Shown here in pieces: positions 1-64,000 of a stretch of DNA of 64,000 nt. Origin of the DNA: an uncultured Bacteroides sp. (GTDB lineage: Bacteria > Bacteroidota > Bacteroidia > Bacteroidales > Bacteroidaceae). Under the pieces are notes generated by a model. It searched no databases and was not told the DNA's origin. It saw only the letters and a list, made by a program, of their open reading frames with translations. The translations under genes were made by a program, and so were the position numbers. The DNA is taken from assembly GCA_945965395.1 (NCBI GenBank), contig CAMFND010000156.1:1-64000 (forward strand). The letters are read 5' to 3'. The first letter of the stretch is position 1; each line of letters starts with the position of its first letter.

Positions 1-129
1 GCTCAGGAAATGGGACGTGAAATCAATACCACCGGCAGTAAGTCGAACCATGCCGAAATGCAGAACATCGTGGTGCAGATGAAAGACGAACTGGAACAGA
101 TTAAGGAACAAGTGTTGAACGTAATGTAA
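1..129 (+). CDS. YicC-family protein, C-terminal end only
   Basis: The window opens inside a reading frame whose last 42 codons end at a TAA at 127-129. The visible tail contains EMGREINTTGSKSN followed by a helical stretch ending EQIKEQVLNVM. This matches the conserved C-terminus of the YicC/YloC family, which is an endoribonuclease-type stress-associated protein. The stop lies 8 nt before the gmk start, and yicC-gmk adjacency is common in bacteria, which supports the call. The start and most of the protein lie outside the window. Confidence 0.8.
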   Translation, partial: AQEMGREINTTGSKSNHAEMQNIVVQMKDELEQIKEQVLNVM

Positions 130-137
130 AAAAGAAT

Positions 138-704
138 ATGGCAGGCAAACTTATTATTTTTTCAGCCCCCTCCGGCTCTGGTAAATCCACCATTATCAAT
201 TACTTGCTGACACAGAACCTGAATCTGGCCTTCTCCATCTCTGCCACCAGCCGCGCGCCCCGTGGCACAGAGCAGAACGGAGTGGAATACTTCTTCCTGA
301 CACCAGAAGAATTCAAGCAGCGTATCGCCAACGATGAGTTTCTGGAATACGAAGAGGTGTACAAGGACCGTTTCTATGGCACACTGAAAGCACAGGTAGA
401 AAAACAGCTGGCAGCCGGACAGAATGTAATTTTCGATGTCGACGTAGTAGGCGGATGCAATATCAAGAAATTCTACGGCGACCGCGCACTATCTGTATTT
501 ATCCAGCCGCCTTCACTCGAAGAGCTCCGCAAGCGACTGACCGGCCGTGGTACCGACGCACCCGAAGTTATCGAAAGCCGTCTGGCAAAAGCTACCTTCG
601 AGCTGAGCTATGCCGAAAAATTCGATGTAGTGATTGTCAATGACAATTTGGAAAAGGCTCAAGCAGAAGCCTTGAAGACCATTCGCGATTTTATTCAACA
701 ATAA
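138..704 (+). CDS. gmk: Guanylate kinase
   Basis: This 188-residue cytosolic enzyme phosphorylates GMP to GDP with ATP. The P-loop APSGSGKST lies at residues 10-18. The guanylate-kinase signature SRAPRGTEQNGVEYFF follows near residue 38 and forms the GMP-binding region. The length is normal for bacterial Gmk. The gene starts 8 nt after the yicC-like stop and is followed after 10 nt by a small membrane protein gene and then nadD, so all four are probably cotranscribed. The call is secure. Confidence 0.97.
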   Translation: MAGKLIIFSAPSGSGKSTIINYLLTQNLNLAFSISATSRAPRGTEQNGVEYFFLTPEEFKQRIANDEFLEYEEVYKDRFYGTLKAQVEKQLAAGQNVIFDVDVVGGCNIKKFYGDRALSVFIQPPSLEELRKRLTGRGTDAPEVIESRLAKATFELSYAEKFDVVIVNDNLEKAQAEALKTIRDFIQQ

Positions 705-714
705 ATTTGCTGAT

Positions 715-900
715 ATGCCTAAAGACCCAAAGAAAATCATGTTCATGATGACCATACTTTGTATCGTCATCGGGCTGGCAGCCATTGCCGTAGGGGTGGT
801 GGCCGTAGCAAAAGAAGAATACATCATTGCCGTAGCCATGCTGCTGGTAGCTGCCTGGCAGATACTCAACTACAAACAATGGAAGAAAAGCCTCAAATAA
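715..900 (+). CDS. Small two-helix membrane protein, unknown function
   Basis: This 61-residue protein has a short basic N-terminus and two hydrophobic segments at about residues 8-29 and 33-50, followed by a basic tail (KQWKKSLK). That pattern suggests a small inner-membrane hairpin protein. I do not recognise a named family. It sits 10 nt after gmk, and its last 22 nt overlap the nadD start (ATG at 879) in another frame, which suggests translational coupling. The tight placement inside an operon argues that it is a real gene rather than chance. Confidence 0.7.
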
Positions 901-1472
901 AAACCGGACTTTTCGGAGGTTCCTTCAACCCTATCCATACAGGCCATCTGGCACTTGCCAACTACCTGTGTGAATATGGGGGACTGGAGGAGGTATGGTT
1001 TTTAGTCACTCCTCAGAACCCGTTTAAACAGAACGAGACGTTGCTCGACGACCATCTGCGGCTGAAAATGGTAGAAGCTGCCGTGGCAGGATACCCCCAT
1101 TTCCGCGCATCCGACTTTGAGTTCCAGCTTCCACGTCCCTCATACACTATCCATACCCTTGATAAACTGGCCGAGTGTTATCCTGACCGGGAGTTTCACC
1201 TGATTATCGGTGCCGACAACTGGCAGGCTTTCGACCGCTGGCGGTCGCCCGAAGAAATCATCCGCCACCACCACATTCTGGTCTATCCGCGCCAGGGTTA
1301 TCCCTTGGAGGATACAGCCAGTCTGCCTCCTCATGTCAGAGTCGTACAAACTCCCCTTATCGAAATCAGTTCGACCTTTATCCGCAAAGGCATCCGGGAA
1401 GGAAAAGACCTGCGCTATTTCCTGCATCCGGAAGTATTCAGAATTATTCAGGAAAAAGGATTGTACCGGTAA
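879..1472 (+). CDS. nadD: Nicotinate-nucleotide adenylyltransferase
   Basis: This enzyme adenylylates nicotinate mononucleotide to deamido-NAD in NAD synthesis. The N-terminal nucleotidyltransferase motif [18 protein letters not shown] contains the HxGH signature, and the C-terminal [13 protein letters not shown] motif is typical of the family. The ATG at 879 gives 197 residues, the usual length. The frame stays open upstream to 759, but that extension lies inside the preceding small gene and lacks family similarity. The stop abuts the stop of the convergent metallophosphoesterase gene with no spacer. Confidence 0.94.
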
Positions 1473-2312
1473 TCATTTCTTTTTGTGCAGCACCACCAGC
1501 ACCACCTCGCTCGGTGTAAACAAGCGCACATCCTTGCGGGAGGTGCCCAGTCCATTGGTAATAATAACCGGAATACCCGCACTGTTATACTTCAACCCCG
1601 TCAGGAAACGGTTGCCGTATTTGGAAAAATGTGCCGGCGTCCATCGGCGGAACAAACTGATTTGTCCCCCGTGCGTATGTCCGGCCAGTGCCAAATCGGT
1701 GTGCGCCACATTCACATCCTCCACATAATCGGGTGTATGCACCAACATCAGTACGAAATCTTCTTCCCGCAATGCCAAGGTAGGTGACACCCCGTTCTGT
1801 TTCAAGTCAAACGGGTTACGGATGCCGCACAGCAAAATGTATTCCTTTCCTCTCCACAAGGTATCCACTTCGTGCTCCAGTAAATGTACCCCAGTTTCCA
1901 GCATGGCCTTCCGTGCCAGCGAGTCAGCCTGCCCGCGTTCGTGATTTCCCATCACGGCATACGTTCCACAGGGTGTTTCCACCGTCTTCAGCGCCTGAAA
2001 GAGTTGCGTCACATCTCCTCCGTTGCGTCCTCGGTAGTCACCTCCCAGGAGCAACACATCCGCATCCAGCGAACGAAGTGCCTGGCACATACCCGGTAAA
2101 CGACGGGCGGTAAACCGACTCTCGTAATGAAAATCGGAAGCAAAAGCCACACGAAAACCATCGAAAGAATCGGGCAACTGGGCACTGTAGAAATCATAGC
2201 GCTTTACACGCCCCACGCCTTTATATTTGGAAAAAGAAGCCGTAGCACAAGAAGAAAGCAGGACACACAGCACCACCAGGTAACCTGCCAGCAAGTTCAA
2301 TCGTTTCATCAT
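1473..2312 (-). CDS. Calcineurin-like metallophosphoesterase lipoprotein
   Basis: This is a predicted binuclear-metal phosphoesterase (YkuE/YaeI-like). The visible motifs are ASDFHYES (first metal ligands), LGGDYRGRNGGD, MGNHERG and LAGHTHGGQ, which are the full GD/GNHE/GHTHGG set. The N-terminus MMKRLNLLAGYLVVLCVLLSSCA is a signal peptide with lipobox LSSC, so the protein is probably membrane-anchored outside the cytoplasm. The frame extends to 2345, but the ATG at 2312 (or 2309) places the lipobox correctly. Substrate is unknown; relatives act on UDP-diacylglucosamine or other phosphoesters. It converges with nadD with zero intergenic bases. Confidence 0.85.
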   Translation of the reverse strand: MMKRLNLLAGYLVVLCVLLSSCATASFSKYKGVGRVKRYDFYSAQLPDSFDGFRVAFASDFHYESRFTARRLPGMCQALRSLDADVLLLGGDYRGRNGGDVTQLFQALKTVETPCGTYAVMGNHERGQADSLARKAMLETGVHLLEHEVDTLWRGKEYILLCGIRNPFDLKQNGVSPTLALREEDFVLMLVHTPDYVEDVNVAHTDLALAGHTHGGQISLFRRWTPAHFSKYGNRFLTGLKYNSAGIPVIITNGLGTSRKDVRLFTPSEVVLVVLHKKK

Positions 2313-2400
2313 TTTAAAATACATATAACTATCCGGTCGTGACAAAGGTCGTAAAAAAATGCCTAACTTTGCCGGACGAAAAACTAAAAATCAATCCACA

Positions 2401-3291
2401 ATGACAAACGTCAAAACCAATTCCATAAAAGCCTGGCTGTTGGCTGCCCGCCCCAAGACACTGACCGGTGCTGCCATACCCGTCATGCTGGGCTGTGCGC
2501 TGGCCTTTATTTACGGTCACTTTCAATTAACGCCTGCCCTGCTTTGCTTTCTGTTTGCGTTTCTGATGCAAATTGACGCCAACTTCATCAACGACTTGTT
2601 TGATTTTCTGAAAGGCAGCGACCGCGAAGACCGGCTGGGACCGGAACGCGCCTGTGCACAAGGATGGATCAGCGCCAAGGCCATGAAAGCCGGAATTGCC
2701 TGTACCACCCTGTTAGCAGGAATCACCGGACTTTGCCTGCTTTACTACGGAGGACTGGAAATGATTCCAGTTGGTATTGCCTGTATTATCTTTGCCTTCC
2801 TCTACACCGCCGGACCATATCCGCTGGCTTATCACGGATGGGGTGACTTGCTGGTACTTGTCTTCTTTGGCTTCGTACCCGTGGGATGTACCTACTATGT
2901 CATGGCACACGACTGGAACATGTCTGTCACCATGGCTTCACTGGCCTGCGGCCTCATCATCGACACCCTGCTGATGATTAATAACTTCCGCGACCGTGAA
3001 CAGGATGCTATCAGCGGCAAGAAAACCATTGTGGTACGCTTGGGTGCCAAAGCCGGACTGATTCTTTACTTTCTGTTAGGACTAGCGGCCTGCTGGTGCT
3101 GCTTCTACTTCCTGGAAATCGGGAAAATCTATGCCGTACTGCTACCCCAGCTGTACCTGATTCCACACATTCTGACCACCCAGCACATGGCCCGTATCTA
3201 CCGCGGAAAAGCCCTGAACGGAATCTTGGGAGAAACCTCCCGCAACATGCTTATTTTTGGATTATTACTCACCCTTGGCTTAATACTTTAA
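2401..3291 (+). CDS. menA: 1,4-dihydroxy-2-naphthoate polyprenyltransferase
   Basis: This integral membrane UbiA-family prenyltransferase attaches a polyprenyl chain to 1,4-dihydroxy-2-naphthoate in menaquinone synthesis. The N-terminus KAWLLAARPKTLTGAAIPV is the MenA signature. The first Asp-rich motif appears as NFINDLFDFLKGSDREDRLGP, and the second region as NNFRDREQDAISGKKT. Several hydrophobic helices follow. The ATG at 2401 is preferred to the in-frame ATG at 2359 because the family begins near it. A TAACTTTG sequence at 2364-2371 could be its -7 promoter element. The next gene begins 1 nt after the stop. Confidence 0.93.
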   Translation: MTNVKTNSIKAWLLAARPKTLTGAAIPVMLGCALAFIYGHFQLTPALLCFLFAFLMQIDANFINDLFDFLKGSDREDRLGPERACAQGWISAKAMKAGIACTTLLAGITGLCLLYYGGLEMIPVGIACIIFAFLYTAGPYPLAYHGWGDLLVLVFFGFVPVGCTYYVMAHDWNMSVTMASLACGLIIDTLLMINNFRDREQDAISGKKTIVVRLGAKAGLILYFLLGLAACWCCFYFLEIGKIYAVLLPQLYLIPHILTTQHMARIYRGKALNGILGETSRNMLIFGLLLTLGLIL

Positions 3292-3292
3292 T

Positions 3293-3775
3293 ATGATTCG
3301 AAAGGTACGCAAAGAAGATACACCGGCCATCACTGCCATCTATAATCATTACATCGCCCACACTACCATCACCTTTGAACTGGAACCGGTGAGCGAAGAG
3401 GAAATGTGGACACGTATCCAGCACATCAGTGAGAAATATCCGTATTTCGTATATGAGACGGAAGGGCAGATTGCCGGCTACTGCTACGTGCACGGATGGA
3501 AAGAAAAGGCTGCTTACAACCAAAGCGCAGAGACCACCATCTACCTAGCTCCTTCGCATACCGGAAAAGGTATCGGAAAAGAACTGATGCTGTATCTAAT
3601 AGAAGAATGCCGCCGCTACGGACTGCATGCCCTGATAGCCTGCATCACCGAAGGTAACGAAGCCAGCTACGCCCTGCACGAAAAGTTAGGGTTTGAAAAG
3701 GTATCTTATTTTCGGGAAGTAGGCCGTAAATTCGGGAAGTGGTTAGGAATTGTAGATTATGAACTGATTCTATAA
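3293..3775 (+). CDS. GNAT-family N-acetyltransferase (phosphinothricin acetyltransferase-like)
   Basis: This 160-residue acetyl-CoA-dependent acetyltransferase begins MIRKVRKEDTPAITAIYNHY, the typical start of the Pat/YncA branch. The acetyl-CoA loop is visible as SHTGKGIGKELM near residues 93-104. The C-terminal region has EASYALHEKLGFEKVSYFREVGRKFG. The physiological substrate is not known; relatives acetylate amino-acid analogues. It follows menA almost without gap and is probably cotranscribed. A strong hairpin follows at 3801-3835. Confidence 0.85.
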   Translation: MIRKVRKEDTPAITAIYNHYIAHTTITFELEPVSEEEMWTRIQHISEKYPYFVYETEGQIAGYCYVHGWKEKAAYNQSAETTIYLAPSHTGKGIGKELMLYLIEECRRYGLHALIACITEGNEASYALHEKLGFEKVSYFREVGRKFGKWLGIVDYELIL

Positions 3776-3800
3776 GAGAGTATAGTATTATAAAAACAAG

Positions 3801-3844
3801 CAGGGCGATACCTTTATTTCTCAGGTACCGCCCTGTCTGTTTTT
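3801..3844. terminator. Bidirectional intrinsic terminator
   Basis: An inverted repeat has arms CAGGGCGATACCT at 3801-3813 and AGGTACCGCCCTG at 3823-3835, with one mismatch, followed by a T-rich run to 3844. It lies between the convergent GNAT and GH35 genes and can serve both. Confidence 0.85.
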
Positions 3845-3848
3845 CGCT

Positions 3849-6185
3849 TTACCATTGCAAAGTAGTCACATATTGCGGAACAACCTGCACTGAATCAACC
3901 CGAACTACCGAACCTTTGGAAAAATCAGGAACAGCTTCTCCCGGCAAATCAGACAGGAAAGGTGCATTTTTCCGCAACGGACGAATGTAAAAACTCAGTT
4001 CCTCATCAGTCAGCTCCTGCTGGAAACGTTTCAGACTAATCTGCCAAGGGGCTCCATAATAAAAGTGATCCAACACCAGCTCACCCTTCAAGAAAGCCAT
4101 GGCCATGTCGCCTGTATAATCCAGCCGCAAGAAATAGTCATTTACCTGAGGATATTCCTTTCCGGAAAAACGGACTGCCAGCCGACGGCTTCCAACCTTA
4201 CGGAAGGTATATCCGGGCTGTACGGAAGGAACTTCTTTCATCTGTTCCTTAAAACCTTTTGCCGAAGGATATTCTACATAACGGAACACCGGATCTCCCA
4301 TATTCAGCAACCGTACTCTTCCTGCTTCCGGCAGCACCATGGAAGAAGTTATCAACAACTTACCGTTGATTTTACAAGCATTCAAAGCCTGTTCGCGGGT
4401 CAACGTGGTTACTTTAAACCGTTTTCCACCAGATGTCTTCACCGTAAACGTACTTTTTAAGCCTGCTTCCGGAGTATAACAATGTTTTCCGGCTACCGTA
4501 GTCTTGTCAAACACAAATTCCGGTTGAATACCTTCCGGCACAAAGAAAAAGTAATGGTCTGTCCCCTTGTCATCCAGTTTCAGCAATAACTGGGCGGTGG
4601 CATACTTCAATAAGGCATCCTCCATCTGAAAATTAAACGGCAGAATCAGGCTCTCATCTTTCGGCAGAGTAAACGTACCTTGCGAAGGAATACGAAGTGT
4701 TTCATCCGCAAACTTCAGCCGTAAGCACAAATCTTTCTGGTCTACCCGAGCTGTATCGTGGTCTTGAAAGTTTACCATAAATACGAAACCCGATTTTCCT
4801 TTTACCCGTGCCGCATATCGCAACGTTTCCCGATTATCTGGAGTCATTTGTTCATATCCTTTCGGAAGCACCGTTTCCATCGGTGCCAGGTGACTGGAGA
4901 AATCGTTCAGGAACAGATGCAACAGGCGCAACGCACGATAAGAGCCATGTTCCAAACCAAATTCTCCCAAGGGAGCCTGAAAATCATACGATATCTTGGG
5001 CATTCCCATCGGTTCATCGCTGAAAAAGGCCGTAGGTCCCATTTTCGGAGTAGAACCTCCATGATACATATAATACCCGATGCCATTGGCACCGCTCCCC
5101 AGCGTACGCACCATCAACGCCTCTGCGGCCTTAGCCGTGACAATAGGGCGGCGGGTATAAATCATCTGAATGCCGACTCCCATTTCTGCACAGAAGGAAG
5201 GATATTTCTCGGTGTCATAACGCACCGGTGCATAATCGGGATTCTTCTGAATATCCTTGAACATGCAAAAAGGAGACATACCCGGTTTGGCCCAGAAAGG
5301 ATACGTATAGGCAGCCGTCACAGGAATGGCCTCCTCTCCGATTACAGCTGCATTACCCCATCCGGTAGCTGTGTACAAAGGTGTCTGAATTCCGGCCTCT
5401 TCGGCCATCTTTTTCAGCGTTTTCATGTGCAGGTTACCTAAATCAGTCGTCGTGATTTTCTTGTCCTGTACACTCACTCCTATCATCGTAATATTGGCAT
5501 CATAAGTGGCCGACGTCATGTCCTTCGGTTCGCCCGGATATGTAATTCCCCAAGGAGCCGCCGAATGCTGGTGTTCATTTTCTATCTGCGTGCCGATAAT
5601 CATTCCACCGTCTTTATAATACAATCCTTCCAACTGTCGGCCAATCTCTTCATAAAGCCGTTTCACATACTTCAGGTAGTTCGCATCGTTCGAACGAATT
5701 TCCAAGGGCTTGGCAAACAACCAGTCGGGAAGTCCTCCGTTTCGTATTTCCCCATGACAGAAAGGGCCAATTCGTACCACCGCCCACATATTATGTTTCT
5801 GACACAATGACAAAAATTTACGAAGATTCTGGTTCCCTTCCCAATTAAATACGCCTTCCTTTTCTTCGTGGATACTCCAGAATACATACGTAGGAATCAC
5901 CGTTACTCCTCCTGCCTTCATTTTCAGGATTTCTTCTTCCCACTGGCATTCCGGATAACGGCTATAATGGAACTCTCCCATTACTGGAATAACCGGCTTT
6001 CCCCCTACCGACATATAATAGCTGTTTACCTCAATACGCTCACCGGAAGGATTACTTCCTCCCAGCTTCAGGTGCCCACTATAAATTGTCTTTTCCTTGA
6101 CAGGCATATCCAGTTCATACACCTGCTGTGCCATAGCCAGCACTCCCGTCATCATACATATAATTGTTCCCGTAAATCGATTCAT
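3849..6185 (-). CDS. GH35 beta-galactosidase, secreted
   Basis: This 778-residue exo-beta-galactosidase of glycoside hydrolase family 35 has a Sec signal peptide (residues 1-19, GVLAMA-QQ). The catalytic barrel begins with GKPVIPVMGEFHYSRYP and continues with WSIHEEKEGVFNWEG. The acid/base is in IENEH (E204), replacing the more usual IENEY. FCAEMG further on is a candidate nucleophile region. Beta-sandwich domains follow. It is not in a Sus-type locus here, so its natural glycan (galactan, host N- or O-glycan, other beta-galactoside) is open. A 22-bp-period palindrome array lies upstream at 6351-6460. Confidence 0.9.
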   Translation of the reverse strand: MNRFTGTIICMMTGVLAMAQQVYELDMPVKEKTIYSGHLKLGGSNPSGERIEVNSYYMSVGGKPVIPVMGEFHYSRYPECQWEEEILKMKAGGVTVIPTYVFWSIHEEKEGVFNWEGNQNLRKFLSLCQKHNMWAVVRIGPFCHGEIRNGGLPDWLFAKPLEIRSNDANYLKYVKRLYEEIGRQLEGLYYKDGGMIIGTQIENEHQHSAAPWGITYPGEPKDMTSATYDANITMIGVSVQDKKITTTDLGNLHMKTLKKMAEEAGIQTPLYTATGWGNAAVIGEEAIPVTAAYTYPFWAKPGMSPFCMFKDIQKNPDYAPVRYDTEKYPSFCAEMGVGIQMIYTRRPIVTAKAAEALMVRTLGSGANGIGYYMYHGGSTPKMGPTAFFSDEPMGMPKISYDFQAPLGEFGLEHGSYRALRLLHLFLNDFSSHLAPMETVLPKGYEQMTPDNRETLRYAARVKGKSGFVFMVNFQDHDTARVDQKDLCLRLKFADETLRIPSQGTFTLPKDESLILPFNFQMEDALLKYATAQLLLKLDDKGTDHYFFFVPEGIQPEFVFDKTTVAGKHCYTPEAGLKSTFTVKTSGGKRFKVTTLTREQALNACKINGKLLITSSMVLPEAGRVRLLNMGDPVFRYVEYPSAKGFKEQMKEVPSVQPGYTFRKVGSRRLAVRFSGKEYPQVNDYFLRLDYTGDMAMAFLKGELVLDHFYYGAPWQISLKRFQQELTDEELSFYIRPLRKNAPFLSDLPGEAVPDFSKGSVVRVDSVQVVPQYVTTLQW

Positions 6186-6350
6186 TGTTTTTCCTAGTTA
6201 AAGTAAAAAATGAGATACAACATCTCCAATTCAAAAGTACCGCCTCAAAATACACGAAAAAATGGAATCTTTTACGGAATACATGTAATTTTTTGCGACC
6301 TTACTATCCCGTTTCAACAAGATACACGAAAAGTTTTTATATCCTTCCCC

Positions 6351-6460
6351 AAACGCAAGTACATTTCAAACGGAACGTAAGTTCATTTTACCTGAAACAC
6401 AAATACGTTTAAGTACAAACGTAAAGGCGTTGACCTCCAAACGTACTTGCGTTTTTCCGG
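6351..6460. repeat. Array A: five 22-bp imperfect palindromic units
   Basis: Five consecutive 22-bp units begin at 6351, 6373, 6395, 6417 and 6439, giving an exact period. Each contains a degenerate palindrome of form AAACG-N6-CGTTT, followed by a 6-nt spacer. The first unit core (6351-6366) and the last (6439-6454) are inverted copies of each other at 15 of 16 positions, so the whole array can fold on itself. It lies in the 307-nt gap between the GH35 start and the recG stop; I see nothing else in that gap. It is not a CRISPR, since there are no unique spacers. Confidence 0.8.
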
Positions 6461-6492
6461 TCACGTCCGGATAAATCATATAATATTAACAA

Positions 6493-8592
6493 TCAAGAGA
6501 TTACAGACCAGTTCACATTTTTCTTACGAAGCTCTTTCAACTGCTGCCAGATAATCTGATTTTCCGGTTTCACACCTTCGGGGTCATCATCCAGCAGGCG
6601 TTCAGCTATTTCACGGACATACTGCAACAACTGGCCGTCTTTGGCGATGTCCGCAATTTTCAAATCGAAGGCTACCCCGCTCTGCTGAGTACCTTCCAAA
6701 TCACCGGGACCACGTAGTTTCAGGTCGGCTTCGGCAATTTCAAAACCATCATTGGTCTGTACCATGATTTCAATGCGCTTGCGGGTTTCTTCCGTCAACT
6801 TATATCCGGTCACTAAAATACAATAGGACTGGTCGGCACCACGACCTACTCGCCCACGCAACTGGTGGAGTTGGGAAAGTCCGAAGCGTTCGGCATTCTC
6901 AATAGCCATCACCGAGGCATTGGGTACATTCACACCGACTTCTATCACGGCAGTAGCCACCATAATCTGGGTTTCGTTGGCCAAGAAACGCTGCATTTCT
7001 TCTTCTTTCTCGGCCGGTTTCATCTTGCCATGCACCTTGCTGACCTTATACTCAGGAAACTCCTCGCAGATGTGCATGTACCCCTCTTCCAGATTCTTGA
7101 TGTCCATCTTTTCGCTCTCCTGTATCAACGGATACACGATGTATACCTGACGACCTTCCTGAATCTGTTTCCGCATGAACTCGTACATGCTTTTCCGGCG
7201 GTTGTCAAACTGATGAATGGTCTGAATAGGCTTTCTGCCGGGAGGCAACTCATCAATGACCGATACATCCAAATCGCCATACAAAGTCATGGCCAGCGTA
7301 CGGGGAATCGGAGTGGCTGTCATAACCAGTACATGAGGAGGACGGGTATTCTTAGCCCACAACTTGGCCCGCTGAGCTACTCCAAAACGGTGTTGTTCAT
7401 CAATCACCACCAGTCCCAAAGAAGAGAAGTTGACGGTATCTTCAATCACGGCATGCGTACCAATCAAGATATGCACATCCCCTGTTAATAAGTCGCGGAG
7501 AATTGCTTCACGGCGTTTGCCTTTCACGTTGCCAGTCAACAGTTCCACCCGTACAGACATCCCATTCAGAAAGCGACGGATGGTTTCATAATGCTGTGTG
7601 GCAAGAATTTCCGTCGGAGCCATCATACAGGCCTGGAATCCGTTATCTAAGGCTATCAGCATGGTCATCAGGGCTACTAATGTTTTTCCACTACCCACAT
7701 CGCCCTGCAACAGACGGTTCATCTGTCGTCCGCTACCCATGTCGCGACGCATTTCCTTGATTACACGTTTCTGTGCCCCTGTCAACTGGAAAGGCAGGTG
7801 ATGTGCATAAAAGGTATTGAAAATTTCACCCACCCGTTCGAATACCAGTCCACGAAATTTATTGCGACGTTCTTTGGTATAACGGAGAATATTAAGCTGT
7901 ACGTAAAACAGTTCCTCAAATTTCAAGCGATACTGTGCCTTACGAAGAAGTTCCGGATTCTGCGGGAAATGAATATTATACAACGCATCGGTCAGGGGCA
8001 TCAGCTGATGTGCCGCAATTAAAGAGGGACTTAGCGTTTCCTCAAAACTCTCCTTCTGCAAGGCCTGAAAAAGATTTTTCATCAGCTTTTCCAGCGCATG
8101 AGAATTCAGGCTGGTACGCTTCATCTTTTCCGTAGTGTTGTAATAAGGCTGAAGCCCCATGGTAGAAAGAGTCAGTTCCTGTGCCGGGTCAATATCGGGA
8201 TGCGCCACGTTGATACGCCCGTTGAAAACCGTGGGCTTACCAAACACAATGTATTCTTCGTTGGCCTTATATTTTCCGGTGATATACTTCAATCCTTGGA
8301 ACCACACTAAGTCCACCACTCCCGTACCATCGGAGAAATGTCCTACCAATCGACGCTGACGGCCTTCTCCGAATATCTCAAAACTCAGAATCCGTCCGCG
8401 CAACTGGATGTAAGGCATGTTGCCGTCTATCTCATGGATGTAATACAGACGACTGCGGTCCACATACTTGTATGGGAAATAATACAACAGGTCGCGTAAG
8501 GAATAGATGTTCAATTCCTTATTCAGTATGGCCGCCCGCTGCGGCCCTACCCCTGGCAAATATTTCACATCGCGTGTGGATAAGTCAAACAT
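6493..8592 (-). CDS. recG: ATP-dependent DNA helicase RecG
   Basis: This 699-residue helicase reverses stalled replication forks and processes branched DNA. The N-terminal wedge (OB) domain precedes Walker A GDVGSGKT at 297-304 and a DEQH box at 398-401. Motif III is MTATPIPRTL, and the C-terminal helicase lobe contains QLRGRVGRGADQS. Length and domain order are normal. Its ATG overlaps the ispD stop by one base (TAATG), showing tight translational coupling in a DJ-1-ispD-recG operon. Confidence 0.97.
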   Translation of the reverse strand: MFDLSTRDVKYLPGVGPQRAAILNKELNIYSLRDLLYYFPYKYVDRSRLYYIHEIDGNMPYIQLRGRILSFEIFGEGRQRRLVGHFSDGTGVVDLVWFQGLKYITGKYKANEEYIVFGKPTVFNGRINVAHPDIDPAQELTLSTMGLQPYYNTTEKMKRTSLNSHALEKLMKNLFQALQKESFEETLSPSLIAAHQLMPLTDALYNIHFPQNPELLRKAQYRLKFEELFYVQLNILRYTKERRNKFRGLVFERVGEIFNTFYAHHLPFQLTGAQKRVIKEMRRDMGSGRQMNRLLQGDVGSGKTLVALMTMLIALDNGFQACMMAPTEILATQHYETIRRFLNGMSVRVELLTGNVKGKRREAILRDLLTGDVHILIGTHAVIEDTVNFSSLGLVVIDEQHRFGVAQRAKLWAKNTRPPHVLVMTATPIPRTLAMTLYGDLDVSVIDELPPGRKPIQTIHQFDNRRKSMYEFMRKQIQEGRQVYIVYPLIQESEKMDIKNLEEGYMHICEEFPEYKVSKVHGKMKPAEKEEEMQRFLANETQIMVATAVIEVGVNVPNASVMAIENAERFGLSQLHQLRGRVGRGADQSYCILVTGYKLTEETRKRIEIMVQTNDGFEIAEADLKLRGPGDLEGTQQSGVAFDLKIADIAKDGQLLQYVREIAERLLDDDPEGVKPENQIIWQQLKELRKKNVNWSVIS

Positions 8593-9260
8593 TAGTCATC
8601 GATAAGAGATTCTGCTACTTTCAAGTCAAAAGGCGTGGTGAGTTTGATGTTCTCCCGATTGCCGGAAACCAGATGTACCGGCTGTCCCAATGCTTCCACC
8701 ACCGAAGCATCGTCGGTAAAGAAGGGCTTATAATCCTGCGCATAGGCCCGTTTCAATAATTCCACAGTGAAGACTTGAGGAGTCTGCACCAGCTTGTAGT
8801 CATTGCGTGATACAGTCTCACTTCCTCCTTCAGGCAACAAATGACGGACTGTTTCCACCACATCTGTTACCGGAACTACAGCCTGCAAAGTGGCTGCCTG
8901 CGCATAACAATTCGCAATGACTTCGGCAGAGACGAAAGGACGTACCCCATCGTGCACACCGACCACACCGTCTTCTTCCACCAGTGCCAGTCCGTTCTTC
9001 ACGGAATGGAAACGGGTTTCTCCACCTGCCGCAATACGGTGAGGCAACGCAAAGCCATATTCAGCACAAAGGTGCTCCCAGTAGGAACGCTGTTCCACCG
9101 GAAGCACCACAATCAGTTCAATATTCGGGTCACAGGCATGAAAAGTCTCCAGCGTACGCATCAATACCGGCTTTCCTTTGACTGGAATGAATTGTTTGGG
9201 AATCTCTCCCCCCATACGCAGGCCTTTTCCTCCCGCTACCACTATCACATATTTCTTCAT
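8592..9260 (-). CDS. ispD: 2-C-methyl-D-erythritol 4-phosphate cytidylyltransferase
   Basis: This enzyme of the non-mevalonate isoprenoid pathway makes CDP-methylerythritol. The N-terminal nucleotidyltransferase motif [18 protein letters not shown] matches the IspD GxGxRMG...PKQF signature. Downstream [12 protein letters not shown] carries the conserved HDGVRP motif, and [12 protein letters not shown] is also typical. The 222-residue length is normal. Both ends overlap neighbours by one base: the start with the DJ-1 stop and the stop with the recG start. Confidence 0.95.
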
Positions 9261-9808
9261 TAAGCCAACAACATTCCTTTTTTCACTTCGAGTGCTTTTT
9301 CTGCTCCTGCAAATTTCTCCAAGATAGTAAAGCCAAAGGCAGGTGCAGCACCCGGACCTTTACCCAAAATGAAGTTGTCGACTACTTCTACCATATTTCC
9401 TGTGTATTCTGCTCCTTCCAGGAACTTATCGAAGCCCGGATAGCAAGTAGCTTTCTTGCCTTTCAGCAAACCGCGCTTGCCATATACCATCGGAGCAGCA
9501 CAAATAGCAGCCAACGGTTTTCCGGCAGCCGCAAAGCTCATTATCAGTTTGTCCAATCCGGCATGTGCATCCAGGTTAGTAGCACCCGGCAGTCCACCAG
9601 GAAGAACAATCATTTCTACCTCTTCCTCCTTCAGTTCTTCGAACAACAAATCAGCCACAATGGGTACCTGATGAGAACTGATGACCGTCTTGTTTCCAGT
9701 GACAGACACCGTTTTTACGTTCAATCCGCCTCTGCGCATAATATCCAACGGAAACATGGCTTCCATTTCCTCGAAACCTTCAGCCAAAAAGATACAAACT
9801 GCTTTCAT
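9260..9808 (-). CDS. DJ-1/PfpI-family protein (YajL/ThiJ-like)
   Basis: This 182-residue cytosolic protein belongs to the DJ-1 superfamily. The nucleophile elbow [11 protein letters not shown] places the reactive cysteine at C103. The conserved acidic residue lies in AEGFEEME near residues 9-16. GGLPGATNL and [10 protein letters not shown] are further family signatures. Members act as chaperones or as deglycases/glyoxalases; the exact activity cannot be told from sequence. The gene is first in a tight unit with ispD and recG, and starts about 27 nt downstream of the tonB gene stop. Confidence 0.88.
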
Positions 9809-9834
9809 AAATCTACTATTTAGAATTAAAAGTT

Positions 9835-10671
9835 TTATTTCAACTTAAAGTAGTACGTAATGGTACCACTCTGATTATTTACCCCATCCACCGCATTAAA
9901 GCGTGCTTTTCGAGCTGCCTCTTCCGCCGCTCTTCGCAACGCCGGATTCACTGTGTTCGTCCGTTTGTTAATGCTGGTACTGATGACCTGTCCGGCTGGA
10001 TTCACCACAATGGTTACAACCACACGTCCTTCATCCTGCACATTGTAGACGGGTACAGGAAGTTTTCCACTTCCCAAAGTTCGCCCATTCAGGTCGAATG
10101 TGCCATAACCACCTACACCGCTCGTTTTTCCCGTAGAAGAGTTGCCCGCAGGACTACCCTGCAGTCCGGCTCCGGTGGTATTTCCTTTACTTCCCATCTG
10201 AGAACCTTTTCCAAATGCCCCGGCAATAGCGTTAGCCGCAGCCTGAGCCGCCGCTTTTTCTGCTTCCGCCCGTTTTTCAGCCTCTGTTTTCTCCTTCGGC
10301 TTATTCACTTTCTGCGTTTCAGTCTTTACCGGTGTCTTTTTAGGTTGTTCCTTCTTCGTCTCTGTTTTAGGCTTTTCTTTCTTCACCTGCAAAGAAGGTT
10401 CATCCTGCTGCGTAATCATGGGCTGTTCCACCTCTGGCTCTGCTGCAGCTTCCGGTGCAGAAGAAGGAGCTTCCGACGGCATGACATCCACCTCGGTCAT
10501 CGTATAAGGGTCGGCATCACCTGCAGCCAGTTCCGTATTGCCTAACATGACGGGTACACCGCCTTCCTCCTGCTCTGCCGGAACAGTCAGCTTCAGAAGA
10601 AACAGCAACAGCAGCACCAGCACGTGCAAAGCCACCGTACATACAATTCCGATTACCTTATTTTTTTTCAA
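9835..10671 (-). CDS. tonB: TonB-family energy transducer
   Basis: This 278-residue protein couples the inner-membrane proton motive force to outer-membrane TonB-dependent receptors. It has one N-terminal transmembrane helix (about residues 7-27), then a long Glu/Pro/Lys-rich periplasm-spanning linker with EKPKTETKKEQPKKTP. The C-terminal TonB domain contains GRVVVTIVVNPAGQV and ARKARFNAV. It follows exbD by 12 nt and exbB further upstream, giving a complete motor operon. It may power the two SusC receptors in this window, though Bacteroidota usually have several TonB paralogues. Confidence 0.92.
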   Translation of the reverse strand: MKKNKVIGIVCTVALHVLVLLLLFLLKLTVPAEQEEGGVPVMLGNTELAAGDADPYTMTEVDVMPSEAPSSAPEAAAEPEVEQPMITQQDEPSLQVKKEKPKTETKKEQPKKTPVKTETQKVNKPKEKTEAEKRAEAEKAAAQAAANAIAGAFGKGSQMGSKGNTTGAGLQGSPAGNSSTGKTSGVGGYGTFDLNGRTLGSGKLPVPVYNVQDEGRVVVTIVVNPAGQVISTSINKRTNTVNPALRRAAEEAARKARFNAVDGVNNQSGTITYYFKLK

Positions 10672-10683
10672 CGTTACTCTGTT

Positions 10684-11100
10684 TTAGTTTTTATCCGGAC
10701 GGCGAGTCGCCAGGACCATCTTAAAATGATTCTCGTTCGCAATATTCAGCACCCGCACGATTTCCCGATAAGGAATCGATTCATCGGCATACAATGCCAC
10801 ATACATTTCCGGTTCTTTCCGGGCACACTCCTGAAGAAAGGCGGTCACTTCATCAATGGCCAGCGGCATTTCATCTTCGTTACCGAAAGCCCCGTAATAA
10901 TTCAAGTCCTTATCTATAATCACCCGTGCCATAGGTTTGGCCGAAGTCTGCTCCGAACCTTGCGGCAGAAGCACCTTGATGGCATTCGGCGATACCATGG
11001 TGGAAGTAATCATAAAAAATATCAGCAGCAGGAAAATCAAGTCGGTCATAGACGACATGCTGAAGCTGGGTGATATTTTCTGTCTTCTCTTTAAAGCCAT
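10684..11100 (-). CDS. exbD: ExbD/TolR biopolymer transport protein
   Basis: This 138-residue protein has a short cytoplasmic N-terminus and one transmembrane helix starting SSMTDLIFLLLIFFMITSTM. The Asp in MTDL is the conserved proton-path residue. The rest is a periplasmic domain. It pairs with ExbB, 6 nt upstream, and TonB, 12 nt downstream, to form the energising complex. Confidence 0.93.
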   Translation of the reverse strand: MALKRRQKISPSFSMSSMTDLIFLLLIFFMITSTMVSPNAIKVLLPQGSEQTSAKPMARVIIDKDLNYYGAFGNEDEMPLAIDEVTAFLQECARKEPEMYVALYADESIPYREIVRVLNIANENHFKMVLATRRPDKN

Positions 11101-11106
11101 ACGCGA

Positions 11107-11826
11107 TTATTTTTCAGTCGGTTCATTCAGCAAATCCATGAAAGCCAACGTACGTGCTTCCATCTGACTTACTACCTTATCTACACGATACACCAGATGA
11201 TTATAAGCAAACATCGTAGCAATACCTACGACCAGTCCACCTACCGTAGTAATCATGGCCTCATAAATACCACTTGACAAAAGGGTAATATCAATGTTAT
11301 TTCCGGCATTGGCCATATTCCAGAAGGCACGTACCATACCGGTTACCGTACCCAAGAATCCCAACATCGGAGCCCCGCTTGAAATGGTAGCCATAATAGA
11401 CAAACCATTTTCCAGCTTGGCCACTTCAATGTTTCCGGTATTTTCAATGGCAGCCTGCACATCGGCAACCGGACGTCCCATACGAGTAATACCCTTCTCA
11501 ATCATACGTGCAGAAGGAGTGTTCGTAATGCGGCAATAATTGATAGCCGATTTGATTTCTCCCGATTTGATATAATCACGGATACGGTCCATAAACAAAG
11601 GATCGTCTTTTCCAGCCTTGCGGATAGCCACCGCGCGTTCAAAGAAAATATAAAAAGCAATTACCGACATCAAAGCCAGTACGATCATAATCCAGCCTCC
11701 TTTGCAGGCCATATCCCAAAGATTCATCTGCGGTTCACCCGACGCAACCGGAGTCAACACCGGATTTGCTCCGGCCATCGTATCGGCTACAGCTTGTGCG
11801 GCAGCCAGTAAAGTTAATGTCATCAT
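11107..11826 (-). CDS. exbB: MotA/TolQ/ExbB proton channel
   Basis: This 239-residue inner-membrane protein has three predicted transmembrane helices: near residues 40-65 (WIMIVLALMSVIAFYIFF), near 150 (GFLGTVTGMVRAFWNMA) and near 190 (AMITTVGGLVVGIATMFAYN). The GAPMLGFLGTVTGM motif and the TTVGGLVVGI motif are family hallmarks. It is the channel subunit for the ExbD and TonB proteins encoded immediately downstream. It begins only 3 nt after the pdxJ stop. Confidence 0.94.
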   Translation of the reverse strand: MMTLTLLAAAQAVADTMAGANPVLTPVASGEPQMNLWDMACKGGWIMIVLALMSVIAFYIFFERAVAIRKAGKDDPLFMDRIRDYIKSGEIKSAINYCRITNTPSARMIEKGITRMGRPVADVQAAIENTGNIEVAKLENGLSIMATISSGAPMLGFLGTVTGMVRAFWNMANAGNNIDITLLSSGIYEAMITTVGGLVVGIATMFAYNHLVYRVDKVVSQMEARTLAFMDLLNEPTEK

Positions 11827-11829
11827 AAT

Positions 11830-12543
11830 TTAACGAAGGCAATTTTTATATTCTTCAATGGTTTTCTTTAATCCTAAATAAAGTGCATCACAAATCAGTG
11901 CGTGACCAATAGAAACTTCATCCAGCCAAGGGATATTATCATAGAAATATTTTAAGTTCACCAGACTCAAATCGTGTCCGGCATTCAATCCCATTCCTAG
12001 TTTATGTACTCTCTCAGCCGCTTCTATAAAAGGAGCCACGGCTGCTTCCGGATTCTTGGGATAGAGTGATGCATAAGGTTCCGTGTACAATTCCACACGG
12101 TCGGCTCCTGTCTTGGCCGCATACTCAATCAGTTCCAGGTCTGTGCCTACAAAAATAGAGGTACGTATGCCTGCTTCACCGAACGTATCCATCAATTCTG
12201 TCAGGAAAGCCTGATGCGTCTTGGTATCCCAGCCACAGTTCGAAGTAATCTGGTCAGGAGCATCCGGCACCAAAGTCACCTGTGTAGGTTTTACTCTCAG
12301 TACCAGGTCAATAAACTCTTTCGAAGGATATCCTTCGATATTGAACTCAGTCTTCAACACCGGGCGCAAGGCATATACATCCGCATACCGGATATGACGT
12401 TCATCCGGACGCGGGTGAACCGTGATACCTTCCGCCCCGAACTGCTCGCAGTCCAGCGCTACTTTCTCTACATCAGGGTTGTTTCCACCTCGTGCATTAC
12501 GAAGCGTAGCCACCTTATTTATATTCACACTTAATTTAGTCAT
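11830..12543 (-). CDS. pdxJ: Pyridoxine 5'-phosphate synthase
   Basis: This 237-residue TIM-barrel enzyme condenses 1-deoxyxylulose 5-phosphate with 3-amino-2-oxopropyl phosphate in vitamin B6 synthesis. The N-terminus [21 protein letters not shown] and [15 protein letters not shown] are diagnostic, as are [22 protein letters not shown] and [17 protein letters not shown]. The length is normal. It is first in a pdxJ-exbB-exbD-tonB unit and faces nadK divergently across about 200 nt. Confidence 0.96.
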
Positions 12544-12619
12544 ATTTCATGAATTTCGTTATCTTTTAAGAAGACAGGAGACGGCTCGGCATAGTCCAAT
12601 CGAAAAACTTTGTTTTCCG

Positions 12620-12651
12620 TTTGTCTCTGCTCTCGCCTTTCACTATCTTTG
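12620..12651 (+). promoter_or_regulatory. Bacteroidetes-type promoter for nadK
   Basis: A TTTG at 12620-12623 is followed after about 20 nt by TATCTTTG at 12644-12651. This matches the known TTTG-N19-21-TAnnTTTG consensus of the primary Bacteroides sigma factor. It lies about 95 nt before the nadK start in the pdxJ-nadK divergent gap. Confidence 0.6.
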
Positions 12652-12747
12652 CATCAACAACGTGCAAAGTTAGCAGGTTTTACGAGAAACTTGACATGTT
12701 TATTCTTAAAAAGATTGATAAAAAAGACACATTCTATGCAGCGGAAG

Positions 12748-13620
12748 ATGAAATTCGCCCTCTTTGGAAATACGTATCAGGAGCATAAATCGGCTCATGT
12801 AACCCATCTGCTGGAAATCCTCCGGCGCAAGGAGGCACACATCTGTATCCATCGTGAGTTTTATGAGTTCCTTCGCCTGCACACAAACGCAGATTTAACC
12901 AATTTAGAAATCTTCAACGGACATGATTTTACAGCTGACATGGCACTTAGTGTGGGAGGAGACGGTACATTTCTGAAAACAGCCAGCCTGGTTGGCAACA
13001 AGGAAATCCCCATATTAGGTATCAATACCGGACGTCTGGGATTTCTGGCCGATATTTCACCCGACCAGATGGAGGAAACTTTCGATGAGATTTATCAGGG
13101 AATGTATCTGGCAGAACCACGAAGGGTGCTGAAACTCACCTGCAACGGTCAGGTACTAAAAGGCTATCCTTACGGGCTGAATGAAATCGCCATTCTGAAA
13201 CGCGACAGTTCTTCCATGATTACCATCCGTGCCTATATCAATGGGGAACTGTTGAATGTGTATCAGGCAGACGGCCTGATTGTGGCCACCCCTACCGGTT
13301 CTACAGGCTACTCCCTCAGCGTAGGCGGTCCGATTTTAGTGCCTCAGAGTGGTACCATCAGCCTGACTCCCGTAGCTCCACACAGTTTAAACGTACGTCC
13401 CATTGTTATTCGTGACGAGTGGGAAGTCACATTGGATGTAGAAAGCCGCAGCCATAATTTCCTGATTGCCATCGATGGTCGAAGTGAAACCTTCCGTGAA
13501 GGTACCCGACTCACTATCCGGAGGGGAGAATACTTCATCCGCATCGTCAAGCGCTGCCACCACTCTTTCTTCAATACCTTACGCGAGAAAATGATGTGGG
13601 GAGCCGATTCACGCAACTAA
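12748..13620 (+). CDS. nadK: NAD kinase
   Basis: This enzyme phosphorylates NAD to NADP in the cytosol. The nucleotide-binding motif [10 protein letters not shown] is clear, as are [21 protein letters not shown] and [20 protein letters not shown]. The ATG at 12748 ([11 protein letters not shown]) gives 290 residues and matches the usual Bacteroidota start; an in-frame ATG at 12736 is possible. The much longer open frame to 12610 overlaps the probable promoter and is not coding. A strong terminator follows. Confidence 0.95.
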
Positions 13621-13637
13621 CTATCCATCATACAAAC

Positions 13638-13683
13638 ACACAAAAAGCCGGAGCATTCAACTCGTCACTCCGGCTTTTTGTGT
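13638..13683. terminator. Bidirectional intrinsic terminator
   Basis: A perfect 16-bp inverted repeat has arms ACACAAAAAGCCGGAG at 13638-13653 and CTCCGGCTTTTTGTGT at 13668-13683, separated by 14 nt. The flanking A and T runs within the arms let it work on both strands, for nadK and for the convergent PL8 gene. Confidence 0.92.
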
Positions 13684-13702
13684 ATGTATACCTTACAGTA
13701 TT

Positions 13703-16700
13703 CTATTGGGAAAGCTGCACATCATAGCTCTTTCCTTCACGGCAAGTAAACTGCAATACGGTGTGTTTCTTATCCGATTCCAGCACCTTCACGGCAGGAT
13801 GAGATGCCATATTCCATTTCCCTTTCAAGGTGATGGTCACCGGAATCTCCTTACTCTCGTCATCAATCCACGGACGAGAATAAATACTGCGTTCAATACG
13901 TTTGCCATTTTCATCAAAAGCCTCATCACTCGGACCGCGATAGAAGGCCATATCCGGTTGTGCTACGGTCAACACCAGTTTTTTCTTGTCCACCTGCTTT
14001 ACCATGGCCAGACAAGAAGTATCCGCCTTCTCAATGAAATCACCTGGCAAAGTCTTCTGTGGAGTCTCAAAAAGCACGTATGAAGTCAAGTGTGCTACGC
14101 TGGAAGTCACGATATGTGCATTCCGGTCTTTCTGCAACACTTGATAAGTCGGCTGTTTAGCAAACTGTGTCAAACCCTGTTCATCAGTCTGCGGTAACAC
14201 CGCATATTCATACGAAGCTCCCTGAGGTGCTTTTCCATAATTGAACACCAAAGATACCCAATCGCCGGAAGTCGGTTTTACACTACGTTCACCGACTGTT
14301 ACCTGAGGGAAGTTCTTTTCAAACTGTACATTTCCCGGTACATAATACCCCACTCCATTAGGAGCCAGATACGTATGTCCGTTATCTTTCCAGCTGTCCC
14401 AATATGCTTTTTCTTCCGGTGTAATGGCAGCCAGCTGGAATACAGTGGTTTCTGTTGGATAGTCTTGATTAACATTCTCAATGTCAGAACCAAGGGCTAC
14501 GATGGTATTTCCAAAGAAATGATACGAAATCCGCGCACGGTGCGAACCGTTGTACTTATCATGTTCGTGCAACTTCATACCAAAATTACCATTCTCACGT
14601 TCTTGAGAAAGTCCTCCGGCAAACGCCTCATCAGAATACAGCATTTCTTCCATTCCGGAAAAAGCATCCACATTCAGCACTTTCGCACGCAACTGGTCAA
14701 AAGGCAGATGAATGGAAGTAGCACCCGGAATCCGGTTCCAGTCGAATCCGTTTTCCTGCCAGCCGCTCGTTGTAAAAGTAACTCTTTCTCCCGGTTGAGC
14801 AGTCAGCACCTGCATGCTGCCATACCCCAAGTATCGTCCGTAAAAATTGGCATCCAGGTAATGCTCGGCATCCCATAAGTAACGTGAATGACCACGTACC
14901 ACTGCCGCCCAGTTGTTCCGTCGCTGTACAGACACACAACCATATCCCAACGCTAAATTTCCCTGCGGGTCTTTTTCAGGAGTAAAGCCTGCCTTCAGCA
15001 GTTTCTTCTCCAGTTTACGCTCCAGTCCGGCCGGTGCCTGCGGCAAATAATCCGGTTCATTGACACCCGGTTTTGCCGGTTCTCTTACCAGACGCAGGTA
15101 AGCAGCAGCCATATCGGCATCATACTTTTCTTTTCCGTCAGGAGTTCCAGAGATAGCCATCATGGCATACTGTACCGGAATCAGCTTTCCTTTTCCATTG
15201 GGATGACGTCCCGACATCGACAGCGGGAACTGTTGCTGGTTACAATAGAAACGCATGGTCAGCAACACATCTTTTACAGTCTGATGAGCCAGTTCAGATA
15301 CCGCAAAAGTCGTTCCGCTCATCAGGTAAATCATGTTAGTTGCTCCGTCCAGACCTCCAACCGCATACGCAGGATAGTTATTACGGTGATGGAAAGCAGC
15401 CCCGTCACTCTTGAAGGCACCTGCCAATCCCGGAGCCGGACGGCATCCGTAGTCAATCCAGCGTGAGAAGGCACGCAAGTAACGAAGTTTTTCCGGCGTA
15501 TCCTCCATCATCAGAATGCTGGCAATACGTCCGGAAGTCTGTGTATTAAAGGAATCCATGTCAATACCGTTTCCGGTTGGCTTTGGATATACTTCATTCG
15601 TAATGGCATACCAGCGCATGGTAGCTTCCGCTTCTGCCAAACGATTTTCTTCACGCAGCACATCCTTCATCAGGAAATAAGAAAGATACAAACTGCGTAC
15701 ACTGTATCCATAATGATGTATGTTTCCCCAGCAGCTTCCGTAAGCCACTCCCTGGTCAGTAATATGGTCATACATAGCCATGAATTTCTGGCGCATTTCC
15801 TGTTTCACCTGTGCGTCCTGCGCGTTGTGATATGCCACGGCAATGGTTTTCATCAGGTCAAAATAGGCTTTCATTTCCATGCCCAACTTCGTAAACATGT
15901 CCTTATCCCAATGAGGAATCATACGCTCGTATGCTTCCGACTGACGTACCATAAAAATAGGCAGTCCGCTTACTTTACCATTTTTATATACAATCTTATA
16001 AGCATCGAACTTGCGACGGATATTATCAATCTGTTTTTGAGACAATTTACCCGGTGTATAAATCAAATCCCGATAGCGCTTTTCCATCAGGTGCATATCC
16101 TGAAGCTCTTTTTCTGAAACCGGTTTCAAAGGCAAATCCGACTTCCACAATGAATGCGGATAAATCACCAGCCAGTGATTGGTCGTTCCTTTATGTACAA
16201 AAGGCACCTGTGCATCGGCAGCCTGCTGACGCGCGTCTACCTTGCTGGCCGGAATCAGATGATCGATAAAAAGTTCCCCTTCTACATCTGGTGCCAGTAT
16301 CCTCAACTCATTCATACCTTCTTCCGGCGTACCTTCCATATCACGTTCATAGCAAACCCATGCCGCACGCCATCCGGTAAAGTTAATACCGAAGGGGAAA
16401 GATGTACATACCTTTCCATCCTTCAAGAATTGAAAGGTTATTTTCTTATCCACTGCCTTCTCGTTATACACCCATACAATAAAAGCCGACAGATACGTAT
16501 CTTTTCCCGTCGGATCTTTCGTTTCAAACTTCAAATCCTTTTTCAGGGAAAGGACAGCCCCCGGTTTATACGTCCAACGCAGGGAACGGCTTCCATCTTT
16601 ATAGTGTTCATCACTAAGAGATAAAGTCGACCCTGCGCCGGAGAGTTCCTGCGGTACAGCTTCTTCAAAAGAGAGTAACCGCTCATGCTTTACGACCTGT

Positions 16701-16780
16701 GCCGTCAGCTCACCAGAAATCGCAAAGAAACTTAATACAGATGCTAGATTAATAAAAAACTTTCCTTTCATTTGCATCAT
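13703..16780 (-). CDS. PL8 chondroitin/hyaluronan lyase (chondroitinase ABC-like), secreted
   Basis: This 1025-residue secreted lyase has a signal peptide ending near ELTAQ. An N-terminal jelly-roll carbohydrate-binding-like region (about 30-200) precedes the alpha-toroid catalytic domain and C-terminal beta-sandwiches. The block [19 protein letters not shown] aligns with the chondroitinase ABC active site, giving H465 and Y472 as the counterparts of H501 and Y508, and SGRHPNGKG follows. The size fits chondroitin sulfate ABC lyases, which cut chondroitin and dermatan sulfates by beta-elimination. No sulfatase, GH88 or Sus genes adjoin it, so it looks like an orphan or an outlying member of a regulon. 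The first Met is uncertain (16780, 16777 or 16771). Confidence 0.88.
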
Positions 16781-16805
16781 TCTACATAAAATTTAAGTAT
16801 CGATG

Positions 16806-16813
16806 CAAAGATA
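16806..16813 (-). promoter_or_regulatory. Putative -7 element for the PL8 gene
   Basis: On the minus strand these bases read TATCTTTG, matching the TAnnTTTG consensus, about 26 nt before the PL8 start. No clear TTG box was found at the usual distance, so it may depend on an activator. Confidence 0.4.
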
Positions 16814-16827
16814 GTATTTTTTATCAT

Positions 16828-18495
16828 TTAATTATTGTCCTTCTGACGGATTTCCACACGGCGGATTTTTCCACTGATGGTTTTCGGCAGTTCATCCACA
16901 AACTCAATGACACGCGGATACTTGTAAGGAGCTGTCACCCGTTTCACATGGTCCTGCAATTCCTTGATCAGTTCCGGTCCGGCCTTCTGCTTGTAGTCCT
17001 TTGCCAATACGATAGTAGCTTTTACCACCTGACCGCGGATTTCATCGGGCACACCGGTAATGGCACATTCCACAACCGCCGGATGCGTCATCAAGGCACT
17101 TTCCACTTCGAACGGACCGATACGGTAACCGGAGCTCTTGATGACATCGTCGGCACGTCCTACGAACCAGTAATAACCGTCTTCGTCACGCCAAGCCACA
17201 TCGCCCGTGTAATAGATACCATCGTGCCAAGCCTCACGGGTAAGTTCAGCATCACGATAATATTCCTTGAACAAGCCAAGCGGTTTGCCTTTATCCGTAC
17301 GTACCACAATCTGTCCCTGTTCTCCATCTTCCGCTGAACGGCCGTCTGGTTTCAGCAAGTCAATATCATACTGCGGATTAGGCACGCCCATACTTCCCGG
17401 TTTCGGTTCCATCCACGGGAAAGTAGCCAGAGTCAATGCCGTTTCGGTCTGTCCGAATCCTTCCATCAGACGAATACCCGTAATACGCTTGAAAGTCTCA
17501 TATACAGAATAGTTCAACGCCTCGCCCGCCGTCGTACAATATTCCAGTGAAGACAAATCATATTTCGACAAGTCTTCCCGAATCAGAAAACGATAAATCG
17601 TAGGAGGTGCACACAACGAAGTGATGTGATAATCATGAATCTTTTGCAGAATATCTGCCGGAGTAAACTTCTCATGGTCGTATACAAAGATATTGGCACC
17701 GGCAATCATCTGTCCGTACAGCTTTCCCCACACTGCCTTTCCCCATCCGGTATCCGCAATGGTCAGGTGCAAACTGTTTTCATGCAGATTGTGCCAGAAG
17801 CATCCGGTAGCAATATGTCCGAGCGGATAAGTAAAGTCGTGTGCCACCATCTTCGGTTCCCCGGTAGTTCCCGAAGTAAAGTACATCAGTGAAATATCCT
17901 CGTTGGTATTCACATGTTCCGGACGTACAAAAGGAGCGGCAGCTTCCATACCCTTATGGAAATCTTCAAAACCTTCCGGATATTCCGGACCGACACTCAC
18001 CAGACGTTCTACTGTAGGAGAATCAGGCATGGCCGCCAGAATATGTTCTGTGATGACCGGTTCACCGGCAGCCACAATCATCTTGATACCGGCAGCCTGA
18101 CAACGATACACAATATCTTTCTTTGTCAGCAAGTGTGTAGCCGGGATGACCACTGCCCCCAACTTGTGCAGAGCAATGATAGAAAACCAGAATTCATACC
18201 GGCGTTTCAAAATCAGCATGACCTTATCTCCATGACCGATTCCCAGGCTCTGGAAATAGGAGGCGGTCATATCGGTATATTTCTTCAATTCCGCATACGT
18301 AAACTGTATATGTGCTCCTTTGTCGTTTGTCCACAGCAACGCATTTTTATCGGGCTGTTCAGCCGCCCAGGCATCTACCACATCATAACCGAAATTAAAA
18401 TTCTCCGGCACCTTCACTTTAAAATTCGCAATGAAATCCTCTTGTGAGGTAAAGTGAGTTTGTTCAACAAATCTTTCTAACATATTTCTTTTCAA
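16828..18495 (-). CDS. AMP-forming acyl-CoA synthetase (acetyl/medium-chain type)
   Basis: This 555-residue ANL-superfamily enzyme activates a carboxylic acid through an acyl-adenylate to its CoA thioester. The P-loop LMYFTSGTTGEPKMVAHD, the A5 motif MEGFGQTET, the A7-A8 region YYTGDVAWRDEDGYYWFVGRADDVIKS (split here by reading on from GRADD) and the C-terminal catalytic lysine motif PKTISGKIRR are all present. The architecture resembles medium-chain or acetyl-CoA ligases; the true acid is unknown. It follows an XRE-cupin regulator gene by 9 nt and is probably controlled by it. Confidence 0.88.
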   Translation of the reverse strand: MKRNMLERFVEQTHFTSQEDFIANFKVKVPENFNFGYDVVDAWAAEQPDKNALLWTNDKGAHIQFTYAELKKYTDMTASYFQSLGIGHGDKVMLILKRRYEFWFSIIALHKLGAVVIPATHLLTKKDIVYRCQAAGIKMIVAAGEPVITEHILAAMPDSPTVERLVSVGPEYPEGFEDFHKGMEAAAPFVRPEHVNTNEDISLMYFTSGTTGEPKMVAHDFTYPLGHIATGCFWHNLHENSLHLTIADTGWGKAVWGKLYGQMIAGANIFVYDHEKFTPADILQKIHDYHITSLCAPPTIYRFLIREDLSKYDLSSLEYCTTAGEALNYSVYETFKRITGIRLMEGFGQTETALTLATFPWMEPKPGSMGVPNPQYDIDLLKPDGRSAEDGEQGQIVVRTDKGKPLGLFKEYYRDAELTREAWHDGIYYTGDVAWRDEDGYYWFVGRADDVIKSSGYRIGPFEVESALMTHPAVVECAITGVPDEIRGQVVKATIVLAKDYKQKAGPELIKELQDHVKRVTAPYKYPRVIEFVDELPKTISGKIRRVEIRQKDNN

Positions 18496-18504
18496 AATTA
18501 ATTA

Positions 18505-19059
18505 CTACATAACGATGGCGAGGAACTTCACCGCTTTCCCGTCGAGCGCCTTCATTCCGTGAGGCAGTGAAGAATCGAAATACAAGCTGTCTCCTTGCTC
18601 CAGAATCAAATCCTTTCCGTTTATGCTCAACAGCATCCGGCCTTCAATCACCAAGTTGAACTCCTGTCCGTAGTGCGTATTATAATAAATAGGTGTATCC
18701 TCCGGCTTGGGCTCTACCGTTACCAGGAAAGGATCGGCCTTGCGGTTGCGGAACCCTGAAGCCAGCGACTGGTATTTATATGCCTTCGTACGCTCCACCG
18801 AAATACCGGTTCCCCAGCGTGTCAGGAAATAAGCATTCATCTTAGGTTCTTCCCCGAACATCAGCACGTCAAGCGGCACGTTGCACTTCCGTCCGATTTG
18901 CTGCAACGTACTGACCGCAATGTCACACTCGCCCGACTCAATCTGCTTATATTGTTCCACCGGCAACCCACATTGTCCGGCCATGTCCTCTACACTCAAA
19001 TCCAGCGCATCGCGTAGTCCGCGGATACGTTCTCCTATTTGTCTTATTTGTTCGTCCAT
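18505..19059 (-). CDS. XRE-family transcriptional regulator with C-terminal cupin
   Basis: This 184-residue protein has an N-terminal helix-turn-helix (about 8-62, with RGLRDALDLSVEDMAGQCGLPVEQYKQ split across the helices) and a cupin domain (about 110-184, with YNTHYGQEFNLVIEGRM and GDSLYFDSSLPHGMKAL). This build is typical of ligand-sensing repressors of small-molecule metabolism. It lies 9 nt upstream of the acyl-CoA synthetase gene, so the likely job is to control that gene in response to the acid or its CoA ester. Confidence 0.87.
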   Translation of the reverse strand: MDEQIRQIGERIRGLRDALDLSVEDMAGQCGLPVEQYKQIESGECDIAVSTLQQIGRKCNVPLDVLMFGEEPKMNAYFLTRWGTGISVERTKAYKYQSLASGFRNRKADPFLVTVEPKPEDTPIYYNTHYGQEFNLVIEGRMLLSINGKDLILEQGDSLYFDSSLPHGMKALDGKAVKFLAIVM

Positions 19060-19152
19060 AGTGCAATTTTTTAGTTATTCGCTCAAAATTACGAAAGATT
19101 ATGAAAAACCAAGAAAAATATTTCGAACTTTGTAACCGAAAATTTTAAAACC

Positions 19153-19542
19153 ATGATCAGACAGGATTACATCATACGCATGATTCAGGAAATATTTGCC
19201 GCAATAGCCAACCTGATTCTCCGCCGGAAGCACATCAGCAAATCGGACTGGGAAGAGTATGAAAGCACGGCACGGCAAGTACTGGAGGTCACTCCCCGGC
19301 AGCTGGAAGAGATGGACGGACAAACCATACTGGAAAAATACAGTCAGGAAAAAGATGGGATGGAGAAGACCGAATTAGCCGCCATGATGCTGCTGAAAAT
19401 GGCGGAAGACACCGAAAACATCGTGCCTAAGGCCCGCCTTCGTCAGGAAGGACTCTACCTGCTGAAATATGTGCAGGAACATGGAAATACCTATTCCCTG
19501 CCCCGCAACCTGCTGATTCAGTTTTTAGAATCAAGGGACTGA
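19153..19542 (+). CDS. Hypothetical protein, alpha-helical (DUF6483-like)
   Basis: This 129-residue protein begins MIRQDYIIRMIQEIFAAIANLILRRK and appears almost entirely helical, with no signal peptide. It resembles small proteins annotated as DUF6483, but I hold that assignment loosely. It lies 33 nt upstream of a Gfo/Idh/MocA gene on the same strand and is divergent from the XRE regulator. No catalytic motif is visible. Confidence 0.65.
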   Translation: MIRQDYIIRMIQEIFAAIANLILRRKHISKSDWEEYESTARQVLEVTPRQLEEMDGQTILEKYSQEKDGMEKTELAAMMLLKMAEDTENIVPKARLRQEGLYLLKYVQEHGNTYSLPRNLLIQFLESRD

Positions 19543-19575
19543 TATCCACCAACGGAAAAAACGAACCTGCTAACC

Positions 19576-20712
19576 ATGAATACACTGAAAATAGCCTATA
19601 TCGGTATGGGATACCGGGGAAAGCAACTGCTTGCCCTGACCCGCCACATTCCTTACTTCCAGGTGACTGCCATTGCCGACCCGGAAGCACGGGAAGCCGA
19701 CTATGACGTGCCTTGCTACAACCAGGGAGGAGATGATTATCAAAGAATGATTACCCTTCATGCCCCGCAACTGGTTTTCATTGCTTCTCCATGGCAGTTG
19801 CACGTAACCCATGCCCTGTACTGTATACAACACGGCTGCCATGTGGCACTGGAAATCAAAGGAGGACTTTACCTGCATGAATACCAACCGCTGATTGAAG
19901 CGGCAGAAGCCGGAAAGAAAAAAATCTTTCCGCTGGAGAACACGCTTTTCCGGCAGGAAATTCTGGCTATGCACAACCTGGTCCGTGCCGGTGAATTAGG
20001 TGAAGTGGTATACATGCGAGGAGGTTACCGTCACGACTTGCGCAATCTTCTATTGGACGACCACGGTAATCTGGGCAACCGGAAAAAGACGGAAAGCATC
20101 TGGCGAAGCAAATTCTACCAGCAGGAAAATGGCGACCTTTATCCTACTCACGGACTAGCTCCTCTCTGCCTCATCGCCGGCATTCCCCGCAAAGACCGTT
20201 TTGTACGCCTGACCACCTTTTCTTCCAAACCTGCAGGCCTATACCAGCGTATCCGTGAATTAGGAGGAAATCCTCACGTGCCTGTCACACAGGGAGATGT
20301 AACCGTCACCCAACTGGAGACGGCTTCCGGAACCTTGGTTTCTTTGACCCACGACACCACTCTTCCCCGCCCCAGAAGCCTGGACTTTGAAATACAAGGC
20401 ACCAAAGGAATCTGGCAGGGAGAACAGCGACGCATTTACCTGGAAGGAAAAAGTCCGCACGAAACATGGGAGGCAGATACCGCTTACCTGCAAAAACACG
20501 AACACCTCTATTGGCAACAATGGGGAGAAGAAGCGTTGCGCATCGACACGCACCATGAAGGCATGGACTACATCATGCTCAAAGCATTAGAAGCCGAAAT
20601 GAAACAGGAGATACCCTACCCGGCCGATATACACGACCTGGCTCTTTGGACTTCGGTTACCCCTCTGTCCATACAATCCGTGGCAGAACAACGCACCGTA
20701 CCGATGGAGTAA
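19576..20712 (+). CDS. Gfo/Idh/MocA-family oxidoreductase
   Basis: This 378-residue NAD(P)-dependent dehydrogenase has an N-terminal Rossmann fold starting LKIAYIGMGYRGKQLLALTR. The following VFIASPWQLHVTHALYCIQHGCHVALEIKGG segment corresponds to the family's SPxxxHxxxxxxALxxGxHVxxEKP pattern, with EIKGG in place of the usual EKP, so the catalytic lysine is retained within a variant motif. The C-terminal domain resembles the alpha-N-acetylgalactosaminidase-like Gfo/Idh branch. The substrate is unknown. It converges on proB with 11 nt between stops. Confidence 0.8.
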   Translation: MNTLKIAYIGMGYRGKQLLALTRHIPYFQVTAIADPEAREADYDVPCYNQGGDDYQRMITLHAPQLVFIASPWQLHVTHALYCIQHGCHVALEIKGGLYLHEYQPLIEAAEAGKKKIFPLENTLFRQEILAMHNLVRAGELGEVVYMRGGYRHDLRNLLLDDHGNLGNRKKTESIWRSKFYQQENGDLYPTHGLAPLCLIAGIPRKDRFVRLTTFSSKPAGLYQRIRELGGNPHVPVTQGDVTVTQLETASGTLVSLTHDTTLPRPRSLDFEIQGTKGIWQGEQRRIYLEGKSPHETWEADTAYLQKHEHLYWQQWGEEALRIDTHHEGMDYIMLKALEAEMKQEIPYPADIHDLALWTSVTPLSIQSVAEQRTVPME

Positions 20713-20723
20713 GCCATTCCGGT

Positions 20724-21815
20724 TTATTCCAAATACAGATAATCGTAATGTACCAGCGGTTTCTGCCCGTGCTGTCCCACCATGGAAAGTGCTTCTGCCG
20801 AGTCGGCTGATACACGGCCCACTCCAATCTGCCGTCCCTGCTCGTCCATCACGCGCACGAGGTCATCTTTCTCAAAATCTCCCACAACTCGCGTCACTCC
20901 CACCGGAAGGATGCTGGTAGCCTTCACCCCTCTGACAGCCTCTACTGCCTGACGGTTCAAATGAAGTTCCCCTTTGGCAAAGCCTTCACTGTGCGCAATC
21001 CACTTCTTCATGCTCGACACTCCCTCCATGGCCGGAAGGAAACGGGTACAGACAGTCGTATCCGGATGACACAACAAATCCGACAGGATATTCTCTTTCT
21101 TGCCATTGGCGATAATCACAGCAATTCCTTCATCAGCCACCTTACGGGCAATGGTGCTTTTGGTAAGCATCCCTCCCCGTCCGAATCCGGACTTTTCCGT
21201 CTGAATGTAATCCGACAAATCCTTTCCACGCTCCACCGTACGTATCACAGAAGTACCCGGCTGAGAAGGTGAACCATTGTAAATGCCGTCAATATTACTA
21301 AGGATAATCAATGCCTGCATGTCCATCATCGAAGCAATCATACCCGACAGTTCATCGTTGTCGGTAAACATCAGCTCGGTCACCGAAATCGTATCATTTT
21401 CATTCACGATGGGAATCACCCCGTTCTCCAGCATCACCTTCATACAATTACGCTGGTTCAGGTAATGCCGGCGGGTAGAAAAACTCTCCTTAGTCGTGAG
21501 TACCTGACCTACGGTAATGCCGTGCTCACGAAACAGTTCATAATAACGGTTTATCAACTTAGCCTGTCCCACTGCCGAGAAAAGCTGCCGCTGGTCCACG
21601 CTGTCTAGTTTCCGTAAGGGTTTCAACTCGCTTCTTCCTGAAGCTACCGCTCCGGAAGACACCAGCACGATTTCCACTCCTGCTTTATGCAACTCTGCCA
21701 CCTGGTCCACCAATGCCGACATGCGGGTTATATCCAGTGTGCCGTCACGGCGGGTCAGCACATTACTACCTATCTTTACCGTGATTCTTTTATACTGATA
21801 CGTTTTGTTTTCCAT
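20724..21815 (-). CDS. proB: Glutamate 5-kinase
   Basis: This 363-residue enzyme carries out the first step of proline synthesis, phosphorylating the glutamate gamma-carboxyl. The amino-acid-kinase domain contains KIGSNVLTRRDG, LVSSGAVASGRSEL, NENDTISVTELMFTDNDELSG and GRGGMLTKSTIA. A C-terminal PUA domain (about 275-360) is present. No proA follows in the same direction here; proC is 30 kb away at 52465. The start region faces a 452-nt gap containing palindrome array B. Confidence 0.95.
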   Translation of the reverse strand: MENKTYQYKRITVKIGSNVLTRRDGTLDITRMSALVDQVAELHKAGVEIVLVSSGAVASGRSELKPLRKLDSVDQRQLFSAVGQAKLINRYYELFREHGITVGQVLTTKESFSTRRHYLNQRNCMKVMLENGVIPIVNENDTISVTELMFTDNDELSGMIASMMDMQALIILSNIDGIYNGSPSQPGTSVIRTVERGKDLSDYIQTEKSGFGRGGMLTKSTIARKVADEGIAVIIANGKKENILSDLLCHPDTTVCTRFLPAMEGVSSMKKWIAHSEGFAKGELHLNRQAVEAVRGVKATSILPVGVTRVVGDFEKDDLVRVMDEQGRQIGVGRVSADSAEALSMVGQHGQKPLVHYDYLYLE

Positions 21816-22029
21816 GATTCACTCTCACTTTTGCATAGGGAACGCCTGAAAGATCTTTCAAATACACATTATTTAATCGTATTCAGTGGCAAATGTAATA
21901 AATACCACACAAAAACAAAACAATTTATCACAATTATATAAATACTCTCCTTCAGAGCAGAACTTTCCTCTTCCCCGCAGATACAAAAACACAGTGCCCC
22001 AATCAAGAATCCCGAATTACATTTTCTAT

Positions 22030-22113
22030 GTTTACCTTGCCCAAAACCTATGTTTCCGCATCGGGAACCGTAAGTTTCCGCGTCGGAAAACCTACGGTTC
22101 CACCATGCGAAAC
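22030..22113. repeat. Array B: four ~22-bp imperfect palindromic units
   Basis: Units start at 22030, 22052, 22074 and 22097, so the period is 22, 22 and 23 bp. The consensus is GTTTCC-N5-6-GGAAAC with a 4-5 nt spacer; the first unit is degenerate (GTTT...AAAC). The second and fourth units are inverted copies at about 14 of 17 positions. It lies in the 452-nt gap between the divergent proB and HAD genes. An open frame across this gap (21886-22257) has no coding character. Apart from a -7 element at 22237-22244, I see nothing else in the gap. Confidence 0.75.
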
Positions 22114-22236
22114 GTAAAAGAGTCCGGAGAGTTTTATACAGATTTTACTGAGATTTCCGGCTCATCATCGTATCCATTAGTCCACTTATCATCTGGCAGG
22201 TTCCACATAAGCCAAAAAATTCTTCTAAAAATTCCC

Positions 22237-22244
22237 TATCTTTG
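22237..22244 (+). promoter_or_regulatory. Putative -7 element of the HAD phosphatase gene
   Basis: TATCTTTG matches the Bacteroidetes TAnnTTTG element and lies 23 nt before the start codon at 22268. No convincing TTG box is visible upstream. Confidence 0.5.
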
Positions 22245-22267
22245 CACGGACTTTTAATACACGAAAA

Positions 22268-23050
22268 ATGGTAAAAGCGATATTCTTTGATATTGATGGA
22301 ACATTAGTTTCTTTCCAGACTCACACCGTGCCGGAGTCTACCCGCGAAGCCCTGCGACTTTTGAGAGAAAAAGGTATTAAGGTATTCATTGCTACTGGCC
22401 GTCCAAAGACATTGATGATGGATGCCGTGGGTGACCTGGATTTCGACGGTTATGTCACACTGAACGGAGCACATTGCTTCACGGCAAATCATGAGGACAT
22501 CTACAAGGGCTGTGTGCCGCAGGAAGACATTGAACGACTCATTCAGTACCAGCATGACCATCCGGAAATGCCGTTCGTTTTTGTACACGACAATACCTGG
22601 TTCCTAACACATGAGGATGAGGCTGTCAGAGAGATTGCCCGTCTGATTCAAATTGACATTCCGGAAATCCGTCCCATAGAAACTGCAAGAGAGAAGGAAA
22701 TTCTGCAAATCATGGGATATTTCCCCGAAGAAAAAGACGAAGAGATATTCGGAAAGGTGCTGACTCACTGTGAACCCATGCGCTGGCATCCGCTCTTTGC
22801 CGACATCATTGCACGGGGAAACAGTAAAAGTCACGGTATCGACCAGATGTTGGCTTATTACGGCATTGACCTGAAAGATACCATGGCTTTCGGCGATGGC
22901 GGCAACGACATTCCGATGTTGAAACATGCAGGTATGGGAATTGCCATGGGAAACGCGGCTCCTCACATACAAGCTGCGGCCAATTATATCACCACCTCAG
23001 TGGATGAAGAAGGTATCATGCAGGCATTGAAGCACTTCCATATCCTATAA
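22268..23050 (+). CDS. HAD-superfamily IIB (Cof-type) sugar-phosphate phosphatase
   Basis: This 260-residue cytosolic hydrolase has the HAD motif I FFDIDGTLVSF (nucleophile Asp and acid Asp at residues 8 and 10), motif II IATGRP, and motif IV FGDGGNDIPML. The C-terminal segment GIDQMLAYYGID precedes motif IV as in Cof/YidA relatives. The cap is type C2B. Members dephosphorylate sugar phosphates or flavin mononucleotide; the substrate cannot be named. The gene stands alone between array B and the PepSY gene. Confidence 0.88.
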   Translation: MVKAIFFDIDGTLVSFQTHTVPESTREALRLLREKGIKVFIATGRPKTLMMDAVGDLDFDGYVTLNGAHCFTANHEDIYKGCVPQEDIERLIQYQHDHPEMPFVFVHDNTWFLTHEDEAVREIARLIQIDIPEIRPIETAREKEILQIMGYFPEEKDEEIFGKVLTHCEPMRWHPLFADIIARGNSKSHGIDQMLAYYGIDLKDTMAFGDGGNDIPMLKHAGMGIAMGNAAPHIQAAANYITTSVDEEGIMQALKHFHIL

Positions 23051-23085
23051 CAGTCCAAATTCTCTAACCGTAACCCGTTACATTC

Positions 23086-23185
23086 CATAGGACAAACTAC
23101 ACAATACCTACAAATAGGTAGGCATAGACAAACTAAATTACCCATATTTGGCGATTGTCCAATCCGGATTATCGCCTTAATTTTG
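23086..23185 (+). promoter_or_regulatory. Promoter region of the PepSY gene with paired repeats
   Basis: TTG at 23155-23157 and TAATTTTG at 23178-23185 are 20 nt apart and fit the Bacteroidetes promoter. An interrupted palindrome GGCGAT-N15-ATCGCC (23150-23176) spans the interval and could be a repressor site. Upstream, CATAGGACAAACTA (23086-23099) recurs as CATAGACAAACTA (23123-23135). The leader to the start codon would be about 150 nt. The remainder of this 290-nt gap shows nothing clear. Confidence 0.45.
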
Positions 23186-23340
23186 CACGCTGAAAATTAA
23201 TTCTGAACAAACGCAGCTACCCGGTAAATCAATGTACCTAAAAATACCTGACAAGAACCTGATTTCTTCTTTCGGGAATTCCCCTTATCTAGGAAATCAG
23301 TATTTTTACATCCATTACATTAACTCAACAACGTTCGAAA

Positions 23341-24465
23341 ATGAGAAAATTATTTGAGAAAATACACCTCTGGCTTTCTATCCCAGTGGGAATTATTCTT
23401 TCCATTATCTGCTTTTCGGGAGCTGCACTGGTATTTGAAAAGGAAATCACTCAGGCGTGTAGCCCTCATTTATATAAGGTAAGCGTTCCGGAAGGGAACG
23501 CTGACGTTCTTCCACCTTCGCAGCTGATTGCACGCATAAAGGAGCAGACAGCTGATTCACTCAAGCTAACTTCACTGCAATATTCGGGAAAAGCCGATGA
23601 GGCAGCTACTGTGACTTTCAAAAACGCAAGCAGAAAAAGCCTGAGTGTAAATCCGTACACGGGAGAGGTGAACGGATGGATAGAAGGAAACGCTTTTTTT
23701 CAAACCATGCGGAAACTGCATCGCTGGCTGCTGAACCCTCCACCGCAGAAAGGTGCTTCTTCTGTAGGGAAAATGATAGTCGGTATCTCCACCCTGCTGA
23801 TGGTCGTGATTCTTGTCAGCGGTCTTGTTATCTGGTGGCCTCGCACCCGAAAAGCGTTAAATAACCGGCTGAAGGTTTCATGCCGCAAAGGATGGCGCCG
23901 TTTCTGGTATGACAGTCATGTGGCGTTGGGCTTTTATTCTACCCTCTTCCTGCTGGTCATGGCACTTACCGGACTCACTTGGTCGTTTGGCTGGTACCGT
24001 TCGTTTGCTTACGGACTTTTTGGAGGAAACACTTCGAAGCAGGCCCAAACTCACGGAACTTCTCTCCCACAAAAGGAAAACGATGCACGTGCCAAGAAAG
24101 GAGGAAAGAAACGAACCGATTATACGGCTTGGGACAAGGCAGTTCAGGAAGTACAGACAAAATACATCGGCTATACTTCGCTCCGTATAGAAGAGAAGAA
24201 GATACAAGTTATCCAGGGACAGCAATTACGCCGTACGGATACCCTGAAATTCAATCCGAAAAGCGGAGAGATTACAGAAACCACAACCTATGCAGAAGTG
24301 CCTCGCGCACAGAAACTGAAAAGCTGGTTCTATGCCTTTCACACTGGAAGCTGGGGAGGTATCTATACAAAGATACTCTATTTCCTGGCAGCTTTTATCG
24401 GAGGCGTACTTCCACTCAGCGGGTATTATTTATGGTTGAAAAAGAAGCAAAGAGCTACAAGGTAA
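23341..24465 (+). CDS. PepSY-associated transmembrane protein
   Basis: This 374-residue inner-membrane protein begins [29 protein letters not shown], the usual first helix of the PepSY_TM family. PepSY-type repeats lie in the periplasmic parts (about 80-115 and 270-315). Further helices contain [41 protein letters not shown] and a C-terminal [12 protein letters not shown]. Conserved histidines in HLW, KLHRW, HVALGF and FHTGSWGG are typical and may bind haem or metal. Members are often iron-regulated and are proposed siderophore or ferric reductases. The stop overlaps the convergent methyltransferase stop by 11 nt. Confidence 0.82.
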
Positions 24466-25180
24466 GTTTGGCCAAATAGTCATAATGACTGCCTTCCTTC
24501 ACCAGCTCTGCTTTGAATCCATATTGAGAAGCATACAGACTCAGGGTGTTGAAATCCACATACAACCAGTCGAATGCTTCTCCTTTTATTTGTTTATATT
24601 GCATCTGGAAATCCAGTTGACCGTAATAATCGCCCGCCAAATCAACGACAAAGCTTCCATCTTCCTCCTCAAACAGGTATCTCAAATCACTTGAATCCAT
24701 TAAGATACAACCACCAGGATTCAACAACAGCTTCATCCGCTGGAAGAAATCACCGAAATTCTCTACCCGTCCGATAATTCCCGAACCGTTCATCAGCATC
24801 AGAATGGTATCAAAGCGTTCGGCGAAATGTGTGTCGAACAGATTGACCAGACGGGCATCCAGTCCACGTGCCTGCATGACCTCTACCGACAAAGGAGAAA
24901 TATCAATAGCCACAGACTCTTTTCCCATTTGCTTTAAAGCCAAGGAATGACAGCCACTGCCTGCTCCTACATCTAAAATCTTTCCCTGAGCCATATCCAG
25001 TGCGGTTTGTTCCAGCAAGGGCATGTGTTCATACGTACGGAATAATTCACTCACTGGAATTTCATCTTCCTCAAACTGTGAAGAAAAAACTCTTAACTTT
25101 CCAGCCTTTCCATTCTTGAAGTAATCGTATATGGCAGCTCCCATCGGATCCTTTTCTGCCTGTAGCCATGTGGTCTTCAT
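24455..25180 (-). CDS. Class I SAM-dependent methyltransferase
   Basis: This 241-residue protein has SAM motif I as KILDVGAGSGCHSLAL and motif II region ESVAIDISPLSVEVM, followed by TILMLMNGSGIIG. The fold is a standard Rossmann-like methyltransferase. The N-terminal KTTWLQAEKDPMGAAIYDYFKNG fits small-molecule methyltransferases of Bacteroidota, but the substrate is unknown. It is divergent from argR. Confidence 0.85.
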   Translation of the reverse strand: MKTTWLQAEKDPMGAAIYDYFKNGKAGKLRVFSSQFEEDEIPVSELFRTYEHMPLLEQTALDMAQGKILDVGAGSGCHSLALKQMGKESVAIDISPLSVEVMQARGLDARLVNLFDTHFAERFDTILMLMNGSGIIGRVENFGDFFQRMKLLLNPGGCILMDSSDLRYLFEEEDGSFVVDLAGDYYGQLDFQMQYKQIKGEAFDWLYVDFNTLSLYASQYGFKAELVKEGSHYDYLAKLTL

Positions 25181-25249
25181 GATTCTTTGTCTCTGTAATT
25201 AACGTGCACAAAAATACAAAATAAAATTCACAATGGTTATTTATTCATT

Positions 25250-25328
25250 ATATTCATGCATTTTTCAGAATAAACACACAAAAAAGTAAGAATTTATGCA
25301 TGATATTCAAAATATATCCGTATTTTTG
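25250..25328 (+). promoter_or_regulatory. argR promoter with possible ARG boxes
   Basis: TATTTTTG at 25321-25328 fits the -7 element, 25 nt before the argR ATG. Upstream the AT-rich DNA holds ATATTCATGCA (25250-25260) and, in near-inverted orientation, TGCATGATATT (25297-25307). These resemble ARG-box half-sites and suggest autoregulation by ArgR. This is inference from base pattern only. Confidence 0.4.
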
Positions 25329-25352
25329 CAGCCGTAAAAGAATAATTATACA

Positions 25353-25835
25353 ATGAAGAACAAGAATAGCAGACTTGATTCAATCAAAATGATTATCTCC
25401 AGCAAGGAGATTGGAAGTCAGGACGAACTCTTGCAGGAGTTGACAAAAGAAGGATTCCAATTGACACAAGCCACCCTGTCGCGCGACTTGAAGCAACTGA
25501 AGGTAGCCAAAGCTGCCAGCATGAACGGGAACTATGTATATGTACTTCCCAACAATACCATGTACAAGCGCATGACAGAGCCGCAAAAAGCCAGCGAAAT
25601 GCTGCGTCACAACGGATTCATCTCCATTGAATTCTCTCATAACATCGCTGTCATCAAGACTCGTCCGGGATATGCCAGCAGCCTGGCATACGACATTGAC
25701 ATGCACAATTTCCATGAAATCATCGGTACCATTGCCGGCGATGACACCATCATGCTGGTGATTCGCGAAAATTGCACGCGTACAGAAGTCAAGCATGCTC
25801 TTGCCAACATTATACCGAATATAAACCAACTCTAA
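25353..25835 (+). CDS. argR: Arginine repressor
   Basis: This 160-residue regulator has an N-terminal winged helix (about 1-75, including TQATLSRDLKQLKVAKA) and a C-terminal oligomerisation and arginine-binding domain with GTIAGDDTIMLVIREN. The length and both domains are normal for ArgR/AhrC. It heads the arginine cluster and probably controls it in response to arginine. Confidence 0.95.
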   Translation: MKNKNSRLDSIKMIISSKEIGSQDELLQELTKEGFQLTQATLSRDLKQLKVAKAASMNGNYVYVLPNNTMYKRMTEPQKASEMLRHNGFISIEFSHNIAVIKTRPGYASSLAYDIDMHNFHEIIGTIAGDDTIMLVIRENCTRTEVKHALANIIPNINQL

Positions 25836-25851
25836 CTGATAAGAATAAAAA

Positions 25852-26421
25852 ATGGAACCTACTAAACAAATTGATGTAATGGTAGCCGACGCCTCACACG
25901 AGGTTTATGTTGACACAATATTGGACACGATTAGAGAAGCAGCCAAAGTTCGCGGTACGGGTATTGCCGAACGTACACACGAATACGTAGCTACTAAGAT
26001 GAAAGAAGGAAAAGCCATCATCGCACTGTGCGGAGATGATTTTGCCGGATTTACTTACATCGAATCATGGGGAAACAAGCAGTACGTAGCTACTTCCGGA
26101 CTGATTGTTCATCCGAAATACAGAGGATGCGGACTGGCTAAGCGTATCAAGCATGCCTCTTTTACTTTGGCTCGTCTGCGATGGCCGAAAGCCAAAATCT
26201 TCAGTCTGACTTCAGGAGCTGCGGTCATGAAAATGAATACAGAGCTGGGATACGTACCTGTCACTTTCAACGAGTTGACCGACGATGACTCATTCTGGAA
26301 AGGATGTGAGGGATGTATCAACCACGAAATCCTGATGGCGAAAAACCGTAAATTCTGTATCTGCACAGCCATGCTTTATGATCCGGCTTTGCACACAGAC
26401 GATAAAATAAACAATTTCTAA
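25852..26421 (+). CDS. GNAT acetyltransferase of the arginine cluster; candidate acylglutamate synthase
   Basis: This 189-residue GNAT protein lies between argR and argG, 16 nt after argR. The acyl-CoA loop is GLIVHPKYRGCGLAKRIK (about 83-100), with SGAAVMKMNTELGYVPV after it. No separate argA or argJ is seen in the window. Bacteroides make arginine through N-succinylated intermediates, so this gene is a reasonable candidate for the N-succinyl- or N-acetylglutamate synthase. That role is inferred from position, not shown by sequence motifs. Confidence 0.82.
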   Translation: MEPTKQIDVMVADASHEVYVDTILDTIREAAKVRGTGIAERTHEYVATKMKEGKAIIALCGDDFAGFTYIESWGNKQYVATSGLIVHPKYRGCGLAKRIKHASFTLARLRWPKAKIFSLTSGAAVMKMNTELGYVPVTFNELTDDDSFWKGCEGCINHEILMAKNRKFCICTAMLYDPALHTDDKINNF

Positions 26422-26498
26422 ATACAAAAATAATCTCAAGCGAGGTTTTCTCCTGAACTCATACAGGCGAAAAGCTTCACGATATAAAGATAAGCACC

Positions 26499-27707
26499 AT
26501 GGAAGAAAAGAAAAAAGTTGTCGTTGCTTTCAGCGGCGGATTGGACACTTCCTTTACCGTAATGTATCTGGCAAAGGAAAAAGGATATGAAGTATATGCA
26601 GCATGCGCCAATACCGGTGGTTTCAGCCCGGAACAGTTAAAAAAGAACGAAGAAAATGCGTATAAACTGGGAGCTGTGAAATATGTGACTCTTGACGTAA
26701 CACAGGAATACTACGAAAAGAGCCTGAAATATATGGTATTCGGAAACGTACTGCGTAACGGTACTTACCCTATTTCTGTAAGTTCTGAACGTATCTTCCA
26801 AGCATTGGCCATCGCCCGTTATGCCAACGAAATCGGAGCTCATGCCATTGCTCACGGTTCTACTGGTGCCGGCAACGACCAGGTGCGTTTTGACATGACT
26901 TTCCTGGTAATGGCTCCGGGAGTGGAAATCATTACCCTGACACGTGACATGGCGTTGAGCCGTGAATATGAAATCAATTACCTGAAGGAAAATGGTTTTG
27001 AAGCAGATTTCACTAAACTGAAATACTCATACAACGTAGGTATCTGGGGAACTTCTATCTGCGGTGGTGAAATTCTGGATTCTGCACAGGGATTGCCGGA
27101 AAGTGCTTACCTGAAACAGGTAACCAAAACTGGCAGCGAACAACTGAAACTGGAATTCAAGAAAGGTGAGTTGTATGCCGTAAACGGTGAAGTGTTCGAC
27201 GACAAAATTAAGGCTATCCAGAAAGTAGAAGAGATTGGTGCAGCCTACGGTATCGGTCGTGATATGCATGTGGGTGATACGATCATCGGTATCAAAGGCC
27301 GTGTAGGATTCGAAGCTGCAGCTCCGATGCTGATTATCGGTGCTCACCGCTTCCTGGAAAAATATACCCTGAGTAAATGGCAGCAATACTGGAAAGACCA
27401 GGTAGCCAACTGGTACGGCATGTTCCTTCACGAAAGCCAGTACCTGGAACCGGTAATGCGCGACATCGAAGCCATGCTGACCGAATCACAGCGTAACGTC
27501 AACGGAACTGCTATCCTGGAACTTCGCCCGTACGGATTCTCTACTGTAGGAGTAGAATCAAAAGATGACCTCGTGAAGAACAAGTTCGGCGAATACGGAG
27601 AAATGCAGAAAGGATGGACTGCAGAAGACGCTAAAGGCTTCATCAAGGTGTTGTCTACTCCGCTTCGTGCCTATTATGCAAACCATAAAGACGAAGCTGA
27701 CGTATGA
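26499..27707 (+). CDS. argG: Argininosuccinate synthase
   Basis: This 402-residue enzyme joins citrulline and aspartate with ATP. The PP-loop VVVAFSGGLDTSF is at residues 7-19, and the later AHGSTGAGNDQVRFD motif is diagnostic of ArgG. EREYEINY-type and SICGGEILDS regions follow. It overlaps argC by 4 nt (ATGA), so the two are translationally coupled. Confidence 0.96.
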   Translation: MEEKKKVVVAFSGGLDTSFTVMYLAKEKGYEVYAACANTGGFSPEQLKKNEENAYKLGAVKYVTLDVTQEYYEKSLKYMVFGNVLRNGTYPISVSSERIFQALAIARYANEIGAHAIAHGSTGAGNDQVRFDMTFLVMAPGVEIITLTRDMALSREYEINYLKENGFEADFTKLKYSYNVGIWGTSICGGEILDSAQGLPESAYLKQVTKTGSEQLKLEFKKGELYAVNGEVFDDKIKAIQKVEEIGAAYGIGRDMHVGDTIIGIKGRVGFEAAAPMLIIGAHRFLEKYTLSKWQQYWKDQVANWYGMFLHESQYLEPVMRDIEAMLTESQRNVNGTAILELRPYGFSTVGVESKDDLVKNKFGEYGEMQKGWTAEDAKGFIKVLSTPLRAYYANHKDEADV

Positions 27708-28672
27708 TAAAAGCAGGAATTATAGGAGGCGCAGGATATACGGCAGGCGAACTGATTCGCCTGCTGCTTAATCATCCGGATGTAGAGATTGCATTTATCA
27801 ACAGCTCCAGCAATGCGGGCAACAAGATTACTGACGTACACGAAGGCCTGTATGGAGAAACCGATTTAGTGTTTACAGATGAGCTTCCACTCGATACCAT
27901 CGATGTATTGTTCTTCTGTACAGCTCATGGTGATACAAAGAAATTCATGGAAAGTCACAATGTACCGGAAGATTTGAAAATCATCGACCTGTCCATGGAC
28001 TACCGCATCAAATCGGACGACCATGACTTTGTATATGGTCTGCCGGAACTGAACCGCCGGACTATCTGCCAAAGCAAGCACGTGGCTAACCCGGGATGCT
28101 TTGCTACATGCATCCAGCTCGGACTTCTGCCATTGGCCAAGCATTTGCTGTTGAACGACGACGTAATGGTAAACGCCATTACCGGAAGTACCGGAGCAGG
28201 TGTAAAACCAGGTGCTACGAGTCATTTCAGCTGGCGTAACAACAACCTCAGCATCTACAAACCGTTCTCACACCAGCATGTACCAGAAATCAAACAGTCA
28301 CTGAAACAGCTGCAGAACAGTTTCCATTCAGAAATCGATTTCATTCCTTACCGAGGTGACTTTGCCCGTGGTATTTTTGCCACTATTGTAGTAAAGACCA
28401 AGGTAGAGTTGGAAGAGATTGTGAAAATGTACGAAGAGTACTATGCAGAAGATTCTTTCACCCACATCGTGGACAAGAATATCGACCTGAAGCAGGTAGT
28501 CAACACCAACAAATGCTTGATTCACCTGGAAAAGCATGGTGACAAGCTGCTTATTATTTCTTGCATTGATAACCTGCTGAAAGGAGCCAGCGGTCAGGCT
28601 GTACACAATATGAACCTGATGTTCAATCTGGAAGAAACAGTAGGACTGAAACTGAAACCGAGCGCATTTTAA
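27704..28672 (+). CDS. argC: N-acyl-gamma-glutamyl-phosphate reductase
   Basis: This 322-residue NADPH-dependent enzyme reduces the acylglutamyl phosphate to its semialdehyde. The N-terminal Rossmann motif IIGGAGYTAGELIRLLLNHP is clear. The catalytic cysteine is in ANPGCFATCIQ. In Bacteroides the acyl group is probably succinyl rather than acetyl. The stop lies right beside the left arm of the inverted repeat that bounds the inserted four-helix-bundle gene. Confidence 0.95.
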   Translation: MIKAGIIGGAGYTAGELIRLLLNHPDVEIAFINSSSNAGNKITDVHEGLYGETDLVFTDELPLDTIDVLFFCTAHGDTKKFMESHNVPEDLKIIDLSMDYRIKSDDHDFVYGLPELNRRTICQSKHVANPGCFATCIQLGLLPLAKHLLLNDDVMVNAITGSTGAGVKPGATSHFSWRNNNLSIYKPFSHQHVPEIKQSLKQLQNSFHSEIDFIPYRGDFARGIFATIVVKTKVELEEIVKMYEEYYAEDSFTHIVDKNIDLKQVVNTNKCLIHLEKHGDKLLIISCIDNLLKGASGQAVHNMNLMFNLEETVGLKLKPSAF

Positions 28673-28692
28673 TTAATGAAAAATGAAGAACG

Positions 28693-28713
28693 AAGAATGA
28701 AGAATGAAGAATT
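28693..28713 (+). repeat. Left arm of 21-bp inverted repeat
   Basis: The arm reads as purine-rich GAATGAA tandem units ending in GAATT. It is the exact reverse complement of 29116-29136. It contains the start codon of the four-helix-bundle gene. Confidence 0.85.
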
Positions 28714-29093
28714 CACGCCAGAGAGAAGATTCATTGTTACATACTAGAAGCTATGATTTTGCATTACGTATCGTAGGCATGAACAAATATCTCAGAGAGC
28801 AAAAAGGAGAATTCGTGTTAAGCAAACAAATTCTTCGTTCTGGAACAGCTATCGGAGCATTAATACGCGAATCGGAATTTGCACAAAGCCAAGCCGACTT
28901 TGTCAATAAATTAAGTGTGGCATTAAAGGAAGCAAACGAAACGGATTACTGGCTCAATCTGCTTCATGACTCGCACTATTTAAATGAAGTGTCCTTTATC
29001 AGTATGGAGAACGATTGCGGTGAACTTATAGCCTTACTTGTATCTTCCATCAGGACTGTAAAAAACAAATTAATGAAGAAAAGTGAAGAATAA
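28704..29093 (+). CDS. Four-helix-bundle protein (23S rRNA IVS-encoded family)
   Basis: This 129-residue helical protein has the family pattern RSYDFALRIVGMNKYL ... SKQILRSGTAIGALIRES ... FVNKLSVALKEANETDYWLNLL ... LIALLVSSIRTVKNKL, matching the four-helix-bundle proteins (TIGR02436/S23-like) often encoded in rRNA intervening sequences. Function is unknown. The start ATG at 28704 lies within the left inverted-repeat arm. Unlike its neighbours it has no role in arginine synthesis. Confidence 0.85.
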   Translation: MKNSRQREDSLLHTRSYDFALRIVGMNKYLREQKGEFVLSKQILRSGTAIGALIRESEFAQSQADFVNKLSVALKEANETDYWLNLLHDSHYLNEVSFISMENDCGELIALLVSSIRTVKNKLMKKSEE

Positions 29094-29115
29094 GAAGCGA
29101 AAAGACTTCAGCTCC

Positions 29116-29136
29116 AATTCTTCATTCTTCATTCTT
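29116..29136 (-). repeat. Right arm of 21-bp inverted repeat
   Basis: The arm reads as pyrimidine-rich TTCATTC units and is the exact reverse complement of 28693-28713. It ends 13 nt before the argD start codon, and its imperfect extension reaches it. In RNA the pair could form a long stem that encloses the inserted gene and shields the argD start. Confidence 0.85.
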
Positions 29137-29149
29137 AATTCTTAATTAT

Positions 29150-30274
29150 ATGAAGTTATTCGACGTATATCCTTTATTCGATGTAAACATCGTAAAAGGA
29201 AAAGGCTGCCACGTATGGGACGACAAAGGTCAGGAATACCTTGACCTTTATGGAGGACATGCCGTTATCTCCATCGGTCACGCACATCCTCACTATGTGG
29301 AAACCATCAGCAAACAAGTAGCTACATTGGGATTCTATTCCAACTCTGTAATCAACAAGTTACAGCAGGAAGTAGCCGACCGCCTGGGAGCCATCAGCGG
29401 TTATGATGACTATCAGCTTTTCTTAATCAACTCTGGAGCAGAAGCCAACGAAAATGCATTGAAACTGGCATCTTTCTATAACGGACGTACACGTGTGATT
29501 TCTTTCGCCAAAGCTTTCCACGGACGTACTTCACTGGCAGTAGAAGTAACCAACAATCCGAAAATCATTGCTCCGATCAATGACAACGGACACGTGACAT
29601 ACTTGCCACTGAACGACACAGAAGCGCTGAAAACCGAACTGGCCAAAGGCGATGTATGTGCAGTCATCATTGAAGGCATCCAGGGCGTAGGAGGAATTAA
29701 GCTCCCTACTACAGAGTTCATGAAAGTCATTCGCCAGGCGTGTGATGAAACCAATACCGTCATGATTCTGGATGAAATCCAGTCGGGTTACGGAAGAAGC
29801 GGTAAATTCTTTGCTCACCAGTACAATGACGTACGCCCTGACATGATTACTGTAGCTAAAGGCATTGGCAACGGATTCCCGATGGCCGGTGTACTGATTA
29901 GTCCGAAGTTCACTCCGGTATATGGTCAGTTAGGAACCACTTTCGGTGGAAATCATCTGGCATGTGCGGCAGCTATCGCTGTACTTGACGTGATGAAAGC
30001 AGAAAATCTGGTTGAAAATGCAGCCAAAGTAGGTACTCACTTATTGGAAGAATTGAAAGGCTTCAAAGGTATCAAAGAAGTACGCGGTCGCGGCTTGATG
30101 ATTGGAATGGAATTTGAAGAACCCATCAAGGAACTCCGCCAGAAATTACTTTTCGAGGAAAAAGTATTTACCGGAGTCAGCGGCACCAACGTCATCCGTT
30201 TGCTTCCGCCGCTCTGCCTAAGCATGAACGAAGCAGATGAATTCCTGACTCGCTTACATAGGCTTATCAAATAA
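29150..30274 (+). CDS. argD: N-acylornithine aminotransferase
   Basis: This 374-residue PLP enzyme makes N-acylornithine from the semialdehyde. INSGAEANENALKLA is the cofactor phosphate-binding region, ILDEIQSGYGRSGKFFAHQ contains the Asp that contacts the pyridine nitrogen, and MITVAKGIGNGFPMAGV carries the Schiff-base lysine. The class III aminotransferase length is normal. A strong terminator follows, so it ends the arginine operon. Confidence 0.94.
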   Translation: MKLFDVYPLFDVNIVKGKGCHVWDDKGQEYLDLYGGHAVISIGHAHPHYVETISKQVATLGFYSNSVINKLQQEVADRLGAISGYDDYQLFLINSGAEANENALKLASFYNGRTRVISFAKAFHGRTSLAVEVTNNPKIIAPINDNGHVTYLPLNDTEALKTELAKGDVCAVIIEGIQGVGGIKLPTTEFMKVIRQACDETNTVMILDEIQSGYGRSGKFFAHQYNDVRPDMITVAKGIGNGFPMAGVLISPKFTPVYGQLGTTFGGNHLACAAAIAVLDVMKAENLVENAAKVGTHLLEELKGFKGIKEVRGRGLMIGMEFEEPIKELRQKLLFEEKVFTGVSGTNVIRLLPPLCLSMNEADEFLTRLHRLIK

Positions 30275-30300
30275 TAAAAACGTATCACGTTTTTACATTT

Positions 30301-30335
30301 ACGCCTTGATGCATTTCTACATCAAGGCGTTTTTT
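30301..30335 (+). terminator. Intrinsic terminator after argD
   Basis: Arms ACGCCTTGATG (30301-30311) and CATCAAGGCGT (30320-30330) form a perfect 11-bp stem with an 8-nt loop, followed by a run of T to 30335. Confidence 0.92.
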
Positions 30336-30394
30336 GTTATCCTTTCTTATTACCCATAAGTTTTCTACATTAAAGGAGATTCTATTTTTCCAGT

Positions 30395-31591
30395 TCAGGA
30401 GAAACGTTCCAGAACCTCCATACACATACGGCCGTTATGATAAGGGCATTTCCAGAAACCAGCCTTATCATCTTTCATATTGATGGTACCATCCGCATAC
30501 AAACTCCAATGCCATTCACCATGCACCTTATCCACTAATTTCGTTTGAATGAAGTTCCAGCATCGCAACGCGATTTGCAATGCTTCTTCATCACCAAAAT
30601 GCTGAAAAAGATTCACATGTCCTACCACATTTTCAGCTTGAACCCACCAGTGCAGCTCACGGTCAATTTTTCCTTTGCTGACAAAGTTCTCGTAAATCAT
30701 ACTACCATCTGGATTTAGCCCCTCATCTGCCGCCTCAGTAATTTTCACAATAGCCGGTTCCACCTTTCTCAACAAATCCTGATCACCTACCACCAGTGCC
30801 GCCTCATGTATCAGCCACGAAGCTTCAATATCATGTCCGTAGGATACTATCTGATACTTATTAGTCCAGTCATCTTCAAAGAACAGATTCAGGTGATACG
30901 TTTTGGCATCCAATATCTTCTCTAAAAACAAATTGACCAGATTGACAATCTGCTTCTTCAGACGTTCATCTTTCCATACACGATAAAGATTTGTATAAGG
31001 CTCCAGAATATGCAAGTGCGTATTCATCGTCTTCTTCTCATTCTCGTCCTTATCACTCAAGCGCATATCTTCTATCGGACGCCAGTCGCGCGTCAAAGCT
31101 TCCAGATAGCCGTTCTTTTCTGCATCAAAACTATATTTTTCAATTACCTCAAACAACCGGCAAGCATAATCCAAGGCTTCCGCATCTCCCGTCGCACGCG
31201 CGTACTCACTCAAACCGTAAATGGCAAAGCCAATGGCATAAATCTGCTTCTTGGTATCAAGTGGATTCCCTTCACAATCCAGTTCCCAATAAATACCCCC
31301 AAACTCAGTGTCATAGAAATGATCAATCAAATAACGTTTGGCACGTGTAGCCGTTTCCAGATACTCCTCTTTGTGAAGCAGACGGTATGCAGCTGAGAAA
31401 GTCCACAAGATACGTGCATTCAGGATGGCTCCCTTCGATGCAGATGCCTCCAATACATCCTTTCCTGTAATACGCCCATAGAATCCACCATGTTCACAAT
31501 CGGTCATCTTTTTCATCCAAAACGGAAGTATATTCTGTTCCAGTTCTGCCTTCACCTCCGTGCAGAGCTGATTTATCTTCTCATTCTTCAT
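30395..31591 (-). CDS. Mannobiose 2-epimerase (AGE family)
   Basis: This 398-residue cytosolic epimerase of the N-acylglucosamine 2-epimerase/cellobiose 2-epimerase family has an (alpha/alpha)6 barrel. Catalytic-type histidines lie in SWLIHEAALV, ELHWWVQAENVVGHVNLF and HGEWHWSLY. The position beside GH130, a GPH symporter and GH26 matches the Bacteroides fragilis mannan-degradation cluster. It would convert beta-1,4-mannobiose to mannosyl-glucose, the substrate of the GH130 phosphorylase. Its start overlaps the MFS gene stop by 11 nt. Confidence 0.9.
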   Translation of the reverse strand: MKNEKINQLCTEVKAELEQNILPFWMKKMTDCEHGGFYGRITGKDVLEASASKGAILNARILWTFSAAYRLLHKEEYLETATRAKRYLIDHFYDTEFGGIYWELDCEGNPLDTKKQIYAIGFAIYGLSEYARATGDAEALDYACRLFEVIEKYSFDAEKNGYLEALTRDWRPIEDMRLSDKDENEKKTMNTHLHILEPYTNLYRVWKDERLKKQIVNLVNLFLEKILDAKTYHLNLFFEDDWTNKYQIVSYGHDIEASWLIHEAALVVGDQDLLRKVEPAIVKITEAADEGLNPDGSMIYENFVSKGKIDRELHWWVQAENVVGHVNLFQHFGDEEALQIALRCWNFIQTKLVDKVHGEWHWSLYADGTINMKDDKAGFWKCPYHNGRMCMEVLERFS

Positions 31592-32975
31592 CTTTTAATT
31601 CTCTCTTTAAGTTTAACTGTTCCATTATACCTTTCATCTTCTGTTCTCCCAGCGGATAGAAGACAATAAAGACTATCGAAATAAATGCAGCTGCTGCCGG
31701 AAGTAAGCTTAAGAACATTTTGATACCATGGATGGTTTCTTCGCTCTGTACGGCATTAGCCTGAAAGCCAAAGAAAGACAACAGCCATCCGGTCACCGCA
31801 GTACCAATGGCCCATCCAAACTTCTGGCTCATGGATGAAGCACTAAATATCAATCCCGTAGCACGGTTTCCCGTTTTCAATTCTGAGAAATCGGCACAAT
31901 CGGCATACATTGACCAGAGCAACGGGAAGATACTACCGGCACATACACTTATCAAACATTGAAATACAAAAATCAATGTCAAATCCTCCTTGTCAAACCA
32001 GAAAAATATCACGCTCAAGACCGAAGCAATCAGCATGGAAAGTGCAAAAGTCTTTTTCTTTCCAATCTTATTACTCATAGGAGCTGCCAGGACTACACCT
32101 ACAATATTCGCAATCTGCCCTACAGAAAGATACAAACCGCTCAACACGAAGGATACCCCCATCAGTGAAACAGTACGATATTCATCTTCTACAATAAAAT
32201 ACTTGAAGTAATACACCGCAGCTCCATCCCTGATAGAGTTAAATACCAATGTCGCTACTCCGGCTCCAAACAAAATCCACCAAGGCTTATTATGAAACAA
32301 ATCCCTAATGTCCTCCTTCAAAGAAGTTCTCTTCTCACTAATCGGCTTTACTCGTTCTCTTGTCCAAGCAAAGCAACCTAAAAACAGCAAGGCACACATC
32401 ACCCCAATCACCACCACGGCCATGAACCAACCAAACTGCTGGTCACTCAACTCCTTGCTATGCCCGCTAAACCAGTTCACCATCGGCATGAACAACAACA
32501 GAGCAATAAAACTACCCAAGTAAGCAAACATCATACGGTAAGTAGATAAGGTATTACGCTCTGACGGGTTAGGGCTCATCACTCCCAACAATGAAGCATA
32601 AGGTACGTTAATGCCAGAATACACCATCATCATCAATGAATAAGTGATATACGCATACACCAGTTTCCCTGCATCACCGAAAGGAGGGGTATAAAAAGTA
32701 AGTACTCCTATCAAACCAAACGGAACTGCAAGATATAGCAGATACGGACGAAACTTCCCCCATCGGCTGGAAGTACGGTCGGCAATTACCCCCACAATCG
32801 GGTCGAACACTGAATCCCAGATACGTGTCACCAAGAACATGGTACCCACCATGGCCGCCGGTAGTCCGAATACATCCGTATAAAATATCATCAAATAGGC
32901 CCCAAACAGCTTCCAGAACATGGAGGAAGCCATATCTCCAAATCCGTAGCCAATCTTTTCCGTGAGTTTTATCAT
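31581..32975 (-). CDS. GPH-type MFS sugar:cation symporter (mannobiose import)
   Basis: This 464-residue protein has twelve predicted transmembrane helices and begins TEKIGYGFGDMASSMFWKLFGAYLMIFYTDVFG, the classic glycoside-pentoside-hexuronide (MelB-like) start. The loop DSVFDPIVGVIADRTSSRWGKFRPYLL holds the conserved cation-binding Asp and the G-[KR]-[FR]-R-P motif. In this locus it most likely carries mannobiose or short mannosides into the cytoplasm. It overlaps the epimerase gene by 11 nt, so the two are coupled. Confidence 0.9.
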   Translation of the reverse strand: MIKLTEKIGYGFGDMASSMFWKLFGAYLMIFYTDVFGLPAAMVGTMFLVTRIWDSVFDPIVGVIADRTSSRWGKFRPYLLYLAVPFGLIGVLTFYTPPFGDAGKLVYAYITYSLMMMVYSGINVPYASLLGVMSPNPSERNTLSTYRMMFAYLGSFIALLLFMPMVNWFSGHSKELSDQQFGWFMAVVVIGVMCALLFLGCFAWTRERVKPISEKRTSLKEDIRDLFHNKPWWILFGAGVATLVFNSIRDGAAVYYFKYFIVEDEYRTVSLMGVSFVLSGLYLSVGQIANIVGVVLAAPMSNKIGKKKTFALSMLIASVLSVIFFWFDKEDLTLIFVFQCLISVCAGSIFPLLWSMYADCADFSELKTGNRATGLIFSASSMSQKFGWAIGTAVTGWLLSFFGFQANAVQSEETIHGIKMFLSLLPAAAAFISIVFIVFYPLGEQKMKGIMEQLNLKRELKDEE

Positions 32976-32993
32976 GGTATCTATTATTGTTTC

Positions 32994-33038
32994 ATGGGCC
33001 AGATTCAGACTTCATGCCCGAAATCCAAATCGGCCCAT
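32994..33038 (-). other. Intercistronic hairpin
   Basis: Arms ATGGGCC-A-GATT (32994-33005) and AATCGGCCCAT (33028-33038) pair with a single bulge, between the fimbrillin-like and MFS genes. There is no following T run on the minus strand, so this may be an RNA-processing or stability hairpin rather than a terminator. Confidence 0.45.
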
Positions 33039-33058
33039 AGATAATTCACTAAATAAAA

Positions 33059-34627
33059 TTACATGCCAGCTGGCTGAATCAATACAATCTTTGTGATTGT
33101 TATATTCTGACCATTCAAATATGGCCATCCTCCCTGAAGACTATTCATCCTTGTTTCTGTAACAAGTATATCTACATGCCCTAAATTATCTGTTACATCT
33201 ATCGTTTCACTACCATCTGCAAATTGTATTTGTGCTCCTTCCTGTTTCTCTGAATAATAGAAACGTAATATACTGCCAACAGTAGTTTGTGCCAATATAT
33301 TAGATGGATATTGTACAGATGTTCCATTCCAATTTCCTAAATCATGTGTTCCATTCCAAACCTCAATCTCACCCGGTACTGACGGAGTTTCTGTATCACC
33401 GCCTTCTGATTCATTTTCAGAATAAACAGATACATCCAATGTCAAATCCACATTTGAAGAAAGAGTGACACCTCCGGTGAATGCTCCTACGGCAAAGACT
33501 ATCTTTCCTTCAGTCACACCCGCAGGTAATGAGAATACCTTTGTATCAGTACTTCGTTGCGTCAGCGGTGCCACAGTAAGAGTCGCTGCTGCAGAAGCAT
33601 CAGCTCTTGAATATTCAATACAATACACATCTGTAGCCGCTAAAGTCATACTACTGGCAGGTATCTGTAACGACCCATTCGCCGTCAACTGTTGTGCGGT
33701 AGCAAGCTCTTTTTCTGTCTTTGTGGTAGTAAGATCCGTATCCGGAGAGACAATCCAACCTACCGTCTTTCCATCATTCCAATCATCAATATTCAAAGAA
33801 CCCATTCCTAAATCAATAATAGTTTCCCCTCCAGACGAAGCAGGAGCTTGCAGAGATACAGGGAAGGTGTATTTTTGTGAATTACCAAATGCAATGCTAC
33901 CTATCGGACATCTATATGTATTTCCCTCCGTCGTGGTTATCACAATACTTCTTCCTTCACGTCCTTCATCCGGTATAACAATCACCTCATATTGGCCATT
34001 CTCACCCTCAGCAAATGTAAGCACAGAGGTATATGTAGCATCACTTGCAACACTTACCGTACCATCTGCCACATTCAGCACACCGCTTACACACTGGTTA
34101 TCGATACTAACCGTTGCACCCGTCACTGCATTATTCTGTTCATCTTTAAGCTGCAATATAATCTTTGATAGTTTGTGCTGAAATGTCAAATCTACATTGG
34201 TCACACTAGAAGCAATGGAAGGAGCAGAAGCATACATAATATCATTTTTTGATAAATCGCCATCAGCCAAAGTAAACGTATAATTTCCATCAGTGATGTT
34301 TCCATTGTAAGGATAGACAGCCATAAAACTCACAGTTCCCGTTCCTCCCCCCGAATAAGTAATGGGAGAGGTAGAAGTAAATTTATTACAATCAGCTTCA
34401 GAATTAGCATATTTCACATTGACATTTGCATATCCTTCCGAACCTGCATTCTGCATATACACCCCGATTTCATCATTGGGTTCCCAAGCTGTATCTGTGG
34501 CACGGCTCCCTATCATATACGATGTAAAACTAACTCCGTTTGTGCCAGCATTATTCAAGTCCTCATCCTTATTGCATCCCGACAAAATCAAGCCTAATGC
34601 AAAACCAAATAATAACGTCTTTTTCAT
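33059..34627 (-). CDS. Fimbrillin-like lipoprotein with C-terminal glycan-binding-type module
   Basis: This 522-residue lipoprotein has the lipobox LILSGC at its N-terminus. Residues to about 265 look like the Mfa/fimbrillin-like fold of Bacteroidota (SFTSYMIGSRATDTAWEPNDEIGVYMQ; LTFQHKLSKIILQLKDE). The last 100 residues (EVWNGTHDLGNWNG, ILRFYYSEKQEGAQIQFADGS, NGQNITITKIVLI) resemble the C-terminal module of the TIG-domain protein at 38578-40296. I infer a surface glycan-binding role rather than a pilus role. It sits between GH130 and the MFS carrier, with AT-rich gaps on both sides that suggest it was added to the locus. Confidence 0.75.
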   Translation of the reverse strand: MKKTLLFGFALGLILSGCNKDEDLNNAGTNGVSFTSYMIGSRATDTAWEPNDEIGVYMQNAGSEGYANVNVKYANSEADCNKFTSTSPITYSGGGTGTVSFMAVYPYNGNITDGNYTFTLADGDLSKNDIMYASAPSIASSVTNVDLTFQHKLSKIILQLKDEQNNAVTGATVSIDNQCVSGVLNVADGTVSVASDATYTSVLTFAEGENGQYEVIVIPDEGREGRSIVITTTEGNTYRCPIGSIAFGNSQKYTFPVSLQAPASSGGETIIDLGMGSLNIDDWNDGKTVGWIVSPDTDLTTTKTEKELATAQQLTANGSLQIPASSMTLAATDVYCIEYSRADASAAATLTVAPLTQRSTDTKVFSLPAGVTEGKIVFAVGAFTGGVTLSSNVDLTLDVSVYSENESEGGDTETPSVPGEIEVWNGTHDLGNWNGTSVQYPSNILAQTTVGSILRFYYSEKQEGAQIQFADGSETIDVTDNLGHVDILVTETRMNSLQGGWPYLNGQNITITKIVLIQPAGM

Positions 34628-34713
34628 AATAAATATTTATAGTCCTAAATTTATACACAATTCACAACGCCTGTATATTACTAAAAATAAAAGCAGATAT
34701 AATCCCCCTCCCC

Positions 34714-35883
34714 TTACAACAAAGACTTATTTTTATCTATTAATCTTTTCAGTGTTTCTACCGAAGCTGTAGTAGTCAAGCCATCCTGTGGCGTATTCAT
34801 ACAATAATCCACCAACTTATCAATTGTAGAAACAGCCACATGCATACGTGTATCGGAAGAGGCATAATAAATGAACACCTTTCCATCTTCATCTGCAATC
34901 CAACCATTGGTAAACAGCACATTCGATACATCACCAATACGTTCTTCCCCTTCCGGAGCCATGAAATAACCACCTGGAGCAGCAATCAATTTACTGGGGT
35001 CTTCCAATGAAGTCATATACATGTAAAGCACATAGCGCAAGCCAGCTGCACAACCACGCACACCGTGTGCCAGATGTAGCCATCCTTTGAGAGTCTTGAT
35101 AGGATGAGGACCTTCACCGTTCTTCACTTCTTTGATCGTATGATAATAGCGGCAGTCGATAATCTTTTCTTCAGTCACTTCCGCATGCGTAATATCGTCT
35201 ACCAAAGCCCAGCCGATACCTCCACCACTTCCAGCATCAATGAATCCATCTTGCGGACGAGTATAAAAAGCATATTTGCCATTCACAAACTCCGGATGCA
35301 GCACTACGTTACGCTGCTGACTCTTCGACTTCAAGTCCGGCAAACGTTCCCAGGTTTTCAAGTCTTTTGTACGGGCAATAGCTGCCGTAGCTGTAGCTGA
35401 AGACAAATCACCGGCGGGTGCATTATCGTCATGACGTTCTGCACAGAAAATACCATAAATCCAGCCGTCTTCATGTGCTGTCAGACGCATATCATAAATA
35501 TTTGTAGCCGGAATCACATCGTCAGGCATGGTAATAGGATAATCCCAAAAACGGAAATTATCTACTCCATTCGGACTTTCAGCCACCGCAAAAAACGATT
35601 TACGATCGGCTCCTTCCACACGTACTACCAACAAATACTTTCCATTCCACTTAATAGCTCCAGAATTCATGGTTGCATTCATTCCGATACGCTCCATCAA
35701 ATAGGGATTGGTTTTCTCATCCAAGTCATAACGCCAGAAAATCGGCGTATGAGCAGCGGTTACTACCGGATATTTATAACGAGTGTACACACCGTTGGTG
35801 GTTTCAACAGGCTCATTCTTTCGAGTAATCAACTCTTCATGCTGAGCAAACAATCTTTTTACCTTATCTTCAAAAGTACTCAT
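34714..35883 (-). CDS. GH130 4-O-beta-D-mannosyl-D-glucose phosphorylase
   Basis: This 389-residue cytosolic phosphorylase has no signal peptide. The [17 protein letters not shown] segment places the catalytic Asp at D131, the same position as in the Bacteroides fragilis enzyme. [38 protein letters not shown] and HLAHGVRG are family landmarks. The reaction is mannosyl-glucose plus phosphate to mannose-1-phosphate and glucose. It completes the epimerase route and lies 15 nt after the GH26 gene. Confidence 0.92.
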
Positions 35884-35898
35884 ATCAATTTATATTTT

Positions 35899-36999
35899 TC
35901 ATTTTATATTTTTCATATCTCCCGCAAACAAAGTGCGTGAATCATTATAGAAGTTCAGAAAATCATCTGCCGACGGATGCCCCGGATAAGGCGCATAATA
36001 ATGATTTTCTCTTTCACGTGCATTTCTCCATACCAGCACATAACTTATCGGATACTTCTCTATTACCGGCATCAAAGTTTGAGTCCACCAAACCGAATCA
36101 GGAATTGTTTCATACCCCGTTTCTGTCACAGCGATAGGTTTTTGATGTGCTTTTCCCACCTGTGTCATGATGGTAAGTGCATTATCTAAACTCTTCACAT
36201 ACGCCTCTTTGTCAAATTGATATGCATCTACTCCTATCAAGTCGATAATATCATCACCCGGATAACGCTCCAGATACTCCACAGAATCTTTAGGCTCCGT
36301 GCCCGGAGAATAAGCATACAGCAGCTGAGTAGCTCCCTTTTCCTGCATGCGTTCATACGTCATCCGCCAAAGAGCTTTATAATCTTCCGTAGAGCAAAGA
36401 TTTTGTCCCCACCAGAACCAGCTTCCCGTATGCTCATGCCACGGGCGGAAAAGGACTGGTACCTTTACTCCTTCCGGCGTTTGTATTGAGTTCAGATAGT
36501 CGGCCACTTTATCCAGCCAACCCATAAACTTGTCATGATTTACTCCTCCAGGCAGTACAGATTTCACAACTGTTGAATCACTCACATCCCATGAATCTTT
36601 TCCCGTTACCGGATTATCCACGTGCCAGCTGAAAGACGACATTCCTCCGCGTTCATATTGCGCCACAACTTCTTGTCGGATACGGTCCAGCAACACATTA
36701 TCCAAGTTCTTATCCCCATAAATTTCAATACGTCCCAAATCAAAAGACATCATGGCTGGATAATCACCACACACACTTTTCACATCGCTTCGCGCAGAGT
36801 CACCATCCCAACCAATACCGTACACCGGATCATCGTGATGCCCGAACATGAATTGTTTTTGCTGCGGTATAGCTTTCAATTTATCTAACATCGCCTGAGC
36901 TTCCGGGCTATCAGTTTCAACAACCGTTTTATTACCGTTCGCACAAGCAACAGACAAACACATCGTTATTCCTAAAATAAGTTTCAAAGAATTTTTCAT
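35899..36999 (-). CDS. GH26 beta-mannanase/mannobiohydrolase, lipoprotein
   Basis: This GH26 enzyme of 366 residues is counted from the ATG at 36999, which gives a signal peptide with lipobox SVAC; the open frame extends to 37029 without a signal. The acid/base Glu is in RPWHEHTGSWFWWG and the nucleophile Glu in IAVTETGYE. FGHHDDPVYGIGW near residue 60 is another family block. It is compact and resembles the periplasmic mannobiose-releasing GH26 of mannan loci. It has its own operator and TACCTTTG element just upstream, so it probably begins a second transcript. Confidence 0.9.
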   Translation of the reverse strand: MKNSLKLILGITMCLSVACANGNKTVVETDSPEAQAMLDKLKAIPQQKQFMFGHHDDPVYGIGWDGDSARSDVKSVCGDYPAMMSFDLGRIEIYGDKNLDNVLLDRIRQEVVAQYERGGMSSFSWHVDNPVTGKDSWDVSDSTVVKSVLPGGVNHDKFMGWLDKVADYLNSIQTPEGVKVPVLFRPWHEHTGSWFWWGQNLCSTEDYKALWRMTYERMQEKGATQLLYAYSPGTEPKDSVEYLERYPGDDIIDLIGVDAYQFDKEAYVKSLDNALTIMTQVGKAHQKPIAVTETGYETIPDSVWWTQTLMPVIEKYPISYVLVWRNARERENHYYAPYPGHPSADDFLNFYNDSRTLFAGDMKNIK

Positions 37000-37026
37000 A
37001 AGAATCAGCTTTAAAATTACATAGCA

Positions 37027-37070
37027 CAAAGGTAGGTTTTCCGTTCCATCCTTTCTGATACAATTTTAGC
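37027..37070 (-). promoter_or_regulatory. Operator plus -7 element of the GH26-GH130 unit
   Basis: On the minus strand the 25-bp element at 37046-37070 reads GCTAAAA-TT-GTATCA-G and then a diverged half. It is followed by 11 nt and by TACCTTTG (37027-37034). Three other promoters of this locus share the element and the exact spacing. The start codon would be about 20 nt from the transcript start. Confidence 0.65.
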
Positions 37071-37108
37071 AAAAGCAGATAGTAAAATTACTTATTCCCA
37101 AAAATTAG

Positions 37109-37153
37109 AAAACTCTGTATGTGAAAAGTAAAACCTTTCTCATACAGAGTTTT
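37109..37153 (-). terminator. Hairpin between the two GH26 genes
   Basis: Arms AAAACTCTGTATG (37109-37121) and CATACAGAGTTTT (37141-37153) form a perfect 13-bp stem, 13 nt after the stop of the upstream GH26 gene. On the minus strand the stem ends in TTTT and is followed by T-rich sequence. It could terminate or attenuate the SusC-to-GH26 transcript. Confidence 0.65.
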
Positions 37154-37166
37154 ACCCTTCATTACC

Positions 37167-38555
37167 TCATAATTTACTCATCGCTTCCTTCACAGCCTCA
37201 CGATCCAATACATTCTCTGACTGGAATGCAGCTTCCCACCAAGCTTTGTCGGCATGAGGTCTTGCTTCAGTTCCTTCACCCGCATTGCCATACCATGGCA
37301 TAAACCACGACCATGCAGCTCCATTGTTCCACTGTGCTTCTATATTCCCAATGGGCGAATTTTTACTTGCATCATTAGAATCTGCATAATATCCACACTC
37401 CGTCAAGGCAATCATCCGGTCACCATACAATGCGGACAATGCCTTAAATTCTTCCGCACATTCTTCCGCAGTCTTTCCATACAAGTCGCGACCGATAATA
37501 TCCACATATTCGTCACCCGGATACCAGTTTGCATCATCCTTATTTTCAGAAGTCCACACCCAAATCAAATTGTCCAAACCTTGTTCTTTAAAATAGGTGA
37601 ACATCATTTTCCAAAGTGCTTTAAAACTCTCCGCATCTTTTCCCCACCAGAAGAACTGACCGGCCGCTTCGTGTAACGGACGCCACAGCACAGGAACCTT
37701 CGCCTCCTTCAGTTTTTTCAACATGTTGGCAACTTTCTCCAAATCCGCTTTTACAATACTATTCTCCCATGTCCCTTCTTCTGTAGCTTTTTGAGCATTA
37801 AACACAGTTTCCGACAACGTAGCCGTATAATCATTAATGTTACTATCTGTATTTTTAGGAACATTCCAATGCCACATGCAAGAAACGATACCTCCCGCGT
37901 TTGCCCAATTTGTTACCGGAGAAATATCAGAATAATCAATCCAGTTTTCTCCTGAATACCGGATATGCATATAATCAAACGTATTCAAAGCCGGGTAATG
38001 TCCCGTCCATGCATTTACCTGCTCAGCCTCATCCGTATTCCATGCTACATCTGCCATCATACCGGAAATGGTTTTCTTCCCATAGTTTTCTATCAGGAAC
38101 TTATACAATTTTTCTGCTTCCGGTGATGTGGCCATGACTAAATTAGAATGTAAATCCAGCGTACTGAAATTCAAGGAAAATGCAGGAGCAGGCATTTGGT
38201 TAGGGCCCGTCACCAATCCTTCCGGAATAGTTATCGTATAGTCCGTAGCTCTTGAAGGCGCACTCACGGTCAACGTTAATGTATCATTTTTACCATACAC
38301 TATTCCATTACGGATATGCCCGTCGTTACTCACTGTGATTTGAGTCGTATCCGCTGTAGAAAAGAATACATTCTTATCATAAGCTATTTTCAATGTAAAA
38401 TCACCGGCTTTCACGGAGGCTCCTTCTGCCAAGGAGGCATAAACCAGTACCGGAGCATCTACAGCAGGCACATCGTGCTCCACATCGGTATTGCAGGCAA
38501 TCAAAGCCACAGGAGCTGCCAATGCCCACATCCATTTCATTATATTTGTTTTCAT
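37167..38555 (-). CDS. GH26 endo-beta-mannanase with N-terminal Ig-like domain, lipoprotein
   Basis: This protein of about 462 residues starts at the ATG at 38555, which gives the usual 22-nt gap after the upstream gene; 38567 is an alternative. The lipobox is ALIAC. Residues 30-125 form an Ig-like domain, and GH26 follows. The acid/base Glu is in LWRPLHEAAGQFFWWG and the nucleophile Glu in IALTECGYY. GKKTISGMMADVAWNTDEAE is a further family block. The position just after the surface-binding proteins suggests a cell-surface endo-enzyme that makes oligosaccharides for SusC/D import. Confidence 0.9.
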   Translation of the reverse strand: MKTNIMKWMWALAAPVALIACNTDVEHDVPAVDAPVLVYASLAEGASVKAGDFTLKIAYDKNVFFSTADTTQITVSNDGHIRNGIVYGKNDTLTLTVSAPSRATDYTITIPEGLVTGPNQMPAPAFSLNFSTLDLHSNLVMATSPEAEKLYKFLIENYGKKTISGMMADVAWNTDEAEQVNAWTGHYPALNTFDYMHIRYSGENWIDYSDISPVTNWANAGGIVSCMWHWNVPKNTDSNINDYTATLSETVFNAQKATEEGTWENSIVKADLEKVANMLKKLKEAKVPVLWRPLHEAAGQFFWWGKDAESFKALWKMMFTYFKEQGLDNLIWVWTSENKDDANWYPGDEYVDIIGRDLYGKTAEECAEEFKALSALYGDRMIALTECGYYADSNDASKNSPIGNIEAQWNNGAAWSWFMPWYGNAGEGTEARPHADKAWWEAAFQSENVLDREAVKEAMSKL

Positions 38556-38577
38556 ACGTATATTCATTTAGAAATTT

Positions 38578-40296
38578 TTATTTTAAAGTTACTTTGGTCA
38601 TTGTAAAGTTACAACCGGACACTAACAAGCCATCATTATTTTGAGAAAGAACACGAAGATCATCAGCCGTCAATGTAGCAGAAAAACGTGTTGAACCTGC
38701 TTCAAGTCCTTTTATAGGAATTGTGGGTAATTCAGCCCAACCGTTAGCACATCCCAATTTAAGTTGCCAATCGGTTACCGCCTGATTCAGTGTATAGTAG
38801 ATAGTAATTATAGTTCCAGGCTGTACAGAACTCCAATCATAATTTCCCCAACCAAGATCCTGATTACCTTCCCAAGCTGAAGTAGTTACAAAAGAACCTG
38901 TCCAAATAACTTTAGCGAATGAGACGGTATACTTTGCACTCACATCCGAAGATACCAACTCCAAGATAGAGTTTGCCCCGGCCGTTTCCGGCACTTGAAT
39001 CTTCAACTGAATACCATCAAGAGTATGTGTTACTTCCACTCCATTAATTTTAACCCCTGTCAAAAGTTCACCATTCGCTACCTCTACAATCATCTCTTTC
39101 CCTGCTTCAAAATCTTCCTCTAAAGAACTTACAATATGACACGGTTGATTAATTGTAAGATTCAAACCTGATATCTGCTCGCCATTTGCCATCTTAAAAG
39201 TAACGCTGCCACTTTGGGCCGATGCAGGAACAGACACAACCAATTGTTCAGGTGACTGTGAAATGATTTCACCTTCCCCCCCACCGGTAAATATGACTGC
39301 CGATACCAAATCCAGATTCTCACCTAGAATCGTAATCTGCTCTCCCGCATTAATTTCAGTGACTGCACACGAGAAATTACCCGGCTTGGCCATTTCTATA
39401 TTTGCTACAGGTACTTGTACACCAGAAGCTGGAACCGCATAGATAAAACCACTTACTGCATTAGCAGGAAGAGTAAATCGCAAGGTTTTATTCTCAGCAG
39501 AAAATTCAAATTCCACCTTTTCTCCGTTCTCCATCCTGACTTCTTTTACCAAATCAAAGTTTTCACCTGTCACGGTCAGTGTTGCTCCTGGCTTAATATT
39601 GTTATGGTCTGCCACTTCCGCAACAGAAGGCAACACCACCTGCAGTTCTACTTCCGAATAAAGTCTGTTAGGTATTTCTGCCCCGTCAGAAAGAATAATT
39701 TTCCCACTTTGGGCTTCTTCAGGTACACGCACTTGAATCTCATTTCGTGTATGTTTTAAGAATCTGTTCACACTCTCAGTTGTTCCTTCTTCTCCTTCCA
39801 CAACCATTTCATCAGACACAATCACATCCTCTGCAAAAATAACCTGACTCATCAAATTAAGATAGTCTCCTTTGATAGTCAACACATCACCAGGCCTTAC
39901 ACTTTCCGGAGAGAAACTTTCTATCGAAACAGGCTCGGAATAAGTCAACTGAGTCTTGGTAACAATACTTTCTCCATTACGGAGCATCAAAGTCACATAC
40001 CCGGGCAAAGCCGTTTGAGGCACAATCACCCGGATTTCTTCCGCACTGATAAGCTGTATATCCGTAATGGCATCGCAACCGGGAATCAATACTGATGCAA
40101 CCTGATCCAGTCCGCAACCAAGGAACCGCAACTCACCACCACGTAACACAGGGCTCGGTCCAAATACGTTCAGACTGATACCTCCTTTATACTGATTAGT
40201 ATCCAAATCATTTGTATCACAAGCGGTGAATGTCAAAGAGCTCAACAGGACGAGACAAGCCATACACCATGCTGAAAACTTATATATTTTATTCAT
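38578..40296 (-). CDS. Surface glycan-binding lipoprotein with IPT/TIG repeats
   Basis: This 572-residue protein has a signal peptide with lipobox LTFTAC. About four IPT/TIG-like Ig repeats follow, seen as repeated pairs such as PGDVLTIKGDYLNLMSQVIF, PGATLTVTGENFDLVKEV and AGEQITILGENLDLVSAVIF. The last 105 residues (VIWTGSFVTTSAWEGNQDLGWG, IITIYYTLNQ, SGCNFTMTKVTLK) are a distinct C-terminal module, probably the carbohydrate-binding part. This is the SGBP arrangement of Sus-like loci, and the ligand is presumably mannan. Confidence 0.83.
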   Translation of the reverse strand: MNKIYKFSAWCMACLVLLSSLTFTACDTNDLDTNQYKGGISLNVFGPSPVLRGGELRFLGCGLDQVASVLIPGCDAITDIQLISAEEIRVIVPQTALPGYVTLMLRNGESIVTKTQLTYSEPVSIESFSPESVRPGDVLTIKGDYLNLMSQVIFAEDVIVSDEMVVEGEEGTTESVNRFLKHTRNEIQVRVPEEAQSGKIILSDGAEIPNRLYSEVELQVVLPSVAEVADHNNIKPGATLTVTGENFDLVKEVRMENGEKVEFEFSAENKTLRFTLPANAVSGFIYAVPASGVQVPVANIEMAKPGNFSCAVTEINAGEQITILGENLDLVSAVIFTGGGEGEIISQSPEQLVVSVPASAQSGSVTFKMANGEQISGLNLTINQPCHIVSSLEEDFEAGKEMIVEVANGELLTGVKINGVEVTHTLDGIQLKIQVPETAGANSILELVSSDVSAKYTVSFAKVIWTGSFVTTSAWEGNQDLGWGNYDWSSVQPGTIITIYYTLNQAVTDWQLKLGCANGWAELPTIPIKGLEAGSTRFSATLTADDLRVLSQNNDGLLVSGCNFTMTKVTLK

Positions 40297-40315
40297 ACGT
40301 CTAAGTCTTTAAATG

Positions 40316-41653
40316 TTATTCAACTGGAACCACCCGAATATTGTCCATGCAAATAATCGGTTCACATTCTTTACCGTCAACTCCACCTCCACGCAGGAAG
40401 ATGCTTAAACCAGCAAATCTATCCTGAGTAAACTCGGTATCACTGGCTAGTCCAGAAACTAACTTATTAAATTCTGACATTTTAAGTGTAACTGTAACCC
40501 ACTGATTGTTTGTATCGTATGAGCCAGTTTCTTCCCAAGGAACCCAAACGCCACGAGGAGCCTTTCCTTCTTCATGACTTTCATCATCATTCCAGATGTA
40601 ATCCTGTGTCTGGTTACTCATAGAAACTTCATCCAATGAGGTAAATCGAATTTGCATGCCTTCAGCCATCCATGGATTAGAAGTCGGAACATATACTTCA
40701 AATTTCAATGCCAATTCCTCAATCTTATAATCTTCCAGCATTTTCTTAAACTGGGGTAAATTATAAAGAGGTACACAACCTTCTGTTGCATTCGGATCAG
40801 GCCAATACATCATCAGATACTCTCCTGGAGTTTGCCATTGTCCACCAGAAAGGGTGGCAGGTCCCATCACCATATACTTTCCATCCACAGGAGGAACAGA
40901 AGTAAGAATCTGCCCTTTCTTTTCATTGTCACCATTCCAAGAATTTCCTGCGACCAGGGCACCTTCATATTTGCCATCCCAGTCAAACAAAATATTGCGT
41001 GTGTCTTTATACTGGAAAACAGATTGTCCGGTTCCGTAAATTGACTTCACACGAATATTTCCTTGCACCGCTCCCTCGGGTACTATAAATTTGATAGCCG
41101 TTTTCGTGATACTTGTAATCTGCTCCCCTTCCACAGTAATATCTCCAGGCATGGAAATTGTCAAAGGCACATTGGGATCGTCTACAAAATAATCACCATA
41201 CAATACGGCTTCACTTCCGGCCGGAGCATATTCACAACTCATAGAACTAACCACCGGTGCAGGAACCATCACACTAAAATCAAAATCCACTTTTGCTCCA
41301 GACTTAGTAACCATATAGATTTTATTGGTCACTTCTTCCGGTATGTTCTTAGGAATGTCCACCAAAATGGTATGGTCGGTCATATAACTTGTATTCAAGG
41401 TAGCTTTCTGATCATTAAAATAAAGTTCATAGATACTGCGCAAGTTATCACCTACCAGACAAACCGTATTTCCCAGATAGGCTCCTACAAGCAATGAGTC
41501 TGCTTCTTCCGGCAATGGAGAGCGCACATATTTCAAAGTAGGAACCCCATCTGCAATTTCATATTTATCCGGCTGATCCTCACAGGCAGTCATAAGACAA
41601 CCCATCACAGCCAATGCTGCCACAAAGAACCAATTGATATATCTTGTTTTCAT
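40316..41653 (-). CDS. Surface glycan-binding lipoprotein (SGBP-B type)
   Basis: This lipoprotein of about 445 residues is counted from the ATG at 41653, which leaves 20 nt after susD; 41665 is an alternative start. The lipobox is LMTAC. Two IPT-like domains (SIYELYFNDQKATLNTSYMT; SSMSCEYAPAGSEAVLYGDYF) precede a C-terminal beta-sandwich with NILFDWDGKYEG, FEVYVPTSNPWMAEGMQI and ICMDNIRVVPVE. This matches the SGBP-B family first described in xyloglucan loci. It should bind mannan at the cell surface. Confidence 0.83.
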   Translation of the reverse strand: MKTRYINWFFVAALAVMGCLMTACEDQPDKYEIADGVPTLKYVRSPLPEEADSLLVGAYLGNTVCLVGDNLRSIYELYFNDQKATLNTSYMTDHTILVDIPKNIPEEVTNKIYMVTKSGAKVDFDFSVMVPAPVVSSMSCEYAPAGSEAVLYGDYFVDDPNVPLTISMPGDITVEGEQITSITKTAIKFIVPEGAVQGNIRVKSIYGTGQSVFQYKDTRNILFDWDGKYEGALVAGNSWNGDNEKKGQILTSVPPVDGKYMVMGPATLSGGQWQTPGEYLMMYWPDPNATEGCVPLYNLPQFKKMLEDYKIEELALKFEVYVPTSNPWMAEGMQIRFTSLDEVSMSNQTQDYIWNDDESHEEGKAPRGVWVPWEETGSYDTNNQWVTVTLKMSEFNKLVSGLASDTEFTQDRFAGLSIFLRGGGVDGKECEPIICMDNIRVVPVE

Positions 41654-41673
41654 ATTATGCATCATTTAAAAGA

Positions 41674-43428
41674 TTAATAACTATACTCCGTACGCACATC
41701 CACATGTACGGGGTCTTCCATCAAATTAGGATTAAATACCACATCTTCAGAAGGAAACGGCAATGTAAAACTTTCCTTTGTCACATTAGGTACCTTTGGA
41801 TTATTGGTATAATGCTGGTCTGAAGTAGCATTCCAAGTCGTCTGTCCGGATTCATAATAGGATTTATACAACGTATTCAAGTTGTCGTACACATCACGCT
41901 TCTGGTTTACAAGTTCATTAATCGCTCTTGATGAATCATAATAAGACAAACGTACAAAGTCATACCAACGGTCTCCTTCACAAGCCAGTTCCAGACGACG
42001 TTCCTTCCATACATCTTCCCAAGAAACAGAAGCAGGCAATTTGTATTCACTTACCGCACGATGACGTACTTGCCAGAATACATCTCTTGCCTTTTCATCC
42101 GTGGTTGAACCCTGATTTCCAATTACAGCTTCTACATAAATCAGATATACATCAGCCAAACGCAATAAATGAGTACTCAAGCTACTGGACATACTTGCAG
42201 CCGACACACCCAAACCTTTCATGTGGTCATTTGCATTGCCATACAAATGCTTCACCTCATTGGCTCCTGTCGGACTCTGCAATTCTCCGGGACCACCTTT
42301 ACCATAACCATCCTTATCATAGATGAAGTTGATATAATCGAAGCCTCCCTTATCCTGCCAGAAATATTCATATTTATCGCCCGCCATCATCATGGTTGCT
42401 TTACGACGAGTATCAATAACCGATTTGTCGCGGTCTTTCGGATTCTGGTCCGGAGTAACTCCAAAGGCCAGCTGCAAATCAATGGAAGGGCCATTATAAC
42501 CACCCCAGTTATCTCCAAATTCATCAAATCCCACCATAGCCAAGTCTGACTGTAACGTATTCTGCGCCGTGTACTGACCGCTTGCCGCATCCCAACGCCA
42601 TCCAATCAGACTTTCTTCACAGTTATTATTCTGCAAACGGAATATATCTGCATAGTTTTCCATCAGTTTGCGGCCAGAGTTATCAATCACATCTTCTGCC
42701 AGTTCTTTGGCTTTATTCAAGGCAGCCTCATCACGCATACCGTTTTGTCCTACGCCCGACTTTGTCAAATAAACCTTTGCCAGCAATCCTTCAGCTCCAT
42801 AATAATCGATGCGTCCGGCCTCACCTTCCATGATATTTCCATCCTCATCTTTAAACAACTCCATTGCTTTCTCCAATGTCATGACAATATATTCATAGAC
42901 ATCAGCCAGCATGACCTTCTTCTTGTCATTGTAAGTTCCATCTGCCAGTTCTTTGGAATTATCGTGTACGATAGGTACAGCCCCGAAAGTACGTGCCAGA
43001 TAGAAGTAAGCCATAGCCTTCCAAGACAAACATTCAGCCATACACTGTCTTCTGACATTCTCAGAACAGTTAGCTGTTTGCAGAGTTTTGTATACCGTAT
43101 TACAATAAGCAATGACAGACCACAAAGAATAAGACATATTGACCAAATCCTGGTCCGTTCCATTCACTGTAAAATCCAGATAAGGACTTTTCCCCCAATA
43201 ATAATTACCAGACATCACTTCACCCACTTTAAAGAAACCACGCTGGAAATCATACCATGGAGAGTTATACAAGAAATTTACTCCCTGCACACACTGGGTA
43301 TCATTCTGGTAGAAATTAGATTGATTATAATTGTCTTCAGTCGGTCGATCCAGAAAATCATCACAAGAAGTTGCTCCCATACCAAAGACCGCAGCCAAAG
43401 CCACATATTTAATATTCTTGATTTTCAT
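41674..43428 (-). CDS. SusD/RagB-family nutrient-binding outer-membrane lipoprotein
   Basis: This 584-residue lipoprotein starts with a signal peptide and lipobox GATSC followed by DDFLDRPTEDNYNQSNFY. The tetratricopeptide-like core includes RRQCMAECLSWKAMAYFYLARTFG split over two helices, and the C-terminal WEDVWKERRLELACEGDRWYDFVR is a SusD landmark. It caps the SusC channel and presents oligosaccharides to it. It lies 20 nt after susC. In this locus the ligand should be beta-mannan oligosaccharides. Confidence 0.93.
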   Translation of the reverse strand: MKIKNIKYVALAAVFGMGATSCDDFLDRPTEDNYNQSNFYQNDTQCVQGVNFLYNSPWYDFQRGFFKVGEVMSGNYYWGKSPYLDFTVNGTDQDLVNMSYSLWSVIAYCNTVYKTLQTANCSENVRRQCMAECLSWKAMAYFYLARTFGAVPIVHDNSKELADGTYNDKKKVMLADVYEYIVMTLEKAMELFKDEDGNIMEGEAGRIDYYGAEGLLAKVYLTKSGVGQNGMRDEAALNKAKELAEDVIDNSGRKLMENYADIFRLQNNNCEESLIGWRWDAASGQYTAQNTLQSDLAMVGFDEFGDNWGGYNGPSIDLQLAFGVTPDQNPKDRDKSVIDTRRKATMMMAGDKYEYFWQDKGGFDYINFIYDKDGYGKGGPGELQSPTGANEVKHLYGNANDHMKGLGVSAASMSSSLSTHLLRLADVYLIYVEAVIGNQGSTTDEKARDVFWQVRHRAVSEYKLPASVSWEDVWKERRLELACEGDRWYDFVRLSYYDSSRAINELVNQKRDVYDNLNTLYKSYYESGQTTWNATSDQHYTNNPKVPNVTKESFTLPFPSEDVVFNPNLMEDPVHVDVRTEYSY

Positions 43429-43448
43429 ATACAGTCAAATTTAACAGG

Positions 43449-46400
43449 TTAGAAAGAAACATTCAGTCCGAATGAATAGACAGTAGGCGACGGATAACGT
43501 CCGTAATCCAATCCGTACACATTAGTACTTTGCGTACTGGCTCCGATTTCAGGATCGTAACCATCATATCCTGTAATTGTCAATAAGTTCTGAATATTCG
43601 CATAAAGCCGCAAGTTATTAATGCCGAACTTCTTGATTAATTTACTCGGGAAAGTATAACCCAGTGTAATATTCTTCAAACGGATGTAAGAACCATCTTC
43701 CACATAACGGTCGCTGATACGGTCATTGTCGTTCGGGTCCTGAATAGAAGCACGAGGAATAACAGCTTCCGGATTAGAGACACGCACATTAGTCACATCG
43801 TCATACCAATACTGGCCGGAAGGATAAACTTTGTCCGGATCAATCGGCTCCAGCCGGGCACGACCCGTTACCGAGTTCAACTGATTTTCCCATGCAGAAT
43901 TCATGTGAGTAAGCTGCATACCCAAATAATTCATTACCTTATTTCCATAAGAACCATTAATAAAAATCGACAAGTCAAAATCCTTGTAACGGAATGTATT
44001 GGTCCATCCAAAAGTAAATTTCGGCATCGGAGAGCCCAAATTCGTCTTATCATATTCATTAATGACTCCATCAGGTTTTCCATCCGGACCACTAATATCC
44101 TTATATTTGATGTCACCTACCCAAACTGTATTCTTTCGGTTGAACACTCCGTTTGACGGATACTGCTCCGGTTTCGGAGATTTCTGCAGGTCTTCATAAT
44201 CCTGATAAACTCCATCACATACATAACCATAGAAATTATACAATGACTCACCTACATTGGACACACTAACTACATCATTCCATTGTCCATAGCCAACAAT
44301 TTGTGCATTGGCCGTTCCACTCAATGCCTTTAATTTATTCTTATTGAATGAAATCTGGAAATCAGAATCCCACTGGAACTTTCCAATTAACGGATGCGTG
44401 TTGAGTGAAATTTCCACACCGGCATTCTCAATACTACCATAGTTACCATAAGGAGGATCCAAACGGCTGCTGGTATTCCCCTGAGTTCCCATATAAGAAG
44501 GTAACTGCAAAGCCATCAGCATGTCATTTGAAACCTTTTTATACCAGTCTACAACCAAATTAATACGGTCCTGAATGAATCCCAAATCCAATCCTACATT
44601 CCACTGTTCCTGAGATTCCCACTTGATGCTGGTATTCGGAATATTTTTCGGACGATATCCCGTTCCGAGACTTGAACTCATTTTCACGATAGAAGTTCCC
44701 CACAAATATCCTCCAATATTTGCATTACCGGTCTGTCCCCAGCCTAAACGCAATTTACCATTACTAATTACACCAGACAAAGGTTTAAAGAATTCTTCAT
44801 TTGAAAAACGCCACGAACCAGCAAGTGCATGGAAACCTGCCCAACGGTTATCCGGGCCAAAGTTTGAAGAGCCATCATAACGGTAAGTGTAAGTCCCGTA
44901 ATAACGGTTATCGTAATTATAAGTCAGACGAGTGAAGAACGATGCCATAGCCGAACTGCCAAATCCTGAACCAATTACCGGAGTAGCAGTACCTAGAGCA
45001 GGATTATGCACCGCATCAGAAGGCAAACTGGTATTGGTCACGCTGATATTATCATAATTAGACGCCCAACATTCCTGTCCCAGCATGGCCGTAAAATTAT
45101 GCTTGTCTATCATGCCACTATACGTAACATAGTTCTTGAGCTGCCAGAATGTACTGCTGTTCTTCTGAATACTACTATAGTTACTGTCACGCGTCCAACT
45201 ACCAAAGTCCACCATAGGTTTATAACGTTCACCTCTGGAAGCGCTAATATCATAGCCCAGTTCCGCATGCCACACCAGATTCTTTATTGGGGTAACCTCA
45301 AAGAAGATGTTACCTGTCAACTTCTGGCGGTTCAGCAGTACCTGGTCCATCATAGCCATTGCAATCGGGTTCGGATTCGTATAACCTTCACGTACAATGG
45401 TCGCATAATTTCCGTCAATATCATAAATAGGAATATCAGGGACAGTTTTCAATGAATAATTAATAATACCCTGTTCACCATCTGCCAGTTTCAAATCTTC
45501 GTCCGTAGATGAATAGGTAGCGCTCAATCCCAGCTTCAACCAGCTTTTCAACTGAGAGTCCAGATTGACACGAAAAGAATAACGGTTAAAGTTTGACCCT
45601 ATCAACGTACCATCCTGGTCCATATAAGAAGCAGAAACATAATATTTAATCTTTTCCGTACCTCCTTCAGCAGAAACCTGATGCTGGTGTTGCAATGCAG
45701 TCTGGAAAACCGCATCCTGCCAGTTCGTTCCTTTACCCAAGATGGAAGGATCAGCATAATATCCGTTCACATCCAATTCACCCACTTGCACAAATTCATT
45801 GTAATAATTAGCAAATTCACGCAAGTTCATCATATCCAGCCGTTTGGTCTGTCTCTGTACAGCCAGCATGCCATCATACGTAAATTTGGCTTCACCAGCC
45901 TTACCTCGTTTAGTCGTAATCAATATCACTCCATTTGCTCCTTGCGCTCCATAAATCGCGGTTGCCGAAGCATCCTTCAAAATTTCCATTGAGACAATAT
46001 CGGCAGGGTTAATGGTAGAAAGCGGAGAAATGGTAGATACGGAACCATTACCCAACGCATCTCCCAGACCGAAATCTGCACCCGAAGCACCTCCTCCCTG
46101 TACAATTACTCCGTCAATCACATATAGAGGTTCCGCATTGGAATTAATGGTAGCTTGTCCACGCACACGGATAGAAGACGAAGAACCCGGAGCTCCAGAA
46201 GTACTTACGGCAGAAACACCTGCTGCACGTCCCTGTAAAGACTGGTCCAGATTGGTAATTACAGAACCTTTTATCGCATCTTCGCCCACTGATACAGAAG
46301 CACCAGACAAATCACTTTTCTTCATGGTTCCATAACCCACTACCACAACTTCATCCAAGGTCTCGGAATCTTCTTTCAATACAATATGTAAAGATGTCTG

Positions 46401-46712
46401 GTTTGTGACCTTTATGGTTTGTGTTACATAACCTATATAAGAAATCTCCAGTGTAGCCCCAGATGAAACGCTTAGCACAAAATTACCATCAATATCCGTA
46501 ATTACCCCATTAGTTGTTCCTTTTTCCAGAACATTCGCTCCAATCACAGTTTCACCGGCAGCATCAACTACTTTTCCTTTGATCTGCCTTTTCGCTTGCT
46601 GCAACACTTCCGATGCGTGAAGTTCAGAAGCCTGCACCTGATACACATTTCCCATAGAAGCCATGGCAAATGCACCAGCAACCAGCGCACATCTTTTTAC
46701 ATTTTTATTCAT
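43449..46712 (-). CDS. SusC/RagA-family TonB-dependent transporter (mannan locus)
   Basis: This 1087-residue outer-membrane barrel has a signal peptide and then a carboxypeptidase-D regulatory-like domain (IKGKVVDAAGETVIGANVLEKGTTNGV, here noted in two pieces). The SusC signature ETLDEVVVVGYGT follows near residue 116 and includes the TonB-interacting segment. The plug domain begins about residue 125, and the protein ends in the barrel-terminal YSFGLNVSF. It imports glycans with SusD. Two operator-promoter units lie upstream, at 46837-46880 and 47094-47137. Confidence 0.94.
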   Translation of the reverse strand: MNKNVKRCALVAGAFAMASMGNVYQVQASELHASEVLQQAKRQIKGKVVDAAGETVIGANVLEKGTTNGVITDIDGNFVLSVSSGATLEISYIGYVTQTIKVTNQTSLHIVLKEDSETLDEVVVVGYGTMKKSDLSGASVSVGEDAIKGSVITNLDQSLQGRAAGVSAVSTSGAPGSSSSIRVRGQATINSNAEPLYVIDGVIVQGGGASGADFGLGDALGNGSVSTISPLSTINPADIVSMEILKDASATAIYGAQGANGVILITTKRGKAGEAKFTYDGMLAVQRQTKRLDMMNLREFANYYNEFVQVGELDVNGYYADPSILGKGTNWQDAVFQTALQHQHQVSAEGGTEKIKYYVSASYMDQDGTLIGSNFNRYSFRVNLDSQLKSWLKLGLSATYSSTDEDLKLADGEQGIINYSLKTVPDIPIYDIDGNYATIVREGYTNPNPIAMAMMDQVLLNRQKLTGNIFFEVTPIKNLVWHAELGYDISASRGERYKPMVDFGSWTRDSNYSSIQKNSSTFWQLKNYVTYSGMIDKHNFTAMLGQECWASNYDNISVTNTSLPSDAVHNPALGTATPVIGSGFGSSAMASFFTRLTYNYDNRYYGTYTYRYDGSSNFGPDNRWAGFHALAGSWRFSNEEFFKPLSGVISNGKLRLGWGQTGNANIGGYLWGTSIVKMSSSLGTGYRPKNIPNTSIKWESQEQWNVGLDLGFIQDRINLVVDWYKKVSNDMLMALQLPSYMGTQGNTSSRLDPPYGNYGSIENAGVEISLNTHPLIGKFQWDSDFQISFNKNKLKALSGTANAQIVGYGQWNDVVSVSNVGESLYNFYGYVCDGVYQDYEDLQKSPKPEQYPSNGVFNRKNTVWVGDIKYKDISGPDGKPDGVINEYDKTNLGSPMPKFTFGWTNTFRYKDFDLSIFINGSYGNKVMNYLGMQLTHMNSAWENQLNSVTGRARLEPIDPDKVYPSGQYWYDDVTNVRVSNPEAVIPRASIQDPNDNDRISDRYVEDGSYIRLKNITLGYTFPSKLIKKFGINNLRLYANIQNLLTITGYDGYDPEIGASTQSTNVYGLDYGRYPSPTVYSFGLNVSF

Positions 46713-46836
46713 AGTGTATCACTTGTATGATTAATAATTCTTCATCAATAGATATATGCGAAAAGCCAACAAACGGAATCCTCTCTACATAATATCAGAT
46801 TAAAAGTCGCTTTATATTACAAATTTCTTACAACCA

Positions 46837-46880
46837 CAAAGGTAGAAACAATCGTATTGTAATAATGATACAATTTTATC
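46837..46880 (-). promoter_or_regulatory. Proximal susC operator-promoter
   Basis: On the minus strand the 25-bp element (46856-46880) reads GATAAAA-TT-GTATCA-T and continues into a weaker half. Eleven nt later comes TACCTTTG (46837-46844), a Bacteroidetes -7 element. The leader to susC would be about 120 nt. Confidence 0.65.
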
Positions 46881-47093
46881 TATCACTAGTATAAAACAAA
46901 TCACCGACTGTTCCTTCTCTTCCTTCTACCCTGCACAATCATCAACCGGATTCTGTCCCTTCATGAAATGTTTATATTCAGTTCCTATTATATCATTCTT
47001 CATTCGCTTATTGCAAACAAAATATTCACACAACTCCGAGGTAATAGAAAAGAAATTCGTTTCTGCATACCTATTAGATTTATTTCAACGCTG

Positions 47094-47137
47094 CAAAATT
47101 AGCCGATAACCACTGATAAAAATGATATAATTTTATC
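47094..47137 (-). promoter_or_regulatory. Distal susC operator-promoter
   Basis: On the minus strand the element (47113-47137) has perfect inverted arms GATAAAA and TTTTATC around a 9-nt centre that contains ATATCA. Eleven nt later comes TAATTTTG (47094-47101). The leader would be about 375 nt and would run through the proximal promoter. Confidence 0.65.
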
Positions 47138-47182
47138 ATATACTGATCGAAGTTTATTTATTCCCCACCTAAACAGAAAAAT

Positions 47183-47218
47183 GGCCCTCTTTTCTCAATA
47201 CCAGATAAAAAGAGGGCC
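47183..47218 (-). terminator. Intrinsic terminator after the araC-type gene
   Basis: Arms GGCCCTCTTTT (47183-47193) and AAAAGAGGGCC (47208-47218) form a perfect stem 23 nt beyond the stop. On the minus strand it is followed by a T-rich stretch. Confidence 0.85.
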
Positions 47219-47241
47219 TTCCTTAATTATATATTATACTA

Positions 47242-48132
47242 TTAAATAATGGTACGTTTCTTTCTGTAATTATCTCTGAACTCTTTGGGGGAACATCCTT
47301 TCTTCTTTTTAAATATGCGATTGAAATTAGATAAATTATTGAAGCCACACTCATAACAGATTTCAGCGACCGCCATCGTTGAATCAACAAGCAGACGCGT
47401 CGCATACCCCAACCGCAAATCAATAATGTAATCTGACAAATTCTTACCTGTACGCAACTTAAAGAAACGGCTGAAAGATACTTCGGTCATACCTACCATA
47501 TCAGCTAGCTGCTTCAGCTTTATTTCCTCTTGATAATGTTTTCCTATATAATCTTGTACTCTTTGTACACGCCTACTGTCTGAATGTACCTCTATTTTGG
47601 CAAACGAAGAACTTGAAAGAGTACGCGCCTGGTCAGTAAACAAAGAAAGTTCATAAAGCAAGGTCAGGAAATGTACCACGGCATAAAACCCTTTCATCTC
47701 AGGAAGCTTGTCAATCAATGAGTATACTTTCATCATGGCATCCATGGGAAAGCAAAGCCCATACTGTGCTTTATCCAGCATTTTACGAATCATATCAAAC
47801 TGATTCGTTTCCACCAGCCCGTTCATAAAAGAAGGAACAAACTGAATAGTTATTTCCCGGATATTTTCTGAGGTACACGTATTTTGTTCCCACACATGTT
47901 CCAAATCAGGACTCGTAATTAATACCAGATCATAATCACCTATCACTTCAGCCGAATCCCCGACTACACGACGCACTCCAGGTGCATGCTCCACAAAATT
48001 CAGTTCAAACTCACGGTGGCAATGCATGGGATATGTAAACTCTTTCTTATGCCGATCGGCAATGTAAAAGCAATCTTTATCTGAAAGAGGAGTTATTTCT
48101 CGTATAAAATTCTCATTCAACAACTTTTCCAT
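47242..48132 (-). CDS. AraC-family transcriptional regulator of the mannan locus
   Basis: This 296-residue regulator is counted from the ATG at 48132 (MEKLLNENFIREITPL). The frame stays open to 48300, but that part is hydrophobic and crosses the promoter. An N-terminal cupin-like sensor contains YPMHCHREFELNFVEHAPG and LITSPDLEHVWEQ. The C-terminal AraC DNA-binding domain (about 190-296) has LKQLADMVGMTEVSFSRFF and VAEICYECGFNNLSNFNRIF. No membrane or two-component domain is present. It lies between susC and the GH36 gene and is the natural candidate to bind the 25-bp element shared by their promoters. Confidence 0.92.
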   Translation of the reverse strand: MEKLLNENFIREITPLSDKDCFYIADRHKKEFTYPMHCHREFELNFVEHAPGVRRVVGDSAEVIGDYDLVLITSPDLEHVWEQNTCTSENIREITIQFVPSFMNGLVETNQFDMIRKMLDKAQYGLCFPMDAMMKVYSLIDKLPEMKGFYAVVHFLTLLYELSLFTDQARTLSSSSFAKIEVHSDSRRVQRVQDYIGKHYQEEIKLKQLADMVGMTEVSFSRFFKLRTGKNLSDYIIDLRLGYATRLLVDSTMAVAEICYECGFNNLSNFNRIFKKKKGCSPKEFRDNYRKKRTII

Positions 48133-48224
48133 AGCAGTACGTTTAAAAAGGAACAAAATAAGGCCATAATTAAAAGTTATTATTCTCAGAAAAAGCGTCT
48201 CATTCTCTATTTTTCTGTTTCCCA

Positions 48225-48277
48225 CAAAAATAAGATAAAAACATATCAGTTTTATCACAAAACAACACCTATTTTTG
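48225..48277 (+). promoter_or_regulatory. Operator between araC and the GH36 gene, with opposed -7 elements
   Basis: The 25-bp element at 48234-48258 has inverted arms GATAAAA and TTTTATC around a 9-nt centre with ATATCA. Eleven nt downstream is TATTTTTG (48270-48277) for the GH36 gene. On the other strand TATTTTTG (48225-48232) lies one base from the operator and could serve araC. Binding could thus activate GH36 and repress araC. Confidence 0.65.
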
Positions 48278-48324
48278 CAGACAAATAAATAATTAAACAA
48301 AATCTATTATCAAAACTGAAAAGC

Positions 48325-50532
48325 ATGAGTGCAAAAAGCAAACTTTATCTTTTAGCAGGCCTTTCTTTCTTGGCCGGAAATGCAATGGCACAGCACATCT
48401 GTATTTCTACCCCTAACACATCGCTCGTACTGAATGCTCCCAATGGAGGTGAGCTAAAGTATCTTTACTATGGAAGCAAACTGAGTGAAACAGACTTGCA
48501 ACACATCAATGAAGCATCTAATTGTAACCATACGGCTTACCCCGTATATGGAATGAATTGTCCGGGAGAAGCTGCTCTTTCTATAAAACACGCCGACGGT
48601 AACATGTCTACACAAATGGAGGTGGTAAGTGTCAGCACTAATCAGGAGAAGCAGTCTACATTAACGACTGTCCACCTGAAAGACAAAGTATATCCGTTCT
48701 ATGTCGACGTGCACTACAAAGCATATCAGGATGTAGACATGATAGAAACTTGGACCGAGATAAGCCACACAGAAAAGAAACCGGTATATCTGAGCCAGTT
48801 CTCTTCTGCCTACTTACCCATTCGCAGAGGAAATGTATGGCTTTCACACCTCTCTGGTTCATGGGCAAACGAAGGACAACTGACACAAGAACCGCTACAG
48901 CCGGGAATGACCGTGATTAAAAACAAGGATGGGGTACGTAATTCACATACCTCACATGCAGAAGTGATGTTCTCACTCGATGGAAAACCACAGGAAAATA
49001 CAGGAAGAGTCATTGGAGCCGCCCTTTGCTACACAGGCAACTACAAACTGAAAATTGATACAGACGACAGCGATTATCATCAGTTCTATGCCGGAATCAA
49101 CGAAGAAAACTCTTCATACATGCTTTCTAAAAAAGAAGTATTCCGCACGCCTGCCGTAGCCCTGACTTACAGCGACAAAGGGCTGAGCGGCGCAAGCCGT
49201 AATTTCCACAAATGGGGACGTACTTACAAACTGGCTCATGGCAATGTGGTCCGTGATATTTTATTGAACAGCTGGGAAGGTGTGTATTTCGACATCAACC
49301 AGAAAGGAATGGACCAGATGATGAGCGACATTGCCTCAATGGGAGGCGAGCTTTTCGTGATGGACGACGGATGGTTTGGCGACAAATATCCACGTAAGAA
49401 CGACAGCTCTTCGCTGGGTGATTGGGTAACAGACAAAAACAAGCTTCCGGAAGGTATTGAAGGATTGATAAGGGATGCAAAGAAACATGGCATCAAGTTT
49501 GGCATCTGGATAGAACCGGAAATGGCAAACACAATCAGCGAATTATATGAAAAACATCCTGAATGGATACTGAAAGCTCCTCAGCGTGATCCGGTGCTTG
49601 GACGTGGAGGTACTCAGGTCGTACTCGACTTGGCAAATCCGGAGGTACAGGATTTCGTTTTCAAGGTTGTTGACGACTTGATGACACAGTACCCCGACAT
49701 CGCTTACATTAAATGGGATGCCAACATGGCTATTATGAATCACGGCTCCAACTACCTGACAGCTGATAAACAAAGCCACATGTACATAGAATATCACAAA
49801 GGCTTTGAGAGTGTATGTCAGCGTATCCGTGCCAAATATCCGGACTTAGTGATTCAGGCTTGTGCCAGTGGAGGCGGTCGTGCCAACTATGGCTATCTTC
49901 CTTACTTTGATGAGTTTTGGGTGAGCGACAACACGGATGCACTGCAACGCATCTACATGCAATGGGGAACATCTTACTTCTTCCCTGCCATTGCCATGGC
50001 TTCGCACATCAGTGCGGCTCCCAACCACCAGACCTTCCGCACCGTTCCACTTAAATACCGCATCGATGTGGCTATGAGCGGACGATTAGGAATGGAAATC
50101 CAGCCTAAAAACATGACCGATGAAGAAAAAGAACTGTGCCGCAAAGCAATAGCCGATTACAAGAAAATCCGTCCGGTAGTTCAGTTAGGAGATATTTATC
50201 GCCTTGTTTCTCCATACGACCATCTGGGAGTAGCCTCCTTAATGTATACCAGTCCGGAAAAAGACAAGGCTGTATTCTACTGGTGGAAGACAGAACATTT
50301 TGTCAATCAACACTTACCGCGTGTAACAATGGCCGGTCTTCATCCCGACAAGACTTACCGTATCACAGAGTTGAACCGGATTGACAATAAGCCGTTGCCC
50401 TTTGAAGGGAAAGTCTACAGTGGAGCATTCCTGATGGAAAACGGATTGGAAATTCCTTATACTCATCAGGTAGACTATCATAAATTGAATGATTATGCCA
50501 GCCGGGTATTGTATCTGGAAGAAGTAAAATAA
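48325..50532 (+). CDS. GH36 alpha-galactosidase, secreted
   Basis: This 735-residue enzyme has a Sec signal peptide (residues 1-22, GNAMA-QH). An N-terminal beta-supersandwich precedes the barrel. The nucleophile is D465 in YIKWDAN, and the acid/base is D535 in SDNTD. FVMDDGWFG and FGIWIEPEM are further GH36 landmarks. It removes alpha-1,6-galactose from galactomannan, probably in the periplasm. It is divergent from the AraC regulator and has the shared operator upstream. Confidence 0.93.
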   Translation: MSAKSKLYLLAGLSFLAGNAMAQHICISTPNTSLVLNAPNGGELKYLYYGSKLSETDLQHINEASNCNHTAYPVYGMNCPGEAALSIKHADGNMSTQMEVVSVSTNQEKQSTLTTVHLKDKVYPFYVDVHYKAYQDVDMIETWTEISHTEKKPVYLSQFSSAYLPIRRGNVWLSHLSGSWANEGQLTQEPLQPGMTVIKNKDGVRNSHTSHAEVMFSLDGKPQENTGRVIGAALCYTGNYKLKIDTDDSDYHQFYAGINEENSSYMLSKKEVFRTPAVALTYSDKGLSGASRNFHKWGRTYKLAHGNVVRDILLNSWEGVYFDINQKGMDQMMSDIASMGGELFVMDDGWFGDKYPRKNDSSSLGDWVTDKNKLPEGIEGLIRDAKKHGIKFGIWIEPEMANTISELYEKHPEWILKAPQRDPVLGRGGTQVVLDLANPEVQDFVFKVVDDLMTQYPDIAYIKWDANMAIMNHGSNYLTADKQSHMYIEYHKGFESVCQRIRAKYPDLVIQACASGGGRANYGYLPYFDEFWVSDNTDALQRIYMQWGTSYFFPAIAMASHISAAPNHQTFRTVPLKYRIDVAMSGRLGMEIQPKNMTDEEKELCRKAIADYKKIRPVVQLGDIYRLVSPYDHLGVASLMYTSPEKDKAVFYWWKTEHFVNQHLPRVTMAGLHPDKTYRITELNRIDNKPLPFEGKVYSGAFLMENGLEIPYTHQVDYHKLNDYASRVLYLEEVK

Positions 50533-50558
50533 ACCGCACCATACATACACAAAATAAT

Positions 50559-50596
50559 AGCCGGACTTGCCACCCACATGGCAAGCCCGGCTTTAT
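50559..50596. terminator. Intrinsic terminator between GH36 and the esterase gene
   Basis: Arms AGCCGGACTTGCC (50559-50571) and GGCAAGCCCGGCT (50580-50592) pair with one mismatch and are flanked by A/T-rich runs on both sides. It serves the convergent GH36 and acetylesterase genes. Confidence 0.85.
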
Positions 50597-50614
50597 TATA
50601 TGAGAAGAATCCAC

Positions 50615-52039
50615 TTATTCCCAATTATCCGTACGGAACGGATACAAGGGCAATTCACGCAAGTTGGCCACATTACCCGGCTGAAAGTCACGGAAACAAT
50701 AGCGTACGGCAACAGGCTGTGCTACCTTGTCGCAAGTCACCTTTATCTGCGAATTATTGAAAACTTCTGCCTTTGCCGGATAGAATACCTTGTCGTTTCC
50801 AGCTACTTCAAAACCTTCCATACCCGACAAACGGTTAAATCCTTCTTCTGCATGGTCAAAGGATAAAATAGCCACACCACCTTTCACTTCCATCGACTTA
50901 TAAACAGGTCCGCATGCCTCTATGCCAGGCACATGGTAAGTCTTACTCAAAGCCATATAAGCAAGACGCTTTCCTACGTCTGTTTTATTCTTGGGATGCA
51001 CATTCTTAATTTCATAAGGTTCTACCAGGTCATTGGTCGAAATCATACCACTGTTCGAAATGATAGACTGCGCCTTGAACTGTGCTTCACGAAGGTATGC
51101 ACACCCGGTAGTTTCCGTAGAGTTAAACGGCGCAATCTCCACATAATAAAAAGGCAATTCACCCAGCCCCCATTCCTTACGCCAAAGTTCCACCATTGTC
51201 TTCAGGCGTTCAGCATACGTTTTGTGTTTCCCCACATTGGATTCTCCCTGATACCACAGAAAACCTTTGATGGTATAATTCTGTAGTGGCTTCAACATGC
51301 CGTTATACATCAATGTCGGACTCAGGTAATGCCACCAGTCGTGTCCGTCCTCCTTGCGAATGTCTTTCTTCAAGTCAATATCTGGATACTGGGACACGAT
51401 TTCACGAGGCAGCCATCCTTCCACCATAGAACCACCCCAACTACAGTTGATGATTCCTATTGGAATATCCAGTACCTGATTCATCATCATGGCAAAATGA
51501 AAAGCCGTCGCACTAAAAGCCGGTGCATTTTCCGGATTGCTTACCTTCCAGCTCCCTTTACACGAATCCACCGGTTTTACCTGACCGTTTTTCTCCACGG
51601 TAGCCACACGAATACCTTTCCATTTCGATGAAGTAGCAATGGCTTCATTAGCCCCTGCTATCGGACAGTTTACGAATCCTCGGAGAGGCATCTCCATATT
51701 CGACTGCCCTGAGCAGAACCAGACTTCGCCTACCAGGACATTGTTCAGTTTCACTTCCTCTCCGTCGGAAATGGAAATCGTATAAGCCTGATAACTGGCT
51801 GTGGGAGTCTGAATTTTAGCCACCCACTTTCCTTCCGCATCGGCGGTTACTTTATACACTTCCCGGTTCCACGACGGACGGATAATCACTTCGGCATTCG
51901 CATTTGCCTTTCCCCACAGACAAGCTTCAGCCTGCTGTTGCAATACCATATTGTCACTCACAATGTCGGGCAATGTAATCTTGCCCCATGCTCCAGCCTG
52001 CACCATCAGCAGACAGGCACTCACAATCCATTTTTTCAT
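50615..52039 (-). CDS. SGNH-type carbohydrate acetylesterase (sialate O-acetylesterase-like)
   Basis: This 474-residue secreted esterase has a signal peptide of about 19 residues. The SGNH nucleophile is S113 in the GQSNM motif (111-115). GIINCSWGGSMVEGW carries the glycine/oxyanion block, GFLWYQGESNVGKH the Asn block, and KNVHPKNKTDVGKRLA the catalytic His region. The family name refers to sialic acid, but in a mannan locus the likely substrate is acetylated mannan. It is transcribed toward GH36, and a weaker copy of the shared operator lies upstream. Confidence 0.85.
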   Translation of the reverse strand: MKKWIVSACLLMVQAGAWGKITLPDIVSDNMVLQQQAEACLWGKANANAEVIIRPSWNREVYKVTADAEGKWVAKIQTPTASYQAYTISISDGEEVKLNNVLVGEVWFCSGQSNMEMPLRGFVNCPIAGANEAIATSSKWKGIRVATVEKNGQVKPVDSCKGSWKVSNPENAPAFSATAFHFAMMMNQVLDIPIGIINCSWGGSMVEGWLPREIVSQYPDIDLKKDIRKEDGHDWWHYLSPTLMYNGMLKPLQNYTIKGFLWYQGESNVGKHKTYAERLKTMVELWRKEWGLGELPFYYVEIAPFNSTETTGCAYLREAQFKAQSIISNSGMISTNDLVEPYEIKNVHPKNKTDVGKRLAYMALSKTYHVPGIEACGPVYKSMEVKGGVAILSFDHAEEGFNRLSGMEGFEVAGNDKVFYPAKAEVFNNSQIKVTCDKVAQPVAVRYCFRDFQPGNVANLRELPLYPFRTDNWE

Positions 52040-52148
52040 CTTACTCTATTTTTAAAGTCGCCATTTCTACAAAAATGATATGAGGAAGAGTGTTCTCAAA
52101 ACAGAAAGTTAAAATTGCACGTTTCTCATAATATCATATTCTTTTTCA

Positions 52149-52193
52149 CAAAGATAGTACATCTATCTTCATTACAATTAATACTTTTTTATC
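52149..52193 (-). promoter_or_regulatory. Possible esterase promoter with weak shared operator
   Basis: On the minus strand GATAAAA-AA-GTATTA (from 52193 downward) resembles the locus operator, and TATCTTTG lies at 52149-52156. The spacing is 12 nt rather than 11 and the element is less well conserved, so the assignment is tentative. Confidence 0.4.
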
Positions 52194-52223
52194 CAAGTTT
52201 TTCCAAATCATCCTCCAAACCTC

Positions 52224-52309
52224 AGTACTTTCAAGAAAGTACTCCAGTACTTCCATAGTAGTACTTCAGTACTTCCCCGTCAGTACTGGAGTACTGGCAA
52301 GGAAGTACT
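52224..52309. repeat. Array C: four 22-bp units with AGTACT ends
   Basis: Four units start at 52224, 52246, 52268 and 52290, an exact 22-bp period. Each has the form AGTACT-N8-AGTACT with a 2-nt spacer. AGTACTCCAGTACT (52238-52251) is the exact reverse complement of AGTACTGGAGTACT (52282-52295), so the CC and GG spacers complement each other and the array can fold as one long hairpin. The first unit alone is a perfect 9-2-9 palindrome. It lies in the 425-nt gap between the esterase and proC. Confidence 0.85.
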
Positions 52310-52429
52310 GGCAACGATAAAGGGACTGTAAATCAGCACATTCTTTTTATAGCAACAAAACTTATCAATTTCTGTAAATTGAATACCAAAATAAATTCCA
52401 TTATATAGCCCAACTCTCATTTTTAATTA

Positions 52430-52437
52430 TAACTTTG
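52430..52437 (+). promoter_or_regulatory. Putative -7 element of proC
   Basis: TAACTTTG matches the TAnnTTTG consensus and lies 27 nt before the proC start. A good TTG box is not seen at 19-21 nt upstream. Confidence 0.5.
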
Positions 52438-52464
52438 CGAATAAAGAACTCAAACTTGAAAAAT

Positions 52465-53238
52465 ATGAAAGTAGCAATCATCGGAGCCGGAAACATGGGA
52501 GGTGCCATTGCCCGTGGACTGGCCAACGGACATTATATTCAGGCACAAGAAATTTCGGTATCCAACCCCAGTGCCGGCAAACTGGACGCACTGAAAGCGG
52601 AATTTCCTGCTATTCACGTAACACATTCCAATAAAGAAGCGGCAGAAGATGCGGACATTATCATTATTGCCGTCAAGCCGTGGAAAGTGGAAGAAGTGTT
52701 GAAGCCGCTGAGATTAAGAGGACCGCAGATTCTGGTATCGGTAGCGGCAGGACTGACTTTTGAAGACCTGGCACATTTTGTAGACCCGGAAATGCCAATG
52801 TTCCGCGTCATTCCTAACACGGCCATTTCAGAAGGAGCCAGTATGACACTGATTGCCGCACGCAACGCTTCGGAAGAACAGATCACTTCCCTGACTGCGC
52901 TCTTTAACGAGATGGGACGTTCCATGCTGATTGAGGAAAAACAATTTGCAGCTGCCACCTCGCTGACTTCCTGCGGCATTGCCTACGTACTGAAATACGT
53001 ACAAGCTGCCATGCAGGCAGGAGTAGAACTGGGTATCAAGCCACACGATGCACAGACCATGCTGGCACAAACACTGGAAGGGGCAGCCAAGCTTTTGCTG
53101 AACAACGAAAATGCGCATCCGGCCACAGAAATCGAGAAAGTGACTACTCCGGGAGGAATTACCATCAAGGGTATCAACTCGCTGGAGCACGACGGATTTA
53201 CCTCGGCCGTTATCCACGCCATCAAGGCCAGCTTATAA
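52465..53238 (+). CDS. proC: Pyrroline-5-carboxylate reductase
   Basis: This 257-residue enzyme is counted from the ATG at 52465 (MKVAIIGAGNMGGAIARGL); an in-frame ATG at 52435 overlaps the promoter element. It reduces pyrroline-5-carboxylate to proline. The N-terminal Rossmann motif GAGNMG, the middle IIIAVKPWKVEEVL, RVIPNTAISEGASMT and the C-terminal TTPGGITIKGINSLEHDGF are all diagnostic. It stands alone, 30 kb from proB and on the far side of the mannan locus from argD. Confidence 0.96.
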   Translation: MKVAIIGAGNMGGAIARGLANGHYIQAQEISVSNPSAGKLDALKAEFPAIHVTHSNKEAAEDADIIIIAVKPWKVEEVLKPLRLRGPQILVSVAAGLTFEDLAHFVDPEMPMFRVIPNTAISEGASMTLIAARNASEEQITSLTALFNEMGRSMLIEEKQFAAATSLTSCGIAYVLKYVQAAMQAGVELGIKPHDAQTMLAQTLEGAAKLLLNNENAHPATEIEKVTTPGGITIKGINSLEHDGFTSAVIHAIKASL

Positions 53239-53249
53239 AAACATCATAC

Positions 53250-53272
53250 GGGGAGCTTCGTGCTCCCTTTTT
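53250..53272 (+). terminator. Intrinsic terminator after proC
   Basis: GGGAGC (53251-53256) and GCTCCC (53262-53267) form a short stem with loop TTCGT, followed by five T to 53272. Confidence 0.8.
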
Positions 53273-53293
53273 CATTACAAAACCTGAACCGAC

Positions 53294-53521
53294 ATGAAAA
53301 ACAACATTCTTATCACCATGGGAATCCTTGTATTGCTGGGAGTGGCCGTACAGGGTTTGTTTGGCATCGTAGCCGGTGTATTCCTGTCCGCCATTTTAGG
53401 AATCATCTACGGAGCCGTCAAGAAAAACAAGCAGTTTCTGCGCTGGTCAGTCATCGCACTTACCATCGACATTATCTGCATCATCCTGTTCTATTTCTGC
53501 CTGATTCAATCGGACATGTAG
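53294..53521 (+). CDS. Small membrane protein, unknown function
   Basis: This 75-residue protein has two or three hydrophobic segments: ILITMGILVLLGVAVQGLF, then VFLSAILGIIYGAV, and near the C-terminus VIALTIDIICIILFYFCLI. A basic KKNKQ loop lies between them. No known family is recognised. It follows the proC terminator and converges with the MATE gene, leaving 3 nt between the stops. The regular hydrophobic pattern and full use of the space support a real gene. Confidence 0.65.
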   Translation: MKNNILITMGILVLLGVAVQGLFGIVAGVFLSAILGIIYGAVKKNKQFLRWSVIALTIDIICIILFYFCLIQSDM

Positions 53522-53524
53522 CTT

Positions 53525-54874
53525 TTACTTCACAAAACCTTTTTTCGCCCATTTCAGGCTGTTCCATCGTTTCACAAAGATAAAGGCACGGATATTCTCG
53601 TCGAGCAGGAAGGCACACCACATGCCGACCAGTCCCCAGCCCAGATGAATACCGAACAGATAGCTGAGTCCGACAGAGACCGTCCACTGTACAATCAAGC
53701 CGACATAGAACGGGAAATTCACGTCACCTGCCGAGCGGAGGGCATTCGTGGCATAGATATTTACGGCACGCCCTATCTCTACGATGACATCGACAATGAG
53801 AATGGTCACTCCCAACCGGATAATATTCTCGTTGTCCGTCAGCATACTGAAGATTGTATGACCGAATATGGCCCAGATGCACGAAAGTCCCAGCGAAACT
53901 AAAATGGACAAACGCATGACGTACTTTCCCAACAGGTAGGCCGCACGTATCCGCTTCTGCCCCACCAGATGGCCGATGCTGATGGCTCCTCCTTGTGCCA
54001 TGGCGATGGCAAAGAGATAGACAAACATGGTGGTATTCACCGTATAGGTTCGTGTGGCCAGCGAATCATTTCCCAGAATATTGATTAAATAGGTGATGAC
54101 TACCTGCGAAAAACTGTACGACATATTCTCCCCAGCAGAAGGAACTCCCACCTTCAACAGGTTTTTCAGTTCTATCCAAGGGAAAGGACGGAACAGAGCC
54201 ATCGGGAAAGACGGAATGTGTTTTCTGAAGAGAATGACAAACAAGACAATCATGCTCACCCCACGGGCTATGGAGGTAGATATGGCCGCTCCTTCTGCTC
54301 CCATGGCAGGCAGGCCGAACTTACCGAAAATCAGGGAATAGTTTCCGATAATGTTCATCACATTGACCAGCACCGTGACCAGCATGGGGTAAAGGGCTTT
54401 GTTGGCACTGCGCAAGGACGCGGAAATGGTCAGCGAGATAGCCTGGAAGAAAGCAAACGCCCCTACAATCTCCATGTATCCGATACCATATTTCAGCAGT
54501 TCCGGACGAAGTCCCATCCATCCCAATAATGTAGCTGCTCCATAGTGCAGGATGGCACTGACCGCAAGTCCCACGACCAGGTTCAGCAATAAAGACACAC
54601 CAACCACCTGCACCATCTTGTTCCTCATCCCTGCTCCCAGGTACTGCGAACACAGCACAGAAGTACCGATATTGATTACCTCGAAAATAAGGAAAGCAAA
54701 CATCACAATCTGGTTCACCACCCCTACTGCCGCCACACTTTCATCGGAATACTGACTCAGCATAACGGTGTCGACAGCACCTAACATCATAATCAATAAG
54801 GTCTCGATAAAGATAGGAATCACGAGCTTCGTCAAGCCTTTCCGGATACCTGTTTGTTGAATTGCCTGTTCCAC
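53525..54874 (-). CDS. MATE-family efflux transporter
   Basis: This 449-residue integral membrane protein has about twelve predicted helices in two MatE repeats. The N-terminal repeat contains LVIPIFIETLLIMMLGAVDTVMLSQYSDESVAAVGV, read here as two joined family blocks, with the conserved Asp in GAVDT. The second repeat has KVGVPSAGENMSYSFSQ. Members export cationic compounds or metabolites with sodium or proton antiport. The substrate is unknown. It is divergent from the GH89 locus. Confidence 0.9.
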   Translation of the reverse strand: MEQAIQQTGIRKGLTKLVIPIFIETLLIMMLGAVDTVMLSQYSDESVAAVGVVNQIVMFAFLIFEVINIGTSVLCSQYLGAGMRNKMVQVVGVSLLLNLVVGLAVSAILHYGAATLLGWMGLRPELLKYGIGYMEIVGAFAFFQAISLTISASLRSANKALYPMLVTVLVNVMNIIGNYSLIFGKFGLPAMGAEGAAISTSIARGVSMIVLFVILFRKHIPSFPMALFRPFPWIELKNLLKVGVPSAGENMSYSFSQVVITYLINILGNDSLATRTYTVNTTMFVYLFAIAMAQGGAISIGHLVGQKRIRAAYLLGKYVMRLSILVSLGLSCIWAIFGHTIFSMLTDNENIIRLGVTILIVDVIVEIGRAVNIYATNALRSAGDVNFPFYVGLIVQWTVSVGLSYLFGIHLGWGLVGMWCAFLLDENIRAFIFVKRWNSLKWAKKGFVK

Positions 54875-54967
54875 GTACTAACTCTCTAAAAAACGTGACA
54901 AAATTACAACATTTAGCCCGTAGAGTGTCTTGACCTATATCAATTTAAAGGTGTAAATCCTACAATG

Positions 54968-55003
54968 CACTATTTTCCCCCTTTTCTTCACTATTTTCCC
55001 CCT
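54968..55003 (+). promoter_or_regulatory. Direct repeat upstream of the GH89 locus, possible regulator site
   Basis: The 15-mer CACTATTTTCCCCCT occurs at 54968-54982 and again at 54989-55003, a 21-bp spacing, or about two helical turns. It lies 49 nt before the GH89 start. A GATTTTTG at 55023-55030 is a poor -7 candidate. The pattern fits a dimeric regulator bound to one face of the DNA. Confidence 0.55.
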
Positions 55004-55051
55004 CAAATTCCCGATAAAACATGATTTTTGTGATACTTAAAAATAATTATT

Positions 55052-57220
55052 ATGAAAACCAAGCAATTTCTACTTATCCTATTAGCATGTCTTTGCTTCC
55101 CTTTTGCTCAGTTATGGGGTAATCCCGTAAACGGACTTCTGGAAAGAATTGATCCGGGAGCTTCCAAGAAATTCATCATACAAGTAAAGAAAGGACAATC
55201 CGATTTTTTTGAACTCGACCAGAAAGGTGACAAAGTAGTTATTCGGGGTAACAACTACGTAAACATCGCTACCGGCTTGAACTGGTATCTGAAATATTAC
55301 GCAGGCATTCATCTCTCATGGAACGGCATGACTGCCAAGTTGCCGGAAAGCTTGCCGAAAGTTTCTACTCCGGTACGCAAGGAAACCAACCTCTCCTTAC
55401 GCTACGATTTCAACTATTGCACTTATTCCTATACCATGGCTTTCTGGGACTGGGAACGCTGGGAAAAGGAAATCGACTGGATGGCACTGCACGGAATCAA
55501 CTTGCCACTGGCAGTAGTAGGTCAGGAGTGTGTATGGAAAAACATGCTGGAAAAACTTGGTTACTCAAAAGAAGAAATCAATAAATTCATTGCAGGACCT
55601 GCTTTCTTGGCATGGTGGGCCATGAACAACCTGGAAGGATGGGGCGGTCCCAATCCGGACAGCTGGTACACACAGCAGGAAGCACTGCAGAAGAAGATTC
55701 TGAAGCGTATGCGCGAATACGGCATCGAACCGGTATTTCCGGGCTATTCCGGTATGGTACCTCATGATGCCAATAAGAAACTGGGACTAAACGTAACCGA
55801 ACCCGCATTGTGGAACGGATTTACCCGTCCGGCTTTCCTGCTTCCTACCGACTCACGTTTCAACGAAATTGCTTCTTTATATTATAAGGAACTGGAAAAA
55901 CTGTTCGGCAAAGCCAACTATTACTCTATGGACCCGTTCCATGAACTTGAGGATGCGGGAAGTGTAGATTTTGATGCAGCCGGAAAAGCCGTACTTAAAG
56001 CAATGAAGGATGTCAATCCGAAGGCTACATGGGTGATTCAGGGATGGACGGAAAACCCGCGCCCGGAGATGATCAAGAACCTGAACAATGGGGATATCCT
56101 GATTCTGGACCTGTTCAGCGAATGCCGCCCGATGTGGGGTATTCCTTCTATCTGGAAACGTGAAAAGGGTTATGAGCAGCACGACTGGCTGTTCTGTATG
56201 ATAGAGAACTTCGGAGGCAACGTGGGTTTGCACGGACGTATGGACCAGTTGCTGAACAATTTCTACCTTACCAAGAACAATCCATTAGCCGCCCATCTGA
56301 AAGGTATCGGTCTGACCATGGAAGGCAGCGAAAACAATCCGGTGATGTTCGAGCTGATGTGCGAACTTCCCTGGCGTCCGGAGAAATTCACCAAGGAAGA
56401 ATGGTTAAAAGACTATCTCTTCGCACGCTACGGTGTACGTGATGAAAAAATTACACAGGCATGGAGCATTCTTGCCGACGGCATCTACAACTGCCCGTTT
56501 GGCAATAACCAGCAAGGCCCTCACGAATCCATTTTCTGCGGCCGTCCCGGACTGAACAACTTCCAGGCATCCAGCTGGTCTAAGATGCAGAACTATTATG
56601 ACCCGACCAGCACGGAAGCGGCAGCCCGCCTGATGCTGGAAGTAGCCGACAAATACAAAGGCAACAACAACTTTGAATATGACCTGGTAGACATCGTCCG
56701 TCAGTCACTCTCCGACAGAGGACGTATCGTCTACAACCAGACCATTGCCGACTTCAAGAGTTTCGACAAAAAGAACTTTGCAGCTCACTCACAAGAGTTT
56801 CTGAATATCTTGCTGGCACAAGACCGTCTGTTAGGCACCAGAAGTGAATTCCGCGTAGGACGTTGGATTGAACAGGCCCGCAACCTCGGAACTACTCCAG
56901 AGGAAAAAGATTTGTACGAATGGAATGCCCGCGTACAGATTACCACATGGGGAAACCGCGTATGTGCCAACGACGGAGGTCTTCGTGACTATGCCCATAA
57001 GGAATGGAACGGTCTTCTGAAAGACTTCTACTACAAACGCTGGGCAGCCTACTGGCAGACACTCCAGGATGTGCTTGATGGCAAACCGATGGTAGAACTG
57101 GACTACTATGCCATGGAAGAACCTTGGACACTTGCTCATAATCCGTACACATCGCAACCGGAAGGTGACTGTGTCAGCGTAGCAAAAGAAGTATTTAATG
57201 AAGTGTTTCCGAATAAGTAA
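55052..57220 (+). CDS. GH89 alpha-N-acetylglucosaminidase, secreted
   Basis: This 722-residue enzyme has a Sec signal peptide ending near QLWGN. It shares the layout of human NAGLU: a small N-terminal domain, a barrel starting about residue 110 (LRYDFNYCTYSYTMAFWDWERWEKEIDWMALHGINLPL, read across two family blocks), and a helical C-terminal domain. Candidate catalytic Glu residues lie in YSMDPFHELEDAG and GSENNPVMFELMCELPWR. It removes terminal alpha-GlcNAc as found in mucin O-glycans or heparan. It leads a five-gene unit with an HGSNAT-like gene, susC, susD and GH92. Confidence 0.92.
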   Translation: MKTKQFLLILLACLCFPFAQLWGNPVNGLLERIDPGASKKFIIQVKKGQSDFFELDQKGDKVVIRGNNYVNIATGLNWYLKYYAGIHLSWNGMTAKLPESLPKVSTPVRKETNLSLRYDFNYCTYSYTMAFWDWERWEKEIDWMALHGINLPLAVVGQECVWKNMLEKLGYSKEEINKFIAGPAFLAWWAMNNLEGWGGPNPDSWYTQQEALQKKILKRMREYGIEPVFPGYSGMVPHDANKKLGLNVTEPALWNGFTRPAFLLPTDSRFNEIASLYYKELEKLFGKANYYSMDPFHELEDAGSVDFDAAGKAVLKAMKDVNPKATWVIQGWTENPRPEMIKNLNNGDILILDLFSECRPMWGIPSIWKREKGYEQHDWLFCMIENFGGNVGLHGRMDQLLNNFYLTKNNPLAAHLKGIGLTMEGSENNPVMFELMCELPWRPEKFTKEEWLKDYLFARYGVRDEKITQAWSILADGIYNCPFGNNQQGPHESIFCGRPGLNNFQASSWSKMQNYYDPTSTEAAARLMLEVADKYKGNNNFEYDLVDIVRQSLSDRGRIVYNQTIADFKSFDKKNFAAHSQEFLNILLAQDRLLGTRSEFRVGRWIEQARNLGTTPEEKDLYEWNARVQITTWGNRVCANDGGLRDYAHKEWNGLLKDFYYKRWAAYWQTLQDVLDGKPMVELDYYAMEEPWTLAHNPYTSQPEGDCVSVAKEVFNEVFPNK

Positions 57221-57255
57221 TTAAGAATTGCAATAACCATTAATCAGAAAGCACC

Positions 57256-58323
57256 ATGAAACGATTGCTGTCATTAGACATCTTACGCGGCATCACGGTA
57301 TGCGGCATGATTCTGGTAAACAATGCCGGAGGCCCCGTTTCGTACGCACCGTTGCGTCATTCTGTATGGAACGGACTCACTCCGTGCGACCTGGTTTTCC
57401 CGTTCTTTCTGTTTATGGTCGGTATCTCCACCTACATTTCTCTTCGGAAATTTAACTTCGAACCTACCTCGGAAGTGGTCAAAAAGATTGTTCGGCGTAC
57501 GTTCCTTATCATTCTAATCGGATTAGCGATTGACTGGTTTGGATATGTGTGCAATGGAGACTTCTTCCCCATCGACACTCTGCGCATTCCTGGTGTATTG
57601 CAACGAATTGGCCTATGTTACGGCATCGTATCGCTTATGGTCATTTATATCAATCATAAGTATCTCCCATGGATTTGCGGTGGATTACTACTTGCTTATT
57701 CCATCTTACTTCTGACAGGAAATGGCTATGCCTGCGATGACACCAATCTGCTTGCGGTCATCGACAGAGGCGTATTTGGAGAAGCCCATCTTTACAAAAA
57801 GAGTCCGATTGATCCGGAAGGCCTTGCCGGCACACTATCTGCCGTAGCCCACACGCTCATCGGATTTATGTGTGGCAGATTGTTGCTGGAAAAGATTTCT
57901 GTAAACAAACGGATTGTCAAGCTCATTACAGCAGCTGTAATTATGCTGGTCATCGGTTATGTACTTTCCATTTGGATGCCGATTAACAAACGAGTATGGT
58001 CTACCACCTTCGTTTTAGTCACATGTGGATGGGGCTCTCTGTTATTGGCATTACTTATGTATGTAATAGACGTAAAGAACATCAATAAAGGATGGACCTT
58101 CTTCCTGGTTTTCGGAATGAATCCTTTGTTCCTTTACGTGCTCAGTGAGGTTGTGGCAATCATATTCTCTCAATGGGAAATAAAAGACGCTATCTATCAA
58201 ACAATCACCATTGCTGTTCCAGATGAATATCTGGCCTCTCTTATCTATTCATTACTATTCTGCTCAGTAATGGGATTAACCGGCTACATCCTTCATCGTA
58301 AAAAAATCTATATCAAGATTTGA
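57256..58323 (+). CDS. HGSNAT-like transmembrane acetyltransferase (DUF5009 family)
   Basis: This 355-residue inner-membrane protein has about ten hydrophobic helices. It begins MKRLLSLDILRGITVCGMILVNNAG, as in heparan-alpha-glucosaminide acetyltransferase relatives. RHSVWNGLTPCDLVFPFFLFMVG aligns with the human HGSNAT active site, giving H35 as the counterpart of the acetyl-accepting His269 (the alignment is from memory). TLRIPGVLQRIGLCYG is another conserved block. It may move acetyl groups across the membrane onto glucosamine so that GH89 can act. It starts 35 nt after GH89. Confidence 0.85.
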   Translation: MKRLLSLDILRGITVCGMILVNNAGGPVSYAPLRHSVWNGLTPCDLVFPFFLFMVGISTYISLRKFNFEPTSEVVKKIVRRTFLIILIGLAIDWFGYVCNGDFFPIDTLRIPGVLQRIGLCYGIVSLMVIYINHKYLPWICGGLLLAYSILLLTGNGYACDDTNLLAVIDRGVFGEAHLYKKSPIDPEGLAGTLSAVAHTLIGFMCGRLLLEKISVNKRIVKLITAAVIMLVIGYVLSIWMPINKRVWSTTFVLVTCGWGSLLLALLMYVIDVKNINKGWTFFLVFGMNPLFLYVLSEVVAIIFSQWEIKDAIYQTITIAVPDEYLASLIYSLLFCSVMGLTGYILHRKKIYIKI

Positions 58324-58353
58324 TAAAAACTAACCTTTTAAAAATCTAAGTTT

Positions 58354-61344
58354 ATGTGTAAAGTACAATTGAAAAATGCAAGACTAAGGCCATTCGCTTT
58401 GTTTATGGCTCTTTTTCTGATGAATGTCTCATGGGCATTTGCGCAGCTCACAGTGACAGGTAATGTACAAAGTACAACCGGTGAACCACTGATTGGTGTA
58501 AACGTCATTGAAAAAGGCACCACCAATGGAACTGTTACAGACCTGGACGGAAACTACACACTCCGTGTGGCAAAAGGGAAGACCCTTGTATTCTCTTACA
58601 TCGGCTTTTTATCACAAGAAGTTGTGGTAAATAACGCTAAAGTCAATGTTACTTTGAAAGAAGATACAGAAACATTGGACGAAGTTGTTGTTATTGGTTA
58701 TGGTAGCATGGCACGTAAAGACGTTACCAGCTCCATCACTACTGTAAAGGCAGACCAATTAAATGTAGGTGTATTCTCAGATGCAGCTAGTATGCTTCAA
58801 GGAAAAGTTGCCGGTCTGAACATCACCACTTCCGGTGACCCGAACGGTTCTCCGAGCATTACTTTACGTGGTTCTTCTTCTTTACGTACAGGCGAAGCCA
58901 TGCAACCTTACTACGTAATCGACGGTATTCCGGGCGTAGACATCTCTATGGTAGCTCCTGATGATATTGAAAGTATTGATGTACTCCGTGATGCTACAGC
59001 AACTGCCATCTATGGTTCTAAAGCTGCCAACGGTGTTATCATTATCAATACCAAGAAAGGGAAAAAGGGAATGGAACGTACCAATGTGTCTTACAGCGGT
59101 TATGTAGCTTTCGATAAAATTCTGAACACACTGGATATGGCTACCGCAGATGACCTCCGCAACTATTATGAACAGAGAGGTGAAGAGCCCAAAAATGATT
59201 TAGGTTACAATACTAATTGGCAAGACGAAGTACTGCGTACAGCTATCAGCCACAACCACAACTTGTCCATCAATGGTGGTGGTGAAAAGACCACTTATAT
59301 GGCCAGCTTAAACTACCAACAACGTGAAGGTGTTATCATGGGCTCTAGCATGGACCGTTTGAATGTTCGTTCTTTGGTAACTACTAAAGTACTGAAAGAC
59401 CGTCTCGAAATTTCTGCCGGCGTAAATGCAAGATACGGAAAAGGGGTCGGTGTTCCAATGGGAAATGAAGGAGCCTCTGTATTAGATGCCATGAACTACT
59501 TCTCTCCGGGACTTCCAGTTAGAAACGAAGACGGTTCCTGGAGTACTGCCATCACCGGTTCAAAAAGCTACAACCCGATGTCTTTGATTTATGAAGATAC
59601 ATCTGAAACAATCTATAAGAATACACAGTTATTAGGTAAAGCCAGCCTGGAAATCTTAGAAGGTTTAAAATGGAATGTAAACTATTCATTCACTAACAGC
59701 CAAAAGACCTATAGCTCTTACGACAGTCATAAGTCACAGATTGAAGGTCTTGCAGCAAATAATGGTCAGGCAAAACGTAATACCTATTTTGGCCATGAAC
59801 ATATCTTTGAAACCTACGGAAACTACGATACCACCTTTAACGACATACACAAGCTGTCTTTGATGGCTGGTTATTCATGGGAAGAAAAAATGTCAAACGA
59901 CGGATTCGGTTTGACCGTACATGATTTCTACGATGATGTACTGAAATGGAATCAGTTAACTTATGCCAGTACAATTGACGGCATGCCTGCTGTAGAAAGT
60001 GGAACAAAGGAAACCGTCCGTAATATTTCATTCTATGGTCGTGCCAGCTACTCTTTCAATAGCCGTTACATGCTGCAGGCTACTGTACGTCGAGATGGTT
60101 CTTCTGTATTCGGTAAGAATAAATGGGGTACCTTCCCTTCTGTCAGCTTGGCTTGGAACATCACTGAAGAAGAATTCATGAAAAACCAGAATTTGTTCGA
60201 CAACTTGAAATTCCGTATAGGATATGGTGTCAGCGGTAATGCCTTGGGATTCGGTGCCTACACTGCTGTAGAAACTTACGGAGCATCTGGTTTCTTTACC
60301 TATAATGGAAAACAATGGCGTACACTGGCTGCCACCAAGAATGCCAACCCTGATTTGAAATGGGAAACTACAGGTATGTTTAACGTTGGTTTGGACTACG
60401 GATTGCTTAACGGCCGTCTGAGCGGTACCATCGAATTTTATAACAAGAAGACAAAAGACCTGATTTGGAACTATCCGGTTTCTACTAACATCTATCCATT
60501 CGGTGACATTGCAGCTAACGTAGGTGAAATTACCAACACTGGTGTGGAAATTTCTATCAATGCCATTCCTGTTCAGACCAAGGACTTCACTTGGAATACT
60601 ACTTTAACTCTTTCTCACAACAAGAATACTGTAGACAGATTGTCTAATGACAAGTTCAAGGTAGGCGTATTTACCCAAGGTGATCCAATGGTAGCCGGTG
60701 TTTCTGCTGAAGGTTATACACAGCGTATTATCGAAGGTCAACCTCTTGGCACATTCTTCACTTACGAATTCGCTGGCTTTAACGACGCAGGCAACGCTAC
60801 TTACTATGAAAGAGACGAAGAAACAGGCGAACGTACAGGTAACACAATTGAAAACCCAGGTTATAAGGATCGTACAATTACAGGATGCGCTCAGCCAAAA
60901 CTAAACTTTGGATGGAACAATACGTTCAACTATAAAAACTGGAACGCAACTGTATTCTTTACTGGAGTAATCGGTAACGATATCTACAATGGTACACGTG
61001 CCAACTACATGAGCCCTGAAATGCTTTCAGGTGGAAAAAATGTATTGAAAGAATACTTTGACAATCCGACAACTTCAGGTTGTTTGCCATCAGACCGCTT
61101 CATTGAAAATGGGTCTTACCTACGCTTAAGTACTCTTTCTATTGGCTATACATTCAAGAACTTCAATGGTTGGTTGCAGAACGCCCAATTATATGTTACT
61201 TGCAATAACTTGTTCACCATAACAGGTTATAAGGGACTTGACCCTGAAGTAAACATGGGTGGGATTGATCCGGGTGTTGATTATCGTTGGAGTGCATACC
61301 CGCATACACGTACTACAATGGTAGGCTTAAAGATTAATTTCTAA
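58354..61344 (+). CDS. SusC/RagA-family TonB-dependent transporter (GH89 locus)
   Basis: This 996-residue outer-membrane receptor has a signal peptide ending near WAFAQ. A carboxypeptidase-D regulatory-like domain follows, with TTGEPLIGVNVIEKGTTNG. The SusC segment TETLDEVVVIGYGSM lies near residue 108, then the plug (GKVAGLNITTSGDPNGSPSI) and the barrel, which ends TTMVGLKINF. It pairs with the SusD-like protein encoded 21 nt downstream. The substrate is probably a host glycan carrying alpha-GlcNAc, judged from the GH89 gene. Confidence 0.94.
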   Translation: MCKVQLKNARLRPFALFMALFLMNVSWAFAQLTVTGNVQSTTGEPLIGVNVIEKGTTNGTVTDLDGNYTLRVAKGKTLVFSYIGFLSQEVVVNNAKVNVTLKEDTETLDEVVVIGYGSMARKDVTSSITTVKADQLNVGVFSDAASMLQGKVAGLNITTSGDPNGSPSITLRGSSSLRTGEAMQPYYVIDGIPGVDISMVAPDDIESIDVLRDATATAIYGSKAANGVIIINTKKGKKGMERTNVSYSGYVAFDKILNTLDMATADDLRNYYEQRGEEPKNDLGYNTNWQDEVLRTAISHNHNLSINGGGEKTTYMASLNYQQREGVIMGSSMDRLNVRSLVTTKVLKDRLEISAGVNARYGKGVGVPMGNEGASVLDAMNYFSPGLPVRNEDGSWSTAITGSKSYNPMSLIYEDTSETIYKNTQLLGKASLEILEGLKWNVNYSFTNSQKTYSSYDSHKSQIEGLAANNGQAKRNTYFGHEHIFETYGNYDTTFNDIHKLSLMAGYSWEEKMSNDGFGLTVHDFYDDVLKWNQLTYASTIDGMPAVESGTKETVRNISFYGRASYSFNSRYMLQATVRRDGSSVFGKNKWGTFPSVSLAWNITEEEFMKNQNLFDNLKFRIGYGVSGNALGFGAYTAVETYGASGFFTYNGKQWRTLAATKNANPDLKWETTGMFNVGLDYGLLNGRLSGTIEFYNKKTKDLIWNYPVSTNIYPFGDIAANVGEITNTGVEISINAIPVQTKDFTWNTTLTLSHNKNTVDRLSNDKFKVGVFTQGDPMVAGVSAEGYTQRIIEGQPLGTFFTYEFAGFNDAGNATYYERDEETGERTGNTIENPGYKDRTITGCAQPKLNFGWNNTFNYKNWNATVFFTGVIGNDIYNGTRANYMSPEMLSGGKNVLKEYFDNPTTSGCLPSDRFIENGSYLRLSTLSIGYTFKNFNGWLQNAQLYVTCNNLFTITGYKGLDPEVNMGGIDPGVDYRWSAYPHTRTTMVGLKINF

Positions 61345-61365
61345 TTCATCAATACAGATAAAATT

Positions 61366-63012
61366 ATGAAAGCAAATATAAAAACTTTATTAACAGTTTG
61401 TGCTGCTGGGCTAATTACTGGCTGTACAGACTTGGATGTAAAAGTCGAATCACAATATACTGAATATCCGATTGATAATCAAATTGCAGTAGAAGGTAAG
61501 CTTGCCGATGTCTACTTTCAATTGCGTGGAACATACGGACGAAGATTCATGGAAGCCATGTCATTGTCAAGTGATGAATACACAGCTGTTTCATACGGTG
61601 GTGGTTGGTACGACAGTGGTGCCTACGCACACCCCAGCCTTCATGACTTTACTGCAGAAGATGCGACCATTGACTGGATGGGAAATCTAACTGCAGGTTG
61701 TACCAAAGCCAATACTGTTATCCGTGACCTGGGTGGTGATGAGGCTAATCCGGTGAACATTGCTCCTGCCCGTGCCATGCGTGCACTTTTCCATTTTTAC
61801 ATGATGGATTGCTGGGGAGATGCTCCGATTTTGGATCATCTGCCTGCTGAAGGCGAGTTGATTGACCGCTCACCGCGTGCAGATGTAGCTAAATTCATTG
61901 AATCTGAATTAAAGGAGATCATTCCTTTGTTGACAGAAGAAGTAAATGACAACACATACGGCAAACCGACTAAATGGATGGCAGAAGCTCTGTTGGTAAA
62001 ACTTTATATCAACTGGCCTGTCTACACAGCAGCTTCAGTTGACCAGTATGATGCAAATGCATATTCTAACGGAAAATTGAACGATTGTATTGCTCTTTGT
62101 GATGACATCATCAATAGCGGCAAATTCAATCTTGGCAGCATGAGCTATCAGATGAAGTTTGGCCCAGATAACGGATCACATGTTGAAGACTTTATTTATG
62201 CAATGCCGTATGATACTTATACAGAAAAAGGTCTACAGTATGGTCGTGCACGTACTTGGAAACAAGCTGGAGACGTTGACATCAGTTACTATGGCATGAA
62301 GCTTAGCAGTTCAGCCGGTGGATATATCACTATGACTCCCGAATTTGCCTCATTGTTTGATGACCCAGGGAAAGCAGGCGACCGTGCAAAGAGTATTTTG
62401 GGAGGCCCTGTATTTGTGTATAATTCGAAAACATACGAACCTACAAGTGAACCTGCACTGAATATTAAGGGTGAACAAATTGTACTTACAAAAAACATTA
62501 CGCTTGACACTCCTAATGATCCACAATTAGGTGTAGGAGATGATTTGGAGGGATATAATCAGGGTTACCGTTCAGTAAAATTCTTCGTAATAGATGATGA
62601 CTACAAGAATGGAAGAGACCAGTCAAATGACCTTCCTATTTTCCGTTATGCAGATATTCTATTGACAAAAGCAGAAGCCCTGTTACGTGGTGGAGTATCT
62701 ACAGAAAGACCTCAGGATACCCCTGTAAGCTTATTTAATGAAATTCGTAGATATGTACATGCTGATGAAGTAACGAGCGTAGACCTCGAAGAATTGTATG
62801 ATGAACGTGGCCGTGAATTCTTTGATGAGAACTGGCGTAGAAATGATATGATTCGCTTCGGTCATTTCGAAGATGAGTTCTTCCCACACTATCAGAATTT
62901 CCCAACAGCAAACTTTGACAAGACACGTCGTATCTTCCCGTTGCACAGAGACATGCTGAATACGAACCCGAACTGGGAACAGAATCCGGGTTATCCTAAA
63001 TATCAGAACTAA
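61366..63012 (+). CDS. SusD/RagB-family nutrient-binding lipoprotein (GH89 locus)
   Basis: This 548-residue lipoprotein has a short signal peptide and lipobox LITGC followed by TDLDVKVESQYTEYP. The core shows ARAMRALFHFYMMDCWGDAPI and KPTKWMAEALLVKLYINWPVY, typical SusD helical pairs. Near the C-terminus are DLPIFRYADILLTKAEALLRGG and DERGREFFDENWRRNDMIRFG. It forms the lid of the SusC transporter encoded just upstream. A strong hairpin follows. Confidence 0.93.
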   Translation: MKANIKTLLTVCAAGLITGCTDLDVKVESQYTEYPIDNQIAVEGKLADVYFQLRGTYGRRFMEAMSLSSDEYTAVSYGGGWYDSGAYAHPSLHDFTAEDATIDWMGNLTAGCTKANTVIRDLGGDEANPVNIAPARAMRALFHFYMMDCWGDAPILDHLPAEGELIDRSPRADVAKFIESELKEIIPLLTEEVNDNTYGKPTKWMAEALLVKLYINWPVYTAASVDQYDANAYSNGKLNDCIALCDDIINSGKFNLGSMSYQMKFGPDNGSHVEDFIYAMPYDTYTEKGLQYGRARTWKQAGDVDISYYGMKLSSSAGGYITMTPEFASLFDDPGKAGDRAKSILGGPVFVYNSKTYEPTSEPALNIKGEQIVLTKNITLDTPNDPQLGVGDDLEGYNQGYRSVKFFVIDDDYKNGRDQSNDLPIFRYADILLTKAEALLRGGVSTERPQDTPVSLFNEIRRYVHADEVTSVDLEELYDERGREFFDENWRRNDMIRFGHFEDEFFPHYQNFPTANFDKTRRIFPLHRDMLNTNPNWEQNPGYPKYQN

Positions 63013-63025
63013 CCTGTCTATAATA

Positions 63026-63058
63026 AAATATCGGTGAGGCCTTTCCTCACCGATATTT
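63026..63058. terminator. Hairpin terminator after susD
   Basis: Arms AAATATCGGTGAGG (63026-63039) and CCTCACCGATATTT (63045-63058) form a perfect 14-bp stem with a 5-nt loop, flanked by A/T-rich DNA. It may terminate or attenuate transcription into the GH92 gene. Confidence 0.8.
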
Positions 63059-63196
63059 ATAAATTTCTATTATCTATAAATTTTCAAAGTTTACCTTTAA
63101 GAAGCATACCAACAGATTGCTCAAAACCATAAACATATATAATTGCATTTTATTTCATAGGAATAAAAAAATCGCAATTACATCGTTTTAAGATTT

Positions 63197-64000
63197 ATGA
63201 AAACACATTTTACCACATTACTCAAATCTATAATTTATGGAGCAATCACTCCTGTGATTATATCATGTACTAACGGCCAAAATGATAATAATCTTTTGTC
63301 ATACATTGACACAAGAGTAGGCACTGCTGCCAGTACAACTCACACAGCTGGAATGTTTGGCAAACACACCGAAGAATACGGACAAACATTACCTGCCGTA
63401 CTGGAGCCTAATGGGATGAACTTCTGGACACCACAAACACAGGATACTGAATTAAAATGCATCGCCCCTTATTATTACCGTGACTCCTTGTTTCAAGGCT
63501 TTCGCAATTCGCATTGGATTGTAGGAGGATGTACCCAGGATTACGGTTCTATGACATTAACATCTTTATTCGAATCATTACGTTGTACACCACAAAAAAG
63601 AGGAACGCGATTCTCACACAAACAGGAAATTGCTACCCCTTCTTACTATTCCGTTTCTTTGCCTGATGAACACCTTCAGGCTGAAATGACAGGCCGCTCA
63701 CGGTCTGCAATTTTTCGCTTTACTTACCAGAAAGCCGGAAGAGCTTATCTCATCGTCAATCCTAACAGCGATGAAGGAGAAGGGTACATTGAAATTGATA
63801 CCCTTCAAAAACGTATCTACGGATACAATCCCGTACACCGCATTTATCAAGGCTGGGGAGAACCAGCTGGATACAGCGGTCATTTTATCGTGGACTACCA
63901 AAAGGAACCATGTGAATTCGGAACTTTTCATGAAGACAGCGTGTTCCCTGGACACATTCAAATTAAAAACGAAAAAAATATCGGTATCTATATAGGCTTT
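63197..64000 (+). CDS. GH92-family alpha-mannosidase-like protein, N-terminal part
   Basis: The gene starts at the ATG at 63197 and remains open for 268 codons to the window end. The N-terminus has a signal peptide with a plausible lipobox VIISC. The first domain shows YIDTRVGTAASTTHTAG, YGQTLPAVLEPNGMNFWTPQT and AIFRFTYQKAGRAYLIVNP, which fit the N-terminal beta-sandwich of GH92 exo-alpha-mannosidases. The usual GGHGHT block is replaced, so this may be a divergent subfamily. The catalytic domain lies outside the window. It is probably the fifth gene of the GH89 locus. Confidence 0.82.
   Translation, partial: MKTHFTTLLKSIIYGAITPVIISCTNGQNDNNLLSYIDTRVGTAASTTHTAGMFGKHTEEYGQTLPAVLEPNGMNFWTPQTQDTELKCIAPYYYRDSLFQGFRNSHWIVGGCTQDYGSMTLTSLFESLRCTPQKRGTRFSHKQEIATPSYYSVSLPDEHLQAEMTGRSRSAIFRFTYQKAGRAYLIVNPNSDEGEGYIEIDTLQKRIYGYNPVHRIYQGWGEPAGYSGHFIVDYQKEPCEFGTFHEDSVFPGHIQIKNEKNIGIYIGF

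Follow-up and report, generated by a model that had tools for sequence, protein, structure and literature searches.

The window analysed here, a stretch of 64,000 nucleotides from an uncultured Bacteroides sp., contains a mannan locus with a gene for an AraC-family regulator of 297 aa (47242..48135, minus strand). Its putative targets are susC, the first gene of the susCD operon (43449..46712, minus; Pfam plug and CarbopepD_reg_2), the second GH26 gene (35899..37002, minus; Pfam GH26), a GH36 gene (48325..50532, plus; Pfam melibiase and GH36 domains) and a SASA-family esterase gene (50615..52039, minus; Pfam SASA). The C-terminal DNA-binding domain of the AraC protein has two helix-turn-helix motifs (Pfam HTH_18 and HTH_AraC) and resembles the E. 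coli AraC domain 2k9s in sequence and fold. A Pfam search gave no match for the N-terminal part; AlphaFold predicts a barrel-like ligand-binding domain there (mean pLDDT 79.9), and this fold aligns with the regulatory domain of RhaR, 5u93 (target TM 0.65). An HTCS, the hybrid sensor kinase with an AraC-type HTH that an HTCS-controlled PUL would have, is not among the window ORFs of at least 690 aa (SusC, TonB receptors and enzymes).

Five promoters of the locus share a 15-bp core with the pattern GATAAAAnnRTATYA (once beginning GCTAAAA). The original prediction had listed four of them, each with a TAnnTTTG -7 element at a fixed distance. All four are real: the cores start at 46880, 47137 and 37070 on the minus strand and at 48234 on the plus strand of the window sequence, and TAnnTTTG begins exactly 36 nt (25 + 11) past each core start. 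The list was incomplete, as a matrix scan revealed a fifth core upstream of the esterase gene. At susC promoter P1, the proximal half-site GATAAAATTATATCA (47123..47137, minus; half-site score 20.1) precedes the -7 element TAATTTTG (47094..47101, minus; offset 36), and a degenerate distal half-site lies 21 bp upstream (47144..47158, minus); with a score of 0.4, it is the best distal copy among the five window sites. Promoter P2 of susC has the half-site GATAAAATTGTATCA (46866..46880, minus; score 21.0; distal copy weak, -12.7) and the -7 element TACCTTTG (46837..46844, minus; offset 36). The same -7 sequence recurs at the second GH26 gene (37027..37034, minus; offset 36), behind the half-site GCTAAAATTGTATCA (37056..37070, minus; score 16.9; distal copy weak, -7.9). 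For GH36, the half-site GATAAAAACATATCA (48234..48248, plus; score 16.1) stands without a distal copy (-28.8) before its -7 element (48270..48277, plus; offset 36), and on the minus strand the site adjoins a second -7 element oriented toward araC (48225-48232); both read TATTTTTG. The esterase half-site GATAAAAAAGTATTA (52179..52193, minus; score 19.8) likewise has no distal copy (-28.5), and its -7 element TATCTTTG (52149..52156, minus) is at offset 37. Thus TAnnTTTG, as in primary-sigma (sigma-ABfr) promoters, is present at 5/5 window sites, and a -33 element TTTG was found at none of the five within the 38 nt upstream of the -7 element. Between the two susC promoters lies a 22-codon stub (47000..47068, minus; a short match), possibly the remnant of a lost 435-aa gene that P1 would formerly have driven.

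We then compared the element across 80 related loci, where the conserved unit is the 15-bp half-site GATAAAATARTATYA with a direct-repeat copy exactly 21 bp upstream. Among 63 non-redundant related promoters, the mean half-site score at lag 21 was -5.9, with 32% of promoters above the threshold of 2; the averages at the other lags lay between -10 and -37, and no more than 10% of promoters exceeded 2 there. A weak dyad within the core itself (GATA..TATC, offset 34) averaged -6.7, with 6% above 2. The element had been described as a 25-bp operator with palindromic arms GATAAAA and TTTTATC, and neither its length nor its symmetry held up. We discarded the palindrome because TTTTATC occurs within 21 nt past the core in only 2/63 promoters, and at offset 28, where the palindrome calls for a half-site in reverse complement, the average was -26.3 and 0/63 exceeded 2. 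Judged by its sequence, the tandem repeat found in relatives is the layout of AraC-family operators, with half-sites about 21 bp apart in direct repeat. Many relatives have a strong distal copy; in the window's species it is weak or missing, being marginal at susC P1 and scoring from -7.9 to -28.8 at the other four sites.

Next, we examined how the motif is distributed relative to the regulator. In the genus, the strict motif was present in 23/23 genomes with an AraC ortholog vs 7/38 without one, counts that take genomes as independent and ignore their relatedness. Outside the genus, the motif was found in 9/9 genomes whose AraC is at least 70% identical, in 2/25 at 60-69%, in 3/16 below 60%, and in 2/138 genomes with no homolog at E 1e-80. 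AraC loci flanked by GH26, GH130 or epimerase genes had a site in 20/20 cases, including one locus with spacing 37 (L073) that was added by hand, and each of the 12 AraC-bearing genomes tested carried a GH130 gene sharing at least 73% identity with that of the window. Mannan genes also have sites when araC is unlinked, namely in B. fragilis, G126 and B. luti and in 4/9 further genomes chosen by GH130 position. Some genomes depart from this pattern: among distant AraC-bearing genomes, two Prevotella have weak sites, one Barnesiella has none and B. xylanisolvens XB1A has three sites without a -7 element at 36, although the DNA-binding domains in such genomes without a proper site are similar. 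The weak Prevotella sites look better in their distal than in their proximal half. Six genus genomes have only an AraC homolog of 44-48% identity, and three of them carry the strict motif, which in G002 stands before a DUF6057 gene; a variant tandem was also seen beside such homologs. Since the motif co-occurs with AraC in the genus and marks mannan genes in several genomes where AraC is encoded elsewhere, the AraC protein of the locus is the best candidate and the likely binder of the core.

A different AraC-type protein could act at the element in place of the locus AraC. Four genus genomes (G015, G018, G022 and G045) retain the motif without an AraC ortholog, and in three of them it reads as an esterase promoter; no close AraC was found when these four were searched for a binder, and the best DNA-binding domains they contain share 41-44% identity and differ in the second recognition helix. 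In strain GM023, an HTCS gene adjoins the motif cluster, and a direct-repeat layout with a distance of about 21 bp was likewise predicted for HTCS operators of Bacteroides (PMC3878776). Against another binder, however, stand the strict co-occurrence of motif and AraC ortholog in the genus and the absence of HTCS from the window ORFs of at least 690 aa. Moreover, a GH26 locus with its own HTCS, divergent from susC (L160 of B. congonensis), is without the motif, and when the 34-40 kb surrounding the motif clusters in B. fragilis, G126, B. faecis and B. congonensis were searched by tblastn with AraC, no second domain of the AraC type came up. We therefore regard another binder as unlikely.

We propose, at a probability of about 75%, that the core is the promoter-proximal half-site through which the locus AraC would directly activate the five promoters. 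An AraC dimer would occupy both half-sites, here one strong and one weak or unspecific, and the bound protein would touch RNA polymerase or its sigma factor across the -33 region and therefore stand in for the missing -33 contact. The core does overlap the place where a -33 box would be expected, as the original prediction held, and TTTG is at its best position in only 7/63 related promoters. More tentatively, the ligand may be a cytoplasmic product of mannan breakdown, such as a beta-1,4-mannosyl disaccharide from the GH26, epimerase and GH130 pathway. This proposal keeps the shared operator, the fixed distance and AraC as the best candidate, and drops the 25-bp palindrome. The same overlap with the -33 position could let AraC act mainly as a repressor that blocks RNA polymerase until an inducer releases it, and the -7 element facing araC abuts the GH36 site, as would be fitting if AraC repressed its own gene. 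Nevertheless, the rigid 36-nt spacing and the absent -33 box fit an activator better, and most AraC-family sugar regulators are activators; repression as the main role is thus quite improbable.

The nearly fixed distance to the -7 element might also point to an upstream promoter element for an alternative sigma factor, which we consider very improbable: the promoters have the usual -7 box for the primary sigma factor, TAnnTTTG (PMC7366714), a 15-bp core repeated 21 bp upstream is unlike sigma elements, and some sites have spacing 37. The genome from which the window comes (3.72 Mb, 94% complete) has 7 matches to the exact pattern GMTAAAANNRTATCAK, 4 of them in this locus; the other 3 lie inside ORFs and have no TAnnTTTG at the 36-nt distance. 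When core and promoter were searched together, 6 places were found at up to 2 mismatches, of which 4 are the first four sites, and 14 at up to 3 mismatches vs 7 for the reversed control. Around AraC relatives (80 loci; 1.48 Mb), there are 18 exact copies of the 15-bp core GATAAAANNRTATCA, and wherever TAnnTTTG was found within 120 nt of the core start it was at offset 36 (14/14). A matrix hitting promoters at random spacing, or related loci lacking the element, would have spoken against the original prediction. Instead, in the fetched loci (2.25 Mb, partly overlapping and in many cases picked for AraC or the motif), hits scoring at least 16 fell 155 times at offset 36, 7 times at 37 and never at 35, and 39/80 related loci have a site with the exact spacing. 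The core is A+T-rich, loose patterns do match randomly, and paired half-sites without the -7 box are no commoner at 3 mismatches than in the reversed control; even so, the chance that this is mere similarity among A+T-rich intergenic sequences is negligible, given the 14/14 spacing, the counts in 61 genus genomes when up to 1 mismatch was allowed (64 matches vs 2 with the pattern reversed), and no score of at least 16 in the reversed fetched loci.

On a broader scale, the odds seem about even that a portable mannan regulon of the Bacteroidales is controlled by a single one-component regulator, AraC, with the same tandem operator, a mobile araC and loci split with HTCS. In such a regulon, the operator would mark promoters for mannan uptake, mannanase, phosphorylase, galactosidase and esterase as well as unlinked GH3, GH94 and GH31 genes, and the araC gene itself would relocate within the chromosome. 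Homologous mannan loci would be divided between this cytoplasmic AraC switch and the membrane HTCS switch of B. ovatus, which suggests two different signalling designs for homologous loci. The analysis provides an operator and a spacing rule, both open to testing, for one-component regulation of Bacteroidota polysaccharide loci; the operator links the regulator to its putative targets even at long distance and predicts regulon members beyond the mannan locus. The rule (a half-site 36 nt before the -7 element and no -33 box) would aid the design of inducible promoters for gut commensals.

Switches of this AraC kind are already known. Tandem operators of AraC/XylS-family sugar activators include araI1-I2 of E. 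coli AraC and those of RhaS/RhaR and MelR. The present system shares with them a double-HTH AraC-type regulator, half-sites 21 bp apart in direct repeat (here in relatives) and a proximal half-site beside or over the -35/-33 region, but differs in its sequence, its Bacteroidota promoter and a distal copy that is weak or lost in the window's species. In the open PMC literature, taken without the supplement of PMC3878776, we found no paper on the operator recognised by a mannan regulator of the AraC type. The PUL regulators predicted so far in Bacteroidota are mainly HTCS and SusR-like proteins (PMC3878776). The same study (Ravcheev et al., 2013) gives HTCS operators of Bacteroides PULs as sites of about 15 bp in direct repeats about 21 bp apart, so that an AraC-type domain (here that of the candidate), PUL promoters and site geometry are common to both. 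Unlike HTCS, the candidate regulator, of 297 aa, is a one-component protein and not a membrane sensor kinase and, by the position of its sites, would often act at genes far from its own; the HTCS-type GH26 locus of B. congonensis lacks the present operator. The beta-mannan PUL bacova_02087-97 of B. ovatus (PMC5217682) has GH26 mannanases, a GH36 galactosidase, a phosphorylase, a symporter, an isomerase and SusC/D in common with the window locus. Its regulator is an HTCS reported there to bind manno-oligosaccharides, whereas the window locus has a one-component AraC candidate.

We re-read the beta-mannan utilisation locus of the window and found all four operator sites where the original prediction had placed them, namely susC P1 (47137, minus strand; coding-strand reading GATAAAATTATATCAT), susC P2 (46880, minus; GATAAAATTGTATCAT), the second GH26 gene (37070, minus; GCTAAAATTGTATCAG) and GH36 (48234, plus; GATAAAAACATATCAG). 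The fixed promoter distance also held, as the TA of TAnnTTTG lies exactly 36 nt past the first base at 4/4 sites; since the window has 63 TAnnTTTG on its two strands, four exact 36-nt coincidences are not chance. A fifth operator-promoter, that of the SASA-family esterase (52149-52193, minus), has the matrix match GATAAAAAAGTATTA at 52193 and the -7 box TATCTTTG, with a spacing of 37 instead of 36. A -33 TTTG is absent within 38 nt 5' of the -7 box at all five sites. Besides GH36 and the esterase, the locus encodes SusC, SusD, SGBP, a TIG protein, two GH26, GH130, a fimbrillin-like protein, an MFS transporter and a GlcNAc 2-epimerase-family protein, and an AraC-family gene sits between susC and GH36 (closest named AraC: Phocaeicola plebeius DSM 17135, 100% identical). 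Elsewhere in the window we observed a PL8-family lyase gene (13703-16780, minus) and a second SusC/SusD pair adjoining alpha-N-acetylglucosaminidase and HGSNAT-like genes (55052-63012, plus), both regions being possible host-glycan loci.

Searching the window's own genome (3.72 Mb in 161 contigs, 94% complete) for the exact 15-bp core gave seven matches, four of them in the mannan locus; the remaining three are all located within ORFs and have no TAnnTTTG at the 36-nt distance. Allowing up to one mismatch gave 21 cores vs 10 for the reversed pattern. When core and promoter were searched together, up to three mismatches returned 14 places (reversed: 7), and up to two mismatches returned six, four of which are the four window sites.

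To compare relatives, we retained the best 80 named loci (1.48 Mb) around AraC proteins 62-100% identical, from 416 candidate stretches of which 407 encode an AraC relative. Exact cores numbered 18, and the 14 TAnnTTTG found in the 120 nt from their starts were all at offset 36. For the 35 cores with one mismatch, TAnnTTTG was at 36 in 12, at 37 in 3 and at 57 in 5, with single cases at 33, 34, 56 and 109; as 57 equals 36 + 21, this offset points to a second half-site copy. A weight matrix built from offset-36 promoters (its training sites being also among those scored) set apart 71 of 1377 TAnnTTTG sites at a score of at least 12, leaving 63 promoters after removal of near-duplicates. Their logo reads proximal GATAAAATARTATYA and distal AAATAGTATTA 21 bp upstream, and the proximal-copy matrix slid over them peaked at lag 21 (mean -5.9; 32% above 2), other lags having means of -10 to -37 and at most 10% above 2. 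The 25-bp palindrome originally predicted did not survive this comparison: a reverse-complement half-site at the needed offset of 28 averages -26.3 (0/63), the TTTTATC right arm follows the core in just 2/63, and the reverse-complement scan revealed only a weak dyad internal to the core (offset 34, mean -6.7, 6%). A -33 TTTG at its best position was seen in 7/63 promoters, and there it coincides with the end of the proximal half-site. In the window, the distal half-site has a marginal score of 0.4 at susC P1; the other four sites have a weak one or none (-7.9, -12.7, -28.8, -28.5).

Of the 80 related loci, 39 have a promoter scoring at least 8 at the exact spacing. To these we added by hand two loci with strong operators and a shifted -7 box (L084, L101) and one with an operator at spacing 37 (L073). 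With these included, a site was present in 20/20 loci whose flanks have recognisable GH26, GH130 or epimerase genes and in 22 of the remaining 60. The 38 site-less loci, among them Bacteroides, Prevotella and Barnesiella, have AraC genes with none of GH26, GH130 or epimerase in the retrieved flanks. Related species have a 435-aa glycosidase-like gene in the interval from AraC to susC (L036:11131-12438; L035:12348-13655; L141:4004-5317), and in P. faecicola and P. coprocola a P1-type promoter stands in front of it; this promoter is still present in the window and in P. plebeius, and the gene is not. A stub of 22 codons in the window (47000-47068, minus), behind the upstream susC operator, resembles the start of this gene, and from this short match the doubled susC operator may be a deletion scar.

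We searched 61 genomes of the genus for the strict promoter pattern, allowing one mismatch at most, and obtained 64 matches in 30 genomes (control: 2 matches). The motif was present in 23/23 genomes with an AraC ortholog (at least 65% identical) and 7/38 without (Fisher 5e-11, kinship ignored). Three of the seven have a 44-48% identical AraC homolog in place of the ortholog, the site preceding GH130 (G005, G046) or a DUF6057 gene (G002); the strict motif was missing from three further genomes that have a 44-48% homolog. A variant tandem element, GATAARATWTCAT then GCTTGRATTNTATTWG, stands beside 44-48% homologs in L129, L167 and L168, in the last before GH130. The other four had neither ortholog nor 44-48% homolog, and a search of these four found no close DNA-binding domain; three (G018, G022, G045) have the operator before an esterase gene (L133:1943, L134:2208, L132:4945), and the promoter of G015 is nearly that of G018. 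Outside the genus (188 family genomes; homolog threshold E 1e-80), the motif was found in 14/50 genomes with an AraC homolog vs 2/138 without, and by AraC identity in 9/9 at 70% or more, 2/25 at 60-69% and 3/16 below 60%; the strict motif fades with regulator divergence.

Sites also occur where AraC is encoded elsewhere. We chose six genomes because their pattern matches clustered. In B. fragilis Q1F2, AraC is near 213 kb and the sites at 248-271 kb, preceding a GH3 gene, SusC, a GH2-like/GH3 stretch after a GH26 gene, and a GH26-GH130-MFS-epimerase cluster; one of the five has TAnnTTTG at 42 rather than 36. G126 shares this layout; B. luti has two sites, one of them before SusC. The sites of B. 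faecis, B. congonensis and strain GM023 (L118-L124) cluster off the AraC contig, at another locus that carries paralogs of SusC and GH130; in B. faecis this locus also includes DUF2264, phosphodiesterase and symporter genes, and in GM023 an HTCS gene adjoins it. Nine further genomes were judged by GH130 gene position and not by motif: four (G137, G139, G140, G141) had a mannan-gene site with the exact spacing, B. xylanisolvens XB1A had three operator-like sites with no TAnnTTTG at 36, two Prevotella (G136, G142) had weak sites only, one (G135) had none, and in G138 the contig stops short of susC. Of 20 stretches fetched around strict matches distant from, or without, an AraC ortholog, 17 had a site scoring at least 16 at offset 36, and L132, L142 and L147 had only weaker ones. 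Adjoining genes include GH130, GH26, esterase and, behind operator-like promoters, unlinked GH31 (L137:5644), GH94 (L138:2818), GH3 (L139:4727, L145:2240) and GH43 (L146:2740) genes; we infer that GH3 and GH94 targets would suit glucomannan.

At the level of sequence, the site, its spacing, the direct repeat in relatives, the missing -33 box and the association with AraC and mannan genes are established. AraC (predicted structure, mean pLDDT 79.9) would bind the half-sites, contact RNA polymerase at the -33 position and so activate the promoters. From gene content, our guess is that its ligand is a cytoplasmic mannan disaccharide; all 12 AraC-bearing genomes tested have a GH130 with 73% or more identity to that of the window, which fits such a ligand and is no proof of it.

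A 21-bp period in tandem operators is a classic trait of AraC proteins. Such operators have also been predicted for Bacteroides HTCSs (PMC3878776). No operator site is present in the B. congonensis GH26 locus (L160), whose HTCS gene is divergent from the SusC gene (L160:3587-7579); this HTCS is comparable to the one in the mannan locus of B. ovatus (PMC5217682). L160 is the same kind of locus as the operator-bearing GH26 loci, under another kind of regulator. What appears to be new here is the proposed operator and regulon of the one-component mannan regulator, retained even in trans, and the contrast to a mannan locus run by an HTCS.
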